Assembly (NCBI GenBank): GCA_029260515.1
Contig: JAJDDC010000096.1
Coordinates: 124,001 to 188,000, forward strand
Length of the DNA stretch: 64,000 nucleotides
Direction: 5' to 3'
Source: Phycisphaerales bacterium
GTDB taxonomy: Bacteria; Planctomycetota; Phycisphaerae; Phycisphaerales; UBA1924
The first letter of the stretch is position 1. The number at the start of each line of letters is the position of its first letter. The translations under genes and the position numbers were made by a program. Under the pieces are notes generated by a model. That model saw only the letters and a program-made list of their open reading frames with translations, was not told the origin of the DNA and made no database searches. This document shows positions 1 to 64,000 of the stretch, one piece after another.

Positions 1-825
1 CTGGCCGCGCTGTGCCAATCGGTCGGGATACACGCCCGCGTCGTGACCGGCTACATCGCCAACGAGTGGAACGAGCCGACGTCCCACTACATCGTGCGCG
101 AGAGCGACGCGCACGCGTGGGTCGAGGTGGAGGTCGTGCCGCGCGGCTCGCGCCCGAACGCCTTGGAGCGATGGATGTCGTTCGATGCGACGCCGGTCGC
201 CGACTTCCAGCAGATCCATGAGCCATCGCAGTCGCTGCTGGCGCGGATGCGCCGCCTGCTTGACACCGTCGAGTACGCCTGGATCAACTCGGTCGTGGGC
301 TACAACCGGCGCTCGCGGTCGGAGCTTGTGGACGTCTCGATCGACAGCGCCGTCGGGCGTTTTTCCGAGCAGGTGGGCGACCGCGTCCGCGCGGGCGGCC
401 CCGCCCTCTTTTTGCGGGCGCTGGGGGCCGGGATGATCGCTTTCGCGTTCAGCATGGCGTCGGGGTTCATTCTGCTCGCGCTGGCCCGCCAGCGCGGGTG
501 GCGACCGCGCGTGCTGATCCGCAGGCTCGTCTCGCGGATCCCGCTCCCGGGCTTCCTGGCGCTGCGCCGGCGCTCGCCCGAGGCCGCGCTGCGCCAGGAC
601 ATGCTGCGCACGCTCGACCGCCACGGGCGCCCCAAGCCAGACTGGCGCCCGCTGCTCACGCACGCGACCGCCCTCGGCGCCGCCAGCGAGCCCGCGTCCA
701 GGGTCGCCCGGGGCATCTACCGCGCCCGCTTCGGTCTCCGCCCGCTCTCGCCCGGCGAGACGAGCAGCGCTCGGGCGGATCTGGTCACGCTCCGAGCCGT
801 GCTCCGACGCAGCAGACGCTCCTGA
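1..825 (+). CDS. TgpA-like transglutaminase membrane protein, C-terminal part
   Basis: This gene is open at the left edge of the window, so the N-terminal membrane part and the catalytic Cys are missing. The visible 274 residues start inside a transglutaminase-like core: the His of DAHAWVEV and the Asp of SFDATP fit the last two members of a Cys-His-Asp triad. A linker follows, then one hydrophobic segment (about residues 138-160), then a cytoplasmic tail with the LDRHGRPK-type pattern of DUF4129. Core, membrane helix and DUF4129 tail in that order are the layout of the TgpA/DUF3488 family, whose substrate is mostly unknown. The family call is firm; the role in this cell is not known. Confidence 0.82.
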   Translation: MAALCQSVGIHARVVTGYIANEWNEPTSHYIVRESDAHAWVEVEVVPRGSRPNALERWMSFDATPVADFQQIHEPSQSLLARMRRLLDTVEYAWINSVVGYNRRSRSELVDVSIDSAVGRFSEQVGDRVRAGGPALFLRALGAGMIAFAFSMASGFILLALARQRGWRPRVLIRRLVSRIPLPGFLALRRRSPEAALRQDMLRTLDRHGRPKPDWRPLLTHATALGAASEPASRVARGIYRARFGLRPLSPGETSSARADLVTLRAVLRRSRRS

Positions 826-966
826 GGCCCGTCCGAGAAGCGTCACGATCGCGCCGATCGGTCCGCCCGGGCGCGGTGCGAGCCGGATTCTCGCGGGGCC
901 CTCAACGCGGGCGGGCCGAGGATCGATTCTCCAACTGGGGAAAAACCCAGACTGGAGCGCAGACAC

Positions 967-1806
967 ATGCCCGCAAGCAGATCGCGAACAGAGCGTTGGC
1001 GTGACAGCCTCGCCAAGATCCACGAGCGGGGCGGCGGCCTCGAGTTGACGCTCGACCGCGGGCCCAACGCCCAGGGAGGCGACCTCGTCTGGCGTGTCCG
1101 CCTGCTGGATATCGGGCCCGACACGCTCCGCGTCGAGCATCCCGGCGCCATGGGCATGCCTTTCCCCGTCAAGCAGGGCGCCCGTCTGATCGGGATCCTC
1201 GCCGTCGGCCAGAACCGCTGGATGTTCCATACGAGGATCCTCGCTATCGCCGGCCAGGGCTCCCAAGCGACCCTCGAGATCGAGACGCCCTCGGGCGTCG
1301 AGCGGTGCATGCGTCGCACGTTCGACCGCATCCGGACCGCGGCGGTCAACCTCCCGCCCGTCGAGTGCTGGTCCCTTCTCGACCCCGCGACCGGGCGGGC
1401 GGCCGAGATCGCCTGCCGGACACAGCTGCTCGATCTCCAGGACGACGACATCCTGGGCATCGGGGAAACGGGCGCCCACGAGCCGCCCCTGCTGCCCGAC
1501 GTCGGGAACCGGTACAACGCCGAGCTGGCCAACATCGGGGGCGGCGGCGTGGGACTGCGGTTTTCCAAGCAGCAGGCGCCGGCCCTCGACGCTCGGCGGT
1601 GCTTCTGGCTGCGGCTGGACCTGCGCCCGGTGGTTGCCGCCCCGGTGGCCGTGACCGCCCGCATGGCGCACACCCACCTGGACAGCACACAGAGCGTCTA
1701 CGCGGGCATGGCGTTCGACTTCCAGCACCACCCCGAGCACAAGACGTTCGTGCTCGAGCAGATCAGGCGCTACTTCGATCTGACGCAGCGCCGGTCGGCG
1801 GCCTGA
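967..1806 (+). CDS. YcgR/PilZ-like protein, possible c-di-GMP receptor
   Basis: This 279-residue soluble protein has a YcgR-like N-terminal half (about residues 20-110, with a PFPVKQG patch) followed by a PilZ-like half. An arginine-rich RRTFDR stretch near residue 118 fits the RxxxR c-di-GMP motif, and NIGGGGVG near residue 190 sits where D/NxSxxG is expected, with Gly replacing Ser. The end (YAGMAFDF to RYFDL) also matches PilZ domains. YcgR proteins bind c-di-GMP and act on motility or other surface functions. The ATG at 967 follows a GGAG about 9 bases upstream. The family call is moderately sure; c-di-GMP binding is an inference because the second motif is altered. Confidence 0.6.
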   Translation: MPASRSRTERWRDSLAKIHERGGGLELTLDRGPNAQGGDLVWRVRLLDIGPDTLRVEHPGAMGMPFPVKQGARLIGILAVGQNRWMFHTRILAIAGQGSQATLEIETPSGVERCMRRTFDRIRTAAVNLPPVECWSLLDPATGRAAEIACRTQLLDLQDDDILGIGETGAHEPPLLPDVGNRYNAELANIGGGGVGLRFSKQQAPALDARRCFWLRLDLRPVVAAPVAVTARMAHTHLDSTQSVYAGMAFDFQHHPEHKTFVLEQIRRYFDLTQRRSAA

Positions 1807-1868
1807 CCCCGGTCGCGGCCGTACGCCGCGGCGAGCCGGGCCTGGTCGCACACCCGGTGCGCAAGAAA

Positions 1869-1895
1869 ACGGGCGGACGCTGCGCGTCCGCCCGT
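1869..1895 (-). terminator. Intrinsic terminator between convergent genes
   Basis: A perfect 12-bp inverted repeat with a 3-nt loop (ACGGGCGGACGC / GCGTCCGCCCGT) lies between two convergent genes. Read on the minus strand it is followed directly by GTTTTCTT, so it should end the lipoprotein transcript. On the plus strand the tail is poor in T. Confidence 0.75.
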
Positions 1896-1923
1896 GTCGT
1901 TGATCCGATGTGCCCGCGGCCGA

Positions 1924-2835
1924 TCAGTCGAAGATCGCCGAGTAATGCGAGCCGGTCGAGTACGTCACCGGGCGTTCCACAACGAGCATGCGGGCGTCGC
2001 CCGAGCCGGCGTAGAGCTGGATCTGGTTCTCGCCCTCGTTCCACACGCCCGTCCAGCGGTGCTGCGTCGGCGCGACGTTGGTGACGCGGCCGGAGGATGT
2101 GTTGAACACGGCGATGCCGCTGTCGCTCTCGATGTCGATCGCGCCCTTGGACTCGGGCGGCACGACCAGATAGACAGGCCCGATCGAGGACGTGATCCGT
2201 ACAGGCTCGATGATGGGCTCGGCGGCCCGGACCTCGACCCGCCCGCCCTGGCCGCCCGCGAACCCGCTCTCGATCGTGACGGCGCCGCGAACCCCAGTCA
2301 CGTCAACCGACCCGCCCGCGTTGCGGACGAGCAGGCCATCGCACACCGGGGTCTTGATGATCAGGTCAACGCGGGGCTGGAAGCCGTTCTCGAGCGGGCT
2401 GTTCAGCGTCGTGACGCGGAGGATCGAGCGGTCGGCGCCCGAGTCGTGCTCAGCGATGACCCAGTTGTCCTTGTCGCTCGCGTCCAGACCCCAGAGCTCG
2501 AGTTCCTTGCGGTCGCTCCCCGGGATCCGGGCCTGGATGGTCGCCTCGGAGTACCGGTCCGAGCAGATGATCGTGATCGAGCCGTTCTGGTTCTCGACGT
2601 CGATCGCGGTGAACCGCCCCTGCACGACGGGCTCGCCGTGGATCGCGATCATGGTCGCCCGGTTGTTGGTGACCAGGCGGGCGCGGATGCCGCCCTTGCC
2701 CAGGCGCTGCCCGAGGCGGCTGCCCAGCTTGTGCTTGCACCCGCCCAGTTCGACGCCGGTCAGCACCAGCGCGCCCGTGAGCGCCACGAGGGCGAGGATC
2801 CGAGCCGGCGAGCGAGTGGGTTTACGTGTCGTCAT
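1924..2835 (-). CDS. Lipoprotein with DUF4097-like beta-repeat region
   Basis: The protein has 303 residues from the ATG at 2835. An N-terminal basic segment and a hydrophobic helix end in a lipobox (ELGGC), so it should be a lipidated envelope protein. The rest is rich in short beta strands: GSITII, GSVDVTG, GAVTIESG and GAIDIESDSG. This is the look of DUF4097 or auto-adhesin-like beta-solenoid domains. It stands alone, divergent from the ncRNA/rny region. A longer frame extends 26 codons upstream, but those residues are not signal-like, so I use the internal ATG. No specific function can be assigned. Confidence 0.75.
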   Translation of the reverse strand: MTTRKPTRSPARILALVALTGALVLTGVELGGCKHKLGSRLGQRLGKGGIRARLVTNNRATMIAIHGEPVVQGRFTAIDVENQNGSITIICSDRYSEATIQARIPGSDRKELELWGLDASDKDNWVIAEHDSGADRSILRVTTLNSPLENGFQPRVDLIIKTPVCDGLLVRNAGGSVDVTGVRGAVTIESGFAGGQGGRVEVRAAEPIIEPVRITSSIGPVYLVVPPESKGAIDIESDSGIAVFNTSSGRVTNVAPTQHRWTGVWNEGENQIQLYAGSGDARMLVVERPVTYSTGSHYSAIFD

Positions 2836-3006
2836 GGCGTGTGGTCCGTGCTCAGGTGTGTTCGGAATACAGTCGGTATCGCCGTGGGCCCGCCTCGCGG
2901 CCCCGGAATCCACTATCGACCGAGAACCCCGTCGGCCTGACCGGGATCGCTCGGAACATGCCAGCTCGTGGTTCGGGGCGGGTGAGGGTTCCGGCAGGCT
3001 CCGGGA

Positions 3007-3035
3007 TTGGCAGGGGGCTGTGGGGGTGATAAGAT
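3007..3035 (+). promoter_or_regulatory. Sigma-70 promoter with extended -10 element
   Basis: TTGGCA (3007-3012), a 17-nt spacer, then TAAGAT (3030-3035) preceded by TG one base away, which gives the extended form TGATAAGAT. This is the best-formed promoter I found in the window. Transcription would start near 3042, about 345 bases before rny. Confidence 0.7.
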
Positions 3036-3041
3036 CCTGCC

Positions 3042-3247
3042 AGTAGTGAGTTCAGAGCCCGGGTGTTCGAGCAAGTTTGCCCGGGCGTAAAAGACAAAGC
3101 GATGGGCGGGAGCCGCATCGCGGATAGATGAGCACGCACCCCGCCACACCCCGATATCCGAGGGTGGCGTACGGGAACGAGCCAGTTGGCGTAAGGCGCC
3201 AGCGGGCAAAGGCTTCGGATCGATGACCGATGATGAAGGGTTTTTTG
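3042..3247 (+). ncRNA. Candidate structured RNA or attenuated leader upstream of rny
   Basis: This stretch lies in a 552-base region without any convincing gene (2836-3387). It begins just after a strong promoter and ends with a hairpin (cttc..atcg / cgat..gaag, 3214-3239) and a six-T run (3242-3247). Inside are several short helices: gcccggg/cccgggc, gcgatg/catcgc, and cgcc-accc/gggt-ggcg. The length of about 205 nt is close to 6S RNA, but I do not see one long bulged rod, and it lacks the marks of SRP RNA, tmRNA, RNase P RNA or common riboswitches. It may be a free small RNA, or an attenuator controlling rny 140 bases downstream. Confidence 0.5.
3214..3247 (+). terminator. Intrinsic terminator of the candidate ncRNA
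   Basis: The stem is cttc-gg-atcg / cgat-gat-gaag with a 5-nt loop and a small internal loop, followed by GG and TTTTTT. It lies before rny, so it may be a true end or an attenuator. Confidence 0.55.
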
Positions 3248-3387
3248 TCAGCGACGCTGCGGCTTTGTTCGGCCCACGGCCGATCGCGGGGAACGTCCAG
3301 AGACTAGCCCAGACTCCGACGGTCTGATCCCGGCTCATCAGGTCCGCCCCGCGGCCGGGACGCGGCTTGTCCGCGCCCACGCCCGTT

Positions 3388-5001
3388 ATGAACGGGGGCG
3401 GTGTGGCCAACGGTTCGACATTCATCCTCGCCCAACTCAGCACGCCGGGCGTGACTCTCGTCGCGCTCGGGGCGCTCGCGGTCGGCATCGCCTGCGGATT
3501 CCTGCTCCGCCGTGTCCTGGCCCTCAAGGGCATCAAGGACGCGAAGGCCGAGGGGGAGCGGATCCGCCAGCTCGCCAATGAGGAGGCGGGCAGGATCCGC
3601 GAGAAGGCCAGTCTCGAGGGCGAGAAACTGGCGCTGGAGCGCAAAGAGGCCTTCGAGAAGGAGGCCGATGCGGCCCGCGAGGAACTGCGCGAACGGGACC
3701 GCCGGCTCACCAAACGCGAGGACCAGATCGACCGCAAGGAGGGCTCGCTGGCCGAACGCGAGGAGGCGGGCGCCAAGCGCGCCGAGGCACTCGAACACCG
3801 GGAGGACCGCCTGGGCGGACGCGAGTCCGAGGTCGAGCGTCTCATCGAACAGCAGACCGAGAAGCTCCACCAGGTCGCGGACCTGTCGCGGGAGGCGGCC
3901 CGCGAGATGCTGCTGGCACGGGTCGAGGACGCGTGCCGGGGTGATGTCGCGAAGGTGACCCGCAAGATTATCGAGGAGGCCGAGGACGGCGCCCGCGAGC
4001 GGGCCAACGAGATCGTCCTCCAGGCCATCCAGCGGTACGCGACCGAGACCACGAGCGAGTCCACCGTCCGCACCGTCGAGATCCCCTCCGACGACATGAA
4101 GGGGCGGATCATCGGGCGCGAGGGGCGGAACATCCGGGCGATCGAGAAGGCGACGGGCGTGGACATCATCGTGGACGACACGCCGGGGGTGATCGTGGTC
4201 TCGTGCTTCGACAAGGTCCGTCAGGCGGTGGCGGTCGAGGCGCTCCAGCGCCTCGTCGCCGACGGGCGCCTGCACCCGACGCGCATCGAGGAGGTCGTCG
4301 AGAAGGTCCGCGGCGAGATCGAGGAGAAGGTGATCAAGGCGGGCAAGGACGCGGCTCTCGAGGTCAACCTCAAGGGCTTCCACCCCAAGGTCATCGAGGC
4401 GATGGGCAAGCTCAGCTACCGGACAAGCTACGCCCAGAACGTGCTACGCCACTCGGTCGAGGTCGCGTACATGAGCCAGGTGATCGCCGAGCAGCTCGGG
4501 CTCGACGGGCGCATCGCGCGCCGGTGCGGGTTCCTGCACGACATCGGCAAGGCGATGGACCACGAGATGGAGGGCGGGCACCCGAAGATCGGGATGGAGT
4601 TCGCCCGCCAGTACGGCGAGAAGGAGGAGGCCGTCCTCAACGCCATCGGCGGGCACCACGCGGACATCCCCTCGACCACGTGGTACACACCGATCGTGAT
4701 GGCGGCCGACGCGGTCAGCTCCGCCCGACCCGGAGCGAGGCGCGAGTCGATGGAGCGATACGTCCAGCGCCTCAACGACCTGCAGGACATCGCGATGAGC
4801 CAGCCCGGCGTGACCGAGGCGTACGCGATCCAGGCTGGACGCGAGGTCCGTGTGATGATCGACGCGAACCGCGTCAGCGACGACGAGGCGTACCTGATCG
4901 CCCACGAGATCGCCAAACGGGTCGCCGACGAGATGACGTTCCCGGGCGAGATCCGCGTGACGGTCCTCCGCGAGACACGGGCGATCGAGATCGCCCGCTG
5001 A
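3388..5001 (+). CDS. rny: Ribonuclease Y
   Basis: RNase Y is a membrane-anchored endoribonuclease that starts mRNA decay in many bacteria. The 537-residue protein shows the full family order: a transmembrane helix (about residues 10-33), a long charged coiled coil (about 40-200), a KH RNA-binding domain with the MKGRIIGREGRN signature (about 226-290), and an HD domain with FLHDIGKAMDHE and GGHHAD (about 350-450). An in-frame TTG lies 21 bases further upstream; I prefer the ATG, though neither start has a clear Shine-Dalgarno site. It stands alone and is preceded by a candidate structured leader or small RNA. Confidence 0.95.
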   Translation: MNGGGVANGSTFILAQLSTPGVTLVALGALAVGIACGFLLRRVLALKGIKDAKAEGERIRQLANEEAGRIREKASLEGEKLALERKEAFEKEADAAREELRERDRRLTKREDQIDRKEGSLAEREEAGAKRAEALEHREDRLGGRESEVERLIEQQTEKLHQVADLSREAAREMLLARVEDACRGDVAKVTRKIIEEAEDGARERANEIVLQAIQRYATETTSESTVRTVEIPSDDMKGRIIGREGRNIRAIEKATGVDIIVDDTPGVIVVSCFDKVRQAVAVEALQRLVADGRLHPTRIEEVVEKVRGEIEEKVIKAGKDAALEVNLKGFHPKVIEAMGKLSYRTSYAQNVLRHSVEVAYMSQVIAEQLGLDGRIARRCGFLHDIGKAMDHEMEGGHPKIGMEFARQYGEKEEAVLNAIGGHHADIPSTTWYTPIVMAADAVSSARPGARRESMERYVQRLNDLQDIAMSQPGVTEAYAIQAGREVRVMIDANRVSDDEAYLIAHEIAKRVADEMTFPGEIRVTVLRETRAIEIAR

Positions 5002-5042
5002 GCCCAGCCGCCGGCGCTCTTTGGCCAACGGGGTCCGCGTGG

Positions 5043-5048
5043 TAGACT
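5043..5048 (+). promoter_or_regulatory. -10 element, possibly leaderless promoter
   Basis: TAGACT lies 8 bases before the ATG at 5057. TTGGCC at 5021-5026 sits 16 bases upstream and could be the -35. No Shine-Dalgarno site fits between them, so the mRNA would begin at or next to the start codon. Confidence 0.5.
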
Positions 5049-5056
5049 CGCCGGGC

Positions 5057-6508
5057 ATGCGTTACGCACGTCCCTCGAACATAGTGGTCCTCGCTTGGAC
5101 GGTCGCGATCGCGATCTGCGTCGTCGGCGCCCGGACCCAGCCGCTCGCGCGTCCGGGTGAGGCGACCCGGTACGACGGGCACGCCCTGGTGCGTGTCGCC
5201 TTCCGCGGCGCCGCCGATGCGCAATCGCTCGAGGCGGCCGGCGTCCTCATGATCTCGTGCGAGGCTTCGCCCGCCGGCGCAGAAGTGCTCGTCCCGCCCG
5301 GGCTGATGAGCGTGCTCGATGATCTGGGCCTCGAGTACGAGGTGTTGGTGGACGATGTGCAGCCGTCGATCGACGCCGAGTCGGCCCGGATCCGTGAGAA
5401 CCTGGAACGCTTCGCTCGCGGCCAGACCGGTTGGTACGAGGACTACAAGCCGCTGGAGGCGGTCGATGCCCGGATCGACGAGCTGATCGCCCGGCGCCCG
5501 GACCTGGCCAGCCGATCCGTGATCGGTACGACGCACGAGGGGCGCCCGATCTGGTCGCTTCTGATCTCGTCGGACAACGGCGCTTGCAAGCCGGTCTTCG
5601 TCGTCGTCGGTACAACGCACGCGCGCGAGTGGTTGACGCCGATGAGTGTGATGTACCTCGCCGAGCTGCTCATCGACGGGCAAGGCGTGAACGCGGGGAT
5701 CACGGCACTGCTCGACGACCTTGACGTGCTGATCGTGCCCGTGCTCAACCCGGACGGGTACGCGTTCACGTGGGAGCTGAACCGTTTCTGGCGGAAGAAC
5801 CGCTCGCCGCACCCGCCGTGGTACCAGGGGACCGCCAGGCCCGGCACGGACCTGAACCGGAACTACGGCGTGGACTGGGGGCTCACCGGATCGAGCAACG
5901 ACCCGCAGTCGGACACGTTCCGCGGCGCCGAGGCGTTCTCGGAGCTGGAGACCTCGGCGATCCGCGACGCGGTGCTGGGCGAGCCGCGTGTCCGCGGGTT
6001 CGTGGACGTGCACAGCTACGCGAATCTCGTCCTCTTTCCATGGGGCACGCGCCCGGGGAGCGTGCCCAATGTTAAGGAGTACGAGGGTGTGGGCGAGGGG
6101 ATCGCCGACGCGATACAGGCTGTGCATGGTCAGGCTTTCGACGTCGGCCCGATCCGCACGCACCTGTACCCGATCTCGGGCGGCTCGACGGACTGGTTCC
6201 ACGTGGTCGCCCGCGCGTTCTCGTACCTCCTCGAGCTGCGCGGCCCCGGATTCGATCCGCCCGCGACGGCGATCATGCCGGGGGTGGAGGAGACCGCGGC
6301 GGGGCTGCTGGTGCAGGCGCGGCACGTCGCCGACGGGCCCGCGCTGCTCGCCGACCTCGACCGAGATTGTGCGCACACGTACCTCGACGTCCTCGCGTTT
6401 ATGACCGCGTTCGCCTCGGGCCACAGCGCGGCGGACCTCGACCTCGACGGGGCGTTCACGTTCGACGACGCGCTCGAGTTTCTCGCGCTCTTCGTCGAGG
6501 GTCGCTAG
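5057..6508 (+). CDS. Secreted M14 zinc carboxypeptidase with GC-type dockerin tail
   Basis: This is a 483-residue exported metallopeptidase that removes C-terminal amino acids from peptides. After a signal peptide (about residues 1-31) and a propeptide-like region, the catalytic domain shows the zinc ligands His188 and Glu191 (HAREW) and His319 (VDVHSYAN), the substrate-binding NRNYG, and the catalytic Glu393 (YLLELRG). The last 50 residues carry two short EF-hand-like units (DLDRDC and ADLDLDG, each with a following LDVLAF/DALEFL helix). These resemble the GC-type dockerin tails of planctomycete secreted proteins. It ends 4 bases inside the convergent gene. The start is chosen from the signal peptide. 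Confidence 0.88.
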   Translation: MRYARPSNIVVLAWTVAIAICVVGARTQPLARPGEATRYDGHALVRVAFRGAADAQSLEAAGVLMISCEASPAGAEVLVPPGLMSVLDDLGLEYEVLVDDVQPSIDAESARIRENLERFARGQTGWYEDYKPLEAVDARIDELIARRPDLASRSVIGTTHEGRPIWSLLISSDNGACKPVFVVVGTTHAREWLTPMSVMYLAELLIDGQGVNAGITALLDDLDVLIVPVLNPDGYAFTWELNRFWRKNRSPHPPWYQGTARPGTDLNRNYGVDWGLTGSSNDPQSDTFRGAEAFSELETSAIRDAVLGEPRVRGFVDVHSYANLVLFPWGTRPGSVPNVKEYEGVGEGIADAIQAVHGQAFDVGPIRTHLYPISGGSTDWFHVVARAFSYLLELRGPGFDPPATAIMPGVEETAAGLLVQARHVADGPALLADLDRDCAHTYLDVLAFMTAFASGHSAADLDLDGAFTFDDALEFLALFVEGR

Positions 6509-7374
6509 CGCGAGAGCATCGCGGCGCAGGCGGCGGCGAGCACCACCAGGCGGACGTCCACGAGCGATTTCACGCGCCGGAATCCCGCGAACAGGATCGC
6601 GACCGTCGTCGCCGGGAGCAGGATCGCCCACGTGGTGCGTGCCGCGGCACTCGTGTGATGCGCCGTCGAGAGGAGGCAGACGCTTGCGCCGGCTGTGAGG
6701 GCGATCGCCACCGCGCCTGCCGGCGAGCCCCCGTACTCCGCGGCGATCGAACCAACGCCGAACGAGCGATCCGCCTCGGTGTCGTCGAGGTCGCACAGAA
6801 CAGCGTCGGCGGTTACGAGCAGCAGCGACGCCAGCGCGACCAGCCCGGCACGGTCCCACGGGATATCTGTGCCCGGCAGGACGCACGCGAGCGCGACGGC
6901 GGTCAGCCCGGCGCCGACGTACAGGTTCTTCAGGACCGGGATGCTCTTGACACGCAGCGCCGAGGCGCGCTTGCCCGGTCGCCCGGCATAGACCAGCACG
7001 CCGAGCACGCCCGCGCCGATCGATACGGCTGTGATCCACGACACCCACACGCCACCGATCGTCATCCCAGCGCCGAGGGACGCGATCGCGAGGAGGCGGA
7101 GCGTCGGGCCGTGCCGGCGGAACAACGCGTCGCGGCGTGGGTCCGCCGCGGCGTCCGCGGGATCGAGCAGCGCGTTGGAGAGCTTGACGCGGTCGAGCAG
7201 GAACATGGCGTGCGCGCCGAAGAGCGAGGCCATCGCGGGAGCGAGCCCCGGGAGCAGCCCCTCGCCCAGCGACTGGGTGAACATCGCGACGAGCCCCGTC
7301 GCGTACAGCGCCTGCCAGATCGAGAGGTCGGCGCCCAGGCGCCAGAGGCGGTGGGGGAGCCCGCCTTCGCTCAC
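6505..7374 (-). CDS. UbiA-like prenyltransferase family membrane protein
   Basis: This polytopic membrane protein of 289 residues has about eight hydrophobic helices. Two acidic stretches face each other across the sequence: DRVKLSNALLDPAD near residue 60 and DLDDTEADRSFGVGS near residue 195. They correspond to the two Asp-rich motifs of UbiA-type aromatic prenyltransferases, although the first is less canonical than N/DxxxD. The proposed GTG start overlaps the stop of the upstream parvulin gene as GTGA, which indicates translational coupling. Its substrate cannot be told from the sequence; quinone, heme or lipid pathways are possible. The family call is fairly likely. Confidence 0.6.
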   Translation of the reverse strand: MSEGGLPHRLWRLGADLSIWQALYATGLVAMFTQSLGEGLLPGLAPAMASLFGAHAMFLLDRVKLSNALLDPADAAADPRRDALFRRHGPTLRLLAIASLGAGMTIGGVWVSWITAVSIGAGVLGVLVYAGRPGKRASALRVKSIPVLKNLYVGAGLTAVALACVLPGTDIPWDRAGLVALASLLLVTADAVLCDLDDTEADRSFGVGSIAAEYGGSPAGAVAIALTAGASVCLLSTAHHTSAAARTTWAILLPATTVAILFAGFRRVKSLVDVRLVVLAAACAAMLSR

Positions 7375-8393
7375 GGCGCCGCCCGCGAGGCGTCCCACGA
7401 CCACGAGAGCGAGCGGTCGAGCACGGTGATCTTCGCCTGCTCCATAAGGCGTGTCGCGATGCGGTCCATCTCGAGCCGCTCCTTGCGGCGGCGCAGCTCG
7501 CGCTCGATCCGGGCGCGCTCGCCCACGGGCGTGGGCTCTGCTGGCAGGACCTCCGTCACCATCGCGAACGCGAAGCCGGCATCGATCGCCAGGATCTGGC
7601 TCAGACCGCCCGGCGGAGTCATCGAGACCGCGCGACGCAATGCCTCGGGGTACGCCGGGTCGAGCGGGCTGACGGCGCCGAGCCGCCCACCCCGGGAGGC
7701 CGAGGCGTCGATCGAGCGCGTCGCCGCACGCGCCATAAACACGTCGGCGGGGTTGCCGGCCGCGTTCAAGACCTCCGAGCGCAAACTCGACGCCTCGCGC
7801 TCGCTCGCCGTGACGATGACCATCGCCCGCCGCCGCTCGCCGTACCGGATCTGCTCGGACAGGTCGATCTCGCGGGGCTCGAGCCCGGCGGCGCCCTGCG
7901 CCAGAGCTCGGAGCATCGCCGAACGCCGCAGCAGCCGAGCGAAGCGGGCCTCGCCGAGCCCGCGCTGGGCCCGTACCTGCTCGAGCAGGGTGTCCGCCCC
8001 GACACCCGGCGAGTCCAGTTCCTCGAGCAGGATCGCCAGCTCGTCGTCCGCAGCGCCTGGCGCCAGGGCCAGGCCCCGACGCTGCATCTCCCGGGAGAGA
8101 ACCCGCTCGAGCGCGATCTCCGCAACGACCCCAGAACCGCCCGATTCGGCCAGCGCCGGACGCAGCTCGTCCCAGCCGATCGGGTCGCCGTTGACCAGGA
8201 CCGGCACCCGCGCGGCGGACCCGTCCCGGAGCGACGTCGGTTCAGTCGCGCCCCCGCCAGCCCGGGCCCTGTGAGCGCCCGAGCCGCACCCGATCGACAG
8301 GGTCGCAGCGAGGATCGCGGCGGACAACGCGGCCAGGGCCGGCCAAGGGCGGTTGCTTGACCGCCGACGATCTCGGGCGCACAGTCGGTTCAT
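7371..8393 (-). CDS. SurA/PpiC-type peptidyl-prolyl isomerase lipoprotein
   Basis: This 340-residue protein has a basic N terminus, a hydrophobic helix and a lipobox (LSIGC), so it should be a lipidated chaperone of the cell envelope. A SurA-like N-terminal helical region (VLVNGDPIGWDELRPAL, then ERVLSREMQRRGL) is followed by a parvulin domain containing GGRLGAVSPLDPAYPEALRRAV and a FAFAMVTEVLP strand. Family members catalyse proline isomerisation and hold unfolded outer-membrane proteins. The ATG at 8393 shares bases with the divergent gene's ATG in a CATG. The following UbiA-like gene overlaps by 4 bases, so the two form an operon. Confidence 0.72.
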   Translation of the reverse strand: MNRLCARDRRRSSNRPWPALAALSAAILAATLSIGCGSGAHRARAGGGATEPTSLRDGSAARVPVLVNGDPIGWDELRPALAESGGSGVVAEIALERVLSREMQRRGLALAPGAADDELAILLEELDSPGVGADTLLEQVRAQRGLGEARFARLLRRSAMLRALAQGAAGLEPREIDLSEQIRYGERRRAMVIVTASEREASSLRSEVLNAAGNPADVFMARAATRSIDASASRGGRLGAVSPLDPAYPEALRRAVSMTPPGGLSQILAIDAGFAFAMVTEVLPAEPTPVGERARIERELRRRKERLEMDRIATRLMEQAKITVLDRSLSWSWDASRAAP

Positions 8394-9633
8394 GTCAGGA
8401 TCAGAGCCGAGCACGGGTCCCGGGTCAACCGGGGCGTGGCGCGGGGCGTATGGGGATGAAGGGGGCGCGCCCGGCGCCGATCCGAGCCCCTCACCCATGC
8501 ACACAGGCACATCCCCGACAACCCCGAGGACGCCCGCCGCCCGCCCGACCCCCCAGCCCCGGGCGGTCGTCTGCCCGTACTGCGGCACGGTCTCGGGAGA
8601 CACCATCAAGTGCGACCGGTGCGGCGGCCGCTTCGACCCCCTCTCGCGCCAGGCGACCCAGAACGCGATGGGCCCCTGGCGCATGCGTGACGAGGCCGTC
8701 CCGTCCCGCCCGGGGTGCAACTACGAGACGCTCCGCAAGCTCGTTGATGGCGGGCGTGTGACGCGGAGCAGCGTCATCGCGGGCCCGACGACACGCCAGT
8801 TCTGGATGCTTGCCGGGCGCGTGCCGGGCGTGGCGCACCTGCTGGGCGTCTGCCACTCGTGCCAGGCGGAGGTCGAACGTGAGCAGTACGCGTGCACGCG
8901 CTGCGGCGCGGTCTTCGAGGTGGACAAGGACCGCCAGCACCTGGGACTTGGCCCGGCGCGCCTGTTGCCTGGGCATGGTTCGCCCGAGCGGATCGCCGCG
9001 TTCAGCAGGGCATCGCACGCCGCGGTCGAGCACCCCTCGTGGTCGTGGAACCAGGGCGTGGGTTCGATCGACGCCGGCGCCGACGAGATAGGACCGGCGC
9101 CAGTGCACGAGCCGCACGCCCGAACACACGACGACGACGCGGAGCGGACTCGGGCCAGGCGCCTCGAACGACGCCTCGTTTCGCAGCAGCGTGCGATCCA
9201 GGTCCTCGTCGTCGTGAGCGTTGTGCTGTGCGCGGGCTTGCTCGCGCTCGCGTTCCTTTCGCGCTTCAGGGATGCCAGCCCGCCCCAGACGCGGACGAGC
9301 GACAACGTGATGGCGCCAGCAACGATCGAGCCGCTCGACCACGCGCCGGGCGCACAGGCTTCTCGCGATGGGCGCCCGCCCGAGGATGGCACTGCGACGC
9401 CCGCGATTGATCCCGACGCGGGCGCCGAGCTTGCGCCCACGGCCGGCGGCTGGGAGGCGGTCCGGACGCGTGTGCTCACGCTCGTGGCGCAGGGGACGGA
9501 CGAGGCGCTGACGGCCGCGGTCCTGGAACTCGAGTCTGTCCAGCGCCGCGGCGAACTGCCCGAGGAAGGCGCCGAGCTGCTCGCAAGACTCAGGACGGAG
9601 CTGGAAGGGCGGCAGGTCCGCTCGTTGCCGTAG
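8392..9633 (+). CDS. Zinc-ribbon and GYF_2-like membrane protein, unknown function
   Basis: This 413-residue protein opens with a low-complexity Gly/Pro-rich stretch. Two CxxC knuckle pairs follow: CPYC/CDRC at about residues 61-77 and CHSC/CTRC at about 154-172. Between them a segment with GPWRMRD and [18 protein letters not shown] resembles the GYF_2 protein-interaction domain. A single transmembrane helix (about 269-290) separates this cytoplasmic part from an acidic, poorly conserved tail. The architecture suggests a membrane-tethered adaptor, but no function is known. The ATG shares bases with the divergent gene's ATG; a second ATG at 8497 is possible. Neither has a Shine-Dalgarno site. 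Confidence 0.6.
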
Positions 9634-9667
9634 CGGGCCCGGCGTCTGGGATCGGGGAGCCCTCGTG

Positions 9668-9673
9668 TACACT
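9668..9673 (+). promoter_or_regulatory. -10 element upstream of prepilin-like gene
   Basis: TACACT lies 45 bases before the ATG at 9719. I see no good -35 hexamer. It fits the TANNNT pattern seen before other genes here. Confidence 0.35.
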
Positions 9674-9718
9674 GTGTCGGACTCGATCGGGGACGAAAAG
9701 AACAGGCGGACGAGCGTC

Positions 9719-10732
9719 ATGCGTCGCCAGCACAGGCAACCCGGGTTCACGCTCATCGAGCTGCTGGTGGTCATCGCGATCATCGCGCTGCTGATCGGGA
9801 TCCTGCTCCCGGCCCTCTCGTCGGCGAGGCGGTCGGCGAGGACCGCGGTCTGCCAGTCGAACATGCGGCAGCTGGGGATCGGGGCCGGCAACTACAGCAC
9901 GACGTTCGATGACTTCATCCCCAGCTATTCCTGGCGGGCAAAGGACGCGCCGTTTCCGTCGCGATATACGGACCTGCGAGAGCCTGCGAACGACCGCGTC
10001 GCGATCCTGTTCCAGGCGATCGACCTGCTTCGGAATCGAACCGGGCTGGACACGCTGCCGACCGGCAGCGCGAGCAGCCCGTGGTTCGCGCACCTCTGGT
10101 TCACGCACCTCGTGTTCATGGAGTACCTCTCGGGCGACCTGGAGGAGGAGGGCGCCGTCTGCCCGGAGGACAGGGAGCAGGCCGATCGCGCGCTGATCCC
10201 GATCCCGGATTTTCCGGAAGAGATAAAACGGAAGTTCGAGAGTTCGTACGAGACATCAACCGTCGCGTACACCGTCGATATCGAGCGGGGCGGGGTAAAG
10301 CCGGGGAACCAACACAACCAGCCCTGGAACGTGCTCGTGCCCAATACACCGACGCACTCGAACTACCTCACAAACCGGCGCTACACCGAGGTCACTTTCC
10401 CCTCATCCAAGACGCACATGTTCGACACGTTCGATCGCCACTTCAACGGCGACAAGGCCAGCCCGAACGTGGACGCGTATTTCTTCTTCAGCGACGACGC
10501 CCGACAGCCGGTCCTTTTCTTCGACGGCTCGGTGCGCGTGGTCTCGACCGCCGAGTCCAACCCGGGCTTCCGCCCGCTGGAGCCGGCCTCGCCAGAGCCG
10601 ACAACGATCCGGCACATCGTCCCCGGCGTCGCGATACTCGAGTACACCGGCTACTACCGCTGGACCCGCGGCGGCCTCCGCGGGATCGACTTCGGCGGTA
10701 AAGAGGTCAACACGGGCCAGCCTCTCGACTAG
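9719..10732 (+). CDS. DUF1559-type prepilin-like protein
   Basis: The 337-residue protein has a type IV prepilin N terminus: a short basic leader, then [25 protein letters not shown], a cleavage site with Glu at +5 and a hydrophobic helix. After cleavage it would be methylated and assembled like a pseudopilin. The C-terminal half has the [11 protein letters not shown] strand typical of the planctomycete DUF1559/H-X9-DG family, which is present in many copies per genome and has no agreed function. It is monocistronic here. It could use the type II secretion machinery encoded further along. The start is the ATG just before the basic leader. Confidence 0.75.
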
Positions 10733-10789
10733 CGCCCACGCCTTTCCTGCGCCCGGCGACTCTCGCGTCGCGCCCGAGGGATCTTGAGC

Positions 10790-10795
10790 TACAAT
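10790..10795 (+). promoter_or_regulatory. -10 element upstream of serA
   Basis: TACAAT, five of six bases matching the consensus, lies 54 bases before the serA GTG. No clear -35 is visible. Confidence 0.4.
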
Positions 10796-10849
10796 CGCGA
10801 CGACCGGGCGCCGGCGTGTCCGGGTGGACCCGGTGTGTGGAGACGACGC

Positions 10850-11833
10850 GTGCGTGTGCTTATCGCCGACAAGTTCGAGGCGGACGGGATCGCCGCCCTC
10901 AAGGGGCTCGGCTGCACCGTGACCTCCGAGCCCGAGTTGGGCCCGGACACGCTCGCCGAGGCGATCAGGCGGACCGAGGCCGAGATCCTCGTCGTCCGCT
11001 CGACCAAAGTCCCCGCGACCGTCATCGAGGGCGCGGGCACACTGAAGCTGATCGTCCGGGCGGGCGCGGGCTATGACAACATCGACTCCCGGGCCGCCGC
11101 GACCAAGGGAGTCCCGGTCTGCAACTGCCCGGGCATGAACGCCGTCGCGGTCGCGGAGCTGACGATCGGGATGCTGATCGCCCTGGACAGGCGCCTGCCC
11201 GAGCAGGACGCACAGTTGCGCGCCGGGACGTGGAACAAGAAAGAGTTCGGCAAGTCGAGGGGCCTCAAGGGGCGGACGCTGCTGGTCGTCGGCACGGGCT
11301 CGATCGGCACCGAGGTCATCAAGCGGGCCAAGGCCCTGGAGATGAAGATCGTCGCCCAGTCGCGTTCGCTCGGCGACGACACGGCCCGGGCCCTGGGCAT
11401 CGAGCCGATCCCGTATACCCGCGAGGCGATCGTCGAGGCGCTCAAAAAGGCCGACGCCGTGACGATCCACGTCGCCTCGACGCCCGACACCAAGAACCTC
11501 TGCGGCCCCGGCTTCTTCGGCGCGATGAAGCCCGGGGCGTATTTCGTGAACACCAGCCGCGGCGATATCGTGGACGAGCAAGCCCTCGCCCACGCCGTCG
11601 AGTCCAAGGGCATCCGCGCCGCACTCGACGTCTACCAGGACCAGCCCGGGACCGCCCAGGCAGACTGGCGCTCGGCGCTGGCGGACGTCAAGGGCGTGAT
11701 CCACTTCACGCACCACTCGGGCGCCTCGACCGACCAGGCCCAGCACGCGGTCGCCGACGAGGTCGTCCGAATTGTCAAGTCGATGAAGGAGACCGGGCGC
11801 CCGCTGCACGTGGTCAACGGCGTGGGGGCCTGA
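10850..11833 (+). CDS. serA: D-3-phosphoglycerate dehydrogenase-like protein (short form)
   Basis: The enzyme oxidises 3-phosphoglycerate to 3-phosphohydroxypyruvate, the first step of serine synthesis. At 327 residues it is the short form without an ACT regulatory domain. The NAD-binding GTGSIG sits near residue 149. The substrate-binding Arg237 (NTSRGD) and His289 (FTHHSGAST) are present. The usual catalytic Glu is Gln265 (DVYQDQP in place of DVFxxEP), which is unusual. I chose the GTG at 10850 because GGAG lies 7 bases before it; other GTG codons lie upstream. The next gene is serC, 23 bases downstream, which supports the pathway assignment. Confidence 0.82.
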   Translation: MRVLIADKFEADGIAALKGLGCTVTSEPELGPDTLAEAIRRTEAEILVVRSTKVPATVIEGAGTLKLIVRAGAGYDNIDSRAAATKGVPVCNCPGMNAVAVAELTIGMLIALDRRLPEQDAQLRAGTWNKKEFGKSRGLKGRTLLVVGTGSIGTEVIKRAKALEMKIVAQSRSLGDDTARALGIEPIPYTREAIVEALKKADAVTIHVASTPDTKNLCGPGFFGAMKPGAYFVNTSRGDIVDEQALAHAVESKGIRAALDVYQDQPGTAQADWRSALADVKGVIHFTHHSGASTDQAQHAVADEVVRIVKSMKETGRPLHVVNGVGA

Positions 11834-11856
11834 GCACAGCCCGCAGGAGAACGACG

Positions 11857-12960
11857 ATGGGTGATCGGATCTTTAACTTCTCCGCCGGGCCTGCGTGCCT
11901 GCCCGAAAGCGTGCTCAAGCAGGCCCAGAAGGACATCTGGGACATCGCCGGCTCGGGCATTGGCATCCTGGAGCACTCGCACCGGGGCAAAGTCTTCGAC
12001 AAGGTCACGCACGAGACGGAAGCACTCTGCCGAAAGATCGCGGGGATCCCCGACGAATACGCCGTGTTCTGGATGCAGGGCGGCGCGACGAGCCAGTGCT
12101 ACTTTGTGCCGGCCAACTTCCTGCCCGCGGGCCGCACCGCCGACTACTTCGAGACGGGCAAGTGGGCGCAGGACTCGATCAAAGAGGCGCCCCTGTACGG
12201 ATCGAGCCACGTCTGCGGGTCGAGCAAGGACGCCAACTTCTCGTACATCCCGATGGGCGAGAGCGTCTCGTACTCCGACAATCCCGTGTACGTGCACATG
12301 ACGTCGAACAACACGATCATGGGCACGCAGTTCCACGCCGAGCCGACGCCGCCCAAGGACGCCTTCCTCGTCTGCGACGCGTCGAGCGACATTTTCTCGC
12401 GGCCGATCGACGTGAACAAGTACGGCCTGATCTACGCGGGCGCCCAGAAAAACCTCGGCCCGTCGGGCATCACCCTGCTCATCGCCCGCAAGGACCTGAT
12501 CGCCGAGCCCGTGCGCGAGCTGCCCACGATGATGCAGTTCACCAAGCACGCCGACGCCGAGGGGCGGTACAACACGCCCAACACATTCGGCGTCTATCTC
12601 ATGGGCCAGGTCTTCGAGTGGATCATCGCCGAGGGCGGGCTCAACGCGATGCGCGAGATGAACGAGCAGAAGGCCGACCTCGTCTACGGCTTCCTCGACT
12701 CGCAGGACTTCTACACACCCCACGCCAGGCCCGACAGCCGCTCGAATATGAACTACACGTTCAAGTGCCCGACGCCCGAGCTGGACAAGCTATTCCTCAC
12801 CGAGTCAGAGAAGCGTGGTCTCGACGGGATGAAGGGCCACCGCTCGGTCGGGGGCATGCGTGCGAGCATGTACAACGCCTTCCCGATGGCGGGGGTCAAG
12901 GCGCTGGTCGAGTTCATGAAGTCGTTCGCCCACGAGCACGCCGCGGGCGCGAAGGCCTGA
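11857..12960 (+). CDS. serC: Phosphoserine aminotransferase
   Basis: SerC transfers an amino group from glutamate to 3-phosphohydroxypyruvate, giving phosphoserine, and uses pyridoxal phosphate. The 367-residue protein starts with the family signature NFSAGPACLPE. It contains GGATSQCYFVPANFL and the active-site Lys198 in YAGAQKNLGPSG. It ends with GHRSVGGMRASMYNAFP, the conserved C-terminal block. AGGAGA lies 6 bases before the ATG. It follows serA by 23 bases and is clearly in the same operon. The third enzyme of the pathway, phosphoserine phosphatase, is not in the window. Confidence 0.94.
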   Translation: MGDRIFNFSAGPACLPESVLKQAQKDIWDIAGSGIGILEHSHRGKVFDKVTHETEALCRKIAGIPDEYAVFWMQGGATSQCYFVPANFLPAGRTADYFETGKWAQDSIKEAPLYGSSHVCGSSKDANFSYIPMGESVSYSDNPVYVHMTSNNTIMGTQFHAEPTPPKDAFLVCDASSDIFSRPIDVNKYGLIYAGAQKNLGPSGITLLIARKDLIAEPVRELPTMMQFTKHADAEGRYNTPNTFGVYLMGQVFEWIIAEGGLNAMREMNEQKADLVYGFLDSQDFYTPHARPDSRSNMNYTFKCPTPELDKLFLTESEKRGLDGMKGHRSVGGMRASMYNAFPMAGVKALVEFMKSFAHEHAAGAKA

Positions 12961-12977
12961 GGCAGGAGCCTTGGAGG

Positions 12978-12995
12978 CCCCGGTTTACGCCGGGG
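12978..12995. terminator. Hairpin between convergent serC and glycosyltransferase genes
   Basis: CCCCGG, a 6-nt loop and CCGGGG lie 17 bases after the serC stop. The TAA of the convergent gene falls inside the loop region. There is no T-run on either strand, so intrinsic termination is weakly supported. Confidence 0.35.
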
Positions 12996-14067
12996 ACTTG
13001 TGCGCGCCCGCGGGCGCGGCGTGGTTCACCGACTGCCCGCGTCCGAGGCGGTCGAGGCACGCGTCGGCGACCTCGTCCACCCCGATCCGCTCCATGATCC
13101 GCGCCGCACTCGGGTCCTTGTGGTCGAGCACATCCTCGGGCTCGAGGTGCTGGATCACATCCAGCTCGCGTCGGTAGGGGCCCACCATGTCCACGCGCGT
13201 CGGGCCATAGAGCGCCACGAGCGGGCGGGCGAACCCGACGGCGGCGTGCAGGGCAGCCGAATCAGAGCCCAGAAACAGGTCGCAGCGCTCGACGAGTGCC
13301 ATCAGCTCGCCGACGCTTGTCTGCCCGATCATGTCGATGACACGCGGATCACGCTGGGCCATCGCGGTCAGCGGGACACACGCCGCCCGCTCGCCCGCGC
13401 CGCCCACAAGCACGATGCTCGCGCCGGTCTCGTCCAGGATGCGATCGCAGACCCGGGCGTAGCGCTCGGGCGCCCACCGCTTGGCCGCCCAGCGTGCCGT
13501 GGGCGCGACGACCACGTATCCGCCGCCCTCAAGCTGCGGGTGCTGCGCCCCGATGCCAGCGCGGCTCTCGGGTGGGGTAAAGAGCCGCATGTCCCTTGTC
13601 GTGTCGATGCCCGCGCCCTCGAGCACGGCGAGCATCCTGTCCACCGTGTGCAACCCCGGTTCGACCTGTGTCCGCTCGTTGCAGAAGATCCAGCCCAGTT
13701 CGCGGGCTCCCCGGTCGCCCACGCGACGGCGTGCCCCGGTCGCCATCGAGAAGAATCCCGAACGGAACAGCCCCTGCACGTCCACGACCAGGTCGTACCG
13801 CTCGCGTCGGAGCACCGTCAGAAACCGGAGCGTCGGCGAAGGGTTCAGGCGCCGCAGCTCGGCCGCCAGCATCCCGCGATCGAAAGGAACGACACTCGAC
13901 AGGTTGGGGTGCGCCCGGACCGCGTCGGCGAACTCGCGCTGGACGAGCCAGTCGATCGCCGCCCCCGGATAGGCCAGCTTCAGCGACGCCAGCACCGGCA
14001 CGGTTCGGCACACATCGCCCAGCGCGCTGGGGCGGATGATCAGGATGCGGCGGGGGTCGATGGGCAC
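12985..14067 (-). CDS. Glycosyltransferase family 9 (heptosyltransferase-like)
   Basis: GT9 enzymes transfer heptose or related sugars onto lipopolysaccharide cores at the cytoplasmic membrane. The 360-residue protein starts with RILIIRPSALGDVCRTVPVL, the family N-terminal signature. The C-terminal domain has the nucleotide-sugar binding part: VVVAPTARWAAKRW, SIVLVGGAGE, then DLFLGSDSAALHAAVGFARPLVALYGPT. The GTG at 14067 places the signature close to the N terminus; an earlier GTG at 14124 is also open. It follows gspE on the same strand by 63 bases. The acceptor is unknown. Confidence 0.82.
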   Translation of the reverse strand: MPIDPRRILIIRPSALGDVCRTVPVLASLKLAYPGAAIDWLVQREFADAVRAHPNLSSVVPFDRGMLAAELRRLNPSPTLRFLTVLRRERYDLVVDVQGLFRSGFFSMATGARRRVGDRGARELGWIFCNERTQVEPGLHTVDRMLAVLEGAGIDTTRDMRLFTPPESRAGIGAQHPQLEGGGYVVVAPTARWAAKRWAPERYARVCDRILDETGASIVLVGGAGERAACVPLTAMAQRDPRVIDMIGQTSVGELMALVERCDLFLGSDSAALHAAVGFARPLVALYGPTRVDMVGPYRRELDVIQHLEPEDVLDHKDPSAARIMERIGVDEVADACLDRLGRGQSVNHAAPAGAHKSPA

Positions 14068-14130
14068 GCGGAGGAAACGTACGCCGGATCGGACCCTCCC
14101 GCCAGCGCGAGCGGGGAGGGGCACGCGGTC

Positions 14131-15813
14131 TCAGACCGCAAGAGCCCTGGCGACCTCGTCGAGCGTGGTGGCGCCGGCCAGAACTTTCTCGAACCCGTCC
14201 TCGCGCAACCTGGTGAGATCACCTTCTTGTGCGGCACGCGCCGCGATCTCGGGCGCCGAGGCCCGGTCCATGATCAGGCCCCGGGCCGCCTCCGACAGGC
14301 GGAGCAGCTCGAAGACGCCGACACGCCCGCGGTAGCCCGTGTTGCGGTTCTCGCGGGCCGGGACGCCGCGTTTCAGCCTGCCGTCCGCGGGCGGCTCGAA
14401 CCCGGGGGGCAGCTCGCCGGCCTCGGGCGTGTACCACTCCCATTTCTCCGTGCACACGCGGCGCACCAGCCGCTGGGCGAGCACGCCCTCGACCGAGCTT
14501 GCGACCAGGAACGGCTCGACCCCCATGTCCAGCAGACGGGTCGCCGCGCTGGACGCGTCGTTTGTGTGCAGCGTCGAGAAGACCAGGTGCCCGGTCAGCG
14601 ACGCCTGGATCGCGGTCTCCGCCGTCTCCTTGTCCCTGATCTCGCCGATCATCACCACGTCCGGGTCGTGCCGCAGTATCGACCGCAATCCCGAGGCAAA
14701 CGTTAGCCCGGTCCGCGCGTTGACCTGGATCTGGTTAACGCCATCGACGTGGTACTCGACCGGGTCCTCGATCGTGATCGCCTTGATCGCGTCGGTCACG
14801 ATCCGCGAGAGCGACGCGTACAGGGTTGTGCTCTTGCCCGAGCCTGTGGGCCCGGTCACGAGCACGATGCCATGAGGTCGGGAGATCATGCTGTCCCAGC
14901 GGGCGAGCATGCCGGGCGACATGCCCAGCTCGTCGAGCGAGATGAGCACCGCCGTCTTAGACAGGACGCGGAGCACCACGCCCTCGCCGAACAGCATCGG
15001 GATCACGCTCACACGCAGGTCGAAATCATCGATCTTCCCGTCCTTGCGCCGGTGGCTGAACGTGATCCGCCCGTCCTGGGGCCTGCGTTTCTCGGCGATG
15101 TTCAGCTGCGCCATGATCTTGAGGCGCGAGATGATCGCCGCGGCGTACCGGTTGATGGTGGGGGGCACGCTGGCGCGCTGGAGCACGCCGTCGATCCTGT
15201 AGCGGACCGCGAGCTGGTCCTCGTACGGCTCGATGTGCACGTCCGTCGCCCGCTCGGTGACCGCCTCGACGAGGATGTCGTTGACGAGCTTGATAACCGA
15301 GGCCTCCTGGGCCTGCTCGATCTCGTCCTCGCCGCCCGCCTCGACGACCGCCCGCTCCCCCTCGTCGCTCGCCATCTGGTCGAGGGTGCCCCCGCCCACG
15401 CCGTAATGCCGACGCACGAACCTGTGCAGCTCCTCCTCGTCGGCCAGCACCAGCTCGATCGCGCAGCCGGTCAGCAGGCGGAGCTCGTCGAGCGCCGACA
15501 GCTCGAACGGGTCGGACGTCGCGATCGTCAGCGTGCCGTTGTTCCGCGCGATGGGCACGCAGTTCTGCTTATAGACCAGCGACGCGGGCAGGGCCCGGAG
15601 CACCTCGGGGTCCACGCTCGTCTCGTCCAGGTCCACGACGGGCATCTGGAACTGGTCGCCCAGGGCGTACACGACGTCGCCCCGCGAGACCACGCCCATG
15701 CGCACCATGACCAGGTCGAGGCGCTCGCCCGTGCGGCGCTGCTCGGCCAACGCCGCCTCGAGCTGGTCACGCGTGATCAGCCCGCGTTCGACAAGGATCA
15801 GGCCGATGCCCAT
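14131..15813 (-). CDS. gspE: Type II secretion ATPase GspE, lacking the zinc tetracysteine
   Basis: GspE is the cytoplasmic ATPase that powers pseudopilus assembly in type II secretion. The 560 residues contain an N1E-like domain (about 1-135), then N2E. The ATPase core has Walker A GPTGSGKST (321-329), an Asp box, Walker B VVMIGEIRD (386-394) and the His box STLHTN (413-418). The insertion that normally holds CxxC and CxxC is present (about 452-492), but it keeps only Cys454: the second pair reads GVPARENRNTGY. The zinc site is therefore lost. It is transcribed away from gspF, with queD and a peroxidase gene between. TACCAT lies 6 bases before the ATG, and there is no Shine-Dalgarno site. 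Confidence 0.92.
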   Translation of the reverse strand: MGIGLILVERGLITRDQLEAALAEQRRTGERLDLVMVRMGVVSRGDVVYALGDQFQMPVVDLDETSVDPEVLRALPASLVYKQNCVPIARNNGTLTIATSDPFELSALDELRLLTGCAIELVLADEEELHRFVRRHYGVGGGTLDQMASDEGERAVVEAGGEDEIEQAQEASVIKLVNDILVEAVTERATDVHIEPYEDQLAVRYRIDGVLQRASVPPTINRYAAAIISRLKIMAQLNIAEKRRPQDGRITFSHRRKDGKIDDFDLRVSVIPMLFGEGVVLRVLSKTAVLISLDELGMSPGMLARWDSMISRPHGIVLVTGPTGSGKSTTLYASLSRIVTDAIKAITIEDPVEYHVDGVNQIQVNARTGLTFASGLRSILRHDPDVVMIGEIRDKETAETAIQASLTGHLVFSTLHTNDASSAATRLLDMGVEPFLVASSVEGVLAQRLVRRVCTEKWEWYTPEAGELPPGFEPPADGRLKRGVPARENRNTGYRGRVGVFELLRLSEAARGLIMDRASAPEIAARAAQEGDLTRLREDGFEKVLAGATTLDEVARALAV

Positions 15814-15819
15814 GTCGCC

Positions 15820-15825
15820 ATGGTA
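15820..15825 (-). promoter_or_regulatory. -10 element directly before gspE, possibly leaderless
   Basis: On the minus strand TACCAT ends 6 bases before the gspE ATG (15813). There is no Shine-Dalgarno site and no clear -35. Confidence 0.4.
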
Positions 15826-15919
15826 CGGGATCGGGCGCCCGGGGCCCGCGGGGCGCGTTCAAAACACCGCGGGGCCCGGCGGGATGCGGGCCGGATTTAT
15901 CGGGCTCGCCTCGCCCGGC

Positions 15920-16741
15920 TCACGCCGGCGCCGGGTACGTCGCCGAGGTGCGATCGGTCTCCCACACCGTCACGCACGCGAGGATGGCGTTCCCTTCGGA
16001 GGCACGGACCGCGGGGGCGAGCCGCTCGTAGCAGACACGCGCGATGTTCTCGACCGTGGGGTTGATGCCCGAGCCGTCGCGGAACTCCTCGGTGTCAAGG
16101 TTCAGGTGTTTGTGGTCGAAGCGTCGCAGGATCAGCTCATCCGTCAGACGCTCGAGCTCGTCCACACAGAACCCGGGCGCCCCGCCCGCATCCGAGGGCA
16201 GCGCTACGCACGCCTCGAGGCGGTAGTTGTGCCCGTGACCGGATGGGTGGTTGCACTTGCCGAACAGGCGCCGGTTCTCCTCGTCGGAGAGCCCCGCGAC
16301 GTGCAGACGGTGCGAGGCGGCGAAGTCGAAGCGTTCACGCACGAGCACGCGCGTCGTGTCTGGCTGGGGCATGGCGCCCTCCGTTGTGATCTCGATTGAT
16401 TGGGCGGGCGTCAGGCGCCAGACCGCCCCCCGGACGAGCCCGGGCAGACGCTCGCGGAGAGATTCAAACAGCGCGCCCGCAACCGACTCGGGCGCGACAC
16501 GCGGGTCATCGGCCACCAACTCGCCCAGCCGCGGTACGAACGAGGCTCGCACCGCGTCGTCGATCCGCTTGATGTCGATGAGGTAGCCGGTCCGCGCCTC
16601 GGGCTCGCCGATGCAGACGACATCGAGTTCGTAGTACTGTCCAAGGTCGCGCATGGGGGGCCTGCCCCCGAACGCGTTGCGACCGCCGCCACCCGCGCCC
16701 GAGGAGATCGTGAACCGGACCGTGCGTCTAAGTTCGACCAT
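15920..16741 (-). CDS. queD: QueD/PTPS family protein with an extra N-terminal degenerate domain
   Basis: QueD makes 6-carboxytetrahydropterin for queuosine and deazapurine synthesis. The C-terminal half (about residues 130-273) has the complete family pattern: FAASHRL, the zinc and active-site region CNHPSGHGHNYRLE, FDHKHLN, NPTVENIA, and VWETDRTSATY. The N-terminal half looks like a second tunnelling-fold copy that has lost its motifs: RFTISSG, GQYYELDVVCIGE, GYLIDIKRIDDAV. At 273 residues it is about twice the usual length. There is no Shine-Dalgarno site, but TAGAGT sits 6 bases before the ATG. QueD and related pterin activities cannot be told apart by sequence alone. Confidence 0.8.
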   Translation of the reverse strand: MVELRRTVRFTISSGAGGGGRNAFGGRPPMRDLGQYYELDVVCIGEPEARTGYLIDIKRIDDAVRASFVPRLGELVADDPRVAPESVAGALFESLRERLPGLVRGAVWRLTPAQSIEITTEGAMPQPDTTRVLVRERFDFAASHRLHVAGLSDEENRRLFGKCNHPSGHGHNYRLEACVALPSDAGGAPGFCVDELERLTDELILRRFDHKHLNLDTEEFRDGSGINPTVENIARVCYERLAPAVRASEGNAILACVTVWETDRTSATYPAPA

Positions 16742-16747
16742 CGCACA

Positions 16748-16753
16748 ACTCTA
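16748..16753 (-). promoter_or_regulatory. -10 element directly before queD, possibly leaderless
   Basis: TAGAGT on the minus strand ends 6 bases before the queD ATG. It is divergent from the TACAAT at 16793 that serves the peroxidase gene. Confidence 0.45.
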
Positions 16754-16792
16754 GAGGGCGAGATCCACGATCGCGCCCACAGCCGCTCCGGC

Positions 16793-16798
16793 TACAAT
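16793..16798 (+). promoter_or_regulatory. -10 element upstream of glutathione peroxidase-like gene
   Basis: TACAAT lies 31 bases before the ATG at 16830, leaving a short leader with an AAGGAG site. It may also drive gspF downstream. Confidence 0.45.
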
Positions 16799-16829
16799 CC
16801 GAGGCGACCGAGCACGAAGGAGACCGACT

Positions 16830-17522
16830 ATGCGATTCTGCGGGCGATGCTGCGATCGAAAAGGCATGAACGCCGGCGTCTGGGTCGCCGTCTTCCTGCC
16901 GGTCTTGATCGTGCCTTTCGTGAACGGGTCCAGCGAAGCCGAGGAGAACGGGGCGATGTCCGAGCCCGCCGCGGCCTCCGCCGCCACGCCCGAAGAGATG
17001 GCCGACCCCAGGTTCGTCCTGGGCTACACGATGCCCCTACTCGATGGCGAGGCCCAGGATCTCCACGACTACAAGGGCAGGGTCATCCTCATCGTCAACA
17101 CCGCCAGCAAGTGCGGCTACACCCGCCAGTACGCGGGCCTCCAGAAGCTCTTCGAGTCTCGCGAGGATCAGGGCCTCGTCATCCTCGGCTTCCCAGCCAA
17201 CAACTTCGGCGCCCAGGAGCCCGGCTCCGACACGCAGATCGCCGAGTTCTGCGAGCAGAACTTCGGCGTCTCCTTCCCCATGTTCTCCAAGGTCTCCGTC
17301 AAGGGCGACGACGCCCACCCCCTCTACCAGCGCCTCGCCAAGATCGAGATCGAGGAGATCGAGGGCGAGCCGGGCAAGCTCGGCGGCCCCCCACCATGGA
17401 ACTTCACCAAGTTCCTCGTTGATCGTGACGGGCGCGTCGTCGCCCGCTACTCGCCCAAGGTCGAGCCCGACGACGAACGCCTGCTCGAGAAGATCGACCA
17501 GCTTCTCGGCGCGGGCGGCTGA
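16830..17522 (+). CDS. Exported glutathione peroxidase-like thiol peroxidase
   Basis: Family members reduce hydroperoxides using thioredoxin or glutathione. The 230-residue protein has an N-terminal hydrophobic stretch (about residues 13-32, a probable signal peptide). The catalytic fold follows: NTASKCGYTRQYAGLQ with peroxidatic Cys95, then GFPANNFGAQEPG with the conserved Gln, and PPWNFTKFLVDRDGRVV with the conserved Trp and Asn. A second Cys (AEFCEQNFGV) could be the resolving residue of a thioredoxin-dependent enzyme. AAGGAG precedes the ATG. The gene is 21 bases from gspF on the same strand and may be cotranscribed with it. Confidence 0.86.
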   Translation: MRFCGRCCDRKGMNAGVWVAVFLPVLIVPFVNGSSEAEENGAMSEPAAASAATPEEMADPRFVLGYTMPLLDGEAQDLHDYKGRVILIVNTASKCGYTRQYAGLQKLFESREDQGLVILGFPANNFGAQEPGSDTQIAEFCEQNFGVSFPMFSKVSVKGDDAHPLYQRLAKIEIEEIEGEPGKLGGPPPWNFTKFLVDRDGRVVARYSPKVEPDDERLLEKIDQLLGAGG

Positions 17523-17543
17523 GCCCGGGGACGGCGCGTACGG

Positions 17544-18725
17544 ATGCCCACGTTCGAGTACAACGCGCTCGACCCCGGCGGCGTGCGGATCACCGGCGTC
17601 CTGGGCGGCGCGAGCGAGCAGGCGGTTCTCGCCGAGCTCGAGTCCCGCCGGCTCACCCCCATCTCGGTCCACAAGACCCGCGAGAAGCGCGAACGTCGCG
17701 TCTCGCCCCGTGCCCTTGCCGTCTCGTATACCCAGCTGGCCGACCTGCTCAACGCGGGTGTGCCGCTCATGCGAGCACTGCGTCTGCTCGCCAGGGGCAA
17801 GAGCAACCGCCGCCTGGCCGCCGTCTGGGCCCAGATCGCCGAGGCGGTCAGCGAGGGCGGCGAGCTCGCGCTCGCGATGGGCGAGCACCCGCGCGCCTTC
17901 CCCAGCGTCCACGTCGCGATGGTCGCCGCGGGCGAGAAGGGCGGCTTCCTCGAGCAGGTCCTCGAACGCCTGGGCGCCTTCGTTACCCGTCAGGCCGAGC
18001 TGCGGATGAAGGTCGTCGGCAGCCTCGTCTACCCGGGCGTGCTGGTGACGTTCGGCGGCGCCATCCTCATCGCGATCTTCGGCGTCTTCGTGCCCAAGTT
18101 CGAGCCCCTTTTCGAACGCCTCGACTCGCTCCCCCTGATGACCGAGGTCGTGCTGGGTCTTGCGCACGCGGTGCGGTCCTACGGCGTGCTCATCGCGATC
18201 GTCGCCGCCGCAGTTGTCGGTGGGATCAGATACGCCTCCCGACAACCCGGCCCGGCACGGCGTCTCGCGGAGCTGCGCCTCAAACTCCCGATCATCGGCC
18301 CGCTGATCCGCAACATGGCCGCCGCCCGCTTCTGCCGCATGCTTGGCACGATGGAGGCCAACGGCGTCCCGCTGATCGACGCGATGCGGATCGCCAAGTC
18401 CGCCGCGGGCGACCCCCTGATGGAGGAGGCCATCGACCGCGCGACCGACGCCGTCCGCGCCGGCGAGCAACTCGCCCCGCCCCTGGGCGAGTCGGGGTTT
18501 TTCTCAGAAGAATCGGTCGAGATGATCGCAGTGGGCGAGGCGGCGGGCCAGATCGACAAGGTCCTGCTCAATGTCGCCGACACGATCGAGCGCCGGATCG
18601 ACCACCTGCTGACGATCGCCGTCCGCCTGATCGAGCCCCTGCTCCTCGCGGTCATCGCGGCGACCATCGCAGTTGTCGCCGCCTCGCTCATCGTGCCGAT
18701 GCTCCAGCTCGGCGGGGCGGCCTGA
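17544..18725 (+). CDS. gspF: Type II secretion inner-membrane protein GspF
   Basis: GspF is the polytopic platform protein that couples the GspE ATPase to pseudopilus growth. The 393-residue protein starts with MPTFEYNALDPGG, the classic family opening. It has two homologous cytoplasmic T2SSF domains (about residues 60-180 and 260-380), each followed by hydrophobic segments. The first domain has LADLLNAGVPLMRALRLLA, and the second repeats the pattern as MLGTMEANGVPLIDAMRIA. Three transmembrane helices lie near residues 155-175, 210-228 and 365-388. Length and order match the family. It is split from gspE by two genes and leads the plus-strand secretion block. Confidence 0.95.
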   Translation: MPTFEYNALDPGGVRITGVLGGASEQAVLAELESRRLTPISVHKTREKRERRVSPRALAVSYTQLADLLNAGVPLMRALRLLARGKSNRRLAAVWAQIAEAVSEGGELALAMGEHPRAFPSVHVAMVAAGEKGGFLEQVLERLGAFVTRQAELRMKVVGSLVYPGVLVTFGGAILIAIFGVFVPKFEPLFERLDSLPLMTEVVLGLAHAVRSYGVLIAIVAAAVVGGIRYASRQPGPARRLAELRLKLPIIGPLIRNMAAARFCRMLGTMEANGVPLIDAMRIAKSAAGDPLMEEAIDRATDAVRAGEQLAPPLGESGFFSEESVEMIAVGEAAGQIDKVLLNVADTIERRIDHLLTIAVRLIEPLLLAVIAATIAVVAASLIVPMLQLGGAA

Positions 18726-18776
18726 TCGCCCCAATCCGCGGGCGGATCCCCGGATGGGGCTTGCGGGCCCGTCGCC

Positions 18777-18815
18777 TTGCCGCTAGTGTGGACTAAACCT
18801 AGTGAGGACTAGTCT
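18777..18815 (+). promoter_or_regulatory. Direct repeat, palindrome and possible promoter upstream of gspG
   Basis: CTAGTGTGGACTA (18783-18795) is repeated 16 bases on as CTAGTGAGGACTA (18799-18811), with one mismatch. The second copy is also a palindrome, CTAGT-gagg-ACTAG. TTGCCG at 18777 and TAGTGA at 18800 could be -35 and -10 with a 17-base spacer, which would place the repeats over the promoter. This looks like a tandem operator in the otherwise empty 258-base gspF-gspG gap. Confidence 0.4.
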
Positions 18816-18983
18816 ACGGAACTTCCGCCACTCAAGGCGGTTTCGAGTTGGGGACACAAGTCTCTCTCCCGAGCATTCGCCCGGGTGGGGGGCGGGTCGG
18901 CACGACGCCCGGCCCGGGGGACGACACGGATGTTGGGGTCGGCGCCCGCTCGGGACCGTCCCGGTAGAAAGGACGCGCACGAG

Positions 18984-19526
18984 ATGAAGAGCACTGTCGA
19001 AACACGCCGGGCAGTGGGCCGCAAGACCCGCCGGGCATTCTCCGTCATCGAGGTCATGATCGTCCTGGCGATCATGCTCCTGCTCGCGGGCATCGTCGGG
19101 ATCACGGTCTTCGGCCAGAAGGCCAAGGCCGACATCCAGGCGACACGCGTGCAGATGGAGTCGATCGAGAGTGCGCTCCGCTCGTTCCGCCTCGACTTCC
19201 GGCGCTACCCGACAGACGACGAGGGCCTCGCCGTCCTCTGGAATCGCGAGAGTCTCGACGCCGACGCGGACGAGTCCGCGTGGACCAAGTACCTCGAGAA
19301 GCCGGTCGCGGCCGACACCTGGGGCAGCGCCTGGGGCTACTCCACCGAGACCGACGAGTTCGCCGACCCCGACGACACGGGCGGGATCACCGAACCCACT
19401 TTCGATCTCTGGTCCTTCGGCCCGGACCGCGAGGACGGCACCGACGACGACATCCACCTCGACGCCTCGTCGTCGGGCGAGGACGACCTGGGCGGGGATC
19501 TGCTCCCGCCCCCCAGCGACGGCTGA
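18984..19526 (+). CDS. gspG: Type II secretion major pseudopilin GspG
   Basis: GspG is the main subunit of the periplasmic pseudopilus. The 180-residue precursor has a 25-residue basic leader (rich in Arg and Lys), then A|FSVIEVMIVLAIMLLLAGI, a prepilin cleavage site with Glu at +5. The -1 residue is Ala rather than the usual Gly. The body contains RRYPTDDEGLAVLW and an Asp-rich segment that fits the GspG calcium-binding loop. The C-terminal tail is unusually acidic. The ATG is preceded by GAAAGGA. It begins the gspG-to-gspM block and has its own upstream repeat region. Confidence 0.9.
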   Translation: MKSTVETRRAVGRKTRRAFSVIEVMIVLAIMLLLAGIVGITVFGQKAKADIQATRVQMESIESALRSFRLDFRRYPTDDEGLAVLWNRESLDADADESAWTKYLEKPVAADTWGSAWGYSTETDEFADPDDTGGITEPTFDLWSFGPDREDGTDDDIHLDASSSGEDDLGGDLLPPPSDG

Positions 19527-19593
19527 GAGTCCGGGCGGCTCGCACGGACGCGTGGGCGGTTTCAACAACGCGGGTATCCGGCGGAGCGGGACA

Positions 19594-20322
19594 ATGCGCG
19601 AGCGGGGGTTCTCCGTCATCGAGGTCATGATCGCGGCCGGCGTGCTCGCCGTCGTCGTCGCCCTCGTCCTTCCCGCCGCCCTCGGCCGCTTTGCCGAGCG
19701 TTCGCTCGACGGCGTCGCCCGGGACGTCTCGGCCGCGATCGCCCTGGCACGCTCGGGCACGAGCGAGTCCGGGCTCCCGGTCGCCGTCCGCTTCAGGCTC
19801 GACACCCCTTCCGGCGCCTGGCGGATCGAGTCGGCTCGCATGTCGGAGGGCGACTCCCCCGAACGCCTCGATGGCCTCTCAACTCGTGCAGCCTCCGCCG
19901 AACGCGGCGCCGACCGGGCGGACGCCGAGCCGGACTGGCGCGTGCTGCGCACGCTGCCGCGTGGTGTCGAGGTATTGCGTGAAGCGCCCGAGCCCAGCGA
20001 TGTGCCGCCCATGCCACCCGTCCCCGCCGCGGCTCCGCTCGCCGACGCGGGTGAGACGCCCGAGACGATCCTTGTCGGGATCTTCCTGCCCGGCGGGCGC
20101 TGCGCCGTCGGGGGCGGGTTCTTTCTCGTGCGTGCTCAGGGCACAGCGCCAGAGACCATCACCTCGGGCGTCGAGCTCAACGTGAGCGCCTGGACGGGCC
20201 GCGTCCGCGCCGAGCCCTGGCGTGCGCTCTCCCCCGCCGATGATCTCATGAGCGTGCCCACACCCGAGTCGTTGCCGACCGACTGGCTCGCGCCGCCGAC
20301 GGACGCGGGGGGCGCCCCATGA
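19594..20322 (+). CDS. gspH: Type II secretion minor pseudopilin GspH-like
   Basis: The 242-residue precursor has a very short leader, then G|FSVIEVMIAAGVLAVVVALVL, a canonical prepilin site with Glu at +5. The body begins with a GspH-like part (VARDVSAAIALARSGTSESGLPVAVRF) and then has a long Pro/Ala-rich insert. Its position between gspG and the gspI-like gene supports the assignment, although minor pseudopilins diverge strongly. A GGAG lies upstream of the ATG. Its stop overlaps the next gene by 4 bases (ATGA), so translation is coupled. Confidence 0.72.
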   Translation: MRERGFSVIEVMIAAGVLAVVVALVLPAALGRFAERSLDGVARDVSAAIALARSGTSESGLPVAVRFRLDTPSGAWRIESARMSEGDSPERLDGLSTRAASAERGADRADAEPDWRVLRTLPRGVEVLREAPEPSDVPPMPPVPAAAPLADAGETPETILVGIFLPGGRCAVGGGFFLVRAQGTAPETITSGVELNVSAWTGRVRAEPWRALSPADDLMSVPTPESLPTDWLAPPTDAGGAP

Positions 20323-20903
20323 TCCCGCGCACCTGGCCCGAGCCAACAGCGGTGCGCCGACGCGCGCTCGCCCGCCGCCGGGCCGCGTTGCTGCTCGAGG
20401 CGATGCTCGCCCTCGCCCTGCTCGCGACCGCGTCGGCGCTGCTCGCCGGTGTCGTCCGCGACTCGAGCGCACGCCTGGACCGCTCGCTCGACCGGGCGGC
20501 CGCGGCGGACCTCGCCCGCGCCGCGATCGCACGCATCGAGGGCGGGCTCGCGACCCCCGAAACACTCAACGGCCCCGCCCCCGCCTGGGACCCCGCCGTC
20601 CTGCTCACGCCCGACAACGCCGCGATGGGCGCCCCGGACTCCGACGATATCCCGATCACCGACGCGCCCCTGACCGACCCCGATTGGCGTCTGGCTATCG
20701 AGACCCAGCCCTCGCCCTACGACGGGCTGACCCTGGTCAGCATCACCGCCTCGCGGACCACCACCGCGGGCGTTTCGTTCACGTTCCACCAACTCGTCCG
20801 TCTGGAGGCGCCCGCGCACGACGAGGTGGGCGACACGGACGAGCTGGCCGAGCTGATCGAGCGTGAACAAGAAGCCGCGGCCCGCGGGGAGGCGACGCCG
20901 TGA
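20319..20903 (+). CDS. gspI: Type II secretion minor pseudopilin GspI-like
   Basis: The 194-residue protein has a 21-residue Arg-rich leader followed by AALLLEAMLALALLATASALLAG. This pseudopilin-like helix keeps the Glu but lacks the usual Gly/Phe pair at the cleavage point. Position is the main evidence for GspI, which starts the pseudopilus tip with GspJ and GspK; the body is too diverged to be sure. The acidic tail (DELAELIEREQEAA) has no known role. It overlaps gspH by 4 bases and the gspJ ATG by 1 base. Confidence 0.6.
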   Translation: MIPRTWPEPTAVRRRALARRRAALLLEAMLALALLATASALLAGVVRDSSARLDRSLDRAAAADLARAAIARIEGGLATPETLNGPAPAWDPAVLLTPDNAAMGAPDSDDIPITDAPLTDPDWRLAIETQPSPYDGLTLVSITASRTTTAGVSFTFHQLVRLEAPAHDEVGDTDELAELIEREQEAAARGEATP

Positions 20904-21643
20904 TGCGCCGACGAGGGTTCACGCTCGTCGAGGTCGTGCTCGCGTTGGCGCTGGTCGCGCTGGTCGCCGGGATCACGTTCGCCCTGCTCATCGACATGGG
21001 GGCCCGCGAGGAGCGGGTCGCCAGGCACGCCGACCGCCTCGCGCACGCCGCCGACCTGTTCGAGACGATCGAACGTGCCCTCGCCGGCTCGATGGTCGCG
21101 GCCGGCGACAACAGCGCGGGCGTCTCGGGCGGCGGCGCGGCGCTGTATATCCACTACCGGGGCGTCGCCCCCGCGGGCGATGACGCCGCCCTCGACATGG
21201 TCGAACTCGCGTTGAGCTGGGACGCGGCGAGCGGTGTTATCACCTGTGCGCACACGCTCGCCGACTCCGGCGCGAGCGCCGACGAGGCTCTTGTCTCGGG
21301 CGTCTCGTACATCAGCGTCCGCTTCTACTCGGGTTCGCGCTGGCACGCATCGTTCGACTCGGCCGCGATCGGGGAGCTGCCCTCGGCGATCGAGGTCGCG
21401 GTGTGGTTCGGTCCACGGCGCCAGATCGATGATCTCCAGCAGCCACTCGGCGCCGCCCCCGATCCCTCGGCTCCCGGGCCCCCGGATTTCGAGATGATGT
21501 TCGCCGACGAGTTCGAGGGGCTCGAATCACCGCCCGGGTTCGAGGAGTCGATTGCCCCCGAGCCCCCGATACGCGCGCCGGACCGCAGGCGGATCTTCGC
21601 GGTCCCCGACGCGCCGCGTGGCCAGGCGGAGGTGAACACATGA
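20903..21643 (+). CDS. gspJ: Type II secretion minor pseudopilin GspJ-like
   Basis: The 246-residue precursor has a short MRRR leader and G|FTLVEVVLALALVALVAGI, a canonical prepilin site. The helix is followed by GspJ-like segments (DLFETIERALAGS, DMVELALSWDAASG, SYISVRFYSGSRWH). The C terminus is a long Pro- and Glu-rich tail (about 60 residues) not usual for GspJ. The ATG overlaps the gspI stop as TGATG; a GTG three bases earlier is also possible. It overlaps gspK by 4 bases, and its order between gspI and gspK fits the family. Confidence 0.72.
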   Translation: MRRRGFTLVEVVLALALVALVAGITFALLIDMGAREERVARHADRLAHAADLFETIERALAGSMVAAGDNSAGVSGGGAALYIHYRGVAPAGDDAALDMVELALSWDAASGVITCAHTLADSGASADEALVSGVSYISVRFYSGSRWHASFDSAAIGELPSAIEVAVWFGPRRQIDDLQQPLGAAPDPSAPGPPDFEMMFADEFEGLESPPGFEESIAPEPPIRAPDRRRIFAVPDAPRGQAEVNT

Positions 21644-23187
21644 GGGCGCGTTGCACCTATCGCAAGGCGCCCAGGCGCGCGGGCGGGCTGGTGATCCTCG
21701 CCTCCCTCGTCGTCGTCACGATGGCCGCCCTCGTGGGCTCGGCGATCCTGCTCCGCGCCGACGCGGGCACGGTTATCGCCAGGGGCGAACTGCGCCGCGC
21801 CCAGGCGCGTGCCGCGGCGTGGTCTGGCGTCCAGGCCGTCATGGCCCGCCTTTCCGAGCAGCGCGACGACCTGCTCGGAGGCGGCGCCCCGGTCCTGCCC
21901 GAGCAATGGACCTTCCCGATCGAGTCGGCGGACGGCGAACTTGTCTTCCGCGTGCTCCAGGGCGCGGGTGGTCTGCCTGCGACAAGCGAGAACGCCCGCC
22001 TGGACATCAATACAGCGGCGCCCGAGATGCTCGCCATGCTCCCAGGGCTGAACGAGACGCTCGCAGAGCGGATCATCTCGAGCCGCCCCGAGGGTGGGTA
22101 CGTGAGCGTCGAGTCCCTGCTGGGTGTGGAGGGGATTGATCGGCGCACGCTCATGGGCGAAACACAAGACGATGAAGGCGCGCACGAGCCGACGCCTCCC
22201 CGGCCTGGCGGGCTCGCGGTGTCGGCGCCACCCCTCATCGACCTGCTCACGGTCTGGAGCTTCGACCCCAACGTGCAGGGCTCCGCCTCGGGCGAGTCGA
22301 TCGGTGTGCGCCGCGTACGCCTCCCCGGCGGCTGGTGGACGGACGGCATGGCGATGGCGATCGGGGAGCGATTCGGCGCCCCGAGCCTCTTCGGCGTCGG
22401 CGGCATCGGCCTGGGCGAGGACCCGCCCGCGTCCATCGGCGAGTTGGTGACGGCGCTCCGGGGATCCTCGATCCCGGTCGAGTCGTGGGGCAAGTGGCTG
22501 GACACCTTCACGCCCTACGACGCGACGCACCGGCGTGGGCTGATCGACCTCAACCGGGCGGGCGCCGACGTCCTCGCGGCCGTCCCCGGTCTCGACGTGG
22601 AGCTTGCCGGCGCGATCGTGGACGCCCGCGACCGGACACCCTTCGAGTCCCGGTCCTCAACTGCCTGGATCGTCGAGGTCGGCGCAGTCTCGCCCGAGGC
22701 GTTCGTCGAGGCGGCCGACTGGCTCACGACAAGGTCCACGCAGTGGCGCGTCATCGTGGAGGGCGGGTACGAGGCGCCGACGGCGGAGGGGGCCGAACGA
22801 GGCTCGGCGCCCGCGCTCCTCGACCGCGTCGTGTTCGAGGCTGTGATCGATGTCTCGACGCGCCGCACGCGTCTGGCGACGCTCCGCGAGGTCACAGGAC
22901 TTAACGAGACGCTGGCGTTCTCGCGGGCACTCCTGGCTGGTGACGACGAGCCCGAGCCCCACGATCTGGCGATGGACGATTCGGCCTCGATCGTTGAACC
23001 GGAAGAGCCCGAGTTCGTCCGCCTGCGGCGCGGGCCCGACCCGCTCGGGACGAGCGACGACGTCCCGCCGAGCCTGCCCGCGCCAGAACAGACGAGCGAC
23101 CCTGACGCGCAGGACGCATTACCAGCCCCATCTGCGGGATCAACCGGCGGGCGCGCCGGCCGCTGGACACGCGGGGGTGGGTCATGA
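21640..23187 (+). CDS. gspK: Type II secretion minor pseudopilin GspK
   Basis: GspK caps the pseudopilus tip. The 515-residue protein starts with a basic leader and a hydrophobic helix (GLVILASLVVVTMAALVGSAIL) without the Glu at +5, as is normal for GspK. Two helix-hairpin-helix-like segments follow: LDINTAAPEMLAMLPGLNETLAERI and LIDLNRAGADVLAAVPGLDVELAGAIV. These are the SAM-like domain found in this family. It is longer than typical GspK (about 330 residues) because of an inserted central region and a low-complexity C terminus. It overlaps its neighbours by 4 bases on both sides. Confidence 0.85.
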   Translation: MRARCTYRKAPRRAGGLVILASLVVVTMAALVGSAILLRADAGTVIARGELRRAQARAAAWSGVQAVMARLSEQRDDLLGGGAPVLPEQWTFPIESADGELVFRVLQGAGGLPATSENARLDINTAAPEMLAMLPGLNETLAERIISSRPEGGYVSVESLLGVEGIDRRTLMGETQDDEGAHEPTPPRPGGLAVSAPPLIDLLTVWSFDPNVQGSASGESIGVRRVRLPGGWWTDGMAMAIGERFGAPSLFGVGGIGLGEDPPASIGELVTALRGSSIPVESWGKWLDTFTPYDATHRRGLIDLNRAGADVLAAVPGLDVELAGAIVDARDRTPFESRSSTAWIVEVGAVSPEAFVEAADWLTTRSTQWRVIVEGGYEAPTAEGAERGSAPALLDRVVFEAVIDVSTRRTRLATLREVTGLNETLAFSRALLAGDDEPEPHDLAMDDSASIVEPEEPEFVRLRRGPDPLGTSDDVPPSLPAPEQTSDPDAQDALPAPSAGSTGGRAGRWTRGGGS

Positions 23188-24683
23188 GCCTGACCGCCCG
23201 TGGGATCTACATCGATCTGGACCACGACGCGCTGGCCGTCGCGCGTATCGGCGCAAGGGGCGTGGACGCCTGGGCGACGGCACGCCGCCCCGATTCGGTC
23301 AAACCCGACGAGCCATCGAGCGTCGGCGCGTGGATCGCCGGGGTGCTCGATGAGGCCGGCATCGGGCGCGGGCGGGCGGTCTTCGCCGTCGCCCGCTCGG
23401 AGGTCGTCCTCAAGCTCCTCCGCCTGCCCGGCGGCGAGTCGCTCGACGAGGGCGAACTCGCGGGCGTCGTCCACCTGCAGATGGCGCGCCAGACGGCGGT
23501 GTCGATCGACGACGCGGTCGTGGACTACGTCCCGCTCGAGGGGGGCGAGCCCGAATCCGAACGCCTCGTGCTCGTCGGTGCGATCGCGGGCGAACGCGTC
23601 GAGTGGCGCAGGCGACTCGCCGAGGCCTGCGGGCTCAAGCTCGCGGGCGTGCGTCTGCGGGCCGCGGGCGTCGCGGAACTCGTCGCGAGAACGACGGAAG
23701 ACGCTTCGGCGCCGACGCTCGGGGTCAGCGTCGGGCCCGCGTCGGTCGAGCTGGCGCTGTGCGAGCGGGGCGAGCTGCTCTTCGCGCGCACCGTCGAGCT
23801 GGGCGAGGCCGCGGGCAACAACGCGCGGACCGCGGCAAGGGTCGCCGTCGAGGCCAAGCGGACCGCGATGAGCTTCCGCGTCGCCCAGCGGACCCCCGAC
23901 ATCGCGGGCGTCGTCGTGCTCGGTCGCGACGAGTTGAGCCGGGACGTCGCTCTCGCGTGCGCCGAGGAACTGGGCGTACCCGGCGAGTCGCGCTGGCCGG
24001 ATGTCCGCGGCCTCGACGACGCGGCGCACGAGCAGCAGCGGGCGCTGCTGCCTTTGGCTGGTATGGCGGCGCGAGAGCGGAGTGGTCGGGCGCTGATGAA
24101 CTTCGCCGAGCCGCGCCGGGCGCCCGACGTCGGCGCCCGCCGTCGCCAGCTCGCGCTCGGGGGCGCATTCCTCGCGATCGCGGTCGTCGGCGCGGCATGG
24201 ATCTTCTCACGCCAGCATCTCGACGCGTTGCAGACCCGGGTTGACGCCGCGAATGCCGCGCTCCAGGACAAGCAGGACGAGTACCTCAACGCGTTGGCCT
24301 CCGACGCCCGGGCCAACCACATCGAGTGGTGGCGGTCCGAGGACGTGGACTGGCTGGCGCATATCGACCGCGTCGGCGCGGGCCTGCCCGGGCCAGACTC
24401 GGCGCTGCTCGACACGCTCACGGGCTCGGGTGAGTCGGGGGTTCGGTTCTCGACGGGCGCCTCACAGCCCTACCCGGGGCGGTGGGCGATCGACCGCCGG
24501 GTCACGATGGATATTGCGGGGCGTGCCGGGGCGCCCGGGGTCGCGGTCGATCTGCGCGCGCGCCTGCTGGGGATGGGCGACTACCACGTGGAGACCAAGG
24601 GCCCGGACGTGGACAACACATTCGCGTTCGAGCTGACGACCGACCGTGCCTCGCCCGTCGTGGGTGGGGGGGATGCCCCGTGA
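23184..24683 (+). CDS. gspL: Type II secretion protein GspL (PilM-PilN type)
   Basis: GspL links the cytoplasmic ATPase to the inner-membrane assembly. The 499 residues show an actin-like PilM-type domain first (about 1-300; GIYIDLDHDALAVARI, then LVLVGAIAGERVEWRRRLAEACGLKL). One transmembrane helix follows at about 327-345. The C-terminal periplasmic part resembles PilN: a coiled coil from about residue 350, then a ferredoxin-like segment. This one-protein fusion of PilM and PilN folds is the definition of GspL. It overlaps gspK and the gspM-like gene by 4 bases each. Confidence 0.85.
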   Translation: MSLTARGIYIDLDHDALAVARIGARGVDAWATARRPDSVKPDEPSSVGAWIAGVLDEAGIGRGRAVFAVARSEVVLKLLRLPGGESLDEGELAGVVHLQMARQTAVSIDDAVVDYVPLEGGEPESERLVLVGAIAGERVEWRRRLAEACGLKLAGVRLRAAGVAELVARTTEDASAPTLGVSVGPASVELALCERGELLFARTVELGEAAGNNARTAARVAVEAKRTAMSFRVAQRTPDIAGVVVLGRDELSRDVALACAEELGVPGESRWPDVRGLDDAAHEQQRALLPLAGMAARERSGRALMNFAEPRRAPDVGARRRQLALGGAFLAIAVVGAAWIFSRQHLDALQTRVDAANAALQDKQDEYLNALASDARANHIEWWRSEDVDWLAHIDRVGAGLPGPDSALLDTLTGSGESGVRFSTGASQPYPGRWAIDRRVTMDIAGRAGAPGVAVDLRARLLGMGDYHVETKGPDVDNTFAFELTTDRASPVVGGGDAP

Positions 24684-25663
24684 CGCTCCGCCGCATGATC
24701 CTGATCGGGATCGGCGCGGGGGTCGCGCTGGGCGTTGTGTACGTCGGCGCAGACCGCGTGTACCTGCGCCGGGCGACGAGCCTGCGCGTCGAGCTGGCAA
24801 GCGCCCGCGACCAGGCACGCCGCCTCGATGAGGCGACCGACGCGTACCGCGGCACGCGCGAACGGATCCGCGAGGCCCTCGAACCGACGCTCGGCGCAGA
24901 TCCGCAGATCGTCGAGCACGAACTGCGAGCCGGGCTGGGCGAGCTTGCCCGTGCCAATGGCCTGGGCGACGTCGTCGTGTCGAACGCCGCCCCGAGGGGG
25001 GCGGCCAACCCCGTCGCCCGCGCGCGCATGGACCGGTCGTGGGGGCGGCTGCGTCAGCGTCTCGGGGAACGGGCGGACTTCATGGTCATCCGCGGGCGTA
25101 TCGAGGGCGAGGGCACACTCGAGGCGTCGCTGCGGATGCTCGGAGCGATGCACGCACAAGACTGGATCCACCGCGTCGAGGCGTTTTCCATCCGCCCGGT
25201 CGGGCGTGAGCGCGAGCGGTACGAGTTCAGGGCGGATTTCGCGATCGCTTTCGCGCAGGATTTGGGCGGGGATGGGGGCGGGGGCGAAACGGGATCACCC
25301 GAGCTGGCGCCGATCTCGCCCGGTGAGCGTGCCGCGGTCGCTGGGATCCTCTCGCGGCATCTGTTCAAGGCGCCGCCCGTTCCCGAGCCCGTGGTCCATG
25401 CGCCGCCGCCCCAGGTAACCCCGCCGCCGGCGCCCCCGGCGTACGGGGCCTGGCGCCTGGCGGGCCTGACGGTCACGGACCACCCGGAGGCATTCCTGGT
25501 CGGGCCCTCGGGCCAGTCCATGGTGCTCGCCCCGGGCCAGGCGGTCGAGGGGGCGATTTTCGAGGGTGGGGAGGGCGAGCGGGGGGTGTTTGTGATCGAG
25601 GGAGAGCGGTTCGAGGTCGAGCTTGGAGGGACGCTCGCGCAGCGGCGCGGGCTGGAGGACTAG
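24680..25663 (+). CDS. GspM/PilO-like protein fused to a GspC-like homology region
   Basis: The 327-residue protein starts from GTG overlapping the gspL stop (GTGA). A single N-terminal transmembrane helix and a coiled coil (about residues 30-75) lead into a PilO/GspM-like periplasmic domain (about 80-200). After a Pro-rich linker (about 240-265), the last 65 residues (GAWRLAGLTV, DHPEAFLVGPSGQSMVLAPGQAV, GVFVIEGERFEVEL) have the strand order of the GspC homology region, which in other systems contacts the secretin N0 domain. No separate gspC is in the locus, so this fusion may do both jobs. The GspC resemblance is my judgement from the pattern. Confidence 0.65.
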   Translation: MTLRRMILIGIGAGVALGVVYVGADRVYLRRATSLRVELASARDQARRLDEATDAYRGTRERIREALEPTLGADPQIVEHELRAGLGELARANGLGDVVVSNAAPRGAANPVARARMDRSWGRLRQRLGERADFMVIRGRIEGEGTLEASLRMLGAMHAQDWIHRVEAFSIRPVGRERERYEFRADFAIAFAQDLGGDGGGGETGSPELAPISPGERAAVAGILSRHLFKAPPVPEPVVHAPPPQVTPPPAPPAYGAWRLAGLTVTDHPEAFLVGPSGQSMVLAPGQAVEGAIFEGGEGERGVFVIEGERFEVELGGTLAQRRGLED

Positions 25664-25667
25664 GGAG

Positions 25668-25673
25668 TAGACT
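25668..25673 (+). promoter_or_regulatory. -10 element between gspM-like gene and gspD
   Basis: TAGACT lies 5 bases after the upstream stop and 59 bases before the gspD ATG. No -35 is clear. It suggests the giant gene can be transcribed separately. Confidence 0.35.
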
Positions 25674-25732
25674 GGGCGGCGCATGGCCAGGATGGCCGGC
25701 GCTCGCCCCGAGCGCATGTGACGGAGCACAGG

Positions 25733-28700
25733 ATGCATCGCCAATCCAAGGCGCGGGCGGTTGTGGCATGGAGTCTGGCGGGAGCCGCCGGGCTCGCGGG
25801 ATCGGTGTACGCCCAGGGCGAGCCCCCGGCGGCGCCGACACCAGCGGTAGACGCCCCAAGCGCGGGCGAACCGGCCGACAAACGGATCAGATTCAACTTC
25901 ATCGAGGCGCCCTTCGGCGAGGTGCTCAACTTCTTTGCGCGCCAGACGGGTCTGCCCGTGATCCGCGAGGCCGAGCCGCCCGGGGGGGGGATGACGTTCA
26001 TCTCCGCCGCGGACTACACGGTCCCCGAGGCGCTCGAGATCCTCAACCTCAACCTGCGGATGCACAGTGTGCGTCTGGAGCGTGAGGACCGGTACCTGTA
26101 CCTGCGTTCGCTCGAAGACGCGGCTCGGAGCCCGACCCCGGTCGTGGGCGAGGGCGACCTGGACGCGGTCGATCAGAGCGAGTTCCTCACGGTCTACATG
26201 CCCCTGAACAACGCGATCGCCTCGCAGGTCGCCGAGCGGATCACGCCCCTGGTCAAGGCGCCGGGATTGGTCCAGGCATTCGATTCGCAGAACATGCTGA
26301 TCATCGTGGAAACGGCGGGTCAGTGCCGACGACTGCGCGAGATCGTGCACCAGATCGACTCGGCTCCGCCGGCGGACATCGACTACCGCGTGTTCCCGAT
26401 TCGTTTCGCGGAGCCTTCGACGCTGGCAGACACGCTGCGCGGCCTGGTCCCCGAGCGGGACCAGGTGATGCAGCTGGACAAGAACCAGAACCCGCAGATC
26501 GTGGACGACGTCTCGAAGCCGCCCCTGAAGATCCACGCCGACGAGCGGCTCCGTGCTGTCGTCGTGGTCGGGCCCGGCCAGCGGATGAGCGCCGTCGAGG
26601 AGCTCGTCGCGCTGCTCGATTCTGGCGACGGCGTCGGGGGGGGACGCCAGCTCATGGCCTTCACGCTCAGCGGGGCGGACGCCAACCAGGCGGCACGCGA
26701 GTTGGAGGGGTTTTTCCGGGACGAGGCCGAGAGCCGGCGCCCGCGGATCCAGGCGCTGCCGGCGGTTGGCAAGCTGATCGTGCTCGCCCAGGCCGACGTC
26801 CTGGTGCAGGTGAGGCGGGTGCTCGAGGAGCTGGACCCGGGTTTGGGCGCCGGGGACGCGACGGACACTGTCCGAGCCGCCCGCGTTGTCGGGCTTACAC
26901 ACATGGACGCGCGTCAGGCGGACATGATCGCCAGGCGGGTGCTCACGCCCCGCCAGGTCGCGGTGCTGCGGTTCGCGCCCTCGCCCTCGGGCGACGGGCT
27001 GGTCGTCGCGGGGCCGGCCGCGGATGTGGCGGCGCTCGAGTCGCTGCTGCGCGAGCTGGACGCCGCCCCCGAGCGGAACCGCGAGGCGAGGTTGGTACGC
27101 CTGGGCTCGGGCGACGCGGCGGGCATCCTCGCGATGGCCGAGTCGCTCGAGAAGATGACGGGCGACGCGGACCGCGACGCGGTCCGCGCGATCCTCGACG
27201 AGGGATCGCGGACGGTCACGCTCGTCGGCTCGCGCGAGGGCGTGTCGCGGTACGAGAAGCTGCTCCGCTCGATCCAGGCACAGGCGGCGTCCGACCTCGA
27301 GACCCGAACGTACCGGCTGGAGCACGCGCGGGCGAGCGATCTGACCGGGCGGCTCTCGCGGATGGCCCGCCTGCTGCTCGAGCCGGGCGACGGCGGGGCG
27401 TACCGCGCCCCCGAGTTCGAGGCGTTCGACGAGCTGGACACCGTCGTCGTGCGGGCCCGGCCCGAGCAGCACGAGGTTATCGCTGGGATCGTTGCGCAGC
27501 TGGACACGGATGCGCTGGGCACGGACGTGGAGCTGCGGACGTACCGTATCAGACGGGCGGATGTGGGCAGCGTCGAACGGGCGGTGCGCGACCTGGCCGC
27601 CCGCGGGGCGCTGAGCGAACACGGGCGTCCTGGCGTGACGACGAGTGTCGAGCCCGTGAGCCGGACGCTGCTGGTGTGGGGGCCCGACGAGGCGTTCGAG
27701 AAGGTCGAGGCGCTCATCAAGGAGCTCGACGGCGACGCGGGCCTCCCCGCGACCCGTCTCGAGTTGTACACACTCGGGCACGCCCGAGCCGACCGCCTCG
27801 CGCCGTTGCTCCAACGCCTGCTCGAGACTCGACTCCGCGAGCAGCTCGATGGCGAGGGCGTCGTGCCGCGCGGCCAGCGACTCCTCGAGGTCGAGGCCGA
27901 TCGGGCGACGAACACGCTCATCATCTCGGCGCCCGAGACGATCCACGCGATCGCCCGCCAGCTCATCGATGCGCTGGACACGGAGGCCGCGAGCGTTGGG
28001 CGGGCGGTGATCAAGGTCATCCCGCTGACGTACGCCGAAGCGGGGCAGGTCGCGCAGACCGTGAACCAGGCGTTGCCCGGGATCGAGCTTCCCTCGGGCG
28101 GCGTGGTTCGTGTTGTGGCCGCGGCGGGGTCGAACGCCCTTCTGCTGACGGGCGCCGAGGCGGATCTGAAGAAGATCGAGCAGCTCGTCGAGCCCTTGGA
28201 CCGCCAGGCGTTCGACCCCGAGAAGCCGTCGATCGAGACGTTCCCGCTGCGCCACGCGGACGCGATCGCGGTCGCGCCGACAGTCGAGCGGCTGCTCGTC
28301 GATCAGCTCCAGACCGACCCTCGCGTGCTTGCGCTGCGCCTGCGTTACAACCGAGGGCAGTGGCCCGAGTCGCCCAAGATCCGCGTCGAGAGCGAGCGGA
28401 GAACCAACAGCCTGATCGTCTCGGGCCCGTCCTCCACGATCGAGCTGGCGCGGTCAGTCATCGAGCGGCTGGACCAGCCGGCAGAGGCCGCGGACCGTGT
28501 CGTCCGGGTGTTCACGCCCGCCAAGGGCGAGCCCGGTCGCCTGGCGCAGTCGGTCGGGCGGATCGCCCGCGAGACGATGGCCCAGGGGCGGCGCCCGTTG
28601 GAACTCACGCCCGAACCCGCGACGGGCAGTGTCGTGGTCATCGGCGACGAGGCGCAGGTCGGCGAGGCGATGCGCCTGCTGGCCGAGCAGGACGACCTGA

Positions 28701-31700
28701 CGGTCGCGATGCCCCTGGTCGAGGTGCGGTCGTTCGACCTGGAGCATGCGGACGTCGCGGCGGTCTCGCGGATCGTCGAGCAGGTGCTCTCGGACCGCTC
28801 GCGTTGGCCCGAGGAGCTCGAGAGGGCGCGTCGGGCCGGCGCCCCGGTGCCCAGACCGGGGTTGTATCCCGACGCCGGGACGTCGCGTCTGTACGTCAGC
28901 GCCGCCTCGGCGTTGATGCCCCTGGCGTCGGAGTTGATCGATGCGCTCGACAAGCCCGCGCCCGCCACGGCGGTGGAGGTCCGTGTGTTCCGCCTGGAGG
29001 AAGGCGACGCCGAGAGTGTCGCCAGTTCGCTGACCGACGCGGTTGCCCTTGGCCTGCGCCCGGGCGAGCCGCGCCCGACGATCCGGGCCGAGGCGTCGAG
29101 CAACTCGGTCGTCGTTGCGGCGTCCAAGGAGCGGCTGGAGACGGTCGCGGGTCTGATCGAGGCGATGGACTCGGTCGCGGTCGAGCCGGGGGGGCTCGGT
29201 GTGCGGACGGTCTTCCTCGAGCATGCGCGGGCCGAGTCGCTCGCGCCCGTGGTCGAGCAGGTGCTGACCAAGGAGACGCTGTTCAGCGTCGCGCCCGAGT
29301 GGGGGCGGTGGCAGCTGGCATGGAACATGTCCAACCGCGGGCAGACGCCCGATTTCTCGGGAGTGAAGGTTGCGGCCGAACGGAGGCTCAACGCGCTGAT
29401 CGTCAGCGCGCCGTTGCCCATGCTGGAACTGGCCGAGGAGCTGATCTCGGGCCTCGACGTCGATCCGGGCGACGGGCCCGGGGGCGAGCGGACGGTCCGG
29501 GTGATCACGCTCATGAACGCCGACGCGCGGGAGCTGGCCTCGAATGTCGAGGCGCTCTTCGAGGACGCGGACGAGTCGGTCGCGGCGCCCACGGTCCGCG
29601 TTGATACCTCAAGCAACTCGCTGATCGTGCGGGGCACGGGCGAGCAGCTCAGCCTGATCGACTCGCTGGCAGAACACCTGGACAAGGCGACGCTCTCGTC
29701 GCGGTCGCAGGTGCGTCTGATCACGCTCGACCGCTCGCGCGTCAGCGCCGCGGAGATGGCAAAGACACTCAAGAGCGTCCTGGAGGAGCGGGGTGGCGTG
29801 CGCGTCGAGGTGATCTCGGCCGACGACCTGCTGGCCGATCCCGAAGATTCGGGAGAGGACGAAGACAACGGGTCGAACAGTTCGGTCGCGCCCGCGGGCT
29901 TCTCACCCGTGTTCGGCGCGATCGTGCGGAGCGTCGTTTCCGTGCTCGGCTCGCAGCCCGTCGAGGGGAACACCCCTGGCGACGAGCCGACGGTACGGAT
30001 CGCGGTCGATCCCACGACCAACACGCTGATGATCATCGGCTCGGCCCGCATGACCGACCGGATCGCGTCGCTCGCCGCGGAGCTGCAACGCCAGATGCCG
30101 ACCGAGCCGACAGGCGTGCGGATCGTCGAGCTGCCCGAGTCTGTCGATGCCGGGCGCGTGGCGCAGGTGGTCACGCAGACCGTCCGCCAGGTCGGGCAGG
30201 CCAACGCCCGCAACCCCGGCGGGTTCTCCGGGCGCGTCGCGGTCAGCGCCGATCCCGCCGGGCGCGCGGTCATCATCTGGGCCAACGACACCGATTTCGA
30301 GAGTGTGCGCGAGCTGATCGCGGGCCTGAGCCGTCTGGACAAGTCCGACGAGCTGGAGGTCAAGGTCTACCCGTTGAGCAACGTGACCGCCCGCTCGGCG
30401 CTCACGTCGGTCCGCGACCTGGTCAGTCCGGCGCCCCGGGGACGCCAGGCGCAGCGAGTGCGGACGCTCGAGCTGAGCGTGGTGGACGCCGACGGCCAAA
30501 CCGTCCGGCGCGTGATCGACCCCCAGCGGGTCAGCGTGACGATGGACCCGAGCCAGACGGCGCTGATCGTGACGGCGCCGACGGACTCGATGCCTCTGAT
30601 CGACCGGTTCGTGTCGCTCATCGACCAGAGCCCGGACCGCGACCGCCTGGCGATCCGCCAGTACCAGCTGGAGAACGCGGACGCCGGGCAACTGTGGCGG
30701 ACGCTGCAGACGCTCTTCGACGCGCAGCGCCAGGGCGCGGCCGCCCGCGAGCAGTCCCGGGCGAGGTTCGTCGCCGACGATCGGACGAACGCCTTGCTCG
30801 TGACCGCCTCGGCCGAGCAGCACGAGGAGATCGGACGCATTCTTGAGTTGGCGGATGTCTCGCTGGCGGACGCGGACCTGGAGCTGGCGATCATCCCGCT
30901 CCAGCTCGCCCGCCCGAGCGCGGTGCAACGGATCGTCGAGCAGGTGGTGATCGGCAAGGACCCGGCGCGGGCCGAGCGGGTGCTGATCTCGGCCCAGGAC
31001 ACAACGGGTGTGTTCGTTGTTCGCGCGCCGAGCGAGGAACTGGCGCAGATCCGCGACATCGTCGCGCAAGTGGACACCGCGGAGACCGCCGCGTTCCCGG
31101 TCCGCTCGGTGACACTCGAGCGTGCGGACGCCCAGAGCGTCGCGAACTCGCTGCAGCAGTTCTTCCGCGAGCGGGCACGCCTGAGCGCGACGCGAGGCTC
31201 GCGCCAGGGCGGCGGGGCGGCGATCATCGGCGACCGGCGCTCGGGCACGCTCGTCATCGCGGCGTCCGACGAGGACTACGAGCAGCTGGCCGAGCTCGCC
31301 CGCCAGTTCGACGCGCCCGCGGAGGCCAAGCAGCTCCAGTACAAGCTCATCCAGCTCCAGAACGCGCGGGCCTCGGATATCCGAGACACCGTGCAGACCA
31401 TCGCCTCGGAGCTGCAATGGGAACGGTCGAGCTGGTTCCGCGGCAACCGCGACACGGACGAAGACCGCATCCTCGTCCAGGTCAACGACCGGACGAACAC
31501 GGTGCTGATCTTCGGACAGGGCGAGACGATGGCCGTCATGGAGCGGATCGTTTCTGAGCTGGACACCGCGCCCGGGGAGCAGGGGGCGCGGGTCGTGCGC
31601 GCGGTGCGTGCCGAGGGCGCCGATCTGAACGCCCTGGCCCGGATCATCGAGGAATCGACGGCCTCGCCCAACTGGCGATGGTGGATGGGTCCCGACCCGG

Positions 31701-34700
31701 ACGCCGTCTCGGTCGAGGTGGACCGCGATCGGCGCCTGCTGATCCTGATCGGCGCCAAATCGCAGGTTGACGAGGCTGTATCGCAGATCGAACAGATCGC
31801 CGCGGCGACCGGGGAGCTCGAACAGATCGAGACGGTCGTGCTCGACAACGCGAGGGCGAGCGAGGTCGCACGCGAGCTACAGCGTGCGCTGCCCGAGACG
31901 GTGCGTGTCGAGGTGACGGCGGTCCCCCGGACAAACTCGATCATGCTCACGGGCGCCGAGGAGGACCTGGCGGTCGCCAGGCGGCAGATCGCGGCCCTCG
32001 ACGTCGAGTCCCCGCACGCGCCGGTCGAGTTCCGCAAGTTCCCGCTCGAGCACACAACGGCGTACGACGTCGCGTACTCGATCCGGGCGCTCGTCCGCAA
32101 CCGCCCCCGGGCCGAGGGCGAGCCGGCGCCCGTGCTCGACCCGAGCCCGAACGACGACGTCCTGTGGGTGACCGCGACAGCCGACGAGATGCAGTTCATC
32201 GAGTCGCTCGTCGAGCAGCTCGACCAGCCCCAGCGGACCGAGCGGACAACGGAGTTCATCAAGCTCGAGTTCGCGGGCGCCGAGCAGGTCCGCGACGCCC
32301 TCGGTGTCTTCTACGGCCCGTACGCGCGAGAGGCGAGCACGCCCGCCGAGCGCAACGTCACGATCGTCGCGGATCCCGCGTCAAACTCGCTCGTCGTCAG
32401 CGCTGACGCGAGCATCTGGGAAGGACTGCGGGGCCTGCTCGAGACACTCGATACTCCCGAGTACGACACGACGCAGCAGCTGGTGGTGATCCAACTCAAG
32501 CACGCCAGCGCCGTGAGCGTCGCGCGCGCCCTCAACGAGGGCTTCCGCGCCCCCCTCGAGAACCAGCTCCAGCAGGAGCGGGTGCGCCTGGAGGCCGAGC
32601 GCCGGCGCAACGGCGACCGGGACACGGTCTCGACGCCCGCGGTGCTCGTGAACGCCGAGGGCGTGCCGACCGTGTCGGCCGAGCGCGAGACCAACTCGCT
32701 CATCGTGTTCGCGGGTCGCCAGGAGCTCGAACGGATCCGAGAGATCGTCACGCAGCTCGATGTGCCCGACATCCTCAAGCTCCCCGAGGCGCGTCTGATC
32801 GCGCTGACGAGCGGGCGGGCCTCCACGCTCGCCGAGGCGGTGCGTCGGGTCTTCCTTGCGACCGGCGAGGCGGACAACCCACGCCGCGTCATGATCTACG
32901 GCGACGACGCGAGCAACGTGATCATCGTCCGGGCCGAGGAGGCCGAGTTCGCGCAGATCCAGGCGTTGGCCGGGCGGTTGCAGGACCAGGCGGCCACAGC
33001 CGAGGCCCTGCCCCGGGTGATCGCGCTGCGCAACACGCCCGCGGCCCGGATGCGGGACACGATCCTGCGGACGTTCGAGCCCATCGCCCGCCAGCGGGGC
33101 GAGGCGTTCACGGTCCAGATCGACCGGGGGAGCAACAGCATCGTCGTCGCCGCGAGCCAGACGCTGCACGAGCAGATCGCACGGATCGTCGATCAGCTCG
33201 AGGCGGCCGCGGCGCCCGACGACGGGGAAGGGGCGACCACGGGCGGGATCGGGCAGAACGTCACGATCATCGAGCTGGAGCACAACTCGCCCTCGGACGT
33301 GATCCGCCATCTTCAGGCCCTCGGCGTGACGCAGCTTCAGCCCGCGGACCGCCCGGGTCTGGTCGGCGAGCCGGTGCGTCTTGTCGCGCTCACGACCCGC
33401 CGCGGCATCAGCGTGCTGGCAAACCCCGCCGACGCGCGGACGATCGAGCGCCTCGTCCGCGAGCTGGACAAGGAACCCGGGCTCGGCGACGAGCACGTCA
33501 AGATTGTCCGGCTCAAGACCGCACGCGCCGAGGCGCTGGCGGCGATGCTCCAGCGGATGCTCACGCCCAGCGCCGACGCGGAGCACTCGCCAGCCGCCGA
33601 GGGGCTCGTCGAGCAGGTGCGCCGCCTGAACCTTGTCAACGGCGGCATGGACGAGGCCGCGGTCCGCCTGGACCTGGCCCGTCCGATCCGCGTGATCGCC
33701 GACGCGCAGAGCAACTCTGTCATCGTGTCGTCGTCGATCGGCAACACGCTGGCGGTCGCCGAGCTGGTCAAGACGTTCGACACAGTCCCCCTGGGCGACG
33801 CGGTCACGCTGCGGGTGTTCCCACTGGAGAACGCGTCGGCCGCGCGGATCCGTGCGATCGTCGAGGACCTGTTCCGGCGCGGCGACGAGCTGCAACGGAT
33901 CCCGGGCACGCAGAACCGGGGCATGCCATCGACCACGATCGGCAAGGCCCTTGTCGGCCCGATCGTCGTGACGGCAGACGAGCGGACCAACGCGATCGTC
34001 GTCGCGGGGCCCGAGGAAGCGGTGGCGCTGGTCGAGGTGCTTCTCACGGACCTGGACGACGACGACCAGGAACGCGGATGGATCGAGACGTCGGTGATCC
34101 CGCTGACGCACGCCGACGCGGTGACCCTTGCCCAGAAGCTGCGGACCGTGATCGTGGAGGGGATGGGCGAGACGCCCGACGCCGTGGGCCTGCGGACGCA
34201 GGTCGGGCGCCTGCGCGTCGCGCTCGCGGGCGGGGACGGCGCCGTCACGGGCGACCTGTACTCGCGGATGGACAACCTGGTCATCGAAGCCGAGGAAAAT
34301 CTCAACGCCCTGATCGTGCTGGGCACGGACGCGAATATCGCGGTGATCCGCGAGCTGGTGACGCTCATGGACGTCGAGCAGGCGGCCGCGAGCAACACGG
34401 TGCGGGTGCTCCCGCTGGAGCACGCCGCGGCCGAGCGCGTCGCGGGGATCATCGCCGACATCTTCAGTCAGCGCCAGGGCCTGCGTTCGCAGCGCCCCGA
34501 GGACCGGGTCATCATCTCGGTGGACGCGCGGACCAACGCGTTGGTCGTCTCGACGAGCCCGCGGAGCTTCGCGGTGCTCCAGGGGTTATTGCGGACGCTG
34601 GACAACGAGGAATCGCGGTTCGCGGTTGGGCTGCACGTCATCCCTGTGACGGGTACTGACGTGAACCGCCTGGCGCCAAAGATCCAACGGCTGATGCGTG

Positions 34701-36949
34701 AGCGGATCGACGCGAGCCGCAACCGGGGCGGGCGTGAGTCGCCCATGGACGTCTTCCAGGTCGAGGCCGAGCCGGCGAGCAACTCGCTCATCGTCGCGTG
34801 CTCGGACGAGAACCTCGAGCTGGTCAACGAGCTGATCGCGTCGCTGACGACCGGGGATATCGAGGTCGCGGGCGCCGAGCGGACGGCGCTGATCTCGGTC
34901 AAAACACCCGGGCTCGCGCCCGATATCGCCAGGACGATCACCGAGTTGTACGTCGTCAAGGAAAACCAGAAGCGGGGCCAGCGGTCCGTGGGCGTCGTCG
35001 CCAACGAGCGGATGAACGCGCTGATCGCCAGCGGCAGCGAGGAGGACATCACCGCGATCCGCGGCCTCGTCGCCCAACTCGACCAAGCGCCCGTGGAACT
35101 CTTGCAGGATGTGCGGCGTGTCCGCCTGGACTCGGCCGGCGCCCGCGAGATCGTGGACCTCGTGCAGAACGTCCTCGCGGGGCGTGCGATCGGGGGCGGC
35201 GCGGGCGGGCCCTCCGCGACCCGCATCCGCATCTTCCAGGAGCAGATCGCCGAGGCCGCGGCCGAGGCGACCATCGACGGCACGCTGCGCGATCACGTCA
35301 CGCTCACGCCCGACCCGCGGACAAACTCCGTGCTCATCAAGGCGCCCCCGGAGCTAATGGACCTGATCGTGACGATGATCGAGGACCTGGACGCCGAGAC
35401 CCGGGGCGACCGCGTGATCGAGCAGTTCCGCCTGGTCAACGCCGACGCTGGGCAGATGCAGCAGCTGCTCGTGCAGCTGTTCAACCTCCAGCAGAACGGC
35501 GACCGTTACATCCTCGCCCCGACCGGTCCCGAGACGACCGACGAGTTCGAGTCGGGAACGTTCACACCCATCGCCGACGAGCGCCAGGAGCTGTCGGTGA
35601 CGATCGACAGGCGGACCAACACGCTGCTCGTCTCGGGCACGCGCGAGTACCTCGACGAGGTCCGCAAGGTCGTGGTCGAGCTGGACTCGATCGAGGCGAC
35701 CGAGCGAGAGCGCCTCGTCTACCACCTCCGCAACACCAACGCCGCGGACATCGCGTTGACACTTCAGGCTTATTTCAGCGGCGAGCGTGAGCTCCGCCGC
35801 TCGACCCTCGGTCCCCAGCTCACCGGGTCCATGGCCCGCGAGCTCGAGCAGGAGGTCACGGTGGTGGGCGACGAGCGGAGCAACAAGCTCGTCATCTCCG
35901 CCTCGCCCCGATACATCGAGACCGTCGCCCAGATCGTCGAGGAGCTCGACTCGGCGCCCCCGCAGGTCATGATCCAGGTCCTGCTGGCCGAGGTCACGCT
36001 CGACGATTCCAAGGAGTTCGGCATCGACGTCTCGATCGGGGGCGTCCTGCAGGAGGGCGAGGGTGTCGCGGACCTGACCAACCGCAGCAAGATCGGCGGG
36101 GACGGGTACGCCTTCCAGAAGCTCGCCGCGGGCGCGGGCATCGCGACCGCCCTGGGTGTGCCCAACTTCTCCGTCGCCAGCGCCGACTTCGGCCTGCTCA
36201 TCCGCGCGCTCCAGGAGCAGGGCAAGCTCGAAGTCCTTTCGCGCCCCCAGGTCCAGGTCAACGACAACGAACGCGCCTTCATCCAGGTCGGTGAAAACAT
36301 CGGCATCACCGACGGCGTGGAGCGACGCGATTCGGGCGGCACCACCGCCATCGTCCGGCGCGAGGACGTGGGCATCATCCTCGAGGTCGTCCCATCGATC
36401 TCCGCCGACGGCTTCGTCCGCATGGAGATCACGCCCGAGATCTCGACGCTCTCGGACCGCACGACCGAGATCGACACGAACTTTGCCGCGCCCATCATCA
36501 CCCAACGCCGCGTCGAGACGACGGTCACGGTCAAGGACGGGCAGACGGTCGTGATCGGCGGGCTCATGCAGTCCACCGACCAGCTCCGCAAGACCAAGGT
36601 GCCGTTCCTGGGCGATATCCCGCTGCTCGGCGTCCTGTTCCGCTCGCAGAAGCAGTCGTCGGTCAAGACCGAGCTGCTCGTCATCCTCACGCCGTACGTC
36701 ATCCCGGGTGACTCGGCGACCGCCTGGGAACGCCAGAACCGCCTGACCGAGCACTCGCTGGATATGCTCGAGGACGCGACCAAGATCCGAGAGGTCCTCG
36801 AGCTGGAGCACAAGATCCCGCTCGACGCCTCCGACGAACACGGGTTCGGCGACGTCATGCGACTGATCCCGCCGTCCAACGGCTCCGGGACGTGGAAGGA
36901 AAGGCTCGAGGGCAATGGCTCGATCGGCAACGATGATTCTCCGCGCTAG
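25733..36949 (+). CDS. gspD: Giant type II secretion secretin with about 39 tandem N-type domains
   Basis: GspD forms the outer-membrane channel of type II secretion. This version has 3,738 residues, about five times the usual length. A signal peptide ends at AGSVYAQ. An N0 domain follows (about residues 51-130; FNFIEAPFGEVLNFFARQTG). By my count about 39 secretin N-type (KH-like) repeats then run to about residue 3,405, with a mean spacing near 84 residues, each ending in an NSLIVS-like strand and an I..LD helix. One normal secretin domain follows (about 3,411-3,656) with LEVLSRPQVQVNDN, VTVKDGQTVVIGGLM and PFLGDIPLLGVLFR. GGAG lies 6 bases before the ATG; a GTG 15 bases upstream is also open. 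The reading frame is intact throughout, so it is not an assembly of broken genes. Confidence 0.95.
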   Translation: MHRQSKARAVVAWSLAGAAGLAGSVYAQGEPPAAPTPAVDAPSAGEPADKRIRFNFIEAPFGEVLNFFARQTGLPVIREAEPPGGGMTFISAADYTVPEALEILNLNLRMHSVRLEREDRYLYLRSLEDAARSPTPVVGEGDLDAVDQSEFLTVYMPLNNAIASQVAERITPLVKAPGLVQAFDSQNMLIIVETAGQCRRLREIVHQIDSAPPADIDYRVFPIRFAEPSTLADTLRGLVPERDQVMQLDKNQNPQIVDDVSKPPLKIHADERLRAVVVVGPGQRMSAVEELVALLDSGDGVGGGRQLMAFTLSGADANQAARELEGFFRDEAESRRPRIQALPAVGKLIVLAQADVLVQVRRVLEELDPGLGAGDATDTVRAARVVGLTHMDARQADMIARRVLTPRQVAVLRFAPSPSGDGLVVAGPAADVAALESLLRELDAAPERNREARLVRLGSGDAAGILAMAESLEKMTGDADRDAVRAILDEGSRTVTLVGSREGVSRYEKLLRSIQAQAASDLETRTYRLEHARASDLTGRLSRMARLLLEPGDGGAYRAPEFEAFDELDTVVVRARPEQHEVIAGIVAQLDTDALGTDVELRTYRIRRADVGSVERAVRDLAARGALSEHGRPGVTTSVEPVSRTLLVWGPDEAFEKVEALIKELDGDAGLPATRLELYTLGHARADRLAPLLQRLLETRLREQLDGEGVVPRGQRLLEVEADRATNTLIISAPETIHAIARQLIDALDTEAASVGRAVIKVIPLTYAEAGQVAQTVNQALPGIELPSGGVVRVVAAAGSNALLLTGAEADLKKIEQLVEPLDRQAFDPEKPSIETFPLRHADAIAVAPTVERLLVDQLQTDPRVLALRLRYNRGQWPESPKIRVESERRTNSLIVSGPSSTIELARSVIERLDQPAEAADRVVRVFTPAKGEPGRLAQSVGRIARETMAQGRRPLELTPEPATGSVVVIGDEAQVGEAMRLLAEQDDLTVAMPLVEVRSFDLEHADVAAVSRIVEQVLSDRSRWPEELERARRAGAPVPRPGLYPDAGTSRLYVSAASALMPLASELIDALDKPAPATAVEVRVFRLEEGDAESVASSLTDAVALGLRPGEPRPTIRAEASSNSVVVAASKERLETVAGLIEAMDSVAVEPGGLGVRTVFLEHARAESLAPVVEQVLTKETLFSVAPEWGRWQLAWNMSNRGQTPDFSGVKVAAERRLNALIVSAPLPMLELAEELISGLDVDPGDGPGGERTVRVITLMNADARELASNVEALFEDADESVAAPTVRVDTSSNSLIVRGTGEQLSLIDSLAEHLDKATLSSRSQVRLITLDRSRVSAAEMAKTLKSVLEERGGVRVEVISADDLLADPEDSGEDEDNGSNSSVAPAGFSPVFGAIVRSVVSVLGSQPVEGNTPGDEPTVRIAVDPTTNTLMIIGSARMTDRIASLAAELQRQMPTEPTGVRIVELPESVDAGRVAQVVTQTVRQVGQANARNPGGFSGRVAVSADPAGRAVIIWANDTDFESVRELIAGLSRLDKSDELEVKVYPLSNVTARSALTSVRDLVSPAPRGRQAQRVRTLELSVVDADGQTVRRVIDPQRVSVTMDPSQTALIVTAPTDSMPLIDRFVSLIDQSPDRDRLAIRQYQLENADAGQLWRTLQTLFDAQRQGAAAREQSRARFVADDRTNALLVTASAEQHEEIGRILELADVSLADADLELAIIPLQLARPSAVQRIVEQVVIGKDPARAERVLISAQDTTGVFVVRAPSEELAQIRDIVAQVDTAETAAFPVRSVTLERADAQSVANSLQQFFRERARLSATRGSRQGGGAAIIGDRRSGTLVIAASDEDYEQLAELARQFDAPAEAKQLQYKLIQLQNARASDIRDTVQTIASELQWERSSWFRGNRDTDEDRILVQVNDRTNTVLIFGQGETMAVMERIVSELDTAPGEQGARVVRAVRAEGADLNALARIIEESTASPNWRWWMGPDPDAVSVEVDRDRRLLILIGAKSQVDEAVSQIEQIAAATGELEQIETVVLDNARASEVARELQRALPETVRVEVTAVPRTNSIMLTGAEEDLAVARRQIAALDVESPHAPVEFRKFPLEHTTAYDVAYSIRALVRNRPRAEGEPAPVLDPSPNDDVLWVTATADEMQFIESLVEQLDQPQRTERTTEFIKLEFAGAEQVRDALGVFYGPYAREASTPAERNVTIVADPASNSLVVSADASIWEGLRGLLETLDTPEYDTTQQLVVIQLKHASAVSVARALNEGFRAPLENQLQQERVRLEAERRRNGDRDTVSTPAVLVNAEGVPTVSAERETNSLIVFAGRQELERIREIVTQLDVPDILKLPEARLIALTSGRASTLAEAVRRVFLATGEADNPRRVMIYGDDASNVIIVRAEEAEFAQIQALAGRLQDQAATAEALPRVIALRNTPAARMRDTILRTFEPIARQRGEAFTVQIDRGSNSIVVAASQTLHEQIARIVDQLEAAAAPDDGEGATTGGIGQNVTIIELEHNSPSDVIRHLQALGVTQLQPADRPGLVGEPVRLVALTTRRGISVLANPADARTIERLVRELDKEPGLGDEHVKIVRLKTARAEALAAMLQRMLTPSADAEHSPAAEGLVEQVRRLNLVNGGMDEAAVRLDLARPIRVIADAQSNSVIVSSSIGNTLAVAELVKTFDTVPLGDAVTLRVFPLENASAARIRAIVEDLFRRGDELQRIPGTQNRGMPSTTIGKALVGPIVVTADERTNAIVVAGPEEAVALVEVLLTDLDDDDQERGWIETSVIPLTHADAVTLAQKLRTVIVEGMGETPDAVGLRTQVGRLRVALAGGDGAVTGDLYSRMDNLVIEAEENLNALIVLGTDANIAVIRELVTLMDVEQAAASNTVRVLPLEHAAAERVAGIIADIFSQRQGLRSQRPEDRVIISVDARTNALVVSTSPRSFAVLQGLLRTLDNEESRFAVGLHVIPVTGTDVNRLAPKIQRLMRERIDASRNRGGRESPMDVFQVEAEPASNSLIVACSDENLELVNELIASLTTGDIEVAGAERTALISVKTPGLAPDIARTITELYVVKENQKRGQRSVGVVANERMNALIASGSEEDITAIRGLVAQLDQAPVELLQDVRRVRLDSAGAREIVDLVQNVLAGRAIGGGAGGPSATRIRIFQEQIAEAAAEATIDGTLRDHVTLTPDPRTNSVLIKAPPELMDLIVTMIEDLDAETRGDRVIEQFRLVNADAGQMQQLLVQLFNLQQNGDRYILAPTGPETTDEFESGTFTPIADERQELSVTIDRRTNTLLVSGTREYLDEVRKVVVELDSIEATERERLVYHLRNTNAADIALTLQAYFSGERELRRSTLGPQLTGSMARELEQEVTVVGDERSNKLVISASPRYIETVAQIVEELDSAPPQVMIQVLLAEVTLDDSKEFGIDVSIGGVLQEGEGVADLTNRSKIGGDGYAFQKLAAGAGIATALGVPNFSVASADFGLLIRALQEQGKLEVLSRPQVQVNDNERAFIQVGENIGITDGVERRDSGGTTAIVRREDVGIILEVVPSISADGFVRMEITPEISTLSDRTTEIDTNFAAPIITQRRVETTVTVKDGQTVVIGGLMQSTDQLRKTKVPFLGDIPLLGVLFRSQKQSSVKTELLVILTPYVIPGDSATAWERQNRLTEHSLDMLEDATKIREVLELEHKIPLDASDEHGFGDVMRLIPPSNGSGTWKERLEGNGSIGNDDSPR
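26120..35960 (+). repeat. Tandem secretin N-domain coding repeats (about 39 units)
   Basis: Each unit is 210-320 bases long (about 84 codons on average). Units differ at the protein level by far more than recent copies would, so they diverged long ago. The best-kept part is the strand between a charged turn and an I..LD helix, for example ERRTNSLIVSG, ERSNKLVISAS and PRTNSIMLTG. Several units (near 27.2, 30.3 and 31.8 kb) are weak matches. Confidence 0.8.
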
Positions 36950-37436
36950 TCTCGTGCTCACCCTGGCGTTTGTGGGCGGGTGTGCGGCGACGCAGGACGA
37001 CGCCTCACCACGGGGTGCGACACACTCGACCGCCGCGTCCGGGGTGGCGCCCGCGCAGCTGCTCATCGCCGCGGACTCCAATCTCACGGACTCGGACGCC
37101 AACGGGTACCCCGACACCTTCCAGGTTGTCGCGTACCTGTTCCCGTCCCCGGAGACCTCCGCCCAGCCCATCTGGGTCGATGGGTCGTTCGAGTTCACGC
37201 TCGCCGGGCGCGACGGCGAGCCCATCGAGCGGTGGATCTTCGACACGGACGCGAGCGTCGCCGCCCGTCTCAAGACTCCGGTGGGGCGGGCCCAGTCGTT
37301 TTTCCTGCGATTCGGGGGCGGGCTCGACAAGATGCAGCCGACCGTCGCGGACCTCCGTGGGCGGTTCGTGGGCGTCCAGGGGCGGTCTCTCGACGCGGCG
37401 GGCGCGACCAGCGTCCGCCTGGGCGCCCGTCACTAA
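36915..37436 (+). CDS. Small lipoprotein after gspD, candidate pilotin
   Basis: This 173-residue protein has a signal sequence ending in the lipobox VGGC, so it is probably lipidated in the envelope. It contains a calcium-loop-like DSNLTDSDANGYPDTF and a short beta-rich domain (FEFTLAGRDGEP, SFFLRFGGGLD). No family is recognised. The gene overlaps the end of gspD by 35 bases in another frame, so it is expected to be cotranslated with it. Pilotins are small lipoproteins that guide secretins to the outer membrane and are often encoded near them; that role here is only an inference. A second ATG at 36933 is possible. Confidence 0.7.
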   Translation: MARSATMILRASLVLTLAFVGGCAATQDDASPRGATHSTAASGVAPAQLLIAADSNLTDSDANGYPDTFQVVAYLFPSPETSAQPIWVDGSFEFTLAGRDGEPIERWIFDTDASVAARLKTPVGRAQSFFLRFGGGLDKMQPTVADLRGRFVGVQGRSLDAAGATSVRLGARH

Positions 37437-37540
37437 GGATTCTTAGCGCCTTCTTTGCACGCTCGTGGGCACGCAGACCGCCGCGCCCCGGGAGACTTCT
37501 CGCGCACCCACGATCCGCCCCAGAGACAGGGAGATTCTTC

Positions 37541-38494
37541 ATGATGAAGCGAGTCTGTGCCGCGGCTTTGCTCGCGGCCGTGGCCCTCGGCGCCGGCCAA
37601 CCCGAGTCCATGCTCGACCAGAGCCTGCCCAGGTACGAGAAGTCCGCCCCGGTCGCGGGGGATCTGCGGACAGTCGGTTCCGACACGATGGTCAACCTCG
37701 TGGGTCTGTGGACCCAGTCGTTCAAGAAGCACCACCCCGCGGCCCGGATCCAGGTCGAGGGCAAGGGCTCCTCGACGGGCCCGCCCGCGCTGATCGAGGG
37801 CCAGGCCCAGTTCGCGCCCATGAGCCGAGAGATGGAGCCCGAGGAGATCGCGCTGTTCGAGGACCGCTTCGGGTACGAGCCCACGCCCCTGCGGGTCGCG
37901 ATCGACTGCATCGCCGTCTTCGTGCACAAGGACTGCCCGCTCGAGGAGCTGAGCCTGACCGAGGTCGCGCAGATCTTCTCGGTCGAGGGCTCAACGATGA
38001 CCTGGGGCGACCTGGGCGTCGCGGACGCGGACTGGTCGGACCGCCCGATCAGCCTCTACGGGCGCAACAGCGCGTCGGGCACGTACAAGTTCTTCAAGAA
38101 AGTTGCGTGCAACAAGGCGGATTACAAGTCGAGCGTGAAAGAAGCGCCGGGCTCGGCCGGCGTCGTCCAGGGCGTCGCGAAGGACCCGTACGCGATGGGC
38201 TACTCGGGCATCGGCTTCAAGACGCCCGACGTCAAGGCGATCCGCCTCTCGTTCGCCCCGGGCGACGAGGCGTTCGAGCCCGGGCTTGAGTACGCGTTGT
38301 CGGGGGACTACCCGCTGGCCCGATTCCTGTACCTGTACACGAGCTACGACCGCCGCCGCGGTCTCGACCCGCTGCGGGCCGAGTTCGTCCGATTCATGTT
38401 CAGCCGCGATGGCCAGGAGTCGGTCATGAAGGACGGGGCTTTCCCTGTGCCCCAATCGGTCGCGGCACAAGAACTCGAGAAAGTCGGTCTCTGA
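37541..38494 (+). CDS. pstS: Phosphate ABC transporter substrate-binding protein PstS
   Basis: PstS binds phosphate in the periplasm and delivers it to PstCA. The 317 residues begin with a signal peptide (about 1-19), then VGSDTMVNLV with the phosphate-binding Ser and Asp. GKGSSTGPPALIEGQAQFAPMSR, SLYGRNSASGTYKFFKK and GYSGIGFKT follow and supply further ligands. GGGAG lies about 9 bases before the ATG. It heads pstS-pstC-pstA-pstB. I looked for a PHO-box-like repeat in the 104-base gap before it and did not see one, though CTAAG-gatt-CTTAG spans the upstream stop. Confidence 0.93.
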   Translation: MMKRVCAAALLAAVALGAGQPESMLDQSLPRYEKSAPVAGDLRTVGSDTMVNLVGLWTQSFKKHHPAARIQVEGKGSSTGPPALIEGQAQFAPMSREMEPEEIALFEDRFGYEPTPLRVAIDCIAVFVHKDCPLEELSLTEVAQIFSVEGSTMTWGDLGVADADWSDRPISLYGRNSASGTYKFFKKVACNKADYKSSVKEAPGSAGVVQGVAKDPYAMGYSGIGFKTPDVKAIRLSFAPGDEAFEPGLEYALSGDYPLARFLYLYTSYDRRRGLDPLRAEFVRFMFSRDGQESVMKDGAFPVPQSVAAQELEKVGL

Positions 38495-38536
38495 GGCAGG
38501 GTTATCCGGGGCACGGGCCTGCGGGCGGGGACCAGG

Positions 38537-41209
38537 ATGGCCGTCGATCCGACGCCACAAGCAACTCGCCGGACCGGCACGCTGGTCCGTTTCTGGGATA
38601 GGGTTGCGCGCGCGGTCATCACCGCCGGCGGCGTCGGCGTGCTCGCGGCGATGCTCGGGATCTGCGTCTTCCTGATCTCCAGCGCCGCGCCGCTCTTCGG
38701 CCAGGGCTCGGGCGACGAGCGTGAGGGCGTCGGGGCGTCCGGCGCCGCGCTGCCCGACGCGCTGCTCGTCGATCGCGGCGTCCGCGACGGCTCGATCCTC
38801 GTCCTCGGCCGCGACGGCACGCTCCGCGAGGTTGCGCTCAACGACGGCACGACCCTCGCGCGGATCGATCTCTCGCACGAGGGCGACGCCCCGACCGGGG
38901 CGAGCAAGGAGCCCGCCTCCGGGCTCATCACACTGCTCTACCCGGGCGGGCGGCTTGGCGTCGCCCAGATCGAGCAGGTTGAGCTCCTGCTTGATCCACA
39001 GATCGCCCGGAATCGGTGGGGGAGCCTCGCCGTCGGGGCACGTGCTCCGCTCGACGACGCGGCCCGCGCGACGCTCGCCCGCGAGCTGCGTCTGACCGGC
39101 GCGTTGACCACGCAGGCTTCGGTCGTCCGGTTAACCGACGAGTCGTGGGCGGTCTCGGACCTGAAGCCCGGCCGCCTCGAGACCACCACGATGCGGGGTG
39201 TCCGGGACCCGGGCACGGCTGTCCACGCGGCCTCACGCTCCGACCGCGAGCGGTTCCTCGCCGGACGGACCAAGCGTGGCGGCGCCTGGTTCGCCCAGTC
39301 CCGCCGCGTGACACGCCTTGACGGCGCGGGCACGAGCGAGCGTGTGGCCGGTACAGAGATCGAGTTCGAACCCCCGGACGGCGCGGGCGCCCCGCTCGGT
39401 GTGTTCGTCACACTCGACGGCCCGTGCGTGCTCGCGGTCTGGGAAGACGGGCGGTTCCAGCGCTACGACGCATCGGGCGGTGTGCGCGAACCGATCCGTC
39501 TGGTCGAGCAGGGGCGGCTCACGCCCGAAGGGCGCACAATCACGGTCGCCCGGATGGGACTCGGCTCGCGGACGCTGCTCGTCGGCGACAACGCGGGCGC
39601 GCTCGGCGCCTGGCTGTTCGTTGACGATCAAGGCGCGGATGAAGGCGGGCGATTCACGCGCGCGCACCGCCTCGAACTCGGGCGTGGCGCCATCACCGCG
39701 GTCGCGCTCGGGCGCCGGGACCGGACCATCGCCGCCGGGACGGCCGAAGGCGTCGTCGAGCTGCGAAACATCACCAGCGGCAAGGTCGTCGCCCGTTTCG
39801 AGGGCGACGGGCGGCCGGTGGCGCACTTGGCCCTTGCGCCCGCGATCGACGGCGTAGTCGCGATCGACGCCGAGGGCGGCGTCCGGGCCTGGGGCGTCGA
39901 GCCCGGGCACCCGGAGGCGACCTGGTCCACACTGTTCGGGCGCGTGCTCTACGAGGGGTACGAGCGCCCGCAATGGGTGTACCAATCCACAGGCTCGCCC
40001 GGCGTCGAGCCCAAGCTGAGCCTGACGCCGCTGATCTGGGGGACGCTGAAGGCGACGGCGTTGGCGATGCTGATCGCGACGCCCATCGCGGTGCTGGGCG
40101 CTGTCTTCTCGAGCGAGTTCCTGAACCCGCGGATCCGCCGATCGGTCAAGCCGACGATCGAGCTGATGGCGAGCCTGCCCTCGGTCGTGCTCGGGTTCGT
40201 CGCTGCGATGCTTGTGGCGCCCTTTGTGCGCGACTGGTTGCCGACGATCCTGGTCGCGTTCGGCATCGTTCCGGTGGTGGTGATGGGGAGTGCGCACGCG
40301 TGGCGCCTGTTGCCGCGGGACTTCGCGCGCCGGGCGGCGAGCGCCAGGTTGCTGGTGCTGGTCAGCGCTGTGCTTGTGATCGCCGTCGCGCTCTCCGCGT
40401 TGATGGGGCCTGTGCTGGAGCGCACGCTGTTTTCGCATCCCGAGGGCGTCGATGGCGTGTCGAGCATCCGGCGCTGGCTCGACGGGGCGTACGGCGGGGC
40501 GTTCCCGGGGTGGGTTGTTGTGCTGATGGCGCCCGCCGCGGTCGTGGTCATGATCGTCAACGCCCGGTTCCTGTCGCGCCCCTGGAGCGAGTACGTCTCT
40601 CGGACGCCGCGGTCTGTCGCGGCGTCGCTGGAGCTGGGGCGGTTCGTGGTGAGCACGGCGGTTGCTGTCCTGCTCGCCGCGGGCGCCGCGGTGCTCGTCA
40701 CGGCGCTGGGGTACGACACGCGTGACTCGGTCTTCGGCCCGTTCAGTCAGCGAAACACACTCGTTGTGGGCCTGGTCATGGGCTTCGCGGTCATCCCGAT
40801 CATCTACACGATCTCCGACGACGCGATGCGGTCGGTGCCCGATTCGCTGCGTTCCGCGTCGCTGGGCGCCGGCGCGACCAGGTGGCAGACGGCGGTGCGG
40901 ATCGTGCTGCCCGTCGCGGGCTCGGGCATCTTCTCGGCGTGCATGATCGGGCTCGGGCGGGCAGTGGGCGAGACCATGATCGTGCTTATGGCGACGGGCA
41001 ACACGCCGGAGATGAGCCTGAACATTTTCGCGGGGTTCCGGACGCTCGCGGCGAACATCGCTGTCGAGCTGCCCGAGGCGCCCAGGGGCGGGACGCACTA
41101 CCGCGTGCTGTTCCTGTGCGGGCTCGTGCTGTTCTTGATGACGATGGTTATCAACACGCTCGCGGAGCTAGTCCGCCAGTCGTACCGCAAGCGGAGCGCC
41201 GCGCTGTGA
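38537..41209 (+). CDS. pstC: Phosphate ABC transporter permease PstC, long form with beta-propeller insert
   Basis: PstC is one of the two membrane subunits of the phosphate importer. The 890-residue protein is about three times the short family length. The first transmembrane helix (about residues 27-50) is followed by an insert of over 400 residues with repeated VAL.....IAAGTAEGVVELRNITSGK and VVAIDAEGGVRAW strands, like a WD40-type propeller. The permease domain (about 495-890) has the ABC loop [23 protein letters not shown]. Long PstC forms are known in other bacteria. The stop overlaps the pstA GTG as GTGA. Confidence 0.88.
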   Translation: MAVDPTPQATRRTGTLVRFWDRVARAVITAGGVGVLAAMLGICVFLISSAAPLFGQGSGDEREGVGASGAALPDALLVDRGVRDGSILVLGRDGTLREVALNDGTTLARIDLSHEGDAPTGASKEPASGLITLLYPGGRLGVAQIEQVELLLDPQIARNRWGSLAVGARAPLDDAARATLARELRLTGALTTQASVVRLTDESWAVSDLKPGRLETTTMRGVRDPGTAVHAASRSDRERFLAGRTKRGGAWFAQSRRVTRLDGAGTSERVAGTEIEFEPPDGAGAPLGVFVTLDGPCVLAVWEDGRFQRYDASGGVREPIRLVEQGRLTPEGRTITVARMGLGSRTLLVGDNAGALGAWLFVDDQGADEGGRFTRAHRLELGRGAITAVALGRRDRTIAAGTAEGVVELRNITSGKVVARFEGDGRPVAHLALAPAIDGVVAIDAEGGVRAWGVEPGHPEATWSTLFGRVLYEGYERPQWVYQSTGSPGVEPKLSLTPLIWGTLKATALAMLIATPIAVLGAVFSSEFLNPRIRRSVKPTIELMASLPSVVLGFVAAMLVAPFVRDWLPTILVAFGIVPVVVMGSAHAWRLLPRDFARRAASARLLVLVSAVLVIAVALSALMGPVLERTLFSHPEGVDGVSSIRRWLDGAYGGAFPGWVVVLMAPAAVVVMIVNARFLSRPWSEYVSRTPRSVAASLELGRFVVSTAVAVLLAAGAAVLVTALGYDTRDSVFGPFSQRNTLVVGLVMGFAVIPIIYTISDDAMRSVPDSLRSASLGAGATRWQTAVRIVLPVAGSGIFSACMIGLGRAVGETMIVLMATGNTPEMSLNIFAGFRTLAANIAVELPEAPRGGTHYRVLFLCGLVLFLMTMVINTLAELVRQSYRKRSAAL

Positions 41210-43533
41210 GCGGCCGCGAACCAACCAACGCGGGGCCGGCGGGCCAGACGAGGCACACGCGCCGCACACCCACGGCGGCGCACGGCGAGCCGCTCGTATG
41301 GCTCATGGGCTCGGCGTTGATCGTGTGCCTCGTGCTCATCATCGGGCTGCTGGGCGTGATCGCGTACCGGGGTGGGGCGACGTTCTGGCCCGGGCCCATC
41401 GAGCGCGTCACCATGCGCGACGGCGAGGTCTTTCTGGGCATCCCCCACGGGACGCAGGAGTACGAGCCGACCGGCGCGGAACGTGAACGCCTCGACGCGC
41501 TGCGCGATCAGGGCGAAGTGGGGGAGGACGCGACCGGCGGTGACGGTCGGGCCCTGCGTCGGCGGTACCGTGTGGGCAACCGCGACCTGGGGCAGGAGTC
41601 GTACCGCTGGGCGCCGGTGCACGAGATCGGTGAGATGGCCCGCCCCGAGGACGCACTGCTCGTCGAGCGGCTCGAGTGGGGGGTCTTCCTGGGCGAGCCG
41701 CGGGGGGCGTACCGCGAGCGTGAGTACGAGGCGGCCCCCGGCGAGTCGCCTGGCGAGGGCACGGGCGCCCAGGGCGAGGTTCTGCGTGAACGCGAGGTGC
41801 TCGAGACCCGCGACGACGGCTCGGAGCTCGTCCGCGAGCGGAGCTGGCTCGCCCGAGGCCCGGAGCAGACGCTCGAGCGGCTGGGCGGGCTGCTGGGCGA
41901 GGCGAGCGAACGCCGGGCGCGGATCCGGCGGATCAACGAGCACGAGATCCCCGGACTGCAACGAAAACTCGCGTCGCTGGAGTGGGAGCGCCGGGCGGCG
42001 GTGATGCGGGCGCAGTCGCCCCCGGAGCCGAGGGTGGCGATCGGTGTCTGGGGGTTGATCTGCGCCGGTGCGGTCGCCGCGGGCGTGCTCGGGCTCTGGA
42101 CCTCGGGGCTGATCGGGTCGGTGTCGCCCTCGCGTTCGAGGCGCAGGCTGGGGCCTTGGGCGTGGGCGGCGCTGGCGGCGTTCGCGCTGGCGGGTGTGCT
42201 CGAGGCGCCGTGGATGAGCGGTAATCTCAGCGCCGAGGGCCTGGCGCGGACCGAGGCCCGCATCGAAGCACGCGCCGCGGAGATACGCGAGCGTCAGGCC
42301 ACGCTGCTGGCGCAGGTCGCACGGTTGCAGAGCGAGGACGCTCGATGGCGTCTGCTCGTCGTCGATCCGCGGACCGGGCGTTTCAGCCCGAGGTCGCAGT
42401 CGGAACCCGACGAGCCGATGCTGCTCTCGCAGGTGGTCAGGGTCGTGCCCGCCAACCAGCTCGGCGCGGGCGGGCGGGCGGGCGTGTACCTGGACCGGTG
42501 GGCCGAGTTCCTGGCCGCCGACCCTCGTGAGAACGCCTCCGAGGGCGGCGTGTTCCCGGTGATCGTCGGGACGGTCGTGCTCACGCTGTTGCTGACGGTG
42601 AGCGTGACGCCCCTGGGCGTGATCGCGGCGATCTACCTCCGCGAGTACGCGCGACAGGGGCTGGTGACCAGCGCGATCCGGATCGCCGTCAACAACCTCG
42701 CGGGCGTGCCGAGCATCGTGTACGGCATGTTCGGGCTGGGGTTCTTCTGCTACACGTTGGGCGGGTACATCGACGCGGGCCCGACTCACACGGTCGCCCG
42801 CCCGGGGTGGTGGGTGCTGATCGTGGGGCTCGTGCTCATGGTCGGGCTGGCGGCGACGCTCTCGGCGTTCGGTACGAAGCGGCCGGGCAGGCAGGCGACG
42901 CTGATGAACCGCGTCGCGGGGGCGTGCGCGGCGGGGCTCTGGCTCGGGGTCGTCGCGTTGGCGGTCGTTGTCGTCGCCAGGACGCCCTACTTCGGCGGGT
43001 TGTTCAGCGAGAGATTGCCCGAGGAACCAACGTTCGGTGGGCGGGGCATCCTCTGGGCGTCGCTCACTTTGGCGCTGCTGACGCTCCCGGTCGTCATCGT
43101 CGCGACAGAGGAGGCGATCAGCGCGGTGCCCCAGTCGATGCGCGAGGGCAGCCTCGCTGCGGGCGCCACCCGCTGGCAAACGATCCGGCGGATCGTCCTG
43201 CCCTCGGCCCTTCCCGGGATCATGACCGGGGCGATCCTGGCGATGGCCCGGGGTGCGGGCGAGGTCGCGCCCCTGATGCTGGTCGGGGCGGTGAATCTGG
43301 CGCCGGCGCTGCCGGTGTCGGGCGATGCGCCGTTCCTGCACGCCGAGCGGACGTTTATGCACCTTGGCTTCCACATCTACAACCTGGGCTTCCAGAGCCC
43401 GGACTCGGAGGCGACCGAGCCCCTGGTGTGGACCACGACACTGCTACTGGTGGGGATCGTGCTCGTCCTGAATCTCGGCGCCATCCTGATCCGCGGGCGC
43501 CTGCGTCGGCGGGCGGGCGGGGCGGCGGTCTAG
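41206..43533 (+). CDS. pstA: Phosphate ABC transporter permease PstA, long form
   Basis: PstA is the second permease subunit. The GTG start overlaps the pstC stop by 4 bases, giving 775 residues, compared with about 290 in short forms. One transmembrane helix at the N terminus (about 33-57) precedes an acidic, charged region with a coiled coil (about 200-275). Two more helices (about 282-308 and 316-335), a second coiled coil, and then the permease domain (about 450-775) follow. The ABC-contact loop reads [29 protein letters not shown]. The inserted part has no clear counterpart in short PstA. Confidence 0.88.
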
Positions 43534-43559
43534 GCTTGAACCCCTGCATGGGAGCGGAG

Positions 43560-44474
43560 ATGACCACGATGGACCTCGACGCGAAGACCGAGTGGCGCCC
43601 GGCAGCGCCGATCGGCGTGGACCTTTCGCGTCCGGCGCGCCCCGAGAAGCTCTCGGTGATCGAGGCGATCCGTGCGGGCGAGGCCGTCGGCTCCGACATC
43701 CACGCGGGCATCTCCGAGCTGCCCAGCGTCCTGCAGGTCAACGCCTTCAGCCTCTGGTACGGCGACCACAGGACGCTGCACGATGTGTCCATGCCGATCC
43801 CGACGGGCAAGGTCACCGCCCTCATCGGGCCTTCCGGGTGCGGCAAGTCCACACTGCTCCGCTCGATCAACCGCCTCAACGACCTTATCGACACGGTCCG
43901 CGTCGGCGGGCAGATCACGCTCAACGGCACGCCCGTGTACGACCGAGACGTGGACGTGATCGACCTGCGCAAGCGCCTGGGCATGGTCTTCCAGCGTCCC
44001 AACCCGTTCCCGATGTCGATCTTCGAGAACGTGGTCTACCCCCTTCGGATCGACGGGGAGAACCGCAAGCGGGTGCTCCGCGAGGCGTGCGAGCGGGCGC
44101 TCAGGGCCGCGGCCCTGTGGGACGAGGTCGAGCAGCGTCTGAACGACTCGGCCCTGGGCTTGTCGGGCGGGCAGCAGCAGAGGCTGTGCATCGCCCGGGC
44201 GATCGTCGCGGACCCGGAGGTGCTGCTGCTCGACGAGCCCTGCTCGGCCCTGGACCCGGTCGCGACGATGCGTATCGAGGAGTTGATCCACGAGATCTCG
44301 GACCGGTACACGGTCCTCCTGGTCACGCACAACATGCAGCAGGCGGCCCGGGTGAGCGACTACACAGCGTTCATGTACCTGGGGCGGCTGGTCGAGTACG
44401 GGCCGACGGCGGCGATCTTCCAGAAACCCCACCTGCCCGAGACCGAGCAGTACGTGACCGGCCGCTTCGGCTGA
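43560..44474 (+). CDS. pstB: Phosphate ABC transporter ATPase PstB
   Basis: PstB hydrolyses ATP to drive phosphate import through PstCA. The 304-residue protein has an N-terminal extension of about 60 residues before the usual start. The nucleotide-binding domain follows with Walker [10 protein letters not shown], the Q loop [18 protein letters not shown], signature LSGGQQQR, Walker [15 protein letters not shown] and switch His in [14 protein letters not shown]. The ATG at 43560 follows GGAG by 5 bases; an ATG at 43548 is in frame. It closes the pst operon. No phoU follows within the window. Confidence 0.93.
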
Positions 44475-44626
44475 CGCGGCGGATCGCCCAGAGCCGCGAC
44501 GCCCGGGGCGATCCGGCCCGCGTGTCTGATGTGGGGTGGCCGAGGGCGGGTCCGATCCGGCGTCTTTTACCCCGGTCTTGACGACGAAATCATCAGCCCC
44601 GCGGGCCGGACGCCGATAGGTCTGTC

Positions 44627-44632
44627 TATGAT
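44627..44632 (+). promoter_or_regulatory. -10 element upstream of sucA
   Basis: TATGAT, five of six bases matching consensus, lies 81 bases before the sucA ATG. No convincing -35 is seen. A perfect 16-bp alternating G/C palindrome (44641-44656) would begin the leader. Confidence 0.35.
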
Positions 44633-44713
44633 CGGACCGAGGCGCGCGCGCGCGCCGAGGAGTTGCTTCTTCGCCCGTTTGGCCGGCCCGACTACGGGCG
44701 AGGCGAGGCCGAA

Positions 44714-47683
44714 ATGAGTTCCGCTCCGCGACCTGTCGCACCGTCTTTGAATACCTGGGACGCCGAGTTCCTCGACGAGCAGTACCGGCGGTATCAGTCC
44801 GACCCGGGCTCGGTCGAGGCGGGTCTGCGCTCGTTCTTCCAGGGCTTCGACCTGGCGATGGCGGGGGAGTTGAAGCTCGCGCCCGGCGCGGGCGGCTCAG
44901 CCCCGGCGCCGATCTCGACGAGCCAGGCGCCCGCGGTCGCGGCGACACCTGCTCGCCAGGACGGCGCGGTCCAGATCACGCCCGGCGCCGGTCGCCCGGC
45001 GGGGCGGGCCTCGCACTTCCAGGCCGTCGTCGATGACCTCATCGGGGCCTACCGCGACCACGGGCACCTGTGCGCCACGATCGACCCGTTCTGGCGAGAG
45101 CGTCCTCGCCCCACGACGCTGACGCTTGAGTACCACGGGCTGACCGAGCAGGACCTGGACCGCGGGGTTGACGCCGAGGCGCTGGGCGTCTCGGGATCGC
45201 TGCCCGTGCGCGAGATCATCCGTCGCCTCGAAGAGACCTACTGCGGCACGATCGGCGCCGAGTTCATGCACATCCAGGACGAGACGCAGCGGGCCTGGCT
45301 GCTCGAACGCTTCGAGCGTGCCGGCGGGCGTGTGGTCCTGGAGCGCGGCGAGCGGGCGCACGTGCTCGAGCAGCTCGTCCAGAGCGATCTGTTCGAGAAG
45401 TTCCTGGGCAAGCGGTACCCGGGCGAGAAGCGGTTCAGCCTGGAGGGCGCCGAGGCGCTGATCCCGCTGCTGAACCACGTGATCGAGGCGGCCAGCGGCC
45501 TGGGCGCCGAGGAGGTCGTGCTGGGCATGGCCCACCGCGGGCGCCTCAACGTCCTCAATAACGTGATCGGGAAGACCTACGAGCAGATCTTCACCGAGTT
45601 CGAGGAGAGCTGGACGCCCGAGTTCGTGGAATCGGGCGGTGACGTGAAATACCACCGGGGCTACTCGGGCACGCGCCGCTTCCCCAACGGGCGGATGGTG
45701 CACCTGGCGATGGCGTCGAACCCGAGCCACCTCGAGGCGGTCAACGGCGTCGTCGAGGGGCGGTGCCGGGCCAAGCAGCGCCTCCGCGGCGACCACGAGC
45801 GCGAGCGGGTGATCCCTGTGCTGATCCACGGCGACGCCGCGGTCACGGGCCAGGGCGTCGTCGTCGAGGCGTTGAACATGTCCCAGCTCGAGGGGTACAC
45901 CACGGGCGGGACGATCCATGTCGTTGTGAACAATCAGATCGGGTTCACGACGGTCCCCGAGGACGGTCGGTCGAGCCGGTACTGCACGGACATCGGTAAG
46001 TCGATCGACGCGCCGATCCTTCACGTCAACGGCGAGGACCCGGAGGCGTGCGTCGCCGCCGCCCAGTTCGCGACCGAGTACCGCACGCGGTTCAAGCGTG
46101 ACGTGTTCATCGACATGGTCTGCTACAGACGGTACGGGCACAACGAGCAGGACGAGGTCTCGTTCACCCAGCCCCTGATGGTGAAGCTGATCAAGGGCAA
46201 GGTCGGGGTGCTCGAGGTGTACGCCGACCGCCTGCTGGGCGAGGGCGTGATCCAGGACGCGGACGTACAGGCGATCAAGCACCGCCTGGACGAGGCGCTG
46301 GAGAAAGCCCAGGCCGCTGCCCGCGAGGCGCCCGACGACCCGACCATCGACCCCGGCTCGGCCCGCTGGGAGGGCCAGACGCACGGCTACTCGCACGAGC
46401 CGGTTGACACGAGCCTCCCGATGGAACGCCTCGCGGAGGTGTGCGAGGCGTTGGGACGGACGCCAGAGGGGTTCAAGGTCAACCCGAAGCTCAAGGCGTT
46501 GCTCAAGCAGCGGGCGTCGCTCACCGAATCCGGCGACATCAGCTACGCGGACGCCGAGGCGCTGGCGTACGGCACGCTGCTGGCCGAGGGCGCCGCCGTC
46601 CGGCTCTCGGGACAGGACTGCCGGCGCGGGACGTTCAGCCACAGGCACGCGGTGCTGCGCGACTTCGAGACGGGTGAGGCGTACATCCCGCTCAACCACA
46701 TCCGCGAGATGGGCCAGCCCGGGACCGACGCCCCCCCCGGCACGCCCGGGCCCGACGGGCGCCCGAGGCAGGGCAAGTTCTGCGTGTACGACTCGCCCCT
46801 GAGCGAGGCCGCGATCGTCGCCTTCGAATACGGCTATTCCCTCGCGGACCCGAACATGCTCGTGCTGTGGGAGGCGCAGTTCGGGGACTTCTGCAACGGC
46901 GCCCAGGTCATCATCGACCAGTTCATCGCCTCGGCCGAGAGCAAGTGGGAGCGGTGGTCGGGGCTCACGCTCCTGCTCCCGCACGGGTACGAGGGCGCGG
47001 GGCCCGAGCACTCGTCGGCCCGCATGGAGCGGTTCCTCAAGCTGTGCGGCAACAACAACATGCAGGTCGTGTACCCGACCGACGCGGCGCAGACATTCCA
47101 CTTGCTCCGCCGCCAGATAAAGCGGTCGTTCCGCAAGCCGCTTATCGTGATGACGCCCAAGAGTCTGCTCCGGGTCAGCACGAGCACGATCGGCGAGCTC
47201 GTGGACGGGCGGTTCCGCGAGGTGATCGACGACCCGATGTTCGAGAAGGAGGGCGCCGACCGCGCGAAGGTCGGCAAGGTCATCCTCTGCTGTGGAAAGA
47301 TCTACTTCGAGCTTGATGCCAGGCGGCGCGAGCTGGGTCTGAGAGACGTCGCCCTCGTCCGCGTCGAGCAGGTGTATCCGTTCCACACGGAGCTTTTCGC
47401 GCAGATCCTGGGCACGTACCCGGACGCGGCCGAGCGTGTGTACGTGCAGGAGGAGCCCCGCAACGCGGCGGCGTACCTGTTTGTGAGCGATGTCATGCAG
47501 GACCAACTCGGTATGGACCGCCCGCGTTACATCGGGCGCCCGCCCGCGGGCTCACCCGCGACCGGCTCCAAGCGCCAGCACAAGAAGGAGCAGGAGCAGA
47601 TCCTGACCGATGCGATCGGTCCCAAGCCCGAGAGTGACCAGAAGGACAACCCCCAGCCCAAGCGGGTGGCAGCCTCGGCGTGA
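44714..47683 (+). CDS. sucA: 2-oxoglutarate dehydrogenase E1 component
   Basis: SucA decarboxylates 2-oxoglutarate using thiamine diphosphate and passes the succinyl group to the E2 lipoyl arm, in the citric acid cycle. The 989-residue protein begins with the N-terminal motif LNTWDAEFLDEQYRRYQSDP that docks E2. It has EVVLGMAHRGRLNVLNNV, then IHGDAAVTGQGVVVEALNMS and NNQIGFTT for cofactor binding. The C-terminal transketolase-like part contains LPHGYEGAGPEHSSAR. The ATG is chosen because the family motif starts close after it. It lies 24 bases before sucB, and no E3 gene is near. Confidence 0.96.
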   Translation: MSSAPRPVAPSLNTWDAEFLDEQYRRYQSDPGSVEAGLRSFFQGFDLAMAGELKLAPGAGGSAPAPISTSQAPAVAATPARQDGAVQITPGAGRPAGRASHFQAVVDDLIGAYRDHGHLCATIDPFWRERPRPTTLTLEYHGLTEQDLDRGVDAEALGVSGSLPVREIIRRLEETYCGTIGAEFMHIQDETQRAWLLERFERAGGRVVLERGERAHVLEQLVQSDLFEKFLGKRYPGEKRFSLEGAEALIPLLNHVIEAASGLGAEEVVLGMAHRGRLNVLNNVIGKTYEQIFTEFEESWTPEFVESGGDVKYHRGYSGTRRFPNGRMVHLAMASNPSHLEAVNGVVEGRCRAKQRLRGDHERERVIPVLIHGDAAVTGQGVVVEALNMSQLEGYTTGGTIHVVVNNQIGFTTVPEDGRSSRYCTDIGKSIDAPILHVNGEDPEACVAAAQFATEYRTRFKRDVFIDMVCYRRYGHNEQDEVSFTQPLMVKLIKGKVGVLEVYADRLLGEGVIQDADVQAIKHRLDEALEKAQAAAREAPDDPTIDPGSARWEGQTHGYSHEPVDTSLPMERLAEVCEALGRTPEGFKVNPKLKALLKQRASLTESGDISYADAEALAYGTLLAEGAAVRLSGQDCRRGTFSHRHAVLRDFETGEAYIPLNHIREMGQPGTDAPPGTPGPDGRPRQGKFCVYDSPLSEAAIVAFEYGYSLADPNMLVLWEAQFGDFCNGAQVIIDQFIASAESKWERWSGLTLLLPHGYEGAGPEHSSARMERFLKLCGNNNMQVVYPTDAAQTFHLLRRQIKRSFRKPLIVMTPKSLLRVSTSTIGELVDGRFREVIDDPMFEKEGADRAKVGKVILCCGKIYFELDARRRELGLRDVALVRVEQVYPFHTELFAQILGTYPDAAERVYVQEEPRNAAAYLFVSDVMQDQLGMDRPRYIGRPPAGSPATGSKRQHKKEQEQILTDAIGPKPESDQKDNPQPKRVAASA

Positions 47684-47707
47684 GGCGTAGGCGATAGGAC
47701 GGATCCG

Positions 47708-49000
47708 ATGGCGACCCCGATCACAATGCCAGAGGCCGGCGAGAGCGTCGTGAGCGGTGTGCTCTCGTCGTGGGTCAAGAACGACGGCGACTGGGTGGAC
47801 CGTGACGAGACGGTCGCGGAGGTCGAGACCGACAAGATCACGGTCGAGATCTTCGCCCCCGCCGCGGGCGTGCTGAAGCGGACGATCGACGAGGGCGCCG
47901 AGATCGAGATCGGCGCCCAGATCGGCGAGGTGGACGAGTCGGCGCAGAAGCCATCTGGCGCTGCCGCCGCGAGCGAACAGACGACCAAGGCCGAGGGCGC
48001 GTCTGGCGGCGGGACCGCGACCATGGCGCCGCCCAAGCCGACAACTGACAACGCCGACGCGACGACCGACGCGAGCCGGTCAAACGGCTCGGCACGCGCC
48101 ACACCCCTGGCCCGCAAGCTGGCCGAGGAGCACGGCGTCGATCTCGGCTCGATCCCGGGCACGGGCGTCGGCGACCGGATCAACGAGCACGACGTCCAGG
48201 CGGTCATCGACGCTGGCAAATCCGCGGCGGGCGGCACGGCCCACGCGCCCGTCGCCCCAACAAGCCCCCCCGGCTCGCGCACTGTCACGCACGAACGGAT
48301 GAGCCCGCTGCGTCAGAAGATCGCGGCACGCCTCGTAGAGGCCCAGCAGACCGCGGCGATGCTGACCACCTTCAACGAGTGCGACATGGGCGCCGTCATG
48401 GCGCTGCGCAAGCAGTACAAGGAGACCTTCGCCGAGAAGCACGGCGTGGGGCTCGGCTTCATGTCCTTCTTCATGAAGGCCGTCTGCGGGGCGCTCCAGA
48501 AGTTCCCGCTGGTCAACTCGTACATCGTCGCCGGCGAGGACGGCAAGCCGGCGATCCAGAAGCACGGCTACTGCGATGTTGCCATCGCCGTCGCCAGCCC
48601 CAAGGGGCTGGTCGTCCCCGTCATCCGCAGCGCCGAGACGCTCTCGTTCGCCGGCATCGAGAAGTCGATCAAGGACTTCGGGTCGCGGGCCAAAGAGGGC
48701 AAGCTCGCCCTCGAAGAGATGCAGGGTGGTACGTTTACGATCACCAACGGCGGCGTCTTCGGCAGCCTGATGAGCACGCCCATCCTCAACCCGCCCCAGT
48801 CCGCCATCCTCGGCATGCACGCGATCAAGAACCGCCCGATGGAGTATCCCGTCGGCTCGGGTCAGGTCGCGGTGCGCCCGATGATGTACCTGGCGCTGAG
48901 CTACGACCACCGGATCGTGGACGGCGCCGAGGCGGTGAGCTTCCTCGTCGCGATCAAGGACGCGATCGAGGACCCGCGGCGGCTGATGCTGGATCTCTGA
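47708..49000 (+). CDS. sucB: 2-oxoglutarate dehydrogenase E2, dihydrolipoyl succinyltransferase
   Basis: SucB carries the succinyl group on a lipoyl lysine and transfers it to CoA. The 430-residue protein has one lipoyl domain (about 1-75) with the modified Lys in [10 protein letters not shown] flexible Ala/Pro linker follows, then an E1/E3-binding domain (about 133-170; [24 protein letters not shown]). The catalytic domain (about 195-430) has [14 protein letters not shown] and the active-site [11 protein letters not shown]. Order and motifs are those of the E2o class. It forms an operon with sucA and ends 16 bases from the convergent phosphatase gene. Confidence 0.95.
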
Positions 49001-49016
49001 CAAGCCTCACGATCGA

Positions 49017-49508
49017 TCAACGGTCGATCGAAACGAGTAGGCCCGAGCATGCGCGGGTGAGCATGTCGTACACGCTCTGAAACCCGTCACCCTCGCCGAA
49101 GTAGGGGTCGGGAACATCCAGCTCGGCGCCCCTTGCGCCTGCGAGCGCGGGGTCGTACGAACGCATCAGCCGGAGGCGGTCGCGCGGCGCGCCCTTGCCC
49201 AGCAGGTTCCGCTCGTTCTCGCGGTCCATCGCGATGATCAGATCGAAGCGGTCGATATCCTCGCGTGGCTGGAACTGTCGGGCGATGGAGACCAGCTCGA
49301 CGCCGTGCTTCTTGGCCACGCGGATGGAGCGCGGGTCGGCGCGCTCGCCGGCGTGGTAGGCGCCGGTGCCGGCCGAGTCGATGTCGAATCGGTCGAGCAT
49401 GCCCCGTTGTCGGGCCATGTGGATGAAGATCCCTTCTGCCAACGGCGAGCGGCAGATGTTGCCCAGGCACACGAACAGCACGCCGAAGGTCTCCTTGTTG
49501 CCGGTCAT
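49017..49508 (-). CDS. Low-molecular-weight protein-tyrosine phosphatase family
   Basis: The 163-residue cytoplasmic enzyme removes phosphate from tyrosine (or arginine in some members). The P-loop is VCLGNICRSP near the N terminus, with nucleophile Cys14 and Arg20. The general acid is Asp in DVPDPYFGEG near the C terminus. Length and spacing fit the family. It overlaps the upstream possible glycosyltransferase gene by 4 bases (ATGA), so both are translated from one transcript. Such pairs are common in surface polysaccharide loci, but no such locus is seen nearby. Confidence 0.9.
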   Translation of the reverse strand: MTGNKETFGVLFVCLGNICRSPLAEGIFIHMARQRGMLDRFDIDSAGTGAYHAGERADPRSIRVAKKHGVELVSIARQFQPREDIDRFDLIIAMDRENERNLLGKGAPRDRLRLMRSYDPALAGARGAELDVPDPYFGEGDGFQSVYDMLTRACSGLLVSIDR

Positions 49509-50560
49509 GATGCGTTGCCCGCGAGGGCGGTGGGGGGCGTGGGGGGCGCGGGCGTCGGGTGTCCGCTTTTAGGCGTCTCGAAGAGGCGCAGGGCCGGGCG
49601 GACCATCTCGGGAGGCGTCGGGCCCGCGGGGTTGGCGTACTCGGGTGGGTCGATGATCGTGACGCCGAACCGTTCGGCGGTTGCCCGCAGCAGGCTGCGG
49701 GCGCCCCGGGGCGCGTCGAGCTGTGTCGGGTCGGGCCAGACGCACATGTCCGCGGCCGCGAGCAGCTCGATCGTCGGGCGGTCCGAGACCTGGAACCCGT
49801 GCCGGTTGCCCAGCAGGCGGTGGTAGCGGCGCCCCGCCTCCATGTGCCGGGCGCCCGACGGGCACAGCCCGATGCACGCGTACTCGCCGACCGACAGGAT
49901 CGCCAGCAGGAATGAGAAGCGGCGGGCGTCGGCCTCGCGCGGGTGGTCGGTGAGTGTGGTCAGCACGAGCTGGCCCGGGCGTGTGCCCGGGAGGGTGATC
50001 CGCGTCCCGCGGGAGGGCGCACAGGCCCCGCCCGCGTCGTGCACGCGGATCCGGTCGGGACGGACGCCGGCCCGGCGCCAGGCGTCCGCGTCGGAGGCGT
50101 CGAAGACGTCGATCATCGTGAGGCGGTCGGCGAGGCGGGAGACGGCCCGGCGGTCCCACGCGCCCCGGGGCGAGCCGAGCAGCGTCGCACGCACATCGAC
50201 GGCCTTCTTGCGGGGCAGCACGCCCGCGACGACACGCAGCGCGTCCCGCGACCAGCATCGGATACTTCCGGCGTGTGCGACGTCACGCTGGATCGCGCGC
50301 CAGCTCACCCCGATCCTGCCGGCGCGGGGCGTGATCGAGTGATCCCACGCGACACCGTGGGCCTGCGCAAACCGGCGGCTCGAGTCGTCGCCCAGCAGCA
50401 CGACCGGTCCGGGCTCGATCAGACCGTGCTCGCGCAGGGATGCGAACGCGAGCAGGGACGATTCACGCCCACGCGTCCGCCCGCCATAGGCGCGGGGCGG
50501 CTCGATCAGGTGCGTGGTCTGGTGCGCGGGCTGGTGCGCGAGCTGTGCCGATCCATCCAT
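49505..50560 (-). CDS. Possible glycosyltransferase-like protein
   Basis: The 351-residue protein has a Rossmann-like pattern. The C-terminal part has QLVLTTLTDHP, a short RFSFLLAILSVGEYACIGLCPSG stretch, and RPTIELLAAADMCVWPD, which resembles the donor-binding half of GT-B glycosyltransferases. The N-terminal half has RAYGGRTRGRESSLLAFASL. I cannot place it in a named family, so glycosyltransferase is a weak inference. It overlaps the phosphatase gene by 4 bases. No Shine-Dalgarno site is seen, and TAAGCT ends 9 bases before the ATG. Confidence 0.5.
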   Translation of the reverse strand: MDGSAQLAHQPAHQTTHLIEPPRAYGGRTRGRESSLLAFASLREHGLIEPGPVVLLGDDSSRRFAQAHGVAWDHSITPRAGRIGVSWRAIQRDVAHAGSIRCWSRDALRVVAGVLPRKKAVDVRATLLGSPRGAWDRRAVSRLADRLTMIDVFDASDADAWRRAGVRPDRIRVHDAGGACAPSRGTRITLPGTRPGQLVLTTLTDHPREADARRFSFLLAILSVGEYACIGLCPSGARHMEAGRRYHRLLGNRHGFQVSDRPTIELLAAADMCVWPDPTQLDAPRGARSLLRATAERFGVTIIDPPEYANPAGPTPPEMVRPALRLFETPKSGHPTPAPPTPPTALAGNAS

Positions 50561-50572
50561 GACTCGGCAAGC

Positions 50573-51232
50573 TTAGCGGCGCGCGTCCTCGGTGATCTCG
50601 TGGCGGTAGAAGAGCTGGGCGAGCGCGAGGCCCAGCTGGTCGGCGAGCTTCTGCTCGGCCGCGAGCTTCTCGTCACCCAGGGGCGCGAAGCCCGGGCTCT
50701 GGCGGGCCTGGAGGCGGAGCGGGTACATCTCGTCCTCGCCGGCGGGCCAGACGGTCTGCTGGGCGAGCACGTCGTACACCCGCACCTGGAGGGTCGAGGT
50801 TGGCATGTTGGAGACGCCGTCTGCCGAGAGGGTGAACTCGGAGACGAGCGCGTGGATGATGAAATCGGCTCCGACAGCCTCGCCCAGCTCCTGCATGCTC
50901 ATCACGTCGCCGTGCCTGTCCTTGGCGCTGACGGTCATGATCGAGCGGGTGTCGATCATGTCGAGGACGACCTTCTTGTTGAGCAGGACCTGCGTCGCCT
51001 CGGCGCCGATCTGGGTACGCAGACGCCTGTGCGAGACACGGCTGGCCGGGTCGTCCACGAAGACGACGCCCGTCCGCGTGTGGTCGAGCTGGAACTGCGC
51101 GTTGACTTTCTCGGGGCCGTGGACCGCGTAGAACGCGGGGCCCACGATGTTGCACCCCGCGGCGAGCGCGGCCAAGGACAACGCGGCGGCGGCGAGGATT
51201 AACGGGGGGTGGATCTTCTGGCGTCTGGTCAT
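50573..51232 (-). CDS. Hypothetical lipoprotein (paired with next gene)
   Basis: The 219-residue protein has a basic start, a hydrophobic helix and lipobox LAAGC. The body contains TGVVFVDDPASRVSHRRL, then VGADFIIHALVSEFTLS, and STLQVRVYDVLAQQTVWP. This pattern of alternating strands and a short helix resembles small envelope lipoproteins with a CsgG/TolB-like nucleotide-free fold, but I do not recognise a family. It resembles the upstream lipoprotein in architecture, so the two are probably paralogues. The gap to that gene is 41 bases, consistent with one operon. Confidence 0.65.
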   Translation of the reverse strand: MTRRQKIHPPLILAAAALSLAALAAGCNIVGPAFYAVHGPEKVNAQFQLDHTRTGVVFVDDPASRVSHRRLRTQIGAEATQVLLNKKVVLDMIDTRSIMTVSAKDRHGDVMSMQELGEAVGADFIIHALVSEFTLSADGVSNMPTSTLQVRVYDVLAQQTVWPAGEDEMYPLRLQARQSPGFAPLGDEKLAAEQKLADQLGLALAQLFYRHEITEDARR

Positions 51233-51273
51233 GCGTGTGCTCGCTGGCCGCGTGGGGGTTGCGTCTCGCGGGA

Positions 51274-51963
51274 TCAGTACGGGATGATGTTCTCTTCCTC
51301 GTGGTCGTAGAAGAGCCAGGCGGCGCGGTTGATGAACCGGAGGGAGAGCGCACTGGTGACCGTCGATTCGGCGATCTCGGTGCTCATGTACCCGGTCCCG
51401 TCGGGGAAGACCACGCGGATGGACTTCTCGTAGATCGGATCGTCGGGCAGGCCCGAGTCGGCCTCGTAGACCGCGACGCTGCCCGCCGCGGCGCCGTCCC
51501 ACACGTGCCGGTTCCCCGGCTCGTGCAGGCGGTACTCGAAGAGCTCGATCACGATCAGTCGCTCGACGCCCAGCAGCGCCGCCACCTCGCCCCGCGACAT
51601 CGCGGGCCACTGGGGCGTCTCGTAGAGAACGTTGAGCAGGTCCTGGCTCGGGATGTAGCCGCCGGCGCCGACGTTGTTGTCCGGGTGCGCCAGGCGGTCG
51701 TTGACCACGGTGGTCACCCGGGAGACGAGCCCGGGGTTCTGGGCCTGGATGACGCGGTCGGCCGTGACGACGACGGCGTAGCTCTTGCCCCGCAGGCCCA
51801 GGTACTCGGCGGGCACATCGTGCTTGCCCGTTCGGCGGTACGACTCGGCCATGCCGCCGACGGCGGCGCCGATGATGCACCCGTCCAGGAGGCCGAGCGT
51901 GGTCACGGCGCACAACGCCAGCAGGGCTCTACGGGCGAGTCTGCGCATGTCTCGTCGGGTCAC
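51274..51963 (-). CDS. Hypothetical lipoprotein, paralogue-like to its neighbour
   Basis: The 229-residue protein has a signal peptide ending in lipobox LLDGC. The body has KSYAVVVTADRVIQAQNPG, then LGVERLIVIELFEYRLHEPG, and GSVAVYEADSGLPDDPIYEKSI, which mirror segments of the downstream lipoprotein. I use the GTG at 51963 because GAGGAG lies about 8 bases before it; later and earlier starts (51948, 51990) are also in frame. Unknown function; the pair may form an envelope complex, but this is a guess. Confidence 0.6.
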   Translation of the reverse strand: MTRRDMRRLARRALLALCAVTTLGLLDGCIIGAAVGGMAESYRRTGKHDVPAEYLGLRGKSYAVVVTADRVIQAQNPGLVSRVTTVVNDRLAHPDNNVGAGGYIPSQDLLNVLYETPQWPAMSRGEVAALLGVERLIVIELFEYRLHEPGNRHVWDGAAAGSVAVYEADSGLPDDPIYEKSIRVVFPDGTGYMSTEIAESTVTSALSLRFINRAAWLFYDHEEENIIPY

Positions 51964-52047
51964 GGTCGGTCTCCTCGCCCGCCGGTGCATCGCGGGGGGC
52001 TCGTGGATCAAAGGGTACGCGCGGGCGGGACACGCCGGGGCGGGCGC

Positions 52048-52515
52048 CTACCCGCCCCACGTGATGATCTTGTAGATCCACGCCCCCAGGAAGGTGCTCG
52101 CCAGCGTCAGGTATGCCCATCGGCGGTTGAACAAGCCCAGCGCGGGCCAGACGCGGGCTCCCGACGCGGCGACGTGGGCGCCAGTCCAGAACGTCGTTGC
52201 GGCTCCGATGACGAGCAGCAGGCCCATGGGTTGTGTCCGCATCGCGGTCATGAGGTTTCCCTTGGCGGCGTGCGAGAACGACGTGGTCATCCCGCAGGTC
52301 GGGCAGGGTCTGTCGAACGCGACGGCCCAGGTGCACGGGGGCAGGCCGAGGCTCGTGTGCGTGCCGTGCCCTTCGCTCGACGGGCGGAGGCTCAGGGCCA
52401 GCGCGAGCACCGTGATCGAGCCGAGGGCGAACAGACCTGCGAGCACGCGCTCGGAGGTCGGGACGCGGCGCAGGGCGGCCGCGGGCGCCACGGTCGTGGG
52501 GCGTGATCCGCTCAC
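52048..52515 (-). CDS. DUF2752 family membrane protein
   Basis: The 155-residue protein has three hydrophobic segments and the family hallmark FDRPCPTCGMTTSF with a paired Cys before a membrane helix. DUF2752 proteins are short membrane proteins of unknown function, common in Bacteroidetes and planctomycetes. The GTG start has no Shine-Dalgarno site but has TATCCT ending 7 bases upstream. It lies between the EAL-domain gene and the lipoprotein pair. Confidence 0.7.
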   Translation of the reverse strand: MSGSRPTTVAPAAALRRVPTSERVLAGLFALGSITVLALALSLRPSSEGHGTHTSLGLPPCTWAVAFDRPCPTCGMTTSFSHAAKGNLMTAMRTQPMGLLLVIGAATTFWTGAHVAASGARVWPALGLFNRRWAYLTLASTFLGAWIYKIITWGG

Positions 52516-52522
52516 GCCGATG

Positions 52523-52528
52523 AGGATA
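52523..52528 (-). promoter_or_regulatory. -10 element directly before DUF2752 gene, possibly leaderless
   Basis: TATCCT on the minus strand ends 7 bases before the GTG. No -35 hexamer stands out. Confidence 0.4.
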
Positions 52529-52564
52529 CGCGGGGGACGCGGGGCGGATGCGTCGTGGCCGGCC

Positions 52565-54364
52565 CTAGGCGGCCCTGCGGAGCCTGGCCCTGGGCTCGTC
52601 GAAGACGGCCATCGTGGACCCCGGGAGCCCGGCGGGGGCGTGGGTGGCCCGATCGTGGAGCTCACGCTCGATGCCGAATAGATCGCGGGGTGATCCGACG
52701 CGGCTGAACGGGTCGATGGCGACCAGCGCCCGGAGCCCGACGCTCCTCCCGGGGCCCGCGTGACGCTCGAGGGCGAGCGAGCTGTGGCGCAGCGTGCGGT
52801 CGAACTGATCGGCCACTCGCGCGACCAGTCCGCGGATCCGCCCGGTCGAGGCGACGAGAAGGAACCGGTCGTCGCCCAGGTGTGCGAGAAACGCATCGCG
52901 CCCCGCGGACTGGGTCGCCGCGCTGAGCGCGCCGACGAGCGACTGGATCAGCTCATCGCCGAGGTCGTGCCCGAATGCGATGTTGTAATCCATCAGGCCG
53001 TGGATGTCGAAGAAGGCGGCGTCGGGCCCGGGACCCGTGCCGGGGTCGCGATCGCGGGCCTCGTCGAGCAGGCGCGCGACGTGCTGCTCGCACATCACAC
53101 GCCCGGGCAGCCCTGTCGAAGAGATGGTGCGAGACTGGGCCGTCCGGCATACCTCGGACGCCGCGTTGAGCAGGTCCGCGGCCGAGACGATCCCGATGAT
53201 CCTGTCGCCCTCGCGGACGATCAGCGGCTCGCCCGCGTACGCGTTCTCTCTGGCGGACGCGATCTCGAGGGCCTCGACGACCGTCGCGTCCGAATGAACT
53301 GTCGTCTTCGCCAGCCCGCCGAGCGACCGGATGGGCGAATGGCAACGCTGGTCCGATGCGGCCCGGAGCACACTCTCGCGTGATGCCCAGCCGATCGTCT
53401 CCCCGTCGGCGACGACGAGCACGCCGGTCTCGCGCCGGTCGCGCAGGCACTCTCCCGCGACGTCACGGATCGACGTGTTCGCGTCCACATCCCGGACCTC
53501 GCGCGCGAACGCCGCGACCGCGACCGCCCGCGGATCCCGGTACCGGAGCCCGGCGGCTCCGGCCCAGCCGCGGCGGATCCGCTCGCGCAGCGCGGGCTCC
53601 AGCGGACGCTCGTAGCTGCCCGGGCGCCCGAGCAGGTAGCCCTGTCCGTACGGCACGCCCAGCTCGATCAGCGTCGCGAGTTCCTCGTTGCGCTCGATCC
53701 CCTCTGCCACCAATCGGACACCGGAGAGGCGTGCGAAGTTCAGGAGGAAACGGACCAGGTTCTGCTTGCCCCGATCCGAATCGATCCCCTCGATCAGCTC
53801 CATATCCACCTTGAGCCACGAAGGGCGGATGCTCATGATCCGTGTCAGCCCGCTGGTTCCCGCGCCGACGTCGTCGATCGCGATCTGGAACCCCTGCTCG
53901 CGGAGGCGGTCCACTTGCTCGACGATGGCGACGTCGGCCTGCGCGTCGGACCGCTCGGTGATCTCGAGCACGACGCGTGAGGGCGTGACGCACCCTGTCC
54001 GCGCGAGCCCCGCCTGGAGCGAATCAACGAAACGCGGGTCGGCGATAACCTGGGGCGAGCAGTTCATGAACAGCATCACGCCCGGGGGCCACTTGGAGGC
54101 CGCGTCGAACGAGAGCCCGCGGGTTGCTTGCTCCACCTCCCATACGTGCCCGGAGCGTTCTGCCTCGTCGAAGAACTCGGCGGGATTCGAGAATCCCGAT
54201 TCGTCGGTCGGGCGCGTCAGGCATTCGAACGCGGCGATCTCGCCGCGCCGGAGGTCCACGATCGGCTGGAACCGTGCCTCCAGCTGACGGCGTTGCACCG
54301 CCGCGAGGACTTCTCCTGCGCGGGATTCCGCGGACTCGGATTGCGGGTTCTGGCCCGAGAACAT
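52565..54364 (-). CDS. EAL-CBS-GGDEF protein, probable c-di-GMP phosphodiesterase
   Basis: The 599-residue soluble protein has an EAL domain first (about 20-255) with every catalytic position I can check: Glu47 (ECL), Asn101, Glu134 (EITER), Asp164-Asp165 (DDVGAG), Lys185, Glu221 (EGIE) and Gln241. Two CBS motifs follow (about 290-410), which often bind adenine nucleotides. The C-terminal GGDEF-like domain (about 430-570) reads LGDDRF at the active site, so it is probably inactive. The likely outcome is c-di-GMP breakdown sensed through the CBS pair. A TTGACG lies 70 bases upstream. Confidence 0.87.
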   Translation of the reverse strand: MFSGQNPQSESAESRAGEVLAAVQRRQLEARFQPIVDLRRGEIAAFECLTRPTDESGFSNPAEFFDEAERSGHVWEVEQATRGLSFDAASKWPPGVMLFMNCSPQVIADPRFVDSLQAGLARTGCVTPSRVVLEITERSDAQADVAIVEQVDRLREQGFQIAIDDVGAGTSGLTRIMSIRPSWLKVDMELIEGIDSDRGKQNLVRFLLNFARLSGVRLVAEGIERNEELATLIELGVPYGQGYLLGRPGSYERPLEPALRERIRRGWAGAAGLRYRDPRAVAVAAFAREVRDVDANTSIRDVAGECLRDRRETGVLVVADGETIGWASRESVLRAASDQRCHSPIRSLGGLAKTTVHSDATVVEALEIASARENAYAGEPLIVREGDRIIGIVSAADLLNAASEVCRTAQSRTISSTGLPGRVMCEQHVARLLDEARDRDPGTGPGPDAAFFDIHGLMDYNIAFGHDLGDELIQSLVGALSAATQSAGRDAFLAHLGDDRFLLVASTGRIRGLVARVADQFDRTLRHSSLALERHAGPGRSVGLRALVAIDPFSRVGSPRDLFGIERELHDRATHAPAGLPGSTMAVFDEPRARLRRAA

Positions 54365-54565
54365 CGCGACCCCTCATGAGCGCGGCATCGCCTGCCACGC
54401 CGACCCCGGTTCATCGTCCCACCCGCCCGGTCCGTCAAGCGTGTACGCCACGCTGGCGGCATCCGGGAGTTGGATTGTGCCGTGGGGACAGGCTGTATTG
54501 GGCGAAAGCGGACGACCCCGGGCCGCCTGCGCGGGCTGGGTCGCGACGCGCGATCGCAGGGGTCA

Positions 54566-54946
54566 TCAATCGAAGCTGAAGACGCCCTTGCGGTAGCCGT
54601 AGATGTACGCGACGACCGTCGTGAACAAGAAGAACATGATCCGACCGAGCCAGACCAGACCCTCGCCCGTCCCGGGGTCGAGGTTCGCGAACGTGACGGC
54701 CCAAGGGAGCAGGAAGATGACCTCGACGTCGAAGACGAGGAAGACCATCGCGATCAGGTAGAACCGGACGTTGAACCGCTTGCGGGCGGTCTGGACCGGG
54801 GTCATGCCCGACTCGTACGTCGTGCCCTTGGCCTCGCCCAGACGCCGGGGGCCGATCATCAGCGACAGCACGACGTTGGCGATCCCGAACGTCGCCGCGG
54901 CGAGGATCATCAAGAAAATGGGCAGGTAGTCGGCAAGCTCGGTCAT
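54566..54946 (-). CDS. nuoA: NADH-quinone oxidoreductase subunit A
   Basis: NuoA is a small membrane subunit of respiratory complex I. The 126-residue protein has three transmembrane helices and the family motifs YESGMTP and VRFYLIAMVFLVFDVEVIFLLPWA. GGGAG lies upstream of the ATG at 54946. An earlier ATG at 54973 overlaps a TAGGAT hexamer and is less likely. No other nuo gene is in the window, although nuoA normally begins the operon: the gene downstream on this strand encodes an EAL protein and the one upstream a DUF1579-like protein. Confidence 0.9.
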   Translation of the reverse strand: MTELADYLPIFLMILAAATFGIANVVLSLMIGPRRLGEAKGTTYESGMTPVQTARKRFNVRFYLIAMVFLVFDVEVIFLLPWAVTFANLDPGTGEGLVWLGRIMFFLFTTVVAYIYGYRKGVFSFD

Positions 54947-54971
54947 CGCGTGCGGGGCTCCCGTGGCCCAC

Positions 54972-54977
54972 ATCCTA
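54972..54977 (-). promoter_or_regulatory. -10 element upstream of nuoA
   Basis: TAGGAT on the minus strand is followed by a leader of about 20 bases with GGGAG before the ATG. No clear -35 is visible. Confidence 0.35.
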
Positions 54978-55006
54978 GCAACCGCCCACCCGAGTGGTCG
55001 CCGCGA

Positions 55007-55645
55007 TCAGGGGATGATCCTGGTGGCCGTATATCCATAGACGCCCTCGATGAACGGCTCTTGCTCGACCGGGCGGATGTCGAGCCGGTACTCGAACGAG
55101 TCCTCCTGGATGTCCGAGTAGACCTGGCGGTTGTAGCCCGCCCGCCCATTGAACAGGTTGCCGGTCTCGGTGAATACCAGGCGGTCGCCCTGCCACGTGC
55201 CATCCAGCTCGCGCCGGTTGCCCAACGTGTTGAGCGACGAGCCCGTGATCGTCTCGGACGGCGCGTGGTAGACCCAGACCCTGATCGCCTCGTACGCGGG
55301 CCCAGGGGGTGTGTAGTCCAGGGCGCTCTTGCCCGAGTGCTGGCGCGTCTGGACGCCGACACCGCCGAGGATGTACTCCCCCGAGAGGCGGGCCTCGCCC
55401 GGGATCTTCTGGCCGTCCTGGCCCAGGAACCAGGTCTCGAGTTTCCACTCGCCGACCAGGAAGCCGAGCCGCTTGAGGTCCTCCGACGCATCGTCGAAAG
55501 CCGCGGCGGCGGGGGCGTGGGCGCCTTGCTCAGGCGCCCGTATCGCGGCGCCCAGGCAGACGACCAGGCAGGCGGCAGCGCCGACCGCCCACGCGGCCGG
55601 CGCCGTCCGGCGGTTGGTCTCTTTTGATGGAGCTTTGGAACTCAT
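55007..55645 (-). CDS. DUF1579-like exported protein
   Basis: The 212-residue protein has an N-terminal hydrophobic segment (about residues 18-35) consistent with export. A DUF1579-like domain starts with [19 protein letters not shown] and continues with [14 protein letters not shown] and [15 protein letters not shown] strands. This fold resembles lipocalin-like beta barrels of unknown function. The ATG at 55645 is followed by a short polar leader. It is divergent from groL1 across a 272-base gap that holds a sigma-54-type promoter. Confidence 0.65.
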
Positions 55646-55813
55646 GCAGGGCGTACCCCGAGGGCTCGCACGCCGTTGCACATGTGCCGCGCGGGGCTGT
55701 CGAAATGGCAGACAACGACGCCCACCTGGGGGCGCCTGACAGTGGGGGGCGTGAGAATGCACGCCCGGCCCGCGGGAACCCCGTGCCTCGCCCCCCTGGG
55801 CGGCATCCCCCGC

Positions 55814-55828
55814 TGGCACTGCCTTTGC
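55814..55828 (+). promoter_or_regulatory. Sigma-54-type -24/-12 promoter upstream of groL1
   Basis: TGGCAC, 5 bases, TTGC, with the invariant GG and GC separated by exactly 10 bases. It lies about 90 bases before the groL1 ATG, so the leader would be about 75-80 nt. I saw no CIRCE repeat in the same gap. Confidence 0.55.
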
Positions 55829-55917
55829 CACCATCACCACCCACGCGGCGGCTCCTTGCGGGGCCCCCGATCTGTCGAACCCTCTCACGGATCACCCTCT
55901 CAGGAGCGAGACCGTCC

Positions 55918-57678
55918 ATGGCAACCAAAGAACTGACCTTCGACCTCGAGGCTCGTCAGGCCCTGCTGGCCGGCGTTGAGAAGCTGGCCAAGGCCGTCAA
56001 GGCCACCCTCGGCCCCCGCGGGCGAAACGCCGTCATCGACAAGAGCTGGGGCGGGCCGACCGTCACCAAGGACGGCGTGAGCGTCGCCGAGGAGATCGAG
56101 CTCCGCGACAAGGCCGAGAACATGGGCGCCATGCTCGTCAAGGAGGCCGCCTCCAAGACCTCCGACGACGCGGGCGACGGCACCACCACCGCGACCGTCC
56201 TGGCCGAGGCCCTGTTCAAGGAGGGCCTCCGCTACATCGCCGCGGGCGTGGACGCCAACGCCCTGGTCCGCGGCATGAAGCGGGGCGTCGAGCTGTCCAC
56301 CAAGGCCATCGACGACATGGCGACCCCAATCAGCGGCAAGCGCGACATCCAGAACGTCGCCACCATCTCCGCCAACAACGACCCCGAGGTCGGCAAGATC
56401 ATGGCCGACGCCTTCGAGAAGGTCGGCAAGGACGGCGTCATTACCGTCGAAGAGGGCAAGAGCCTAGAGACCGAGGTGACTGTGGTTGAGGGCATGCAGT
56501 TCGACCGCGGCTACCTCTCGCCCAACTTCGTCACCGACCCCGACGAGATGAAGGTCGAGCTCGACAAGTGCCTGGTGCTCATCCACGAGGACAAGATCGA
56601 CAACATCACCAAGCTGGTGCCCCTGCTCGAGAAGGTCATGGGCGCCAAGAAGCCGCTGCTCATCATCGCCGAGGACATCACTGGCGAGGCCCTGAGCACC
56701 CTTGTCATCAACAAGCTCCGCGGCACGCTGCAGGTCGTCGCCGTCAAGGCGCCCGGCTACGGCGACCGGCGCAAGGCCATGCTGGGCGACATCGCCGCCC
56801 TCACCGGCGCCGAGGCCATCATGAAGGACCTGGGCACGAGCCTCGACACCGTCGAGCTCTCGCAGCTGGGCATGGCCAAGAAGGTCGAGGTGGACGCCGA
56901 CAACACCACCATCATCGAGGGCGCCGGCGAGACCAAGGACATCAAGGCCCGCATCGCCCAGATCCGCGCCGAGATCGACAACGCCAGCTCCGATTACGAC
57001 AAGGAGAAGCTCCAGGAGCGCCTGGCCAAGCTCTCGGGCGGGGTCGCCCAGGTCAAGGTCGGGGCCGCGTCCGAGGCCGAGCTCAAGGAGAAGAAGGCCC
57101 GCGTCGAGGACGCGCTGCACGCGACGCGGGCGGCGGTCGCCGAGGGCATCGTCCCCGGCGGCGGCACCAGCTTCATCCGCGCCCGGGCCGCGATCGAGAA
57201 GTCCCGCGAGTGGACCGGCGTCTTCGGCAAGGACGACGAGGTCTCCGCGTCCGATGTCGGGCACGTCAAGTACGACTTCGCCGCGGGCCTCAACGTCGTG
57301 CACAAGGCGCTGGCCGTCCCCCTGCGGACCATCGCCGACAACGCGGGCGCAAAGGGCTCGGTCGTCGTCGCCCGGGTCGAGGACTCGGCCGACGCGAACT
57401 TCGGCTACAACGCCCTGACCGACACGTTCGGCGACCTGCTCAAGGACGGCGTGCTCACCCCCGCCAAGGTGGACCGCAGCGCCCTGCAGAACGCCGCGTC
57501 CGTCGCGACCGTCCTGCTCGCCGCGGACTGCATCGTCACCGAGAAGCCCTCCAAGAAGGACGACCACGACCACGCCGGCGGCGGCGACCCCATGGGTGGC
57601 ATGGGCGGGATGGGCGGCATGCCTGGCATGGGCGGCATGGGCGGCGGCATGCCGGGGATGGGTGGGATGGGGTTCTGA
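55918..57678 (+). CDS. groL: Chaperonin GroEL, first copy
   Basis: GroEL forms the two-ring chaperonin that folds proteins in an ATP cycle with GroES. The 586-residue protein has the family blocks [34 protein letters not shown] and [21 protein letters not shown], plus [15 protein letters not shown]. It ends in the Gly/Met-rich flexible tail of typical GroEL. It is somewhat longer than the usual 545 residues, with an insertion near the equatorial part after [15 protein letters not shown] sigma-54-type promoter lies upstream. It heads groL1-groS-groL2. Confidence 0.96.
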
Positions 57679-57754
57679 CCCGTCCTGAACGATCGCATTG
57701 TTCAACACAGACCAAAGCAACTTGCGCTCAACCGAGCGAGTGGAGAATCGAGAC

Positions 57755-58045
57755 ATGGCAGTCAAGCCCCTTGAAGATCGTGTTCTGGTCAAGCCCATCG
57801 AGGCCGAGTCGAAGACCGCTTCGGGTCTGTACCTCCCCGAGGGCTCCAAAGAGAAACCCATCCAGGGCAAGGTGGTCTCCACCGGCCCCGGCAAGCGCCT
57901 CGACAACGGCGGCCGCGCCCAGATGTCCGTCAAGAAGGGCGACACCGTCGTCTACGGCAAGTACGCCGGCTCCGACATCGAGATCAAGGGCGACAAGCAC
58001 CTGGTCCTCCGCGAGTCCGAGTTGCTCGGCGTCATCGACAGCTAA
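57755..58045 (+). CDS. groS: Co-chaperonin GroES
   Basis: GroES is the seven-subunit lid of the chaperonin. The 96-residue protein has [21 protein letters not shown] at the start, the mobile loop near [12 protein letters not shown], then [13 protein letters not shown] and [19 protein letters not shown], and ends with ESELLGVI. The ATG at 57755 is preceded by GGAG. It sits between two different groL genes, an unusual order since groS usually comes first. Confidence 0.95.
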
Positions 58046-58070
58046 CGCCCCTCCCCACGGAGAACGCCAC

Positions 58071-59684
58071 ATGGCACAGAAACAGATCATGTTTGATGAC
58101 TCGGCACTCCTTGAAATGAAAAAGGGTGTCGATCAACTCGCCGAGGCCGTCAAGTGCACCATGGGCCCCGCCGGGCGCCACGTGGTCATCGAGAAGTCCT
58201 ATGGCGGACCCCACGTCACCAAGGACGGCGTCACCGTCTCCAAGGAGGTCACGCTGCCCGAGCCCTTCGAGTCGATGGGCGCGAAGATGGTCAACGAAGT
58301 CGCCAAGAAGACCGCCGACAAGGCGGGCGATGGCACGACCGCGGCGACCGTGCTCGCTCAGGCGATCTTCACCGAGGGCCTGCGCCACGTCGCGGCCGGC
58401 GCCAACCCCGTGCACATCCAGCGGGGCATCAACGCCGCCGCCGACGCGGCAAGCCAGGCGATCGACGCCATGGCGATCCCCTGCAAGGGCAAGGCCGACT
58501 ACAAGAAGGTCGCGACCGTATCGGCCAACCACGACGAGACCGTCGGCGAGCTGCTCGCCGAAGCGATCTCGCGTGTCGGGCCCGACGGCGTGGTCGAGGT
58601 CGAGGACGGGAAGACCGCCGAGACGACGCTCGAGTACGTCGAGGGGATGCAGTTCGACAAGGGCTACCTGTCGCCGTACTTCATGACCGACCCGAAGACG
58701 GGCGAGTGCGTGCTCGAGGACGCGTATGTCCTCATCCACGAGAAGAAGATCAGCAACCTTCCCGATCTGCTGCCCCTGCTCAACAAGGTCGCGGGCTCGG
58801 GCAAGCCGCTGCTGATCATCGCCGAGGAGGTCGAGAACGAGGCCCTCGCGGCGCTCGTGGTCAACCGACTCCGCGGCGTGCTGAACATCGCGGCCGTCAA
58901 GGCCCCGGGCTTCGGCGACCGCCGCAAGGCGATGCTCCAGGACATCGGCGTCGTGACCAACGGCACCTACTTCTCCGAGGACATCGGGCGCGAGCTCGAG
59001 TCGGTCGAGCTCAAGGAGCTGGGCCAGGCCAAGAAGATCATCGTCACCAAGGACGCGACGACAATCATCGAGGGCGCGGGCAAGAAGAAGGACATCACGT
59101 CGCGGGCCGACCAGATCAAGGCCCAGCACGACAAGTCCACGTCCGACTACGACCGCGAGAAGCTGATGGAGCGCCACGCCAAGCTCACCGGCGGCGTCGC
59201 GATCATCAACGTCGGCGGCTCGACCGAGCAGGAGATGAAGGCCCGCAAGGACCTCGTGGACGACGCCCTGCACGCGACGCGTGCCGCGGCCCAGTCCGGG
59301 TACGTCCCCGGCGGGGGCGTCGCGCTGCTCCGCGTGATCCCCGCGCTCGAGGGCGCCCGCTCCAAGGCCAAGGGCGACGAGAAGCTCGGCTTCGACATCG
59401 TCTTGAAGGCGATCGAGGCGCCCGCGTGGCAGATCGCCCACAACGCCGGCTTCGACGGCGACCTGGCGGTCCAGACCGTCCTCGACGAGTCGGGCGCGTT
59501 CGGCCTCAACGCCGGCACGGGCGACTACGAGGACCTGGTCAAGGCCGGCATCATCGACCCGGCGCTGGTGCCCAAGACCGCGCTGACCAACGCCGCGTCC
59601 GTCGCCGGGCTGATGCTCACGACCGACGTGATGGTCTCCGACCTCAAGGAGGACAAGGAGCCGGCGATCGGCGCGGTGAGCTAA
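58071..59684 (+). CDS. groL: Chaperonin GroEL, second divergent copy
   Basis: This 537-residue GroEL differs from the first copy throughout. It keeps [32 protein letters not shown] and [20 protein letters not shown], and the ATP-site pattern [14 protein letters not shown]-like ending region. It lacks the Gly/Met-rich tail and ends with [16 protein letters not shown] lies 9 bases before the ATG, 25 bases after groS. Two GroELs in one cluster suggest separate client sets, which is an inference from similar cases in other bacteria. Confidence 0.95.
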
Positions 59685-59717
59685 ACGCAGAGGAGAGAGG
59701 GACGGGGCGATGGGTAG

Positions 59718-60926
<1,209 letters not shown>

Positions 60927-60965
60927 CGCCGTGCACACGAGCAGGCGCCCCGCCTGTCCCGACCC

Positions 60966-61583
60966 ATGAGAAAGCACAAACACCCAACCGAAGACTCCCG
61001 CGACGAGGCGAACGCCGCCGACGCAGAGAGCGCCGCCGAGCGCGCCGACCGCATCAACGCGCTCATCGACTGCGCCCAGGCCGACGAGCTCGAGTGCCCC
61101 GCGGGCGCCGACGACATCGTCGAGGCGCTCAACGAGCTGGCCCGCGAGCGTGAGGAGCTGAACAACAAGCTGCTCCGCTCGGTCGCCGACTTTCAGAACT
61201 TCCAACGCCGGGCTGCGATCAACGAGCGTGAGGCCGGCGTCCAGGCCCGCGCGGGCGTCGTCCAGTCCGTCATCCCTGTCATGGACCACTTCGACCTGGC
61301 CCTGGGTCAGGACCCGTCCAAGACCACACCCGAGCAGATCATCGGGGGCGTCAAGGTCATCCGCGACGAGCTGTTCAAGACCCTCGAATCGTTCGGTGTC
61401 TCGCGTATCGAACCCAAGGCGGGAGACGAGTTCGATCCCCACCAGCACGAGGCGATGCTGAGACAACCCGCCGAGGGCGTCGAGCCCGGCCATGTCGTGC
61501 TGCTGCTGAGCGTGGGCTACCGCCTCGGCGAGCGCGTCGTGCGTCCCGCGAAGGTCGCCGTCGCGCCCGAGGGGGACGAGTAG
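60966..61583 (+). CDS. grpE: Nucleotide exchange factor GrpE
   Basis: GrpE releases ADP from DnaK. The 205-residue protein has an acidic, charged N-terminal region. A long helix follows (about residues 50-105; RSVADFQNFQRR), and the C-terminal beta domain has PKAGDEFDPHQHEAML and GYRLGERVVRPAKV. The coding order dnaJ-grpE is consistent with a stress operon continuing from the groL genes. The ATG has no strong Shine-Dalgarno site. Confidence 0.93.
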   Translation: MRKHKHPTEDSRDEANAADAESAAERADRINALIDCAQADELECPAGADDIVEALNELAREREELNNKLLRSVADFQNFQRRAAINEREAGVQARAGVVQSVIPVMDHFDLALGQDPSKTTPEQIIGGVKVIRDELFKTLESFGVSRIEPKAGDEFDPHQHEAMLRQPAEGVEPGHVVLLLSVGYRLGERVVRPAKVAVAPEGDE

Positions 61584-61585
61584 CC

Positions 61586-61948
61586 ATGCCCACCTACGAC
61601 TACCGCTGCTCGGCGTGCAAGCACGAATACGAGCTCTTCCAATCCATGTCTGACCCGGTGAAGAAAAAGTGCCCGGAATGCGGCAAGCTCACGCTCGAGC
61701 GACTCATCGGCACCGGCGCGGCGGTGCTGTTCAAGGGCGGCGGCTTCTACGAGACCGATTACCGCTCCGAGAGCTACAAGAAAGCCGCGGACGCGGAGAA
61801 GAAGTCCGAATCTGGCGGCGAATCCAAGGGCGAATCCAAGGGCGAATCCAAGTCCGAGTCCAAGTCCGACTCGACGCCCGCCAAGAAGACCGAAGCCAAG
61901 AAGGATGCCAAGCCCGACACCGGGGCGTCCAAGGCTGGGAAGAAGTAG
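61586..61948 (+). CDS. FmdB-type zinc ribbon protein with low-complexity tail
   Basis: The 120-residue protein starts with MPTYDYRCSACKHEYE and has the second CxxC in KKCPECGKLTLERLIG, forming one zinc ribbon. This is the FmdB regulatory-protein family; its function is poorly known. The second half is a charged, low-complexity tail rich in Ser, Lys and Glu with a GESK repeat. It starts 2 bases after grpE and ends 9 bases before acpS. Confidence 0.85.
   Translation: MPTYDYRCSACKHEYELFQSMSDPVKKKCPECGKLTLERLIGTGAAVLFKGGGFYETDYRSESYKKAADAEKKSESGGESKGESKGESKSESKSDSTPAKKTEAKKDAKPDTGASKAGKK
61817..61852 (+). repeat. Three perfect 12-bp tandem repeats in the FmdB-type gene
   Basis: GGCGAATCCAAG is repeated three times in a row (encoding GESK each time) and is followed by degenerate copies up to about 61873. 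Each unit is in frame, so copy-number change would add or remove four residues. Confidence 0.85.
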
Positions 61949-61951
61949 GCT
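61946..61951 (+). promoter_or_regulatory. -10-like hexamer before acpS
   Basis: TAGGCT overlaps the upstream stop codon and ends 6 bases before the acpS ATG. It fits the leaderless pattern but may be partly chance, because TAG is forced by the stop. Confidence 0.25.
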
Positions 61952-61957
61952 GGGGCA

Positions 61958-62338
61958 ATGGACGTCATCGGGCACGGCGTGGACATGATCGAGGTCGCCC
62001 GGATCGCGCGCATGGTCGAGCGACACGGGCACCGGTTCCTCGAGCGCGTGTACACGCCCAGCGAGCAGGCGTACTTCAAGGACAAGAAGCGGATCTTCGA
62101 GCACATGGCCGCGAGGTTCGCCGCCAAGGAGGCGGTCCTCAAGGCCCTGGGCACCGGCTGGTCGGGCGGGATCGGCTGGACCGACGTCGAGGTCATCCAC
62201 GAACCGTCGGGCAGGCCGCGGATCGAGCTGCACGGCGCCGCCGCCGGCGAGGCCCGCGAACGCGGCATCTCCTCCGTCCTCATCTCACTCTCGCACGTCG
62301 ACAAGACCGCCCTCGCCTCGGCCATCGCGCTCGGCTAA
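61958..62338 (+). CDS. acpS: Holo-[acyl-carrier-protein] synthase
   Basis: AcpS transfers 4'-phosphopantetheine from CoA to acyl carrier protein. The 126-residue protein starts with IGHGVDMIEVARI, which holds the metal-binding Asp. It has the central FAAKEAVLKALGTGW with the second acidic ligand and Lys, and the C-terminal VLISLSHVDKTALASAIA. Length and motifs fit the trimeric AcpS family. It follows the FmdB-type gene by 9 bases. Confidence 0.95.
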   Translation: MDVIGHGVDMIEVARIARMVERHGHRFLERVYTPSEQAYFKDKKRIFEHMAARFAAKEAVLKALGTGWSGGIGWTDVEVIHEPSGRPRIELHGAAAGEARERGISSVLISLSHVDKTALASAIALG

Positions 62339-62342
62339 GCGA

Positions 62343-62348
62343 TACGCT
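62343..62348 (+). promoter_or_regulatory. -10 element directly before the beta-propeller gene, possibly leaderless
   Basis: TACGCT ends 6 bases before the ATG at 62355. There is no Shine-Dalgarno site. Confidence 0.4.
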
Positions 62349-62354
62349 CCCCCG

Positions 62355-63296
62355 ATGCCCCTCCCGACCGTCCTCATGACCGACGTGATACGTTCGGCCA
62401 ACCAAGGCCAGAGCCACGGCGGCGCCTACCTCATCGACCTCGAGACGGGCGCCCATCGCCAGGTCCTCGACTGGGACTCTCACGAGATCAGCTGGGAGGG
62501 GCGGGGCATGGGTCGGGGACTCCGCGGCATCGCCTACGACGGCGAGAACGTCTACGTCGCCGCCTCGGACGAACTGTTCGTCTTCGACCCGCGGTTTAAG
62601 CTCCTGCGTTCGCACAAGTGCCCGAACCTGCACCACGCCCACGAGGTGTTCCTCGACGGGCGACGTCTTTTGGTGACCTCGACGACGTACGACGCTGTCC
62701 TCGAGTTCGACCTCGACCAGCGTGTGTTTTCGAACGCGTGGCAGATCCGCCCCGAGCCTCGGGCCGGGCCAGGCGGGCTGCCCATGTCGGTCCGACGATT
62801 CGATCCACGGATCCCCCCACGCGCGCCCGGCGAAGACAAGTTCCATTTCAACTCCGTCTGGGTTGAGAAGGGCGCGATCCTGCTCTCGGGCACGGTGCTG
62901 CCGGTCATGCTCGCTCTCGAAGGCGCGCGGGTGTCGCCCAGGGCCAAGCTCCCCGCGGGCACGCACAACGCCCGTCCGTTTGGCCCCGGGCTGATCTACA
63001 ACGCGACCGAGCAGGACTGCGTCATCCACGCCGACGACCAGGGGCGCCCGCGCACGCGGCTGCCGATCGTCACGTACGATCCCGCCGCCCTGCGCAGCGC
63101 CGATACGCCCGCCGACTACGCCCGCCAAGGATTCGCCCGGGGGCTGGTCACCACCGAGGACGGGCTCGTCATCGTCGGCTCCTCGCCCGGGACCGTCGCG
63201 GTCTACGACCTGGCGGCGGGGAGGCTCGTCAAGAGCGTCAACGTGACGATGGACGTCCGCAACGCCCCGCACGGCTTGGCCCTCTGGCCTTACTGA
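62355..63296 (+). CDS. Beta-propeller-like protein, unknown function
   Basis: The 313-residue cytoplasmic protein has repeated strands of the propeller type: GLRGIAYDGENVYVAASDEL, LLVTSTTYDAVLEFD, GLVIVGSSPGTVAVYDL. It also has spaced His residues in HHAHEV, KFHFNSVW, GTHNARP and APHGLALWP, which may form a metal or ligand pocket at the propeller centre. I do not recognise a named family. No signal peptide is visible. It lies between acpS and an acyl-CoA synthetase gene, though a functional link is not shown. Confidence 0.65.
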   Translation: MPLPTVLMTDVIRSANQGQSHGGAYLIDLETGAHRQVLDWDSHEISWEGRGMGRGLRGIAYDGENVYVAASDELFVFDPRFKLLRSHKCPNLHHAHEVFLDGRRLLVTSTTYDAVLEFDLDQRVFSNAWQIRPEPRAGPGGLPMSVRRFDPRIPPRAPGEDKFHFNSVWVEKGAILLSGTVLPVMLALEGARVSPRAKLPAGTHNARPFGPGLIYNATEQDCVIHADDQGRPRTRLPIVTYDPAALRSADTPADYARQGFARGLVTTEDGLVIVGSSPGTVAVYDLAAGRLVKSVNVTMDVRNAPHGLALWPY

Positions 63297-63317
63297 CGCC
63301 TCCTTGGCAGCGCGGAG

Positions 63318-63338
63318 GGGTGGGCCTCCAGCCCACCC
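63318..63338. terminator. Hairpin after the beta-propeller gene
   Basis: GGGTGGGC, loop ctcca, GCCCACCC form a perfect 8-bp stem 21 bases after the stop codon. No T-run follows on either strand, so termination is likely only if factor-dependent or structure-driven. Confidence 0.4.
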
Positions 63339-63352
63339 ACAACGCCATCAAC

Positions 63353-63358
63353 TAAACT
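63353..63358 (+). promoter_or_regulatory. -10-like hexamer before acyl-CoA synthetase gene
   Basis: TAAACT ends 14 bases before the ATG at 63373. The leader would be very short and has no Shine-Dalgarno site. Confidence 0.35.
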
Positions 63359-63372
63359 CCACACCACACCCC

Positions 63373-64000
63373 ATGAGCATCCACGCCCCCATCCTCCGTG
63401 CCCTGCTCGCCCGCCCGACGAGGGTCGCGGTCATCGATGACCGACGCTCGTACAAGGGCTACGAGATTGTCGCCGCGGCGACGCACCTGGCCAACGCCCT
63501 CGCGACCCGGTGCAAGACCGACACGCTCGGTGTGCTCCTGCCAACATCCGGCGCGTTCCCGATCGCCGCCCTCGCGGGCTGGATGCTCGGCAAGACCGTC
63601 GTCCCGCTCAACTACCTGCTCAAGCCGGGCGAACTTCAGTACGTCGTGGACGACTGCGCCACCGACACGATCGTGACCGTCGGGCCGATGCTCGAGCATC
63701 TGGGCGGGGCGCCGACCGTCGCAAACCTGGTCAAGCTCGAGGACATCTCGTTCAAGGGATTGCCCCGCCCACGCTGGCCCCGCTCGGCGAGTCCCGACGA
63801 CCTCGCGACCCTGCTGTACACCTCGGGCACATCCGGACGCCCGAAGGGTGTCATGCTCTCGCACGCGAACCTGTCCTCGAACATCCGTCAGACCCGCGCC
63901 GTCGTCGGGTGCACGCCCGCCGACACGCTCTTCGGCGTGCTCCCCCAGTTCCACTCGTTCGGGCTGACCGTGCTCACACTCATGCCCTTGTCCACGGGCG
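63373..64000 (+). CDS. AMP-dependent acyl-CoA synthetase/ligase, N-terminal part
   Basis: The gene runs off the right edge after about 209 codons. The visible part has the ANL superfamily opening with KTVVPLNYLLKPGELQYVVDDC and the AMP-binding P-loop LLYTSGTSGRPKGVMLSHANL. FGVLPQFHSFGLTV follows, as in fatty acid CoA ligases. Family members activate carboxylic acids to adenylates and then to thioesters. The start is the ATG at 63373, near the TAAACT hexamer. The substrate cannot be told. Confidence 0.87.
   Translation, partial: MSIHAPILRALLARPTRVAVIDDRRSYKGYEIVAAATHLANALATRCKTDTLGVLLPTSGAFPIAALAGWMLGKTVVPLNYLLKPGELQYVVDDCATDTIVTVGPMLEHLGGAPTVANLVKLEDISFKGLPRPRWPRSASPDDLATLLYTSGTSGRPKGVMLSHANLSSNIRQTRAVVGCTPADTLFGVLPQFHSFGLTVLTLMPLSTG

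Follow-up and report, generated by a model that had tools for sequence, protein, structure and literature searches.

Secretins are ring-shaped outer-membrane homo-oligomers of 12 or more protomers, and the published members carry one to six ring-building domains. In ordinary GspD, the secretin of type II secretion systems (T2SS), the N domains form stacked rings. GspD proteins such as PulD, XcpQ/XcpD, EpsD, and ExeD share one plan, namely a signal peptide, an N0 domain, three ring-building domains joined by short linkers, and one secretin domain, which together amount to about 650–750 amino acids (aa) encoded in a gsp operon.

How many N domains a secretin carries depends on its machine (PMC10550240, PMC8563730). 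Thermus thermophilus PilQ, a type IV pilus/DNA-uptake secretin of 757 aa, is lengthened by extra ring domains; its six stacked N rings, a number called unusual, reach 35 nm together with the secretin and are described as spanning most of a wide periplasm (PMC5745081). The f1 phage protein pIV lies at the opposite extreme, with N0 and N3 only (PMC8563730).

The secretin described here keeps the GspD plan, and GspD proteins are its best sequence and fold matches, but it has 39 ring-building domains instead of three and 3738 aa, that is, five to six times the ordinary length. Its array would hold more than six times as many rings as that of T. thermophilus PilQ. It is encoded in the 64,000-nucleotide stretch of DNA that we analyzed (hereafter, the window, to which coordinates refer unless another locus is named), which belongs to a 3.83-Mb draft genome in 113 contigs. 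Also unlike ordinary GspD, some families divide the giant protein over two or three genes, and the gene is followed by that of a lipoprotein without a known family. An account of such giant secretins was not found in the full-text literature searched, mostly outside subscription journals, and a GspD-type secretin with an array at least six times longer than any known to us, together with its segmented form, is apparently undescribed.

The giant gspD gene and its operon

The reading frame begins with an ATG at 25733, or with an alternative GTG five codons 5′ of it at 25718, and ends at 36949 on the + strand; internal stops are absent, and the frame is supported as a secretin by Pfam, a repeat HMM, and NCBIfam. 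From the ATG, one reads a signal peptide directly in the sequence (aa 1–27, 25733..25813, cleaved between AGSVYA and QGE), then the N0 domain (aa ~50–135, 25880..26137), the array of 39 Secretin_N units (aa 155–3418, 26195..35986), and the pore domain (aa 3492–3657, 36206..36703), all on the + strand. The mature protein has a computed mass of ~402 kDa and a pI of 4.8. The first-pass annotation of this DNA had described one intact frame with a signal peptide, an N0 domain, about 39 N-type units, and one secretin domain, and its count, order, and coordinates were right.

Each of these domains was assigned by matches of its own. The N-terminal part resembles the XcpQ N0–N1 structures (E~4e-4), and an N0 HMM made from the giants also matches the N0 of ordinary GspD proteins. 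Pfam places Secretin_N on 39 stretches (1011 bits) and PF00263 on a single one (E=4.6e-49); the 39 units, as the annotation had supposed, are true secretin N domains. The repeat HMM, made from the window protein and its relatives, tiles the whole array with 39 units, the weakest scoring 21 bits, with gaps of at most 19 residues and a large loop insertion in unit 16. This HMM may miss some units where arrays have diverged most; the count of 39 is not inflated by the method, since 17 ordinary secretins score only 3–5 units with it.

Solved and predicted structures give the same picture. Among proteins of solved structure, GspDs match best by sequence, over aa 3289–3661, and a predicted model of the last units and the pore can be superposed on experimental GspD structures with Z 13–15. 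Within the array, units 25–30 are predicted to fold as beta-alpha-beta-beta-alpha (an AlphaFold AF2 monomer of six units), and Foldseek together with the predicted fold identifies the units as GspD N domains. Apart from KH-like cross-matches, which arise because KH and Secretin_N share a fold, no other Pfam domain or binding motif was found in the array, and a viral structure library returned weak KH-like matches only. The NCBIfam GspD equivalog TIGR02517 exceeds its cut-off, with a score inflated by the many repeats. As judged from sequence, the protein thus has a C-terminal pore and an N0 domain followed by ring-building domains, the marks of the secretin superfamily, and sequence matches and the gsp gene neighbourhood identify it as the GspD of a T2SS.

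The giant gene closes a T2SS operon. The ATPase gene gspE (T2SSE and MshEN domain matches) lies on the opposite strand (14131..15813, −), and a glutathione peroxidase-like gene (16830..17522, +), which in relatives frequently lies immediately 5′ of gspF, precedes the run of gspF (17544..18725), gspG for the major pseudopilin (18885..19526), a gspH-like pseudopilin gene (19594..20322), a gene in the gspI position (20319..20903), a gspJ-like pseudopilin gene (20900..21643), gspK (21640..23187), a gspL/PilM-like gene (23184..24683), and a gspM-like gene (24680..25663), all on the + strand. The gspI-position gene has no Pfam match and is named by position and synteny only. This gene order is kept in most of 20 upstream regions of relatives; G045 and a short stretch of G059 were unmatched. 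A separate gspC was not found in the window operon; on inspection, the C-terminal ~70 aa of the GspM-like protein look like a GspC HR domain, but a PDB profile search matches no GspC structure.

The last bases of gspD are shared with a gene for a conserved lipoprotein (36915..37436, +; lipobox FVGGC). In many relatives, its homologues stand directly 3′ of the giant gspD, the two genes often overlapping by 4 bases, and the family carries the motif D-x-D-x-N-G-[YF]-x-D. It matched no Pfam family and no convincing PDB relative, and its sequence is unrelated to the known pilotin families; from its position, we propose it as a candidate pilotin or accessory factor.

The operon is followed in the window by pstS-pstC-pstA-pstB-like genes (37562–44581), and of 56 loci with long flanks, ~30 have these phosphate-uptake genes downstream in the same orientation. 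Such a neighbourhood suggests a link between the T2SS and phosphate, for example through secreted phosphatases.

Distribution and history of the array

Search for similar-sized secretins in Phycisphaerae, as the annotation had proposed, and they turn out to be common. A secretin frame of more than 3,000 aa occurs in many of the 60 nearest relatives of the window genome, and one of at least 2,300 aa in at least ~70 of the 248 genomes of a class-wide sample, including families well outside the window's order. The giants span ~2,400–6,200 aa, the largest among the matches listed having 6169 aa and 63 units. Several of their genomes are single contigs (these include G139, G322, G335, G361, G485, and G521). 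Loci in named records come from Phycisphaerales or Phycisphaerae bins, and a collection-wide scan, with patterns tuned to giant secretins, returned Planctomycetota-type bins among its best 80 matches (205 further loci ranked lower). Three bins titled Cyanobacteria, Leptolyngbya, and Vicinamibacteraceae (L070, L106, and L129) carry the planctomycete locus, and their titles are probably wrong.

A tree built from the last units and the pore puts the ordinary secretins into a single group with full support and all giants on the other side, and it pairs the window secretin with that of a congener (100/100); as far as these sequences go, the tree is compatible with a single origin of the giant form. 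Since some genomes hold both kinds (e.g., L187 and L204 in G342), giant and ordinary secretins belong to separate systems. Secretins of intermediate size (~1,270–1,440 aa, 7–9 units; L214–L223) are common in other planctomycete classes.

The units pair one-to-one across species in the unit alignment. Compared with congener L034, which has 50 units, window units 1–6, 7–23, and 24–39 correspond to units 1–6, 16–32, and 35–50; the window protein therefore lacks 11 units, through two in-frame losses of whole blocks of nine and two. Exactly 50 units were counted by the repeat HMM in ten family members, and unit number ranges from 36 to 50 within the window's family, with 63 in one genome.

Mean identity among the units of the window protein is 27%, whereas other lineages hold recent copies with 64–89% identity, which come as blocks of at least two units with periods such as 2, 4, 5, and 12. 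This block-wise arrival explains why, across 40 arrays, adjacent units are never more than 47% identical, whereas identity is as high as 89% between units further apart. The idea that neighbouring units are specially unlike was dropped: the dip at distance one stems from overlapping unit ends and is gone with trimmed units.

For selection, we relied on the same-genus pair L065/L052, in which dN/dS is ~0.10 and 37 of 37 units have far fewer amino-acid-changing than silent differences. The values for the window protein versus its congener (0.35) and for L041/L042 (0.64) were set aside because high G+C limits synonymous change. Read from these comparisons, the array is old, under selection, and still gaining and losing blocks, which upholds the earlier view of an old expansion kept by selection.

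One should always ask whether so long a frame is an artefact, produced by chimeric assembly, by a frame that runs on, or by gene decay. In favour of this, the draft genome is in many contigs, and giant genes in two relatives are interrupted; against it stand the identical architecture in tens of genomes, single-contig ones included, the one-to-one unit orthology, the low dN/dS of the close pair, and units too divergent for repeat mis-joining. We regard an artefact as scarcely conceivable, and assembly error or a pseudogene is ruled out by the other genomes, the unit orthology, and selection. The first-pass annotation, which had likewise argued against an assembly error, named two findings that would count against it, namely units that are not N domains and a chimeric assembly with shorter proteins in relatives; neither was encountered, because HMM, predicted fold, and Foldseek agree and giants are common. 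As for the interrupted genes, L062 (G050) has two frameshifts and L036 (G057) one in-frame stop, from sequencing error or decay.

A proposed tube of stacked rings

The giant GspD is the outer-membrane secretin of a complete T2SS, and we consider it probable that its 39 units form rings that stack coaxially with N0 as a tube. Other secretins have about 15 copies, and each unit would join its equivalents on the other protomers in a ring of about that number. The stack would run from the inner-membrane platform to the outer-membrane pore, with N0 meeting a GspM/GspC-like partner, GspL, GspF, and GspE at the inner-membrane end, and the pseudopilus would push cargo along the tube. At an estimated 2.5–4 nm per ring, for which Thermus PilQ (PMC5745081) serves as the yardstick, its length would be ~100–160 nm, and a 15-mer of the 402-kDa mature chain would therefore make an assembly of ~6 MDa. 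That the units differ from one another plausibly holds the protomers in register as they assemble.

Beyond the identification of the units as GspD N domains, several lines of evidence support ring stacking. Firstly, the inter-unit linkers, measured from the end of the last helix of one unit to the first strand of the next, are short and nearly invariant (median 11 residues, 5–95% range 10–14, for 1,717 junctions in 45 large arrays), as in ring-forming ordinary GspD, where the linker has 10 residues. Secondly, unit orthology is one-to-one and every unit is constrained in the L065/L052 pair. Thirdly, N0 and the pore stand at their proper ends, and the gsp operon is syntenic. The fold prediction proposed with the annotation bears out the fold of the single unit; with a pTM of 0.29, the geometry between units in the six-unit AF2 monomer is not confident and is unusable as evidence of stacking, so AlphaFold speaks for the unit fold only.

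It counts against a tube that an ordinary periplasm is several times narrower than 100+ nm, that images of such cells did not turn up, and that unit number is not fixed (36–50, and 63). Other planctomycetes do have enlarged periplasms (PMC5394234). Planctomycetes also possess crateriform structures, which, like the proposed tube, are large envelope complexes joining the outer and cytoplasmic membranes, and whose composition is not given as secretin in the same paper (PMC5394234). Because such structures are reported absent in Phycisphaeraceae isolates (PMC8882080), the match between the tube and a deep periplasm that the annotation had suggested cannot be assumed, and the idea that crateriform structures are the visible form of the giant secretin is not supported for that family.

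Variable unit number also fits a different arrangement, in which rings form only next to the pore and the rest of the array is a string of beads that ties the inner membrane to a pore free to move, or that bridges a variable membrane spacing. Such a flexible tether would tolerate the in-frame loss of whole units, which has not broken the gene, and the AF2 model leaves the orientation of neighbouring units unfixed. We judge it unlikely, as the linkers match those of ring-forming GspD in shortness and invariance, constraint is kept on every unit, and some arrays, described below, are cut into separate polypeptides.

Alternatively, the rings may form while many units have gained a second job, such as binding of peptidoglycan, polysaccharide, or cargo, so that the array would serve less as a spacer than as a periplasmic scaffold or a surface for sorting. 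The long-kept identity of individual units, large loop insertions such as that in unit 16, and the phosphate-uptake genes that often follow the operon would suit this reading; the array yielded no binding motif or additional Pfam domain beyond the KH-like cross-matches, and we think it quite improbable, more so than the tether.

If the units do form rings, no secretin channel that we know of comes near this one in length, and it would be among the largest envelope-spanning protein assemblies. A periplasm-spanning conduit could then lengthen by the addition of rings, one would have to ask how a pseudopilus can operate across 100 nm, and there would be a molecular handle on the unusual planctomycete envelope. 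Should the tube turn out to be wrong, a GspD with ~40 selected N domains across a class would still need explaining.

Arrays split over two or three genes

Fused arrays of 37–41 units are found in families f4, f80, f85, f86, f87, f91, and f94 (f80, f86, and f87 with one member each). In family f89, the secretin gene instead encodes its own signal peptide and 13–15 units with the pore, N0 being not detectable, and directly upstream lies a second gene with a signal peptide, N0, and 25–30 units without a pore. This two-gene form occurs in G351, G440, G472, and G497, and also in G458, whose first gene has a gap or shift; a similar arrangement is seen in two f88 genomes, up to the ends of their contigs. 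One two-gene example has N0 and 25 units on the first gene and 15 units with the secretin on the second, and G356 (f90) has three genes, with N0 and 10 units, 15 units, and 15 units with the pore, respectively. The split arrays on adjacent genes are at L180 (5937-14312 and 530-5773), L184, L227, L228, L229, and L224 (8619-19499). Their totals of 38–43 units lie near those of the fused arrays in sister families, with N0 only on the first gene and the pore only on the last.

These arrays favour non-covalently stacked rings over a flexible tether, because cutting the chain into two or three polypeptides, as in f88–f90, would sever a covalent tether, whereas rings can join without a covalent link. 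A total near 40 is kept in the split arrays, which suggests that height matters. Somewhat short of an even chance, in our estimate, is the broader proposal that Planctomycetota build segmented tubes of ~40 coaxial rings from one to three polypeptides, which would be joined end to end without covalent links into a structure on the 100-nm scale with a ruler-like total. The two- and three-gene versions offer a natural test of ring stacking and register.

Outside the class, there are two genomes in which comparable parts lie apart. G190 encodes a protein with N0 and 31 units without a pore (L188, 8274-16376) and, elsewhere, a nine-unit secretin in which N0 is not detectable (L216), and G201 encodes N0 and nine units without a pore (L190, 3809-8353) as well as a nine-unit secretin, again with N0 not detectable (L222). 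That these non-adjacent pairs might be two-piece secretins with unlinked genes is only a guess.
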